A DNA stretch of 30,662 bases from Baffinella frigidus (taxonomy: Eukaryota; Cryptophyceae; Cryptomonadales; Baffinellaceae). Of the stretch, positions 1-30,662 are shown piece after piece. Where the stretch lies: NCBI GenBank assembly GCA_026770585.1, contig MU646915.1, positions 249,464 through 280,125 on the forward strand. The letters are read 5' to 3'. The translations under genes and the position numbers were made by a program. Position 1 is the first letter of the stretch. Every line of letters begins with the position of its first letter. A model generated the notes under the pieces. The model ran no database searches. It saw only the letters and a list, made by a program, of their open reading frames with translations, and was not told where the DNA came from.

Positions 1-83
<83 letters not shown>

Positions 84-96
84 AGAGAGAGAAAGA
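1..96. repeat. (GA)n microsatellite
   Basis: Almost pure GA dinucleotide repeat with a few AA, GC and TA interruptions. On the minus strand it is a CT tract just downstream of the proposed 5' splice site of GNA1 exon 4, so it lies inside an intron or the 3' end of that gene. Confidence 0.9.
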
Positions 97-105
97 GGAG
101 GAGAC

Positions 106-3100
106 CTGGGAAGTAGACAGCCATCTGGACCTCCTTGAGCTTCATGCCGCACCGCTCGTAAAACTTCACGTTGTCCTGTTTGCGCCACGGCAGGTCATCA
201 CTGGGAATTTCAGAACGCAACGTTTCATTTCGTGGTACTAAATGGTACGTAGCCACCATCGATTTCGCAGCTACTCGTCCTTTCCACGTCCGATCCGAAT
301 TCAAAATTTCGGATCAGGGCACAATCTTTGCCGCACTGCTCGTAGGACTTCACGTTATCCTGTTTGCGTGAGTGGGTGAGTGAGTGGGTGAGAAAGTGAG
401 TGACCCCCCCCCCTGATCACACCACCCTCTCTCACAACACACTCTCTCTCGCGCGTCGCTTTGCGTTACCACCCGACGTACCTCCCCCGTGTGAACTTAA
501 GGAACCACGCCAAAAGTGTTCGCTGACGCGCGGCCGTGCGCGAGCGAGTGAGGCATTGAGTGAGTGAGTCGGTCAGTCACGCGCGGTACATCAGGCGACC
601 TGGCCATCGACGATGTCATTGCAGCTGGCATATCCACGGCAGGTCAATACTGGGGATTTCAGAACGCAGCGTTTCACTTCGTGGTACTAAATGGTAATGT
701 GAAAAGCTTACGTTAACGGACCCCTTAAGGGGTCGGTTAACGTGGGCTTACTGGAGCCGTTGATGGTCAACCAGGCTCTAAAACGATTTTAAAAGCGATT
801 TCAGGACTTTTAAAGCCCAAGAATGTTTTCCATTATAAATTTTGTACCAAAGTTACAACACCGTTAACGTGAGCTTTTTGCATGAATGGTACGTAGCCAC
901 CATCGATTTGCGCCACGGACTTAAGGGAGTCACACTTAGAGGGGACATGTCATGGCTTGGAGCCATTCCACGAGACCCAAGTGAATCTACTGTGGAGTCC
1001 TCATAACCTTGCGTCCTTGGGTGCCCTTAGAGCCTAGATACCCACACCACCCACGCTCTTCAGCCCACCCACACTCTTCAGAGAGATTGCTTGTAAGAGC
1101 GGTCGACACGGGGTACAGCATGCAGCACACTGCAGAAGGCATGTGCGACGCTGACGCTGGTTGGTTGGCAATAAATTACCAATCTCGCCACTGGCTGGAG
1201 GCACGCTCTCCTGTGTCTGCCCAGGCGGCAACGCCCGCTAACCCAGCACCCCCCCGGGGGCGTGCGGTTTGGGGTTTGGGGTTTGGGGTTTAGGGTTTAG
1301 GGTCTGGGGTTGAGGGTTTGGGGTTGAGGGTTTGGGGTTGAGGGTTTGGGGTTGAGGGTTGAGGGTTTAGGGTTGAGGGTTAAGGTTTTAGGGTTTAGGG
1401 TTCGGTGGTCATGGTGCGGGGTGCAGGGTGCAGGGTGCAGGGTTTATGGTTTATGGTTTATGGTTTAGGGTTTAGGGTTTAGGGTTCCCGGGTTTGGGGT
1501 TTGGGGTTTAGGGTTTAGGGTTTAGGGTTCAGAGTTTAGGTTTTAGGTTCTGGGGTTTAGGGTTTAGGGTTCTGGATTTGATGGTTTCGGGTCTGGGGTT
1601 CAGGGTTCAGGGTTTAAAGTTTAGGGGTTTGGGTTCAGGGTCCAGGGTTCAGGGTTCAGGGTTCAGGGTTCAGGGTTCAGGGTTCAGGGTTCAGGGTTCA
1701 GGTTTCAGGGTTCAGGGTTCAGGGTCCAGGGTTCAGGGTCCAGGGTTCAGGGTTCAGGGTTCAGGGTTCAGGGTTCAGGGTTCAGGGTTCAGGGTTCAGG
1801 TTTCAGGGTTTAGATTCTAGGGTTTAGGGTTCACGGTCTAGGGTTTAGGGATCTAGGGTTTAGGGTTTAGGGTCTAGGGTTTAGGTTTTAGAGATTAGGG
1901 TTTATGGTTTATGGTTAAGGGTTAAGGGTTTAGGGTTTAGGGTTTAGGGCTTAGGGTTTAGGGTTTAGGGTTTAGGGTTTAGGTTTTAGGGTTGAGGGTT
2001 TAGGGTTTGGGGTTTAGGGTTCAGGGTTCAGGGTTCAGGATTTAGGGCTTAGGGTTTAGGGTTTAGGGTTTCGGGTCGTAGGGTCTCAGGGTCTTAGGGT
2101 CTTAGGGTTTAGGGTGTAGGGTGTAGGGTGTAGGGTTTAGGGTTAAGGGTTTAGGGCTTAGGGTTTAGGGTTTAGGGCTTAGGGTCTTAGGGTTTAGGGC
2201 TTAGGGTCTTAGGGTTTAGGGTGTAGGGTGTAGGGTTTAGGGTTAAGGGTTCCGCCAGCACGCGAGGGAGCAATCGCTGCAAACCAACAAGAAAAGGCAA
2301 AGCGGATGGAGGTCTCGTGCCACTCGCCTGGTTGAGGGTTGAGGGTGTAGGGTTTAGGGTTCAGGTTTCAGGGTTCGGGATTTAGGGTTTAGGGTTGAGG
2401 GTTTAGGGTTTCGGGTCTTAGGGTCTCAGGGTCTTAGGGTCTTAGGGTTTGGGGTTTAGGGGTTAGGGTTTAGGGTTTAGGGTTTGGCGCCGCTCGCCTG
2501 CGAGCAGTCGAGGATGAGCTTGTAGCAGCCCAGGTCCTTGGCCACAGACTTGAGCGCGAGGATGATCTTGATCCCCAGAGAACGTCCGCGCATCGCCGTG
2601 TCCACCTTCATGCAAAAAGTCTTCACGCGTGGGCACCTTAAGGTGTTCACGCGTAGGCACCTTGGACCCTCTAAAAAGATTTTAAAGGAACTTTCAGTGT
2701 AGTAAAGTGGAGTCACGTCCGGAAGGAGCTCACGCGTGAGCTCCTTCCAGGGCTGGCAAGGTACTCTCGCGTGAAGACTTGTGGCATTAACCTGCCACCA
2801 ACCCACCAGCCCTCAGAAGTGAACCAGATCGCGATATGGAGACGTGTGGGCAATTCCCCTGGGTGGTAAATCCTGAGGAGTTACCACCCAGGTGGAATCA
2901 ACTTTTGCGATCGCTCGATTTGGTTCACTTCTGAGGGCTGGTGGATCCGTCACCACCAGCCACGAATTCACGCCCCAATCCTGCGGCCCATTACCACGCC
3001 AGGATGATCGAGGGAAACCGACGCCTTATCCACGACAGATCTGTCGTGGTTGACTTTAGAATCCAAGGGGGTTCCCTTGAAAGATGTCAAAAGTGGATGT

Positions 3101-4133
3101 TTCGAACAGCCTGGCGTGGTATGTTCCGACCTGGGTCGGTTGCAAGTCTCCTCGGCTGACTGCTGAATCTGCACCCACCAACGTTTCTGGTGTTCGGAGT
3201 GCAGAAGGTTGATAGTGATTGGATCTGGTTTTAGATTCGTAAAGTGGCTCGTTCTGGTACAAATAATAACCAACTAACGGGGCTACAAGTCACTTGTGGC
3301 CCCATTAGTTTTACTTGTAGCCCCGTTAGTTTTATTATTTGTACCAGAACGAGTCACTTTACGAATCTAAAACCAGATCCAATCACTATTAGAGTGCAGA
3401 AGGTACTCGTGGAGCACCGCCCATTGCACTCGCTGGGCGCGGGCTTTGGGCAGGGGCCTGGGGGGGGGGTATGACTTCCACCAACCCTCACGGAGAGACC
3501 AAATCCTCATTCTCAGACCTCGGATTTACCACCTGGCTGTGTTAACTCAAGTCCCAATCTTGGTACAAAATCGACTTTTGGGAACAGGTCGAAATCATCG
3601 ATTTGGTCCTTCCGTGAGGGTTGGTGGCTGGCGAGCGACGTTGGAGGGGTCTGGTTACCACGACGTCTTCGACGTGCCCGCCCAGGTGTCCTCCCCGGAT
3701 CAACTTGAACTCCACTAGCAGCGTCGCGGCCGCGACAATTTTCTTGGTGGGGAGGTGCTCCACGACAACCGTGTAGTAGCACTTGCTGCCGGCAAGACAC
3801 TCCCGGGAGTCAGGAATCGGGTGGGCACGTCCTTTTACGGCTGCTTCTCTCTCCCTACAGGCCGCAGGATCTTGTGCAGAAGGGCAGGTCCAGGGCAGGC
3901 AGCGTGGAGGAGGCAGCAGGCATGGGTTGTAACCTGTCCCGCATGCGCCGCAAGATGGCATCGAACTCAGCGCGGGGCATCAGAGGTGCGGTGGTGAGCT
4001 GCGCGAGGAGCTGGATGTAGCCCTTCTCCCAATCGCTCGACCGCAGCGGCCGCATCTCCAAGTCGTCGCCGCAGTTCCGGATCTCCGCAGGCAGCTCCGG
4101 CGTGACCCACTGCGCCATGTCGGGGGGAGCCAT
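106..4133 (-). CDS. GNA1: Glucosamine-6-phosphate N-acetyltransferase, GNAT family (partial at 3' end)
   Basis: Family role: transfers acetyl from acetyl-CoA to glucosamine-6-phosphate, a cytosolic step towards UDP-GlcNAc. Exons on the minus strand: 4133-3934 (residues 1-66), 3785-3659 (68-109), 2605-2498 (110-145), 175-106 (146-168); residue 67 is split and all phases agree. Visible motifs: LEMRPLRSSDWEKGYIQLL near residue 25 and GHVEDVV (103-109), both typical of GNA1; RGRSLG (115-120), the acetyl-CoA loop; LGCYKLILDCSQ (134-145); NVKFYERCGM (147-156) with the conserved tyrosine; MAVYF near the usual C-terminus. The start ATG fits the usual family length (150-165 residues). The acetyl-CoA loop has Ser118 where most homologues have Gly. 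Intron 3 (2497-176) uses a GC-AG pair. Exon 4 ends at a CAG/GTCTCC donor, so a short last exon lies beyond the left edge. The gene is divergent from the TBC gene. Exon choice is inference from homology; the family call is firm. Confidence 0.93.
181..320. repeat. Dispersed CGTGGTACTAAAT repeat, copies in GNA1 intron 3
   Basis: The segment with GGAATTTCAGAACGC, TTTCGTGGTACTAAATGG, CGTAGCCACCATCGATT and CTCGTCCTTTCCACGTCC recurs partly at 640-697, 885-925, 12490-12600 and 13003-13063. Between the 640-697 and 885-925 copies sits a hairpin element (701-881), so this looks like one repeat interrupted by another. Confidence 0.7.
321..370 (-). pseudogene. Degenerate copy of the GNA1 exon 4 acceptor and 5' end
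   Basis: On the minus strand this repeats the exon 4 acceptor (CGCAAACAG) and then encodes DNVKSYEQCG against DNVKFYERCG in the real exon at 175-106. It lies about 190 bp upstream inside intron 3, and the similarity decays after about 45 bp. It could act as a decoy 3' splice site. Confidence 0.8.
701..881. mobile_element. Hairpin element family B, copy 1
   Basis: About 181 bp with terminal inverted repeats AAAAGCTTACGTTAACGG and CCGTTAACGTGAGCTTTTT, an inner palindrome at GGACCCCTTAAGGGGTC and an AT-rich centre containing TTTTGTACCAAAG. It is flanked by AATGGTA-like direct repeats. Copies 2 and 3 are at 12274-12461 (opposite orientation) and 15854-16040. No transposase is present, so it is a non-autonomous, MITE-like element. 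Confidence 0.85.
1090..1190 (+). repeat. Shared AATAAA-containing repeat, copy 1
   Basis: Closely matches 20487-20584: both have GCGGYCGACACGGGGTACAG, a GCGACGCTGACGCTGGTTG-like block and TTGGCAATAAATTAYCAATC. The AATAAA and the ending suggest a 3'-UTR-like origin. Copy 1 is antisense within GNA1 intron 3. Confidence 0.7.
1263..2480 (-). repeat. Degenerate telomere-like array (TTTAGGG/CCCTAAA) in GNA1 intron 3
   Basis: Over 1.1 kb of TTTAGGG with variants (TTCAGGG, TTGAGGG, TTTGGGG, GTGTAGGG, TTATGG), broken at about 2250-2330 by unrelated sequence. It is CCCTAAA on the GNA1 sense strand and begins about 15 bp after the GC 5' splice site at 2497. The long 1578-1820 reading frame over it is only repeat translation. 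Exact monomers and diverged blocks alternate, so it grew in place rather than being a chromosome end. Confidence 0.93.
2619..2780. repeat. Nested inverted repeat with perfect 28-bp palindrome
   Basis: Outer arms AGTCTTCACGCG and CGCGTGAAGACT. Inside is a perfect palindrome at 2721-2748 centred on ACGCGT. It begins 14 bp from the exon 3 acceptor of GNA1 (exon starts at 2605), so it fills the intron right up to the splice site. Confidence 0.85.
2803..2944. repeat. Long hairpin, arms CCACCAGCCCTCAGAAGTG
   Basis: The left arm at 2803 is repeated inverted at the right end (CACTTCTGAGGGCTGGTGG). An inner stem is formed by TGGGTGGTAA and TTACCACCCA. No coding potential. It lies in GNA1 intron 2. 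Confidence 0.85.
2994..3119. mobile_element. Hairpin element family A, copy 1
   Basis: About 126 bp with termini CCACGCCAG and CTGGCGTGG, an inner CCACGACAGATCTGTCGTGG palindrome and a TGTCAAAAGTGGATGTTTCGA block. Other copies: 9992-10117, 11092-11150 (truncated), 17193-17318, 25797-25920 (inverted). It is present in all three main genes. Confidence 0.88.
3197..3404. mobile_element. Hairpin element family F, copy 1, with 13-bp target-site duplication
   Basis: The 182-bp inverted repeat at 3210-3391 is flanked by perfect 13-bp direct repeats GAGTGCAGAAGGT (3197-3209 and 3392-3404). The arms carry CGTTCTGGTACAAAT and the central stem is AACGGGGCTACAAGT. A relative with the same CGTTCTGGTACAAAT block is at 16780-16960. 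This is the clearest evidence of transposition-like insertion in the window. Confidence 0.9.
3478..3627. repeat. Hairpin, arms CCACCAACCCTCACGG
   Basis: 150 bp with inverted arms CCACCAACCCTCACGG plus ACCAAATC. The centre holds TTGGTACAAAATCGA. Related arms recur at 5876-5910, 6206-6230 and 6300-6335. It lies in GNA1 intron 2, beside the exon 2 donor. Confidence 0.82.
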
Positions 4134-4530
4134 GTTGTTTGTGAACCCTCTGTCTTTCGACAGAACCACCTCGCGAACGATGGGGCGGCAGGTGCAAGGA
4201 ACCCGTTCACCCCTGGATGCCTTTTTCGCGGCCGAACCTGAAGCGAACCAAATCGCTTTTCGAGCTTTTGAAAGCAAAATCTCGTGGGGATGGCTGACGA
4301 GGTGTGTTGCCGCTGTGGCGCTGTCCCTCCCCGATGCATCTGACCCTGCACACACACGCAGTCATGCCCGCCTTGTGCTCCGCTATCTTTCATCTGCTCG
4401 GGTACGGCCAGGTCTTGCGTGGAAACGTGTCGCGCTGAGAGTTGACATCCCTTCGGAAGTGGCGAAGGGATATGCAAAGAGGCTGGCGCCACCCGCACAC
4501 GGACTGCAGCCTGAACCTGACCCCCTTTGA
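4134..4530. promoter_or_regulatory. Divergent intergenic region between GNA1 and the TBC gene
   Basis: 397 bp separate the two start codons, and both 5' UTRs and promoters must lie here. There is no array and no recognised hairpin family, unlike almost every other non-coding stretch in the window. I see no clear TATA box. An in-frame TGA at 4528-4530 sits directly before the TBC ATG. A bidirectional promoter is inference from layout. Confidence 0.6.
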
Positions 4531-7500
4531 ATGGTCCGGCAGCTCGAGAACCTTCTGGGGGCGCTCTCCGTCAGCGGCGGCGAGCCTTTCATCCTGTGCG
4601 TTTCCTCGCCCGTCCCTTCTCGCTGCCCAAAACAGCACGCCAACAGTGCCAGTTTGCATCTTTTGTGCGGAGCAAACATGCTAGACGGACACGCGGGTGA
4701 CGAAGACAGGGGTGGCTGGCAGGCAAGCGAACTTCTGGGAGCACGAGGGCGGCGGCGACATCCCCGGGCAGTGTGCTCCGTTGTTGAACCGCAATGCCGG
4801 CCTGCTCAAGACCGACGCCGCGGCCAACAGCGCTCTCCTCGCGCGTTCCGCCAAATGGGCGGAACTCTGCGGTGCCGACAAAGTGACGGAGCTCCCCAAG
4901 GTGCGCAGCTCCCTGTCTCTCGCGGCTGCTAGCTGCCATGTCACGTGAGTCGCAGGGCGGAAGCAGCAAGCGGCGGAAGCAGCAAGTTCATAGGGGGGGT
5001 CCTACGAAACATGAGGTCCTAGGAGCCCTACGGCCTACCGTAGGCAAAACTGTAGGCCCAACTACCCGGTTTTCCGGACGTTACCCTATTAACGTGAGGC
5101 TGCGGATTGTTGCATGCGCGGGACAGGTGAGCCCGGGGCTCCCCAAGGTGCGCAGCTTCCTGTCTCTGGTGGCTGCTGGCCACGTGAGTCGCATGGCGGA
5201 AGCAGCAGGCGGCGGAAGCAGTGTGTGCGGCTGAGGATTGTTGCATGCACGGGACAGGTGAGCCCGGTGGCGGGCGCGGGGACCACGCAGAGCATCATCT
5301 GGCGCGACGCGGAACGCACGTAACCTCCCCAGCACCCCCTCGCCCCCCACTTTCGAGGCACGCCCCCCGCTGAGCGGCGATGGGGGGGGGGTGCGTCCAC
5401 CCTCACAGCCTGAGCAAATCGTCGGATTTGAGGTCACGTATTTCCCTTGGAGGCCGCCGGATTCCGGCGTCCGTGGAGCCGTTTTGTCTTGAAATCGAAA
5501 ATCGAAGATCTTCGATTTGCTCAGCCCGTGAGAGTGTGCGCGTTGTGCTCTGGTTGGAAGGAGACGCTGACTGGGCCACTCGAGACTGGAAGAGGGAGTA
5601 CTTTAAAAGTTTTAAGTTTACAAGTCCTTTAGAAGTGAAGGGGGGAAAATATGTCTAGTAATTTTCACACAATAGGGGCGTTTGGTCACGTAGCTGGCGG
5701 AATTCCGCCAGCTACGTGACCACGCCTGCCCGTGACTGGTACTAAATTTAACAACCCCATATTTAAAATGGTCTCATTTCTAGCCTCGAGTGGGGAGGTT
5801 GGAACACTGGCATTAACCTGCCCCACCACCACCTCCTCCCGGTTAGCGTCTCCGCCTGACGCAACGCCGCCAACCGCCACCAACCCTCACGGGAGGACCA
5901 AATCGTGGATTTCAGTTTTCGTCAGGAGACGCTGACCGGGGGGGGGGGTGAGGCTCCGACATGAACCTTACAGGGCGGAACCAGCAGGCGGCGGAAGCAG
6001 TGAGTTCGTAGGGGCGGTCCTACGAAACATTAGGTCCTAGGAGCCCTTCGGCCTACCGTAGGCAATACCGTAGGCCGAACTACCCGGTTTTCAGGACGTT
6101 GCCCTATTAACGTGATGCTGAGGGTTGTTGCATGCGCGGGGCAGGTTCATGTCGGAGCCGAATCCCTGTTTTGAAATAGTCACATTTCTAGCCTCCAGTG
6201 GCACGGGAGGACCAAATCGTCGATTTTAGTTTTTGGCAGTAGACGCTGACCGGGTGGAGGTGGTGGTGCCGAAACCTTGGCTTTACCCTGGCAGTTTCAA
6301 CATCGACGATTTGGTCCTCCCGTGAGGGTTGGTGGTGGTTGGCGGCGTTACGTCAGGCGGAGACGCTGACCGGGTGTGTGTGGTGGTGGGGCAGGTTCAT
6401 GTCGGAGCCGTGCCGGCAGCAGATGATCGACACGCTCGAGAAGGTTGCCGACGGTGACTACCACCAGGCGAGCACCTAACCCCTGAACCCTGAACCCTGA
6501 ACCCCAAACCTTGAACCCTCAACCCTGAACCCCAAACCCAGAACCCTAAACTCTGAACCCTAAACCCGGCGAGTACCTAACCCTCTCCCTGCCTCCCCTG
6601 TCTCCCTCGAAACTTTTGACCCTCTAACCCTTTAACCCTTTAACCCAATGTGCTTTTAAAAGTGGGCATTCGTGTAGTAACGTTCGTGATTGGTCACGCA
6701 ACTAGCCATATATTGGCCAGTCACGAGGTTGGGACCCCTCATCCTGGTACAAATATTTACAACCCCACATATAAACAGGATCCTCCAGCATTCTCGAGTG
6801 GGTGTGACCGCTTAGCCTAGGGAAACGTTTTGTACCGGGAAAGGGCTGTGCATGCAGTAATGTACATAGGAGTGTACGCTACATTGGAGTGTACGCTAGG
6901 AGTGTACGCTTCACCAGAGCACAACGCGCACACCCTCACGGGCTTGCCAAATGTAGCAAACACTCCCAGTAATGTAGCGTACACTCCTATGTCTTAATCC
7001 TCCCTGGTGCAAAACTTCACCCTCAGTAAGCGGCCGGGAACTATTAACGTAGAGTAGCTTCCACCAGCCCTTGGAGGTGGCGCAAATAGTGCTCTGGGGC
7101 ATTTTCGATTTGCCGTGGATCGGGGTCGGATCCGACCCCGATCTAAGGTAAAATCGAAGACCTTCCAGGACACTTGGTCACGTGACTCCTATGTCTTAAT
7201 CCTCCCTGGTGCAAAACTTCTGCCTCAATAAGCGACCGGGGACTCATGACGTAGGGTAGCCACCAGCCCTCCCAAGTGGCTCAAATACACTCGGATCCAC
7301 AACATTTCGCTTAAGTCAACTCCCCCTGAAAACCAGCGCCTTAAGTCAAATGCCTGCCATGGTGGCAGGGTCCATCTAAACGAAAACAGGGGAAAGTTGA
7401 CTTAGGTGAGCTTGTTGACTTAGCTGAAATATTGTGGGTCGGAGTGAAATAGTGCTCTGGAACATTTTCGATTTACCATGCATCGGAGTCGGATCCGACC

Positions 7501-10500
7501 CCGGTGTCAAGGTAAATCGAAAATGTTCCAGAGCACTGTTTGAGCCACCTCCAAGGGCTAGCGGAGCGTGGCGTGCACGTCGAGCAGGGTTTCCAGCATC
7601 CGCGAGCGAGGCAGGATCCGCAGAGCAGAAGAGTGCACGGCTGTGGGAGAGAAGGGAGAGAGAGACGAGAGAGAGAGAGAGAGAGAGAAGGGAGAGAGAG
7701 CGAGAGAGAGAGAGAGAGAGAGAGGGCTCGCACGGCGGCGCGCTGACACTCGTGGCGTGGTACCAGGGCATGGGGTACCAACGAGGCCGTGCGAAGACCT
7801 CTTCCCGCGCTGCCGGCTGACACGGATGGCGGGGTGGCAGGGCATGGGGTACCTCACAGGCTTCCTCCTCCTCGTGGTCCCGACACGCGACGTCGCCAAC
7901 ATCCTCCACCGCGTCGGGACGGACGCCAAGTACACCCCGGGGTACTGGAAGGGCCAACCAGAGGCGTTTGTGCGCGACGCCATGGTGTACCAGGAGCTTA
8001 TCAGAACGCGGCTTCCGGTACTGCCCCCCCGAGAGCTGTGCGACCCTACGGTAGGGAACCCTACGGTAGGGAACCCGTAGGGACATAGGGGGGTTCCTAC
8101 GGATAGGGGATAACGGATTGGTGGCCCGATTTGGTGCGCGACGCAATGGTGTACCAGGAGCTCATCAGAACGCGGCTTCCGGTGCTGCCCCCCCTCGCGA
8201 GGCCCATACGACCCTACGGTAGGTAACCCGTAGGGACATAGGGAGGTTCCTACGGATAGGGGATAACGGATTGGTGGCCCGATTTGGGCGGAAAATCCCC
8301 TCTTAGCCCGCTGTGTGGACACATCAAGGGAATAAAAACAAGCGATTGCTCCCACCCACTTCGCAGCGACCGAGTTCCTTTTCCCCCGGATATCCGGGGG
8401 AAACGCGGTTAGAATTTCAGGGCAGTGGATAAGATTCTAGTACGAATCGTTTAGACGGACTGCATCCGTGAAGCCCCCGGTGGCTGCTAAGTGGTCTCGG
8501 CGCCTTTCAGCAGCCAGCAGTCAACACCCCGTGCACACTCAGCCCTCAGCCCTGAACCCTACACCCTACACCCTACACCCTAAACCCTACACCCTACACC
8601 CTACACCCTAAACCCTAAACCCTAAACCCTACACCCTCAACCCTCAACCCCAAACCCCAAACCCCAATCCCCAAACCCCATACCCCAAACTCTAGACCCC
8701 AAAAGATCAATAATAAACCCCAACAGATCAATACTTAACCTAAGACCCTGTCTTAGGAGGCGTGCAAGCATCTGGAGACAGCGAACCTGGTGCCGGAGGC
8801 CTACGCCCAGAAGTGGTTCGTGGTACCTCCCTCCCCCCCCCGCTACCAACCTCCACGTGCCATCCACTTGCCCCGCCCACTTGTCGAGTAAAGCAGCTGT
8901 CCTGAGGTCGAAAAGGTGAATGCCGTCCGTAGCCGTCCGTAGCCGTTAACACTCTGTTTGGGGGGTGTCCCCTCCCCGCACCGCTGTCTGTCCCTATCTC
9001 TCTCTCTCGCTCTCTCTCTCTCTCCCTCTCTCCTTCTCTCTCCTCCCCCCCCTCTTGATTTCGCGCGCGCGAAATTTCGCGCGGAGGGGGGGGTTTGTGG
9101 TACCTCCCCCCCCCCTCGGTTTGTGGTAGCGCTGCGCGCGCCTCTCTCTCTCTCTATCTCTCTCTCTCTCTCTCTCTCGCTCTCTCTCTCGCTCTCTCTC
9201 TCGCTCTCTCTCTCGCTCTCTCTCTGTGTGTCCCTCTTTCCTTCTCTCTCCTCCTCTCCCTCTCGATTTCGCGCGCAACCGTGCTCCATGCACGCTCCCT
9301 AGATCTCACATGGAAACACTTTTAATTTATAAACTTGGATTCAATAAAAATTACGACACGTTTGCTTTGATGTTACTCATAAAGATCGTTGTGTGTAGTA
9401 AATTTCATTGAACCACGTTTATAGATTGAACGTGTTTCCATGTGAGATCGTCCGCTCCTCAAGGAGCAGAGAGGTTTGTTTTTGTGCTAGATCGTTTGCG
9501 GTAATTGTTGTCCGTTTTGGACGTGCGGTTTTCCGGTTTTCCGGTTCTCATTTGCCCCCCCCCCCGATTCATTTGTACCAGAGAAGTGTCCATTTAAAAC
9601 ATTCGACTACCTTTACAACATTTTAAAAAACCGTAAAACCGGGAAACCGTACGTCCAAAACGGACAACAATTACCGCAAACGCTCTAGCAAGATGGGAGG
9701 AATGGATCCCCTCTCTCGGACCAAGGGCGACGACCGTCATCTGCCGCTGGCTGTGGATCGCGCGGAGGGTGCCAGGGGCCCTAACCACTAGACCCTAGAC
9801 CCTGGACCCTAGACCCTAGACCCTAGACCCTAGACCCTAGACCCTAGACCCTAGACCCTGAACACTGAACCTTAAACCCTAAATCCTAAATCCCCCCTCT
9901 CGGACGAAGGGCGTCGACCGTCATCTCGCAGTGGCTTTTCAGGTAGAGTATTTTTGTTAGCGTGTCTCAGAAGGATACCTCGGACAGACTGCCACGCCAG
10001 AGGGCTCGAGGGAAACCGACGACTTATCCACGCCAGATCTGGCTTCGTTGACTTAAGAATTCAGGGGGTTTCCCCTGAAAGCTGTCAAAAGTGGATGTTT
10101 CGAGCCCTCTGGCGTGGTACTCTACTAGAGAGGAGGTGGCTGTGGATCCCGCGGAGGGTGCCCGGGGCCCTAACCTCCAGACCCTAGACCCTAGACCCTG
10201 AACACTGAACACTGAACCTTAAACCCTAAATCCTAAATCCTAAACACTGAACCCTAAACCCTAAACCCTCAACCCTAAACCCTAATCCCCAAACCCCAAA
10301 CTTCAAACCCCAAACTCCAAACGCCGAACCCCACACTCCACACCCCACACCCCAAAACAAAAAACAAAAAACAAAACACCAGACACCCCACACCCCAAAG
10401 CAGAATTGCGCCTCGTGGTACTATTTAAAATCCTTGTCACGTCCTATAAGTCCCCTTTCAAAACCGGGAAACCGGGAAACCGTACGTCCAAAACGGACAA

Positions 10501-13500
10501 CAATTACCGCAAACGCTCTACCTCCCAGCGGACTTCGAGGGGATTTTGAGTAACCCCTATGCGATAAGACCTAGGACCCTACGGTAGGCAACCCGTAGGG
10601 ACATAGGGGGGTTCCAACGGATAAGGTAACGGAAAGGTGGCCCGATTTGACGCGAGAATCCCTTCGTAGCCCGCTGTGTGACATGTTAGTGTGGCTTGTG
10701 GGCAGATCGATGGTTTCTTAAGTCAAATCGATGGTTTCTTAAGTCAACAAATGCACTCTACACGGCAGGGCGCCGAAATCGGCGCCCTGCCAAAAGTCAT
10801 TTTACCGAGAAAAAAATCGTCCTTTCTCCAAAACAGTGGCCCATGTGTGAAGGAATGTTGTGAAGTGACCGCACTTGACGGTTTTGATCTAGTGCGTCCG
10901 CGTAGAGGGGTTCCCGGCCGAAACCCAAAAACCGAAACGGGGGGAAAGCGGGATTTAATTAGTTGACAAACACGACCGCGGTATGGAGCTAGGGGGGGGG
11001 GGGTGCGACGAGACCAGAGGGCTCACGCTGCCCGCTACCACCCCGGAGGGTAGGTATGGGAACTGGTGTCTCTTCCACTAGCCGGGTCGTACCACGCCAG
11101 AGGGCTCGAAACCTCCACTTTTGACATGTTCCAGGGGGAACCTGGCATACAAGCCTCGCAACCTGTTGACCAACGGATAGATAGAGAGAGAAAGGTGGCC
11201 ACCAAGACCGGCCGCAAGGTTACTCCCCCCATCTCATCTGGCCACTTAAGGGATAGGGGTTACCGGCTGGCCACTTAAGGGATAGGGAGCTTGTCCCTAG
11301 GCCTTGTAGGCCAAGAGGTCCTAGGCAGGTCCTAGGGTCCTACGGTAGGGCGTATGAGCCTACTGGGCACTTAAGGGATAGGTGTTACCAGGTATCCCGT
11401 GGATTTCCTTGCCGTCCTTTGCGGTTCGGTGTGCGCGGATGATGGCCGCTGTGCAGAGGGCCTCAAACAGAGAATCTTTTTAGAAAGGGGTTGGCATCGA
11501 AACTTACTACGCACTTTGATCACACTAGTAATAGTAAGCTACCACCCCAGGGGTTGTGCGTGCACGCGATGCCGTTCGCGTCGCTGATGGACGTGACGGA
11601 GGGGCCACGTAGCAGCGGCCGCGTTCCTGTCCCCCCGGATATCCCCCGGATATCCGGGGGGGAAGCGGTTAGAGTCCAATGCAAATGGATAAGATTCTGG
11701 TAAAAAATGTTTAGATGGACTGTATCCGTGAAGCCCTCGGCGGCTGCTAAGTGGTTTCCTGGCGGATGGGCGGCCAAACCCCGCACCCCACACCCCAATC
11801 CCCAAAACCCCACACCCCCGCACCAGGGGCTGTACGTGCGCGCGATGCTCTCCCCCGAGGGGCAACTGTTATTTCCGTTATTTCCCTGGTGGACGAGCCT
11901 CACAACCTGTTGACCAACGCGACCACCCCCCAGGGGCTGTGCGTGCACGCGATGCCGTTCGCGTCGCTCATGGACGTGATGGAGGGCTTCCTGGCGGAGG
12001 GCAGCCTGTTCCTCTTCAAGCTCTCGGTGGCGATCGTCGCGGCGATCCAGCCGCGTATCCTCGAGTGCAAGCCCCACGAGGTCCCCGGCCGTTTGACTAT
12101 CAAATATTTGATGGTCAAAGTCCTTCTTTCTTCTTCTTCTTCTTCTTCTTCTTCTGCTTCTTCGTTATTGCCCTCAGAAAGGACCTTGATGATACTCCAG
12201 AGGCCCCCAAGCAGCCAAACCGCCTCTCCTAGCCACCAAGCCTGCTGCCTAGGGCATCTTCTGCGCGCGTGTTCATGCAAAAAGCTTACGTTAACGCAGT
12301 GGTAACTTTGGTACAAAATTTATAATGGAAAATATTCTTGGGCTTTAAAAGTCCTGAAATCGCTTTTAAAATCGTTTTAGAGCCCGGTTGACCATCAACG
12401 GCTCCAGTAAGCCCACGTTAACCGACCCCTTAAGGGGTCCGTTAACGTAAGCTTTTTGCATTAGTGTCACCTCCCGGGGAACCTCCGAGGGCATTTCCGA
12501 ACGCAACGTTTCGTTTCGTGGTACTAAATGAGTGTGCGTGTCCCGGCGAGACGCAGCTCCTCGTCCTTTCCACGTCCGGGCTTTTACCTGAATCCGAAAC
12601 CCCCGGGGTACACCATTAAAAACTGGCTTGTATAATAAACTCTTGACGCGTGGCCTGGCGTGGGTGCAGGTCAACCCTTCTCGGGGGGGGGGTCCTGCTT
12701 GCCATTATCCTAGCGATCTAATCCCGCCGAGTATTCATAATGAATACGATTTTGGTGTATCTCAAGGGGTATAAACCAGACAGTCGTCTATCTAGACTTC
12801 ATTTAGAGCCTCAAGATACACCAAAATCGAATCGGAGATCCCCGAAATCGTATCCATTATGAGTACTCGTCCAGATGAGATCCCAACAAACACGAGCGTC
12901 CAATCACGCCAGGCCACAAGTCATTGGCGTGGACACACGTCATAATTCCAGAGACAGTTCAGGGTTTGAATCGTGTGCCGGGGTTTTCAGAGTTAACATG
13001 GCGTGGTACAGGGTTCGAGCTTCTGCGGCTCCTTTCCACTCCCGGGCTTTTACCCGAATGCGGCCCACCGAGACAAACGTCGAGAGTGGAACGTCTCAAA
13101 GCAAAAGTGGAACCTCTGTTAACTTAAAAAATAACAGTGGAATGCACAATTAAGACGTGGATTGTATAATAAACTCTGACGTGTGGCCTGGCGTGGCTAG
13201 ATGTGTGGCCTGGCGTGGCTAGACGTTTGTTGCGATCCCAACAAGCACGCGCGTCCTGGTTTGACGAGGCGTGTTTAGACGCCCCAGCGAAATTCACTTC
13301 AGTGGCGTGCCTCGCCTCGAAAGGCCCCTTACGACGGCGGGCCTCCACTTTAGGCGAACAAGTTGTTCGAGCGTCTGCGGCTGGACAGACGACCCCAACC
13401 CCTAGGCGGTCAGAGGACCCTACGGTAGGCTACCCGTACCACACAGAGGGCTTCCAAGTGATTTTCAGGCACTCAGTGCCCGAGTTTCCGTTTCCTTATC

Positions 13501-16500
13501 CGTAGGAACCCCCCTATGTCACTACGGGTTGCCTACCATAGGTTACTAGGTCTTATCGCTCAGGGGTTATTCAGAATCCCCTCGAAGTCCGCTGTGGGGG
13601 TGACGTGGCGTTGTTGGCTGCAGGTGGACGAGCTGTTCGAGACTTCCCCTATGAGATCCCACCAAACACGTGCGTCGTGACTTATGGCGTGGCTCCACTT
13701 TAGGTGGACGAGCTGATCGAGCTGATGCGGCTGGCATAGGTCCTAGGGGCCCTACGGCCTACCGTAGGCAACACCGTAGGCTTAACACGTGCGTCGTGAC
13801 TTATGGCGTGGCGTGGCTCCACTTTAGGTGAACAAGCTGTTCGAGCTGCTGCGCCTGGACAGGAAGCTGTTCCCGGACGAGGACCTCTCCTTCTTCGCCG
13901 CCATCCTCGAGTCCGCCAAGGTCCGCTCGGGAATGCTGTTGAAAGTTGACTTTTGATTTGTCAACTTAGAATCCATGAGACCCAAAGACCTTGAGGCCTG
14001 AAGAGAGGGGGGGGGGGTGAGGGAATGCAGGGAGGGCGGAGGTGTGAGGGGGGGGTGGCACAGTGTCACCCTCTGCTATTTGACCATTAATTTGACCAGT
14101 CCCCGAATCCGCCAAGGACCGCCCCTTCCCACTCCACACAGCGGACTTCGAAGGGATTTTGGCACAAAATCCGTAGGAACCCCCCTATGTCCCTACGGGT
14201 TGCCTACCGTAGGGTCGTAGGTCTTATCGCTTTAGGGTTGTTCAAAATCTCTCTCCTTCTTCGCCGGCATCCTCGAATCCGGCAAGGTCCGCCCTTATCT
14301 CGTCGAGGTATTTAGTAGCAGTAAACAATAAGGTGAGGGGCCCCTCCCCCTGCTCTGAACCTGCGCGTCTCGCAGTCGTGCTCGTCAGAAAACGGCGTTG
14401 ATTACGCATCAACGTAGCCACCACTCCACGCAGCGGACTTCGAAGGGAGTTTGAATAACCCTTAAGCGATGATGAGGCCTAGGACCCTACGGTAGGCAAC
14501 CCGTAGGGACATAGGGGGGTTCCTACGGATAAGGTGACGGAAACTCGGCTCGAAATGGGCCGAAAATCCCTTCGTAGCCCTCTGTGTGGAGCCCTGGGAA
14601 GTTGCTCATATTGCGCTCTGGAACAGAAATCCTAAAGGTTGATTTTGGTACAAAATGTGTCAACTTAAGTCGCAGAGACCCCAGATCTGGGGTCTCTGCA
14701 AGGTGAATCGAAAATGTTCCAGGGCGCTATTTGAGTCACCTCCGAGGGCTAGTGGTCACGTTCTGCCATTTGACCATTAATTTGACCATTCCCTTCCCTT
14801 TATTTGACCATTCCCCTCGCTGCATATTCATCTCGGAAGATAACTGAACCAGTTCCTTTTCAATAGGAGCTTGAATAGGAGAAATTAGATAGGGCATAGT
14901 AAATGCAAATAGGCCGCCTAATTAAATGAAAACGCTAATTAGGGAACTGATTCAGTCATCTTTCGAGATGCATATGGCACGTGCCACCCTCGCCACCCCA
15001 TCGCCTCGTGACACGGCCTGGCGTGGTGTGTGTCTTGACACACTTTCATCCGGACGAGTATTTATGATAAACACGCCACGGCAACGAAAATTACTACACA
15101 CATGCTTTAATAACTACTAGTATGATCAATTTGTGTAGTAAATTTTGTTGCCTCTGCGTATTTATCATAGATACTCACCGCGATGAAGTTGGAGGTGTGG
15201 AGGGGGTGTGTCTCTTGCCGCGGTCGGGGGTGGGGGTTGACTTTGGGGGTGGCGGGTTGACTTTAGGGGTGGCGGTTGACTTGGGGGTTGGGTTGACTTT
15301 TGGTGTGGGGGTTGACTTTGGGGGTGGGGGTTGACTTTGGGGGAGGGTTGACTTTAGGGGTGAGTGTTGACTTTGGGTGTGAGTGTTGACTTCGGGTGCG
15401 AGTGTTGACTTTGGGGGCGGGGGTTGACTTTTGGGGTGGGGGTTGACTTTGCGAGGTGGTCGCAGAAAGTGGAGGTGACGGAAGAGGAGATCGCGACGCT
15501 TCGCGAGGAGCAGTGGACCCTCCTCCAGGCCAAGCTTGCCAAGGTCCGCCATGTTGACTTACGCGCCATGTTGACTTCAGCCGACTCCTGAGGCGGGCTT
15601 GTAGCTAGGTGCCCTCCTCCAGGCCAAGCTTGCCAAGGTTCGCCACTCTCTGTCTCTCTTTCGCTCGCTCTCTCTCTCTCTCTCTTTCGCTCTCTCGCTC
15701 TCTCTCACACACACGCACTTTCGCCATCATCAATTTCAATCATATTGTTCTTGATACGCATGTCACCCTCCTCCAGGCCAAGCTTGCCAAGGTGCATTTC
15801 CCCACAAACCCCTAAGACATCCATTCACACAAACCTCTAAGACATCCATTTCAATGCAAAAAGCTTACGTTAACGGACCCCTTAAGGGGTCGGTTAACGT
15901 AGGCTTACTGGAGCCGTTGATGGTCAACCGGGCTCTAAAACGATTTTAAAAGCGATTTCAGGACTTTTAAAGTCAAAGAATGTTTTCCATTATAAATTTT
16001 GTACCAAAGTTACAACACCGTTAACGTAAGCTTTTTGCATGAATTTCTGTTCGCATGGGTAGCCTCGTATGGGAAGCCGAATGGATGTCTCAGGGGGGTG
16101 TGGGGAAATTACCCCTCCTGCAGAAAGGGGGGTCGCGAAAAAAATTGATCAACGTTTATCAAAAATTGATCAACGTTTATCAACCAGTTGATCAACGTTG
16201 ATCAACACATTAAATTTCGCGGTCGTCACGACCGCGGTATGGAGCCAGGGGCAGAACTACCCACACGGTGGACTACGGATATTTCAGGAGACTCTCCACC
16301 AGGCTTATCCGGGGATAACTATTTTTCTTTCATTCGATGGCAACGAAAATTACTACGCAATTCCTTCTTGTTAGTAATATTTAAACATTTGTGTAGTAAT
16401 TTTCATTGCCATAAAATGAAAGAAAAATAGGTTTCCCCGGATAAAGGTCAGGCTTGCCGAGGTCCGCTAATTCCGTTAATTCCGATTTATTCAAGAGGAT

Positions 16501-19249
16501 TCTCGGTTTCAGCCCGTGCCATCCCCCCACGCCCACACGAGGCTATCCATGCGAACAGATTCATAAGTTATTTATTGGATTATTGCCCAGGAAACACGCC
16601 AAAAGTCAGCATTTGATCACGTTTCCGTACGGACATACGTACGGAAACGTGATCATTTCCCCGCAAATTTTCAAATGTTCTTTTATTCTGTTCGCATGGG
16701 TAGCCTCGTGTGGGCAAGGACCGGTGCTGTCTCGCCCTCGTGCAGAACCACCCACTTGCTGGACTGCGGACATTTTAATAGCGACGCAACCTATAAATAG
16801 TTTTGTAAAGCAACTCGTTCTGGTACAAATTATAAAACAAGGTCCATTTAAAACTAAAAAGGGCTCCAATTCCTTTTTAAACGGGGTCTTGTTCTATAAT
16901 TTGTACCAGGAACGAGTTACTTTACAAAACTAATTATAGGTTGCGTCGCTATGAATTTCAGTGGACCCTCCTCCAGGCCAGGCTTGCCAAGGTCTGCTAT
17001 CCTGCGGAAGCACCCCTGCGCGCACGTCTACTCCCCCACAAAACCGTCAACGTTTTGTTTACTGCTACTAATTGAAATATTGACTTGACGGTTTTGTGGG
17101 GGGGGTGACTTGAGAGAAACCAATTAATAAATACATTATCTGAGATTAGATCTGCATCGCGTGAGGTGGGCCCGTCCTAGCCTCCGGCCCTGCCACGCCA
17201 GAGGGCTCGAGGGAAACCGACGCCTTATCCACCCCAGATCTGGCGTCGTTGACTTAAGTATGCAGGGGCTTTCCCCTGAATGATGTCAAAAGTGGATGTG
17301 TCGAGCCCTCTGGCGTGGTGTCGACCGAGAGGTCGTCCGAGGCGGGCCCGCCCTCAACTCGACCCTCACGATTTCATCTCGGAAGATAACTGAATCACTT
17401 CGTTATCAGTAGGAGGTTGAGTAGGAGGCTACGGGGGGGTGGAAGGTGCGGGCGCGTCCTAGCCTCGGCGCTCACGAGTGAGAGGGTCGACGTAAGTCAA
17501 CGTTATCTCCTTAAGTTGCTTGGGATAGTTGACTTAAGGTGCGTGGGGTGGCAGGTGCGTGCGCGGGAGCAGGAGCTCAAGGACGAGGATGACGGCTCGG
17601 ACGGCATCGAGTTCTCCGACGAGAGTGACGAGGAGGTACCCACTCGGTATTCTGCGGTAGTCACGTCCCTCCCCGGATTTCCGGGGAGGGACGTGACAAA
17701 ATTGCTGACGTGTGGCGTGTTTGTCGGGCAGGAATCCACTTATTAAGTTAAGCATGGTTCCATCAGGAGGTACCACCAGCAATCCGTGCGGCCTAAACCG
17801 TACCTTGTGACGCCGAGGAGGTGCCTTGCCAGCCTCTCTCTCTCTCTTGCCAGCCCCGCTCTGCACCCGAGGAGGTATCGAATTCTACCTCGAGAGTGAC
17901 GAAGAGGTACGAACCCGTCCTCTTTCGATTTCGTCTCCCCACCAATTCGCCCCCCCCAGAATTCCCCAGGTGAATTTTTGACCCCCCCCCTATGAAATTC
18001 CCTGTTCCGGCCTCGAGTGTACGGCTCTGCCGGCATCGGGTTCTCCGACGAGGACGAGGAGGAGGTAGAGCCAATCTGGCATACGAGCCTCGCAACCTGT
18101 TGACCAACGCTACCACCCCAGGGGCTGTGCGTGCACGCGATGCTCTCCCCCGAGGGGCAACTAGAGCCAATCTGGTAGGACTTGGCCAAAGCGAACTTCG
18201 AAGTTGCAAGATTGCGAACTTCTAGATGGACCCGTTTGGACATGTAGTGTTTTAAATTCAAATTTTGCAGTACAATCATGGTGTTTACTAATAATTACGG
18301 TCCATCTAGAAGTTCGCAATCTTGCAACTTCGAAGTTCGCGCTGGCCAAGTCCTACCAGATTGGCTCTAGCCACTCGGATCACTGCGGAGAACCATCTCA
18401 AGTCAATTACTGGATTGTTTCTGAGGAAACACGCCAAAAGTCAGCATTTACACACCTGATATCCGGGGATGTGGTTCTCCGTAGCCTCCCGAGTGGCCAC
18501 TCAAGGCTGAAAGTGGGAGCATTTTAAAAGTGAGCGTGTTGAATTTGTACCAGGCACGGGCGGGCGAGGTACCCCTGTAGAGTGTGTGTGACCTTACTGG
18601 GAGAGGCTGAGAGCGAGACCGTGATTGCTACCAACACCTAACATGGTGGCGGCAGTGTGAGAGTGGTCCACTTGCAGGGGTACCTCGCTCATAAGAAACT
18701 GCCCCACCCTAAGACCCTACAGTAGGCCTATGCCTAGGGCCCTACGGTGGTCCTAAGGGGGGGTGGCAGTTTCTTATGAGCGAGGTACCTCTCTAGTGTG
18801 GTGCACGTGTCGCTAATCCATGATAGTGTCCGACGCCATGCAATTTAAACCGCCTTTTATGCTATGTTAAGGGTGGATTTTGTCAGATTTTGCCACGTCG
18901 ACATAGCTTTACCATAGGACAAAACCCACCTCAAGATAGCAAAAACACGGTTTACATTGCATGGCCTCGCCCATGAATCTCTCGCCACGCACGCCAGGTC
19001 AGAAGTCGAAATTTGAACGTTTTTTTTTTTACTACACGATCTAGAAGTAAAGTTGATTCTACCCGAGAAACACGCCAAAAGTGTTGGGGGTTGGAGCTGT
19101 TTGCCGCCGTAATTTTAAAAATATGTACCCTGATAAGCCATCTAAACACTTTTAGCGCGAACGAGTGTGTGTGAAAAAGAAGCTTATGACCTGGCGTGGC
19201 CCTCTCGCAGGATGAGGCCGAGCGTCTTGCCAAGCTCGCGGCCCAGTGA
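4531..19249 (+). CDS. TBC-domain Rab GTPase-activating protein, 364 residues, 11 exons
   Basis: Family role: stimulates GTP hydrolysis by Rab proteins in membrane traffic, using an Arg and a Gln finger. Exons: 4531-4595, 4723-4900, 5222-5319, 6395-6467, 7841-8017, 8757-8822, 11934-12080, 13828-13920, 15466-15543, 17555-17635, 19211-19249 (TGA). All phases agree and the sum is 1,095 nt. Arg finger motif IxxDxxR is I107-D110-R113, followed by TF; Gln finger YxQG is Y136-Q138-G139, split by intron 4. Then GMGYLTGFLLL (139-149), HLETANLVPEAYAQKWFV (202-219), and GLCVHAMPF through EGSLFLFK (220-249), where spacing after WF matches the TBC fold exactly, although the usual RVWD reads DVME. The fingers are about 10 residues closer than usual. 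A charged helix (300-325) and acidic tail (326-352) follow, ending DEAERLAKLAAQ. Intron 4 is GC-AG, the rest GT-AG. The start is fixed by an in-frame stop directly upstream. Exon 3 is the least certain. Confidence 0.92.
4901..5221 (+). repeat. TBC intron 2: duplicated intron with hairpin and exon 3 copy
   Basis: A unit running from the exon 2 end (CTCCCCAAGGTGCGCAGC) through GTGAGTCGCA to GGCGGAAGCAG occurs at about 4891-4980 and again at 5138-5221. Between lies a hairpin insert (4991-5091, with CCTACGGCCTACCGTAGGC) and a partial copy of exon 3 (5092-5127). The simplest ancestor is a short intron of about 85 bp later expanded by insertion plus duplication of both exon edges. Confidence 0.8.
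5684..5721. repeat. Perfect 38-bp palindrome
   Basis: The sequence from GGTCACGTAGCTGGCGG to its exact reverse complement, centred on GAATTC with no loop. It lies in TBC intron 3. Such perfect palindromes are usually unstable, so this copy is probably young. Confidence 0.95.
5845..6394 (+). repeat. TBC intron 3 (5320-6394), distal part: repeated GACGCTGACCGGG and hairpin blocks
   Basis: AGACGCTGACCGGG occurs at about 5928, 6239 and 6361. The CCACCAACCCTCACGG hairpin arms occur at 5876-5910, 6206-6230 and inverted at 6300-6335. A second copy of the 4991-5091 insert sits at 6009-6112, followed by a diverged exon 3 copy (GTTGTTGCATGCGCGGGGCAG) joined to a false exon 4 start at 6143-6159 (GTTCATGTCGGAGCCG). 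The true exon 4 begins at 6395. Confidence 0.78.
6468..6655 (+). repeat. Telomere-like array directly after GC donor of TBC intron 4
   Basis: Exon 4 ends CACCAG and the intron opens GCGAGCACCTAACCCCTGAACCC, then CCCTGAA/CCCTAAA variants. A second GGCGAGTACCTAACCC block at about 6567 repeats the opening. CCCTAAA is on the sense strand, as in the other genes. Confidence 0.88.
6840..7565. repeat. Nested hairpin complex in TBC intron 4
   Basis: Contains GGAGTGTACGCT repeats at 6870-6910; two copies of CTTAATCCTCCCTGGTGCAAAACTTC-type sequence (6994-7080, 7193-7285); and two hairpins with TTTTCGATTT arms around GGATCGGGGTCGGATCCGACCCC (7089-7172, 7448-7540). The outer arms CACCAGCCCTTGGAGGTGG (near 7062) and CCACCTCCAAGGGCTAG (7544) are inverted to each other. 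Related hairpins lie at 14615-14740 and about 25290-25350. Confidence 0.75.
7566..7840 (+). repeat. End of TBC intron 4: GA tract and duplicated exon 5 acceptor
   Basis: A (GA)n tract at 7652-7730, then GCTGACACTCGTGGCGTGGTACCAGGGCATGGGGTACC at 7742-7779, matching the true acceptor region at 7816-7853. The first copy keeps the CAG/GGCATGGGGTAC junction but runs out of the TBC frame. Choosing the second copy gives the conserved YHQ/GMGYLTGF join. Confidence 0.8.
8018..8756 (+). repeat. TBC intron 5: two family C elements, exon 5 copy, CCCTAAA array
   Basis: Truncated family C element at 8040-8132, then a 64-bp copy of the exon 5 end with its donor (8133-8196; encodes RDAMVYQELIRTRLP again), then a second family C element at 8210-8314, then a telomere-like array at about 8540-8700 with CCCTACA and CCCTAAA units. 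The real exon 6 acceptor is TCTTAG at 8756. The exon copy could be spliced as a cassette, but its ends are not paired acceptor and donor. Confidence 0.82.
8823..9450 (+). repeat. TBC intron 6 proximal: CT tract and family G hairpin
   Basis: CT-rich microsatellites at 8995-9050 and 9140-9255, broken by GCGCGCGAAATTTCGCGCG (about 9061-9079). A copy of the exon 6 donor region (TTTGTGGTACCTCCC) is at about 9091. A 150-bp hairpin at 9300-9450 has outer arms GATCTCACATGGAAACACTT and an inner family G stem (TTCAATAAAAATTACGACAC to GTGTAGTAAATTTCATTGAA). Confidence 0.82.
9488..9688. repeat. Long hairpin, arms TAGATCGTTTGCGGTAATTG
   Basis: Inverted arms of about 60 bp, including TTTGCGGTAATTGTTGTCCG and its complement, with CCGGTTTTCCGGTT inside. 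The right arm alone recurs at about 10460-10520, directly before a family C element. Confidence 0.85.
9700..10390 (+). repeat. Duplicated GACCCTAGACC arrays flanking family A copy 2
   Basis: CTCTCGGACNAAGGGC plus GACCGTCATCT occurs at 9713-9745 and 9897-9930; GGCTGTGGATCSCGCGGAGG leading into GGGGCCCTAACC and a CCCTAGA array occurs at about 9748-9870 and 10138-10200. The family A element (9992-10117) splits the second unit. A telomere-like tail with CCCTAAA, CCCCAAA and CACCCCA runs to 10390. All are in CCCTAAA orientation, the sense of the TBC gene. Confidence 0.8.
9992..10117. mobile_element. Hairpin element family A, copy 2
   Basis: Termini CCACGCCAGAGGGCTCGA and TCGAGCCCTCTGGCGTGG, inner CACGCCAGATCTGGC palindrome, and TGTCAAAAGTGGATGTTTCGA. 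Highly similar to the copy at 17193-17318. Confidence 0.9.
10523..10680. mobile_element. Hairpin element family C, copy in TBC intron 6
   Basis: About 158 bp: AGCGGACTTCGA-type left end, GCGATAAGACCTA, then CCCTACGGTAGGCAACCCGTAGGG, TTCCWACGGATAAGG, and right end TCCCTTCGTAGCCCGCTGTGTG. The family consensus includes the CACACAGCGG terminus. Full or partial copies: 8040-8132, 8210-8314, 13438-13597, 14134-14254, 14426-14590, 28107-28267, 28276-28428, 30319-30479. Confidence 0.9.
10681..11240 (+). repeat. TBC intron 6 middle: short repeats and truncated family A copy
   Basis: ATCGATGGTTTCTTAAGTCAA is tandemly repeated at about 10706-10748. A stem GGCAGGGCGCC / GGCGCCCTGCC sits at 10763-10790. 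CACGACCGCGGTATGGAGC at about 10972 recurs at 16227. A truncated family A element is at 11092-11150, followed by GCCTCGCAACCTGTTGACCAACGG, a copy of the exon 7 upstream flank. I see no gene. Confidence 0.7.
11241..11380. mobile_element. Hairpin element family D, copy 1
   Basis: Termini GGCCACTTAAGGGATA, inside AGGTCCTAGGCAGGTCCTAG and CCTACGGTAGGGCGTATGAG. Other copies: 20252-20356, 20769-20873, 21195-21299, 22669-22773, 28446-28551. It shares the CCTACGGTAGG core with families C and E but has different ends. Confidence 0.88.
11541..11875 (+). pseudogene. Two broken copies of the TBC exon 7 acceptor and 5' end
   Basis: ACCACCCCAGGGGTTGTGCGTGCACGCG at 11541-11605 continues 60 bp into exon 7 sequence (VHAMPFASLMDV in translation) before diverging. 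A second, shorter copy is at about 11819-11872 (CACCAGGGGCTGTACGTGCG, then TCTCCCCCGAGGGGCAACT). The real exon starts at 11934. A further copy sits 6 kb downstream at 18073-18162. Confidence 0.82.
12126..12160 (+). repeat. (TTC)n microsatellite
   Basis: Short run of TTC triplets in TBC intron 7, about 45 bp after the exon 7 donor. Confidence 0.9.
12274..12461. mobile_element. Hairpin element family B, copy 2 (inverted)
   Basis: Termini ATGCAAAAAGCTTACGTTAA and TTAACGTAAGCTTTTTGCAT. Internally the reverse complement of copies 1 and 3. Family B sits in both orientations relative to host genes. Confidence 0.9.
12462..13437 (+). repeat. TBC intron 7 middle: dispersed repeat, long hairpin, exon 8 copy
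   Basis: CGTGGTACTAAAT repeat pieces at 12490-12600 and 13003-13063. A long imperfect hairpin at 12718-12868 has GAGTATTCATAATGAATACG and TTTTGGTGTATCTCAAG arms. TGTGGCCTGGCGTGGCTAGA is tandem at about 13182-13223. A broken exon 8 start at 13347-13390 reads TTTAGGCGAACAAGTTGTTCGAG. I see no independent gene. Confidence 0.75.
13438..13597. mobile_element. Hairpin element family C, inverted copy
   Basis: Runs from CCACACAGAGGGCTTC to GAAGTCCGCTGTGG with TTATCCGTAGGAACC and ACTACGGGTTGCCTACC inside. It lies between broken and true copies of the exon 8 start. Confidence 0.87.
13598..13827 (+). pseudogene. Two further broken copies of TBC exon 8 start
   Basis: GGTGGACGAGCTGTTCGAG at 13623-13642 and TTTAGGTGGACGAGCTGATCGAG at 13699-13721, the second preceded by CTTATGGCGTGGCTCCACTT, exactly as the true exon is (13799-13827). 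CCTACGGCCTACCGTAGGCAACACCG between them is the remnant of a hairpin insert. With 13347 this makes three broken copies before the functional one. Confidence 0.85.
14134..14590. mobile_element. Two family C elements with exon 8 end copies between
   Basis: A truncated inverted copy at 14134-14254 and a full copy at 14426-14590. Between them, 14256-14300 repeats the exon 8 3' end and donor (TCCTTCTTCGCCGGCATCCTCGA to AAGGTCCGCC); a shorter copy CCGAATCCGCCAAGGACCGCC is at 14103-14123. Elements and exon-edge copies alternate. Confidence 0.83.
14615..14976. repeat. Two hairpins in TBC intron 8
   Basis: 14615-14740: GCGCTCTGGAACA to TGTTCCAGGGCGC, inner GCAGAGACCCCAGATCTGGGGTCTCTGC palindrome and TTTGGTACAAAATG. 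14829-14976: ATCTCGGAAGATAACTGAA to TTCAGTCATCTTTCGAGAT with an AATAGGAG / CTAATTA centre; its left half recurs alone at 17373-17430. Confidence 0.82.
15038..15180. repeat. Family G hairpin in TBC intron 8
   Basis: Inner stem GGCAACGAAAATTACTACAC to GTGTAGTAAATTTTGTTGCC (15079-15151), with outer arms around GAGTATTTATGATAAA and TTTATCATAGATACTC. The same inner stem, with different outer arms, is at 9338-9410, 16338-16410 and 21313-21385; a broken copy is at about 11491-11520. Confidence 0.85.
15230..15452 (+). repeat. GTTGACTTTGGGGG minisatellite before TBC exon 9
   Basis: About a dozen tandem units of 17-21 bp, each with GTTGACTT followed by a G-rich spacer, ending 13 bp before the exon 9 acceptor at 15465. 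The G-rich strand is the sense strand here, unlike the telomere-like arrays. Confidence 0.9.
15544..16137 (+). repeat. TBC intron 9 proximal: exon 9 end copies and nested family B copy 3
   Basis: Copies of CCCTCCTCCAGGCCAAGCTTGCCAAGGT at 15612-15640 and 15765-15793 repeat the exon 9 end and donor. A CT tract lies at 15650-15707. Family B copy 3 (15854-16040) is inserted inside an outer hairpin whose arms are GCATTTCCCCACAAACCCCTAAGACATCCATT (from 15784) and AATGGATGTC...GTGTGGGGAAATT (near 16078), so one hairpin element has landed in another. Confidence 0.85.
16138..16470. repeat. TTGATCAACG repeats, family G hairpin, exon 9 copy
   Basis: TTGATCAACGTTTATCAA-type tandem repeats at 16144-16205. 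Hairpin at about 16309-16440 with outer arms CCGGGGATAACTATTTTTCTTTCATT and the family G inner stem. A short, diverged copy of the exon 9 end (CAGGCTTGCCGAGGTCCGC) follows directly at 16449-16467. Confidence 0.8.
16530..17000. mobile_element. Palindrome and family F copy 2, followed by exon 9 copy
   Basis: A stem GATCACGTTTCCGTACG / CGTACGGAAACGTGATC lies at 16615-16654, after AAACACGCCAAAAGTCAGC. Family F-like hairpin at 16780-16960: ATAGCGACGCAACCTATAA arms and CTCGTTCTGGTACAAATTATA. A fifth copy of the exon 9 end (GTGGACCCTCCTCCAGGCCAGG to CAAGGTCTGC) is at 16961-16997. Confidence 0.84.
17034..17101. repeat. Short hairpin CCCCACAAAACCGTCAA
   Basis: Inverted arms of 17-20 bp around an AT-rich loop of about 30 bp in TBC intron 9. 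Confidence 0.88.
17193..17318. mobile_element. Hairpin element family A, copy 3
   Basis: Termini CCACGCCAGAGGGCTCGA / TCGAGCCCTCTGGCGTGG. The flanks GTGGGCCCGTCCTAGCC (left) and GCGGGCCCGCCCTCAAC (right) resemble each other and could be a diverged target duplication. Confidence 0.88.
17636..18161 (+). repeat. TBC intron 10 proximal: palindrome, exon 10 copies, transposed exon 7 copy
   Basis: A stem GTCACGTCCCTCCCCGG / CCGGGGAGGGACGTGAC is at 17660-17697. Broken exon 10 ends (CGAGAGTGACGARGAGGT) occur at 17866-17908 and 18018-18068. At 18073-18161 there is a copy of the exon 7 upstream flank and 5' end (GCCTCGCAACCTGTTGACCAACG, CAGGGGCTGTGCGTGCACGCG), about 6 kb from the functional exon 7, carrying the TCTCCCCCGAGGGGCAACT tail of the broken copy at 11872. 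Confidence 0.84.
18162..18370. repeat. Near-perfect long hairpin (family J)
   Basis: 209 bp with inverted arms of about 75 bp (TAGAGCCAATCTGGTAGGAC to its complement, through AACTTCGAAGTTGCAAGATT and TTCTAGATGGACC). Its terminal motif also occurs singly at 18066-18079, the flank of the exon copy. Confidence 0.93.
18371..18793. repeat. Hairpin and family E copy 1
   Basis: 18371-18499: arms CCACTCGGATCACTGCGGAGAACCA / TGGTTCTCCGTAGCCTCCCGAGTGG with AAACACGCCAAAAGTCAGC inside. 18675-18793: family E element (CAGGGGTACCTCGCTCATAAGAAACTGCC to its complement) with CCTACAGTAGGCC core. GGGCGAGGTACCCCTGTAGAG at 18573 supplies an additional arm. Confidence 0.83.
18834..19199. repeat. Two hairpins at end of TBC intron 10
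   Basis: 18834-18965: GCCATGCAATTTAAACCG / CGGTTTACATTGCATGGC. 18982-19199: ACGCCAGGTCAGAAG and GACCTGGCGTGGC ends with AAACACGCCAAAAGTGTT inside. They run up to 11 bp before the exon 11 acceptor (19210). Confidence 0.78.
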
Positions 19250-19450
19250 CCCGCCTTTCTTCCAAGTCTCCGCTCCTCTACAGGGGTACCTCGCTCATCA
19301 GAAAGCGCCCTCCCCCCTAGGACCACCATAGGGCCCTCGCCATAGGCCTACTGTAGGGTCCTAGGAGGAGGCGGTTTCTTATGAGCGAGGTACCCCTGTA
19401 CAGCTCCCTCGTGTCGTCCAACGCGTGTGGTCAATAAAATGTCTCTTCTC
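19250..19450 (+). promoter_or_regulatory. TBC gene 3' UTR with AATAAA signal, split by a family E element
   Basis: After TGA, CCGCCTTTCTTCCAAGTCTCCGCTCC continues beyond an inserted family E hairpin (19279-19400) as CTCCCTCGTGTCGTCCAACG and GTGTGGTCAATAAAATGTC; AATAAA is at 19433-19438. The uninterrupted order is visible in the copies at 19727-19760 and 19985-20046, which read AAGTCTCCGCTCCCTCGTATCCAACG without the insert. Confidence 0.8.
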
Positions 19451-19496
19451 GTGGCCAGAGGGCACGCATGTCTCTGTATGCCCAGCGTATGCCCAG

Positions 19497-19621
19497 TACA
19501 GGGGTACCTTGCTCATAAGAAACCGCAACCCCCCTAGGACCCTACAGTAGGCCTATGCCTCTAGGGCCCTACGATGGTCCTAGGGGGGGGGGCGCTTTCT
19601 GATGAGCGAGGTACCCCTGTA
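19497..19621. mobile_element. Hairpin element family E, copy 3
   Basis: ACAGGGGTACCTTGCTCATAAGAAACCGC to its complement, with CCTACAGTAGGCCTATGCC and GGGCCCTACGATGGTCCTAG. Other copies: 18675-18793, 19279-19400, 20973-21098 (left end lost), 21941-22042. Confidence 0.9.
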
Positions 19622-20400
19622 GAGGAGCGGAGACTTGGAAGAAAGGCGGGTCACGGCAGGGGTACCATCGTAGGGGTACCCCTGCAGCAGGTTTGGGTCT
19701 CAGACGATCACTTGCTCCGCCCAGTAACGCGCCTTTCTTCCAAGTCTCCGCTCCCTCGTATCCAACGCCGGTTTCTGCCGCGATCCTCCGTACAGCGGTC
19801 GTGTTTAACAATTTAGTAAACCTTGTTTTCCCCCACGTCGTTGTCAAGTAAAGCAACCCAAATGCTTTCTCAGATCCTCTGTACAGGAGGGGGGCTTGAT
19901 GTGATCCGAAAGGAAGCATGGCCTTTCTGCAGAACAAGTTCCGGTGTCCGCCTATGTTGGGAGCTCGAAGAACCTAAAGGACCTAAAGGACAAGTCTCCG
20001 CTCCCTCGTATCCAACGCGCGTGGTCAATAAAATGTCTTTTCTCGCACGATTATGGCTCAGTCCACACAGCGGGCCGCGACGAGCCTCTGCACTGGAGAG
20101 CTCAACGCGATCCGAAAGCAAAAATGCTTTCCCTGCAGATCCCTTCTACGGGACGGCGTGTCGTTGGCATATGTTGGGAGAAATCAAAACCTAAAGGACC
20201 TAGAGGGATGTTCGGGCGCTGAGCGCCCGAGTTCTTCCAAGTCTCCGCTCCTATCCCTCAAGTGACCAGTAGGCGCATACGCCCTACCGTAGGACCCTAG
20301 GACCTACCTAGGACCTCGTGGTGGTCAAATTTGACCACCTGGCCACTTAAGGGATACAGCTCCTTCGTGCCCAACGCGTGTGGTCAACGAAATGTCTTTT
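19622..20400 (+). repeat. TBC 3' UTR copies mixed with family P repeats
   Basis: UTR copies: 19727-19760, 19985-20046 (with GTGGTCAATAAAATGTC) and, split by a family D hairpin (20252-20356), 20229-20251 plus 20357-20400 (AATAAA mutated to AACGAAA). Between them are family P units of about 95 bp (19897-19992: GATCCGAAAGGAAGCATGGC, TTCCGGTGTCCGCCTATG; subfamily at 20108-20207). The short reading frames here are repeat-derived. Confidence 0.75.
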
Positions 20401-21300
20401 TTCGCACGGGGGTGTTTGGCTAAGTGTTGGCCTATGAATAGCCTGATCCGGTAGGAGGTGGCGTTAGAATCCATCCGGAAAATGCTCGTATGAGCGGCCG
20501 ACACGGGGTACAGTAAGTGGCACAATGCGTCGAGCATGTGCGGCGCTGACGCTGGTTGTTTGGCAATAAATTATCAATCTCTCTTGGCCGCGTTTCGACT
20601 TGGATAGCACCTGCCCTGCCGCTGCATACCGCTGTCGAGCCAACTCGGCACATATAAGACAGCCAGGACCGGGATTCCGGTCCTGGCTTTTCATTTTAAA
20701 AGTCCATTTCCTTCAGGATTCAGGTTAAAGTTTTTAAAATCGTGTCCCGTCCTCGCTCGGTAGCGGACTATCCCTTAAGTGCCCAGGTAGTCAAATTTGA
20801 CGGCCAAGAGGTCCTAGGCAGGTCCTAGGGCCCTACCGTAGGGCGTATGAGCCTACTGGGCACTTGAGGGATAGGGGTAACTCGCGAAGATGGGCACGTG
20901 GCTTTCCTGCAGAACAAGTTCCGGTGTCCGCCTATGGTGGGAGTTAAAAGAACCTGAAGGACCTCAAGGACGCACCCATCCCCTAGGATCCTAAAGTAGG
21001 CCTATCACCTGGGACCCTAAAGTAGGCCTACGCCTAGGGCCCTATGCTGACCCTAGTAGGGGGGGGGCAAGTTTCTTATGAGCGAGGTACCCCTGTAGGG
21101 GGGTTCCTAGGAAGAGGCAAGCCGTCTGGGCCAACGCGCCTGGACCTCCCTACCCGCGATGGCTTCAAAGTGACCGGAGAAGGATGGAAACGTGTATCCG
21201 TTAAGTGGCGAGGGGGTCAAAATTGACCCCCCAAAGGTTCTAGGCAGGTCCTAGGGCCCTACGGTAGGGCGTTTGAGCCTACTGGCCACTTGAGGGATAA
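20401..21300. repeat. Repeat region: AATAAA repeat copy 2, families D, P and E
   Basis: 20487-20584 is copy 2 of the 1090-1190 repeat. A stem AGCCAGGACCGG / CCGGTCCTGGCT is at 20661-20688. Family D at 20769-20873 and 21195-21299, family P at 20898-20970, a truncated family E at 20973-21098. A stretch at 21105-21190 could encode a short peptide in more than one frame, but I cannot choose one or place it in a gene. Confidence 0.7.
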
Positions 21301-22800
21301 TTTATCAACTTGGTTCAATGAAACTTACTACACATAACGATTCTTTATTAGTAATATTAAAGCAAACGTGTAGTAATTTTGATTGAAATCACGTTTATAT
21401 TATCACAAGTGTTTCCATATGAGATCAGAACGCAGATAAGAGCCCAAGGGATGCAGGCCACGACCGGACCGAGACTACGGGTAAAAGTAGATTCTAGGGC
21501 ACGTCCGGTTTGTACCAGGAAAAAGCTTTAGGTCCTTTAGGTTTTAATTTCTCCCAACATAGCCCAACGACACGCCGTTCCGTAGAAGGGATCTGCAGAG
21601 AAAGCATTTTTGCTTTCGGGTCGCGTTTCGCTCTCCAGTGCAGAGGCTCGTGAAGAGGGGATACAGGGTGGTTCTCTTGGGCTGGGTGAAGGTAATTTAC
21701 AAATGTACGTTTTCGGTGTTTTCACAGGACATGGCGAACTTTCCTGGTAAAGGACCTACAAACGTGCAAATCGAACTTACAATCTACTTTTACCGGTAGT
21801 ATTCTTGGTCCGGTCGCGGGGGGGGGGGGGTCGAAAGTGGCTCAGAGGCCCGCCTCGAGTGGGGGAAAGGTGGGAAAGAAACGTGTCTGCGGATTCAAAA
21901 ATCAATCTAGAGATTAAAAAATCGATCTAGAACAAATCAATCTCGCTCATGAGAATCACCCGGACCACCATAGGGCCCTAGGCATAGGCCTACTGTAGGG
22001 TCCTAGGGGGGGGCGGTTTCTTATGAGCGAGGTACCCCTGTAGCCTTCGAAGAAGCCATCCAGGACTGAACGCTTCGCCATGCTGCATAAAGTGAACCGT
22101 CTCTCGAGACGTCAGGGCAAGCCCAGACCAAACTTGAGTTCATGGACCCTTCACATCAGTCGACTAGAGGCTCGCGACCTGGCCCATGACCGAGGCTCGC
22201 TACCTGTCTGACCGAGGCGCACAGCCCTACACTGTGCACGCAAACAGTACTCGGCAGGGAATGGGTGTGGTGTGCGGACCTTAATTAATGAAGGTCCGCA
22301 TCTCAGTTTACGGTGTGTGACCTTAATTTGTATGACCTTGACTTCGAGTAACCCGTGTGCTACATTGTGGAGCCCTTTAGGTCCTTTAAATTCTTCGAGC
22401 TCCCAACATAGGCGGACACCGGAACTTCTCCTGCAGAAAGGCCATGCTTCCTTTCGGATCACATTCAGGCCCCCCGGTGCAGAAGGGTCGCGGCAGAAAC
22501 CGGCTAAAGGGTATCCTCATCGGGCGTCGCGCACGGAGGGGGGCTTGATGTGAGCCGAAAGGAAGCATTACATGTAGGTCCTTTCGGTTCTTCGAGCTCC
22601 CAACATAGGCGGACACCGGAACTTCTCCTGCAGAGGCGGACACCGGAACTTCTCCCTTGCCCGTGTGCTATCCCTTAAGTGGCCATGCCGACAAATTGGA
22701 GGGCCAAGAGGTCCTAGGCAGGTCCTAGGGTCCTACGGTAGGGCGTATGAGCCTACTGGGCACTTAAGGGATATTGTGGAGCAGGGGTCTTGATTGCGGA
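21301..22800. repeat. Repeat region: family G hairpin, long hairpin, families E, P, D
   Basis: Family G hairpin at 21300-21425. A larger inverted structure at about 21469-21822 has CCACGACCGGACC-, GTAAAAGTAGATT-type arms and encloses an inverted family P copy (21529-21640). Family E at 21941-22042. After it, 22043-22069 reads CCTTCGAAGAAGCCATCCAGGACTGA, possibly a gene end but unsupported. A stem GCGGACCTT / AAGGTCCGC is at 22276-22301. Inverted family P copies at 22368-22460 and 22553-22660; family D at 22669-22773. I can support no gene. Confidence 0.7.
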
Positions 22801-22805
22801 CATGC

Positions 22806-22955
22806 CCTGGCAGAGATCTGGGGATACAACCCCGTGTAGGATGACCGAAGTGACTTTGGTAATTTGTCAACTTTGTTTTTGACTTGAATAATTTATCGAC
22901 TTGGTTCTTGACTTCAAGCTCCGGTCATTTTACACGGGGTTGTATCCCCCGAAGA
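22806..22955. repeat. Hairpin GGGGATACAACCCCGTGTA
   Basis: Arms GGGGATACAACCCCGTGTAGGATGACCG and CGGTCATTTTACACGGGGTTGTATCCCC. The left arm alone recurs at 29536-29565 inside the third gene. From 22956 to 23190 there is only an inverted family P subfamily copy (23066-23165). Confidence 0.85.
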
Positions 22956-23189
22956 GACGCCACAGTTCGTGTCTGTCTTTTCATAGGTGTTGAACTGTGT
23001 GTTATGAGGTGATGGCCACGGTAGACCGTTACTGGGTTGCTCAAGGTGGGGGTCTCATTAGACTTCCTTTAGGTCCTTTAGGTTTTAATTTCTCCCAACA
23101 TGGCCCAACGACACGCCGTTCCGTAGAAAGGACTGCAGAGAAAGCATTTTTGCTTTCGGATCGCACCAAGTTGCATGCCCTTAGGGGGG

Positions 23190-23745
23190 TTGAGTTTTGA
23201 GTTGAGGGTTTGGGGTTTGGGGTTTGAGGTGCGGTGTTTAGGTTTGAGGGAGTTCAGGGTTAGACTGCTGTAAATAAAAGGTTTAGAGTGTGGGGTGTGA
23301 GGTTTGGCGTTGAGTGTTTAGATTTTAGTGTTCAGCATTTAGCGTTGAGGGTTTCGCGTTTAAGGTTTAGGATTGGGATTTCGGGTGTGGAATTCAGGGT
23401 GTGAGGTTTAGGGTTCAGGGTTCAGGGTTTAGGATTCATGGTTTGGGATTTGGGTTTTATTGTGCAGGGTTGGGGGTTCAGGGTTTAGGGTCTAGGGTTT
23501 AGGGTTTAGGGTTTAGGGTTTAGGGTTTAGGGTTTAGGGTTTAGGGTTTAGGGTTTAGGGTTTAGGGTGTAGGGTTTAGGGTTTAGGGTTTGGGGCTTGA
23601 GGTTTGGGGTTTAGGGTTTAGGGTTTATGGTTCCTAAAGGGTTTAGGGTTTAGGGTTTAGGGTTTAGGGTTTAGGGTTTGAGGCGTGAGGTTTAGCGTTT
23701 AGGGTTCAACGTTTAGGGTTTAAGGTTGAGCATTTAGGGTTTGGG
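23190..23745 (-). repeat. Telomere-like array, TTTAGGG on plus strand
   Basis: Starts with diverged GTTTGGGG/GTTGAGGG units, becomes a run of exact TTTAGGG at about 23490-23570, then degenerates. On the minus strand it begins with GGAAAG/GCGAAACCCC, closely like the GCGAG starts of the introns after GNA1 exon 3, TBC exon 4 and gene 3 exon 6. This suggests it is the start of an intron in a minus-strand gene. Confidence 0.85.
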
Positions 23746-24051
23746 GTTTCGCCTTTCCGCAGCGGAGCTTCGTCGGCGCCTCGCACGCAGCACTGGCCGT
23801 GGCTGCGAGGATCCTTTAGGTCCGTTATGTTCTTCGAGCTCCCAACATAGGCGGACACCGGAACTGGTTCTGCAGAAAGGCCATGCATCCTTTCGGATCA
23901 CTAAAGGTACAGGAGGAGGGCTGCCAGCGACGGGAACGCCATGGAAAACAGAGGAGGAGGGTGATTGGGGCATGTACGGTTCGTACGAAGCTTCGTAGGG
24001 GCTCTGCTCCAACAGAGGGTCCTGGCTCGGAATCCTTGCAAGATAATTCAT
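23746..24051 (-). CDS. Possible first exons of an unrecognised minus-strand gene
   Basis: An ATG at 24051 has an in-frame TGA 24 nt upstream and opens MNYLARIPSQDPLLEQ, then a Pro/Ser/Tyr-rich stretch (YEASYEPYMPQSPSSS) to about 23920. Next on the minus strand come GTACCTTTAG, a family P repeat and TCGCAG, which could be a repeat-derived intron of about 105 bp (roughly 23913-23808). A short GC-rich exon would follow, ending GGAAAG before GCGAAACCCC and the telomere-like array. The frame also stays open through the repeat, so splicing is not proved. I do not recognise the product and could not find later exons. It is divergent from the gene starting at 24627. Confidence 0.35.
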
Positions 24052-24626
24052 TAGACTACTAATGCGTCTGTCTCTTCAAAAGTCAACAACCGTGTCCTGA
24101 CACGGATCCAAAAACCCAGGCGGTCGATTTTGGGTACTGCCCTTCGTGAAACGTTGCTTTTTTTGATAAAAAGTGGCGAAATTTCGCGGAATTAACCGAA
24201 CTTGTCGAAAAAGAGGAGAAGAGCCCAAATTTAGAGCAAATGTGAGGTCACGTCCGAAATGAAGATACGAATTAAAAGGACGTGGCCCTGTTCGCATCCG
24301 GGTCGCACCTAGGTGCGGTAGTCATGTTGCAGTCGTGTTTAACCGATAGACCGGTCAGTGTCTTATCGGCTAACCGCGGGGTGGCCAAAGTCAATTATTT
24401 GCGGACATTCACTCCAAAAGTTGCGAAAGAAAATAATAGAACGACGTAGGGTGACGCCGGTCAGCAGCAGTAAGCAGAAAAAAAGGGTCGCAAGCCGGGG
24501 CCATCGTGATATTTCTCAACGTTTCATCGTTCGCTAACACTTCCGCGTGCGCGCCGGCCACGCCTCATCCCCTAGGGAAATAACGCGAAGGCCAACGGCA
24601 ACTGGCGAGACGCAAGGTCCTGAGAG
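24052..24626. promoter_or_regulatory. Intergenic region upstream of gene 3
   Basis: 575 bp, more AT-rich than its surroundings and, like 4134-4530, free of arrays and of the hairpin families. It probably holds the promoter of the plus-strand gene starting at 24627 and perhaps of a divergent minus-strand gene. No TATA box or other defined element seen. The 24076-24297 minus-strand frame has poor codon bias and was not accepted. Confidence 0.5.
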
Positions 24627-27600
24627 ATGCGGCGCAGGGCCTCTGTGAGCATGGGAGAGGAACTTGGCGGGTTGGGGGGGGCAGCAGGGGCCGCGCAGGA
24701 GAAGGTGCGCCCCCTTCGCCAACCAAGCTGTTCTCACCCTGTCGCAGCGGCGCGTACTGCCCTCCTCAAAGCTGGTTTGCTTCGTGCTGACGCAGATGCC
24801 CTGCCAGGATGGGACTTCCCAGAAAAAGGTACAATGGGGCAGGGACGGGTGCCGGCTTTCACCCGCGCGGGTCAAGGCGCGGGTCGAAGCTGAATACTGG
24901 AAGACGTATCACGAGCCGTGGGCTTTTGGAGAGGTGCGCCACACCCTCGGCTTCGGAATGCCACAACTACTGCCCCGCTCTGCAGCAGAGACAGAGAGAG
25001 AGTCTCAGGGATAGCTATCCTCTGAGACGCGCCGGGATTTGGTGAGGCGGGGGTTGAGACGCGCGGACCCCCGGTGCCGCCAGCGCGCAGGAGAGGAGAG
25101 TGCTGCGCGCAGGAGAGGACCGTGCTGAAACAGCTCGCAGGAGAGGAGCGTCCGTGCTGGCCCCTAGCCTCCATGGGGGGGAAGTGCGTGACCCCCCTGC
25201 ACAGTGACTCGTACTAGGTTTCAGCGTCCGTGCTGAAACCTCCCCCCCTCCGGGGGGGGGAAGTGCGTGGTCGCCATAGAGGCTTGTCAGTCAAGGTAAA
25301 CCGAAAATGTTCCAGACCACTATCTGAGCCACTTCCAAGGGCTAGTGGGAAGCGACTGGGTCACTGTACTGCATGTACCGACTGGGTCACTGTACTGCGC
25401 TCTCTCGAGCGCGCGCTCTCTCGCAACCTGCGCCTCGGTGGGCTGCATACATGGCGGCCGTGTTGGTATGAACAAGGTCTTGCTCTGCCTCACTCGGGGT
25501 GATCGAATGTTCTCAAAGTGACGTGCTAGGCTCGCGGTACAAACCCGTCAACCTTCCCGCTCTAAAGCTCCCGGGCCCACCAGATCTTCGAGCCCACAAA
25601 GACTGAGCCTGAGTTAGTCTGTGGCTGGCGACGGTGCACTTCAAATAGACTAAGCCTGAGCTATCTCTGGCTGGTGACAGGTTCACTTCATCGAAGGCGA
25701 AGAGGTGCTGCCCTCGGCAGGTCCTATCGGCCTCTTCGACTCCTCTGCCCTCTTCCTCCCGGGGGCTCAGCGCGCACCCAGCAGGTGCTCACCTCTCCAC
25801 GCCGGAGGGCTCGAAACATGCACTTTTGACATCTTTCAGGGGGGGGTCCCTTGCATACTTAAGTCAACGACGTCAGATCTGACGTGGATAAGGCGTCGGT
25901 TTCCCTCGAGGCCTCTGGCGTTGCAGCCAGGCGCCTGCCAAATAGCCACTTTACAGCGTCTGCGAACAAAGCTCTTGTAGCTGCGAACAAGCTCTTGGAG
26001 CCATTTAGAATTAAGAGAGTCTTCTGAGTGGCTGTCGCTGTCCATTTCGTCTCACCGATTTGGTGAGCCCGGGCTTATTTTCGCTCCAAAGTTGACGGGG
26101 TTATCCCACGAGGGCAGAACGTCGGCTTGAGCATAGTCAGTCAAGCCGAGGCAGAGCTAGGCCGCTGCAGGGTCCGTCTTCGACTCCGTTCCTGCCCTTT
26201 CCACTCAAGAATACAAGAGGGGCCTATTTACATGTGGTGTTGTAAACATTTGTACCAGGATAGGGTATTCCAACCTCGCGACTGTGCAAATCTCGCAGAG
26301 TCAAACCCTAAACCCTAACACCAGGCTTGCCCTGGCGCGCCGTAAATCATCCGCCGACCCGCTCAGCCTCGGCAACTACGCCAACACCCGCCACCCCGCG
26401 TCCCCAGTCTCCTCCCCCGCCGCAGCCGCGCGCCGCAGAGCCTCCTCCGACCTGCCCAGCCTCAACTGCTTTACAATCACACGCGTCGCGTCGTCGCCCG
26501 TCACGTCCCCCTCCCCGGCCGCGCGCCGCACGTCCCCCACCGACCCGCTCGGCCTCAGCTGCTTTACAATCTCACGCGTCGCCTCGTCCCCCGCCGCGTC
26601 CCCATACGCGCCCGAGTCGCCCTCGATCGCTTTACAAAAAGTGTCGCCGTTGGTCGCTTTACAAACGCCGCCGCCCGACACGATCGAAGCCAAGATGGCC
26701 AGGATGAACGCCCAGCGCCCCGAGCCGCTCAGCTGCTTCACAGCCGCTTCACCGATCCAGCCGCTTTACAGAAGCGGCTCCCCCTCAGGCTACAAAAGCA
26801 GTTCCAGGCCTGCGACGCCCACCCTGCGGACCACTTCAGGCTCGAATGGCTCCAAAGCCGTAAACGGTTCCAACGGCCCCTCGCCCGCGCGGCGCGCGAT
26901 CCATAACCTGAACGCCCTGCGGGCCACGAAATCCAACGGCTCCAATGACGGCGCCGCGAGATCCAAGAGCTCCAACGACGCGAATGGCTCCAGTGCAGCA
27001 TCCAATGGCTCAAGCTGCTGCTCGACGCCCAAGGCGAGAACCCTAAACCTGAAATCCTTAACCCTAAACCCTACACCCTAAGCCCTACGCCCCAAGCCCT
27101 GAACCCTGAACCCTAAACCCTACACCCCAAACCCTACACCCTAAACCCTAAACCCTAAACCCTAAACCCTAAACCCTGAACCCTACACCCTACACCCTAA
27201 ACCCTGAACCCTACACCCTAAACCCTAAACCATGGCCCACAACCTTAAACCCTGAACCCTACACCCTACACCCTACACCCTGCACCCTACACCCTACACC
27301 CTACACCCTACACCCTACACCCTACACCCTACACCCTACACCCTACACCCTACACCCTACACCCTACACCCTACACCCTACACCGTAAATCCTAAACCCT
27401 GAAACCTGAACCCTAAACCTTGAACCCTAAAATCCTACACCCTAAACCCTCAACTCTAAACCCCAAACCCCAAACCCTAAACACGAAACCCTACACCCTG
27501 GACCCTGAACCCTGAACCCCGAACCCTAAACCCCAAACCCCAAACCCCAAACACTAGACCCTAAACCCTGAACCCCAAACCCCAAACCCCAAACCCCAAA

Positions 27601-29736
27601 CCCCAAATTCTAAACCCTAAACCCTACACCATAAACCCGACCCCCCAAACCCCAAAGCCCAAACCCTACACCCTACACCCTAAAACCCAAACATCAACCC
27701 CCAACCCCCACACCCTAAACCCTCATCCCGAACCCAGGCCGCATCGAACGCGCCTTGTCTCACAAAGATGGACACCATGCGGTGTTGCTCTCTACCTGCC
27801 GCTCCAGGCGACAGCGCCGAGGTCTGACCCTACAGAGCGTTCAGGGTGGAGGGCCTACGTCCTGAACCCCGAATCCCTGAACCGGAAAACCACGAGGAGC
27901 AAGCCTAAAACGTTTCAACCCCCAAAAAGTTTCGGGTTGGACCAACCCCTACACACTAAACCCTACCCTTCACCCTTCACCCTCAACCCCAAAGCCAGAT
28001 CCTACACCCTAAACCCTGAACCCTGAAACCCAAATCACCATGCGGTGTTCCCCCCTACCTGCCGTGCCAAGCGTCAGCGTCGAGGTCCTGGTCAGGTATC
28101 CCTTACCACACAGCGGGCTACCTAGCGATTTTCGGCCCAAATCGGGCCACCTTCCCGTTACCTTATCCGTAGGAACCCCCCCCATGTCCCTACGGGTTGC
28201 CTACCGTAGGGTCGTATGTCTTATCGCTTCAGGGTTATTCGAAACCCCTTCGCAGTCCGCTGTGTGGAGGGGCGCACCTCGAATAACCCTCAAGCGAATT
28301 TCGAATAACCCTCAAGCGATAAGACATACGACCCTACGGTAGGCAATCCGTAGGGACATAGGGGGGTTCCTACGGATAAGGTAACGGAAAGGTGGCCCAA
28401 TTTGGGCCGAAAATCCCTTGGTAGCCCTCTCGGACCAGGTCCTACTATCCCTCAAGTGGCGAGTAGGCTCATACGCCCTACGGTAGGGCCCTAGGGACCT
28501 GCCTAGGACCTCTTGCGGGTCAAATTTGACCAGCTCACCACTTAAGGGATACGGGGTTTGATACAGAGAGACCTTCCACCCCGAACCCCGAACCCCTGAA
28601 CCCGAAACCCAAACGTTTCAAACCCTAAAACGATAGGGGTTGAACCCCAGCATCAAAACCCTACACCCTGCAAAGAGGTCAGACCCTACGCATGCAAAAA
28701 GCTAACGCCAGCGAGGTACTGACAGCCTACGGATTGCCTACGGTAGGTAAGGGGGCTCCTACGACTTTATAATGCCCATTTTTAAAAAAGTCGTAGGAGC
28801 CCCCCTACCTACCGTAGGTAATCCGTAGGCTCTAAGTACATCGTTCGCGTTGGCTTGTGGCATTACTGCACCCTGAACCCTGAACCCCTGAGCCCGAAGC
28901 CCACGAGGTGCAAACCTAGAAAATTTTCAACCCCCAAAACGTTTCGGGTTGGACCAACCCCAACACACTAAACCCTAAATCCTCAACCCCAAACCCTTAA
29001 CCCCAAACCCAAATCATACACCCTGAACCCTGAACCCTGACACCCAACCCCCCAAACCCCAAACCTTGAACCCTCAACCCTCAACCCTCAACCTAAGCCC
29101 CAAACTGCAGCGGAGGCTGCAGATCGAGAGCAGCGTCTAACGCCTCTCACATGGGACCGCACACTCATCCAGTACCAGGCAACGAAGCGTTGCGTCCTGA
29201 CATTCTGACGCATGACCTGCCGTGGACTGCAGAGGAGGATGCAGATCGAGAGCAGCGTCTAACGCCTCTCACATGGGACCGCACACTCATCCAGTACCAG
29301 GCAACGAAGCGTTGCGTCCTGACATTCTGACGCATGACCTGCCGTGGACTGCAGAGGAGGATGCAGATCGAGAGCAGCGTCAAGCGCCTCTCGCTACCCC
29401 CGCGCGAGATCCGCCCCCCAAGGTCAGCGCCCGAGCCCGAAACTGTGGGTAGTGTGGGTAGGATGGGAACTCCGACACCGATTCTGGGAGGGGAACTCCG
29501 AACGACATTGAGGAAGTAGTAATCTCTGGAGATATCTGGGGATACAACCCCGTGTAGGATGCCCGAGGTGGTCCTACAAGCCGCGGAGGATGCAGATCGA
29601 GAGCAGCGTCAAGCGCCTCTCGCTACCCCCGCGCGAGATACGCCCCCCCAGGTCTTATCCCAGCTGGCTTCAGAAGGTGCCCAGCGGTGAGCACCTTAAC
29701 AAGGTGCTCGCCGCAGGATCAGTTTTGCCCCTTTGA
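24627..29736 (+). CDS. Unrecognised split gene, Ser/Ala/Pro-rich protein (428 residues, 9 proposed exons)
   Basis: Proposed exons: 24627-24704, 24748-24828, 24877-24933, 25584-25616, 25681-25784, 26325-27033, 27738-27821, 29355-29422, 29664-29736 (TGA). They sum to 1,287 nt and every junction phase agrees. An in-frame TGA at 24621 supports the start. Residues 1-118 include EAEYWKTYHEPWAFGE (57-72) and VHFIEGEEVLPSAGPIGLFD (84-103), probably folded. Residues 119-212 hold three imperfect repeats of about 30 residues of the form RRxSSxDPLxLxxFTITRVASSP; RRxS resembles basophilic kinase sites. The middle to 354 is Ser/Asn/Ala-rich and probably disordered. The end reads RRMQIESSVKRLSLPPREIRPP then WLQKVPSGEHLNKVLAAGSVLPL. 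The intron after exon 6 is GC-AG. Introns 1 and 2 (43 and 48 nt) are very short; intron 2 could be retained in frame. The join of exons 3 and 4 is least certain. I do not assign a function. Confidence 0.68.
24934..25583 (+). repeat. Gene 3 intron 3: short tandem repeats and hairpin fragment
   Basis: Contains three CGCAGGAGAGGA-type units (25080-25150), GTGCTGAAAC repeats near 25120 and 25230, a TTTCGATTTACC-type hairpin arm (25293-25350, related to 7448-7540), and ACTGGGTCACTGTACTGC in tandem at about 25355-25398. An extra small exon may hide here; none was clear. Confidence 0.55.
25606..25690 (+). repeat. Tandem duplication forming a 64-nt intron
   Basis: About 43 bp starting GACTGAGCCTGAGTTA and ending GTGCACTTCA (25601-25643) is repeated, diverged, as GACTAAGCCTGAGCTA to GTTCACTTCA (25648-25690). 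Splicing from TTA/GTCTGT (25617) to GACAG/GTTCAC (25680) joins the halves of the two copies in frame. The intron is thus made entirely of duplicated coding sequence. Confidence 0.72.
25797..25920. mobile_element. Hairpin element family A, copy 4 (inverted)
   Basis: CCACGCCGGAGGGCTCGAAA to CCTCGAGGCCTCTGGCG, with CACTTTTGACATC and ACGTCAGATCTGACGT inside. It begins 12 bp after the exon 5 donor of gene 3. The rest of this intron (25921-26324) has no array except AAACCCTAAACCCTAA directly before the acceptor at 26324. Confidence 0.87.
27034..27737 (+). repeat. Telomere-like array filling gene 3 intron 6
   Basis: About 700 bp of CCCTAAA, CCCTACA, CCCTGAA and CCCCAAA units filling the whole intron from its GCGAGAACCCTAAACC start to the acceptor at 27737. 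CCCTACA is nearly exact at about 27255-27384. It carries the sense-strand CCCTAAA orientation. The longest homogeneous tract in this gene. Confidence 0.93.
27822..28106 (+). repeat. Gene 3 intron 7 proximal: array remnants and exon 7 copy
   Basis: Telomere-like pieces at 27945-28030 and a partial copy of exon 7 with donor at about 28038-28088 (CACCATGCGGTGTTCC, CTACCTGCC, GTCGAGGTCC), directly before family C elements. Confidence 0.75.
28107..28428. mobile_element. Head-to-head pair of family C elements
   Basis: An inverted copy (28107-28267) and a direct copy (28276-28428) are separated by 8 bp, giving a roughly 320-bp inverted repeat whose halves are each internally palindromic. A family D element follows at 28446-28551. 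Confidence 0.88.
28695..28855. repeat. Hairpin with CCTACGGTAGG near its arms
   Basis: TGCAAAAAGCTAACGCCAGCGA, CCTACGGATTGCCTACGGTAGG and GGGGGCTCCTACGACTT on the left, with complementary sequence on the right to 28855. Ends resemble family B (TGCAAAAAGCTWACG) while the inside has the CCTACGGTAGG core of families C, D and E: a composite. Confidence 0.82.
28865..29105 (+). repeat. Degenerate telomere-like array in gene 3 intron 7
   Basis: CCCTGAA, CCCCAAA and CCCTCAA units on the plus (sense) strand. AACCCCCAAAACGTTTCGGGTTGGACC within it (about 28929-28955) closely matches 27918-27945. Confidence 0.85.
29120..29363 (+). repeat. Two 122-bp tandem units carrying broken exon 8 copies
   Basis: Units start at 29120 and 29242; a third start at 29364 enters the functional exon 8 of gene 3. 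The first two units are almost identical and read GAGCAGCGTCTAACGC, with an in-frame TAA, where the real exon has GAGCAGCGTCAAGCGC. A fourth copy at 29585-29650, lacking the TAA, lies after the real donor. Confidence 0.88.
29423..29663 (+). repeat. Gene 3 intron 8: truncated hairpin arm and exon 8 copy
   Basis: 29536-29565 is one arm of the 22806-22955 hairpin. 29585-29650 repeats exon 8 with its end CGCCCCCCCAG/GTC. Splicing from the first donor (29422) to CAG at 29663 is in frame; the second copy's donor would leave a 12-nt intron. Confidence 0.78.
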
Positions 29737-29818
29737 TTTGTGATGACCGCGAATGAGACGGGCGTTTCCTCTCCCACGCAAGCGAAATTCAACGCACCAA
29801 ACGTTTCACAGGTTTAGG

Positions 29819-29992
29819 TAGAGCGCTGTGCAGAGAAGTTGGCCACCGAAAAATGGGAAAATGGGAAAATTGGAGCCATTTTGACCACTTTTGAGAAATC
29901 CATGGTACCAGTTTTTCAAAAGTTGACAAAATGGCTCCAATTTCTCGATTTTCCATTATTTCCCGTGGCCAACTTCTCTGCACAGCGCTCTA
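29819..29992. mobile_element. Long hairpin TAGAGCGCTGTGCAGAGAAG
   Basis: 174 bp, arms of about 70 bp (through TTGGCCACCGAAAAATGGG and AAATTGGAGCCATTTTG), with ATGGTACCAG in the loop. It lies 83 bp after the stop codon of gene 3, probably in or just after the 3' UTR. Confidence 0.9.
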
Positions 29993-30049
29993 GGAGATAG
30001 CCTCACCATGTCCTGCGGGGATGTGTTTTTGCAGGACATCGAAGCCTTT

Positions 30050-30175
30050 CCACGCCAGATTCTTGGAAGGTGTTGCCAAAAGTCAATTTCTCCTGAAGGC
30101 AGTGGTTTTCAAAAGTCAAATACCGTATCCACATGCGGTTAAAAAAAATCAACACCCTCCTCCACTCTGGCGTGG
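30050..30175. repeat. Hairpin CCACGCCAGA ... TCTGGCGTGG
   Basis: 126 bp with family A-like termini but a different inside (TTGCCAAAAGTCAATTTC, TTTTCAAAAGTC). Related to the 18982-19199 hairpin. Confidence 0.8.
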
Positions 30176-30662
30176 TTATTACTACCAACACAGTAGCGAC
30201 CCCTGCCCCTGCTGTAGGACCTTGAGGTGGTGCGTGAATACAATCTAGCTTTGATTATATCTCGTGGAGGGGATGTCTCGTTTGGAGCAGCCAAACGAAA
30301 CGGTCGCTCTGTATGAATCCACGCAGCGGACTTGAAGGGATTTCGAACAACCCTTACGCGATAAGACCTACGACCCTACGGTAGGCAACCCGTAGGGACA
30401 TAGGGGGGGTTCCTACGGATAAGGTAACCGGAAATGTCTCGGTTTTGACGATGTATTCCCTGCGTAGCCCCCTGTGTGGAGGCTGACCGTAGGCGGACTG
30501 AACCCAGGAGCTACCGATCACTCGCTCTGTATGGATAGCCTGATCCCGAAACGGTCGATCAGCATCAATCGCCTGATCCTGAAAATGTCGCTCTGCATCA
30601 ATTGCCTGATCCCGGGGCGGGAGCAGGAGCGTTTCGGCGGAGGACAGTGAAAATGCCGGGGG
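30176..30662. repeat. Family C element with duplicated flanks; no gene seen
   Basis: A family C copy is at 30319-30479. CGCTCTGTATGRAT occurs on both sides (30305 and 30524) and GATAGCCTGATCC / GAAACGGTCG variants are repeated to about 30615; a related CTATGAATAGCCTGATCC is at about 20430. Nothing coding is recognisable up to the right edge. Confidence 0.75.

Follow-up and report, generated by a model that had tools for sequence, protein, structure and literature searches.

The TBC gene and its relatives

The window, by which we mean the whole stretch of DNA analyzed, spans 30.7 kb within an assembly of 382 Mb and 1364 contigs. On its forward strand it carries a gene for a TBC (Rab-GAP) protein (4531-19249), besides GNA1 on the reverse strand and a third gene, here gene 3, on the forward strand. 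Based on the homologues P0001, P0003 and P0011 (identity up to 80%), eleven TBC exons were placed: E1 to E6 at 4531-4595, 4723-4900, 5258-5319, 6395-6467, 7841-8017 and 8757-8822, and E7 to E11 at 11934-12080, 13828-13920, 15466-15543, 17555-17635 and 19211-19249. They splice into an intact open reading frame, and homologue P0001 contains a RabGAP-TBC Pfam domain. The introns measure 127 bp to 3.1 kb and are of the GT-AG type, except for intron 4, which is GC-AG and thus has GC in place of GT at its donor (6468). The stretch from E1 to E2 occurs once in the assembly, apart from a local tandem copy, and a second allele of it was not found there. A Pfam search with six open reading frames of the window detected no domain, an Rfam search of the window at the gathering threshold gave no hit, patterns of viral contigs were looked for and not seen, and a search for a TBC gene transcript from the same species found none.

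Relatives were compared through the proteins P0024, P0005 and P0011, which come from public contigs, so that intron lengths in these relatives were deduced from reading frames. The frame of P0024 (996-bp contig) spans E1, intron 1, E2, intron 2 and E3. It aligns without gaps through intron 2 as a single intron of 110 bp, once a duplication present in the window, where this intron has 357 bp, is collapsed; the alignment score is 661 in the collapsed and 483 in the found state. Consequently, both the duplication in intron 2 and the element I that it holds are absent in this relative, and the duplicated state looks derived. In P0005, encoded on a contig of 37.8 kb, the open reading frame continues across the sites of introns 2 to 7, and from this comparison these introns look labile. 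P0011 has 63 additional residues (by eye) at the position of intron 7, which measures 1747 bp in the window; they may represent an intron retained in a transcript.

Copies of exon edges inside introns

The earlier note had claimed that nearly every large intron carries broken copies of the neighboring exon edge together with its splice site. This stands: copies were found in nine of the ten TBC introns, the exception being intron 1 (127 bp). If 60-base queries from the exon edges were employed at a threshold of at least 24 bits, 13 of 20 edges gave at least one extra match and 27 matches were obtained in total, while 50 dinucleotide shuffles delivered a mean of 3.0 and a maximum of nine. Thus the pattern exceeds chance, although chance could account for some of the weak ones (the E8 acceptor match at 13013 and two matches at the E10 acceptor). 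Two of eight 60-mers from exon interiors matched as well, and both proved to be the inner ends of edge copies. Accordingly shaped is the coverage profile, in which copies extend into the exons from their ends and leave the middles bare. All TBC edges named earlier (the starts of E3, E4, E5, E7 and E8 and the ends of E5, E8, E9 and E10) do have extra copies; further ones were detected at the end of E2, at the end of E6 (weak and C-rich) and in the 3'UTR.

The end of E2, the whole small intron 2 and the start of E3 form a tandem duplication (4887-5264, forward) with the abutting units 4887-5133 and 5134-5264. No spacer separates them, CGG is common to both at the junction (by eye), and element I lies inside the first unit only. 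This duplication also creates a possible in-frame mini-exon of 21 nt (5127-5147, VSPGLPK), if both resulting introns were spliced. A third copy of the 3' part of intron 2, again with element I, is fused to a copy of the E4 start at 6138-6160 (5971-6160 altogether, forward). The E4 start has, besides this direct copy, two inverted ones: 100 bp with 91% identity to the intron 3 acceptor region 6302-6401 (5811-5910, reverse) and 17 bp at 5952-5968. At the E4 donor region (6463-6583, forward) the repeats 6463-6482 and 6564-6583 (18/20) surround an insert of telomere-like repeats. E5 possesses an acceptor copy (7742-7779, forward) and a tandem duplication of its donor without spacer (7967-8287, forward, period 164). 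The 164-bp unit holds a truncated dispersed (D-type) element, which is therefore older than the duplication at this site. At both spacer-free pairs, E2/E3 and the E5 donor, the identity at the junction amounts to 3-4 bp (by eye).

The start of E7 was found twice more in intron 6, as an acceptor copy interrupted by about 360 bp of inserted DNA (11139-11603, forward; insert 11176-11537, limits by eye) and at 11828-11867 (forward). A third copy, comprising the end of intron 6 and the start of E7, is located 6.2 kb away in intron 10 (18083-18162, forward), between a 14-bp piece of a terminal inverted repeat (TIR; 18066-18079) and a complete TIR element at 18161-18370. The E8 start has three copies, at 13622-13641 and 13665-13734 (13622-13734, forward) and, most distant, at 13336-13388 (forward); a 45-bp fragment resembling element I (13737-13781) separates E8 from the nearer one. 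Its end has two (14100-14292, forward), at 14100-14122, with GA at the site, and at 14251-14292. For the end of E9 four copies are present (15612-17000, forward): 15612-15645, 15765-15793, a third one split by the hairpin 16305-16444 into about 16287-16304 (by eye) and 16445-16467, and 16959-17000. Two copies of the E10 end lie at 17874-17910 and 18021-18067 (17874-18067, forward). We had considered that the farthest E10 copy retains an ancestral intron start shared with P0011, and dropped this idea, as the TAGAGCC in question is the end of a transposon family with 96-100% identity. The 3'UTR region finally is present in several direct and inverted copies (19241-20408, forward), the first of which contains element C. 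Here, perfect 28-bp repeats (19741-19768 and 19991-20018) flank a 222-bp insert, whose inner part recurs in the window and which may be a retroposon.

Among adjacent direct copies with exon edge and intron flank, only those at E2/E3 and the E5 donor are free of spacers. The remaining TBC pairs are separated by tens to hundreds of bases, comprising element fragments, CT-rich DNA and whole hairpins. The statement that copies alternate with hairpins holds for some pairs and fails for four, at the E5 start, the E5 end and between E9 copies 1-2 and 2-3, where the list of ungapped hairpins above our score cut, from which element I is absent, has no entry. A monotonic layering, the kind of history that the earlier note had proposed to test by ranking the copies by divergence, did not emerge either. 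Compared with the nearer copy, the farther one is less similar to the exon in six cases, more similar in five and equally similar in one (hand comparison), and we thus rejected a simple age ladder in which nearer copies are consistently more similar.

GNA1 and gene 3 behave likewise, as noted earlier. GNA1 (107-909, reverse) has one edge copy: the exon's acceptor region lies at 145-265, and its copy, at 329-909, is interrupted by an insert of 265 bp as well as by element A. Its exon blocks equal P0025, an MMETSP protein, residue for residue, apart from read-through at block ends (98% identity to a GNA1 query that contained three wrong residues), and the nearest matches with an organism name are from the cryptophyte Hemiselmis, which identifies the window as cryptophyte DNA. 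In this transcript-derived protein CSQ is joined to DNVKFY at the acceptor attached to the exon, not at the copy at 329-368; hence one splice choice is supported by a transcript-derived protein. In gene 3 (29104-29654, forward) a presumed exon start occurs in tandem copies of 122 bp, and a whole presumed exon has a second copy (29356-29425 and 29585-29654), with exons placed by eye.

Outside the window, local direct duplications were found in all ten other loci that passed a size cut, at 0.5-7.2 per kb against none in shuffles, counted after removal of dispersed repeats; L007 and mostly masked loci fell below the cut. Median repeat lengths range, by locus, from about 28 to 110 bp. The loci L002-L008 had been found through element A, which biases this part of the sample toward elements, while position decided the choice of L015, L019, L021 and L028, which are what could be read of 20 stretches. 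In the HADHA-like gene of L003 an upstream copy of the acceptor region has lost its AG, and in L005 a donor is duplicated. In addition, we selected CCT chaperonin genes by family, regardless of repeats. A local extra copy lies at or beside four of ten exon matches (L037, L039 at only 74%, L041 and L046). This is a raw count at a threshold of 27 bits, without shuffle control and scored by proximity to the match; the ten matches fall in fewer than ten genes, and two telomere-like matches and a self-palindromic one at L042 were excluded.

Hairpin elements and their relation to the copies

The hairpins of the window are TIR/MITE transposons, with terminal inverted repeats and, in family A, a short target duplication. 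For family A, 40 full-length matches were scored (94-100% identity, the window's own included), and an exact 4-bp target duplication flanks the element at seven of eight loci read, the one at L007 differing by a single base. The family of hairpin 18161-18370 likewise comprises 40 scored full-length matches (96-100% identity, the window's own included). We therefore rejected the idea that this hairpin arose as a local inverted duplication, since it belongs to a dispersed family. With regard to introners, none of the ten TBC introns starts and ends at a listed hairpin, and a dispersed multi-copy family is formed by the hairpins, not by the exon-edge copies.

Elements insert independently of the copies, at times into existing ones. 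Element A interrupts the duplicated stretch at GNA1, whose sister copy is intact, and likewise one copy in L007 and an exon-derived copy in L008 (target duplication AACT). Element C interrupts one of two copies both in the 3'UTR and in L021. For the hairpin 16305-16444 inside the third E9 copy, the automatic procedure gave a 7-bp repeat, and a 4-bp reading that restores the copy was made by eye. As their sister copies are uninterrupted, the copies hit by elements pre-date these elements, a finding that the earlier note itself had named as speaking against its proposal.

Several further features of the repetitive fraction were observed. Element C (about 120 bp, GGTACCTCGCTCATAAGAAA ends) forms clusters of many diverged copies at 18656-22060, L021:3931-6857 and L028:2485-4793, and a 16-bp repeat abuts the copy at L028:2484-2606. 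The hairpins 9302-9449, 15056-15176, 16305-16444 and 21314-21387 differ in their outer arms and contain a similar inner core (of the type GAAAATTACTACACA...TGTGTAGTAATTTTC), which gives the impression that a single core inserted into the centers of different hairpins. Element A is nested within a wider hairpin around 15798-16110. In the PRPF31-like locus, an exon copy (copy D, L008:2405-2590) contains a hairpin-like insert of about 74 bp with a 12-bp flanking repeat, GCTCATCCAGAA. Another dispersed repeat without evident terminal inverted repeats, possibly a retroposon, has a CCTAAAGGACCTAAAGG end and a variable other end (19886-19991, 20144-20206, 20899-20971, 21526-21624, 22374-22462, 22571-22659, 23067-23164 and 23813-23901).

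Long degenerate arrays of the TTTAGGG type, resembling telomeres, occur inside introns and between genes (1247-2500, 6470-6570, 8538-8694, 9778-9874, 10177-10406, 23177-23707 and 27040-27730). The array in intron 4 lies between near-identical flanking repeats (6463-6482 and 6564-6583), an arrangement that would fit the addition of telomere repeats at breaks. Two of the arrays are preceded by a duplicated unit of about 75 bp (9704-9783 and 9890-10173), the second copy of which is split by an insert that holds the TIR element 9992-10117.

Origin of the copies

We consider it likely that frequent short direct duplications, probably products of break repair, underlie the pattern, and that those crossing an exon-intron junction are tolerated, lengthen the intron and strand splice sites inside it. 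Short-range direct duplication would then be frequent throughout the genome, its source probably being the fill-in of staggered double-strand breaks or repair or replication guided by microhomology, at times with filler DNA. We infer this from analogy with small tandem duplications (PMC8355091) and with neointrons of Daphnia (PMC4202315). If one end of a duplication lies in an exon and the other in an intron, geometry dictates that the full exon keeps its own splice site, while a partial exon edge with a second splice site ends up in the intron. This is the arrangement seen at the TBC exons: the duplications cross the borders, the full exon has a splice site and the further one is stranded in a longer intron, just as the earlier note had read them. 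A spliceosome using the site at the full exon would leave the mRNA unchanged and let the intron grow, as supported for the GNA1 acceptor and as homology suggests elsewhere. Duplications wholly within exons would presumably be purged. TIR hairpins insert independently, family A with 4-bp duplications, and sometimes into copies. However, simple tandem duplication has to contend with the spacers in many pairs and with copies that are inverted or displaced (5811-5910 and 18083-18162).

Alternatively, excision of TIR elements might leave breaks next to the insertion site. Imperfect repair of the resulting gaps would then duplicate flanking DNA and pick up fragments, and transposition would have given rise to the duplications indirectly. 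The density of TIR elements, the element fragment serving as spacer at 13737-13781, the host fragment beside the 14-bp TIR piece (18066-18162) and the inverted local copies would suit this scenario. However, the duplications at E2/E3 and the E5 start lack an element at the junction, although an excised element leaves no trace. We regard it as unlikely, yet deserving of attention.

Is duplication concentrated at exon-intron junctions? In the TBC gene nine of 20 edges are covered by copies, compared with 22% of intron points (P about 0.02, uncorrected), and within exons, edge copies that extend inward reach 9.5% of the points located 30 bp or more from an edge. The excess over intron points counts against duplication independent of splice sites. 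However, being about twofold, it is mild, and it could arise if pairs that include a copy under constraint diverge more slowly. Furthermore, copies A and B in the PRPF31-like locus start inside the presumed exon and not at its edge, so copying does not depend on the splice site. With this mild excess and local duplications in ten of ten loci, the view of insertions aimed at the borders is not upheld. One might speculate about a genome-wide ratchet of intron growth in a cryptophyte lineage, in which transcription or splicing, for example via R-loops, concentrates duplication at junctions and the stranded edges can be dated. If so, the growth of each intron would be preserved in a succession of exon edges, which the spliceosome has to disregard. 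We judge this quite doubtful.

The proposal of the earlier note was that hairpins insert at exon-intron borders and duplicate 20-90 bp of flank each time. It predicts the same stranding geometry, and hairpins do lie between some copies. However, the target duplications of family A have exactly 4 bp at seven of eight loci, elements reside within copies whose sisters are uninterrupted, and the four copy pairs mentioned lack a listed hairpin between them. Among 92 hairpins, perfect repeats that abut the element exceed expectation at lengths of 4-6 bp, while only two hairpins have repeats of at least 8 bp (13 and 16 bp, the latter being the longest; 0.2 expected). Similarly, two of 38 hairpins in the window show at least 80% flank identity over 15 bp, and none over 20, 30 or 40 bp. 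None of six near-identical copies of the 18161-18370 family has a repeat of at least 8 bp flush on both sides, and no clear target duplication is visible. Two of the six, in L032 and L033, adjoin repeats of 8 and 13 bp whose left copy directly abuts the element, while the right copy is 17 and 11 bases away, respectively (L033:1489-1733, with the repeat AGTCATCTTGGCC). The abutting 13- and 16-bp repeats, these one-sided repeats and the 12-bp repeat in L008 do count against a complete independence of duplications from hairpins. Nevertheless, hairpin insertion as the source of flank duplications of 20-90 bp seems very unlikely to us.

Even less probable is a selective retention of the copies as decoy splice sites or alternative exons, with the mini-exon of the E2/E3 duplication as an example. 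GT or AG is retained in 17 of 18 TBC copies checked, but a divergence of about 8% would by our estimate leave most sites intact anyway. Exonic and intronic parts of the copy blocks have diverged to a similar extent (456/495 and 175/197 identical positions), many copies are partial, some are broken by insertions, and the acceptor copy in the HADHA-like gene lacks its AG. An assembly artefact, to which the absence of one duplication from the reading frame of P0024 might point, is hardly credible, as the copies differ by 0-17% over the aligned blocks checked, carry different insertions and recur in similar form at many loci.

Both ingredients of the preferred reading, duplication across junctions and breaks that lengthen introns, are already published. 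In potato RdRp and Arabidopsis TOUCH3, tandem duplications cross an intron-exon boundary or contain a whole intron with both exon flanks (PMC4974935, PMC3443670), which resembles the E2/E3 duplication. However, there an intron is new or multiplied, whereas here an existing one appears to swallow copies and to lengthen. The Daphnia neointrons carry direct repeats at their ends and inside, which were interpreted as traces of recurrent staggered breaks through which introns grow passively (PMC4202315). The likeness lies in direct repeats at and inside introns that lengthen. In contrast, repeats shared with one exon measure 4-12 bp in the newly gained introns of Daphnia, while here a single gene has blocks of about 20 to more than 60 bp in all but one of its ten introns, and the copies are interspersed with transposons and telomere-like DNA. 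Small tandem duplications through 3' overhang fill-in and end joining are described from human and mouse cells, where short ones (<100 bp), as found here, are a common class of insertion (PMC8355091). Like introners and MITE-derived introns (PMC9860276, PMC7789003), the locus is rich in intronic TIR elements that have short target duplications, but here they are embedded in larger introns without defining the splice sites. Rogers and Bendich read direct repeats of 4-30 bp (mean 11.4) near splice sites as footprints of insertions (PMC11782384). Compared with these, the repeats at the borders are often longer here, and only some pairs bracket an insert. In the available text of the open-access literature we found no report at this density or from a cryptophyte. 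The locus presents known kinds of event at an unusual intensity.

The lengthening of introns is usually invisible, since intron DNA decays and offers no reference. Here, events that catch an exon edge leave a marker. As selection continues to act on its original, the source of the marker and its position can be recognized. A set of strains would make it possible to measure the rates of intron growth, the order of transposon insertions and duplications, and how the choice of splice sites persists next to near-identical decoys.
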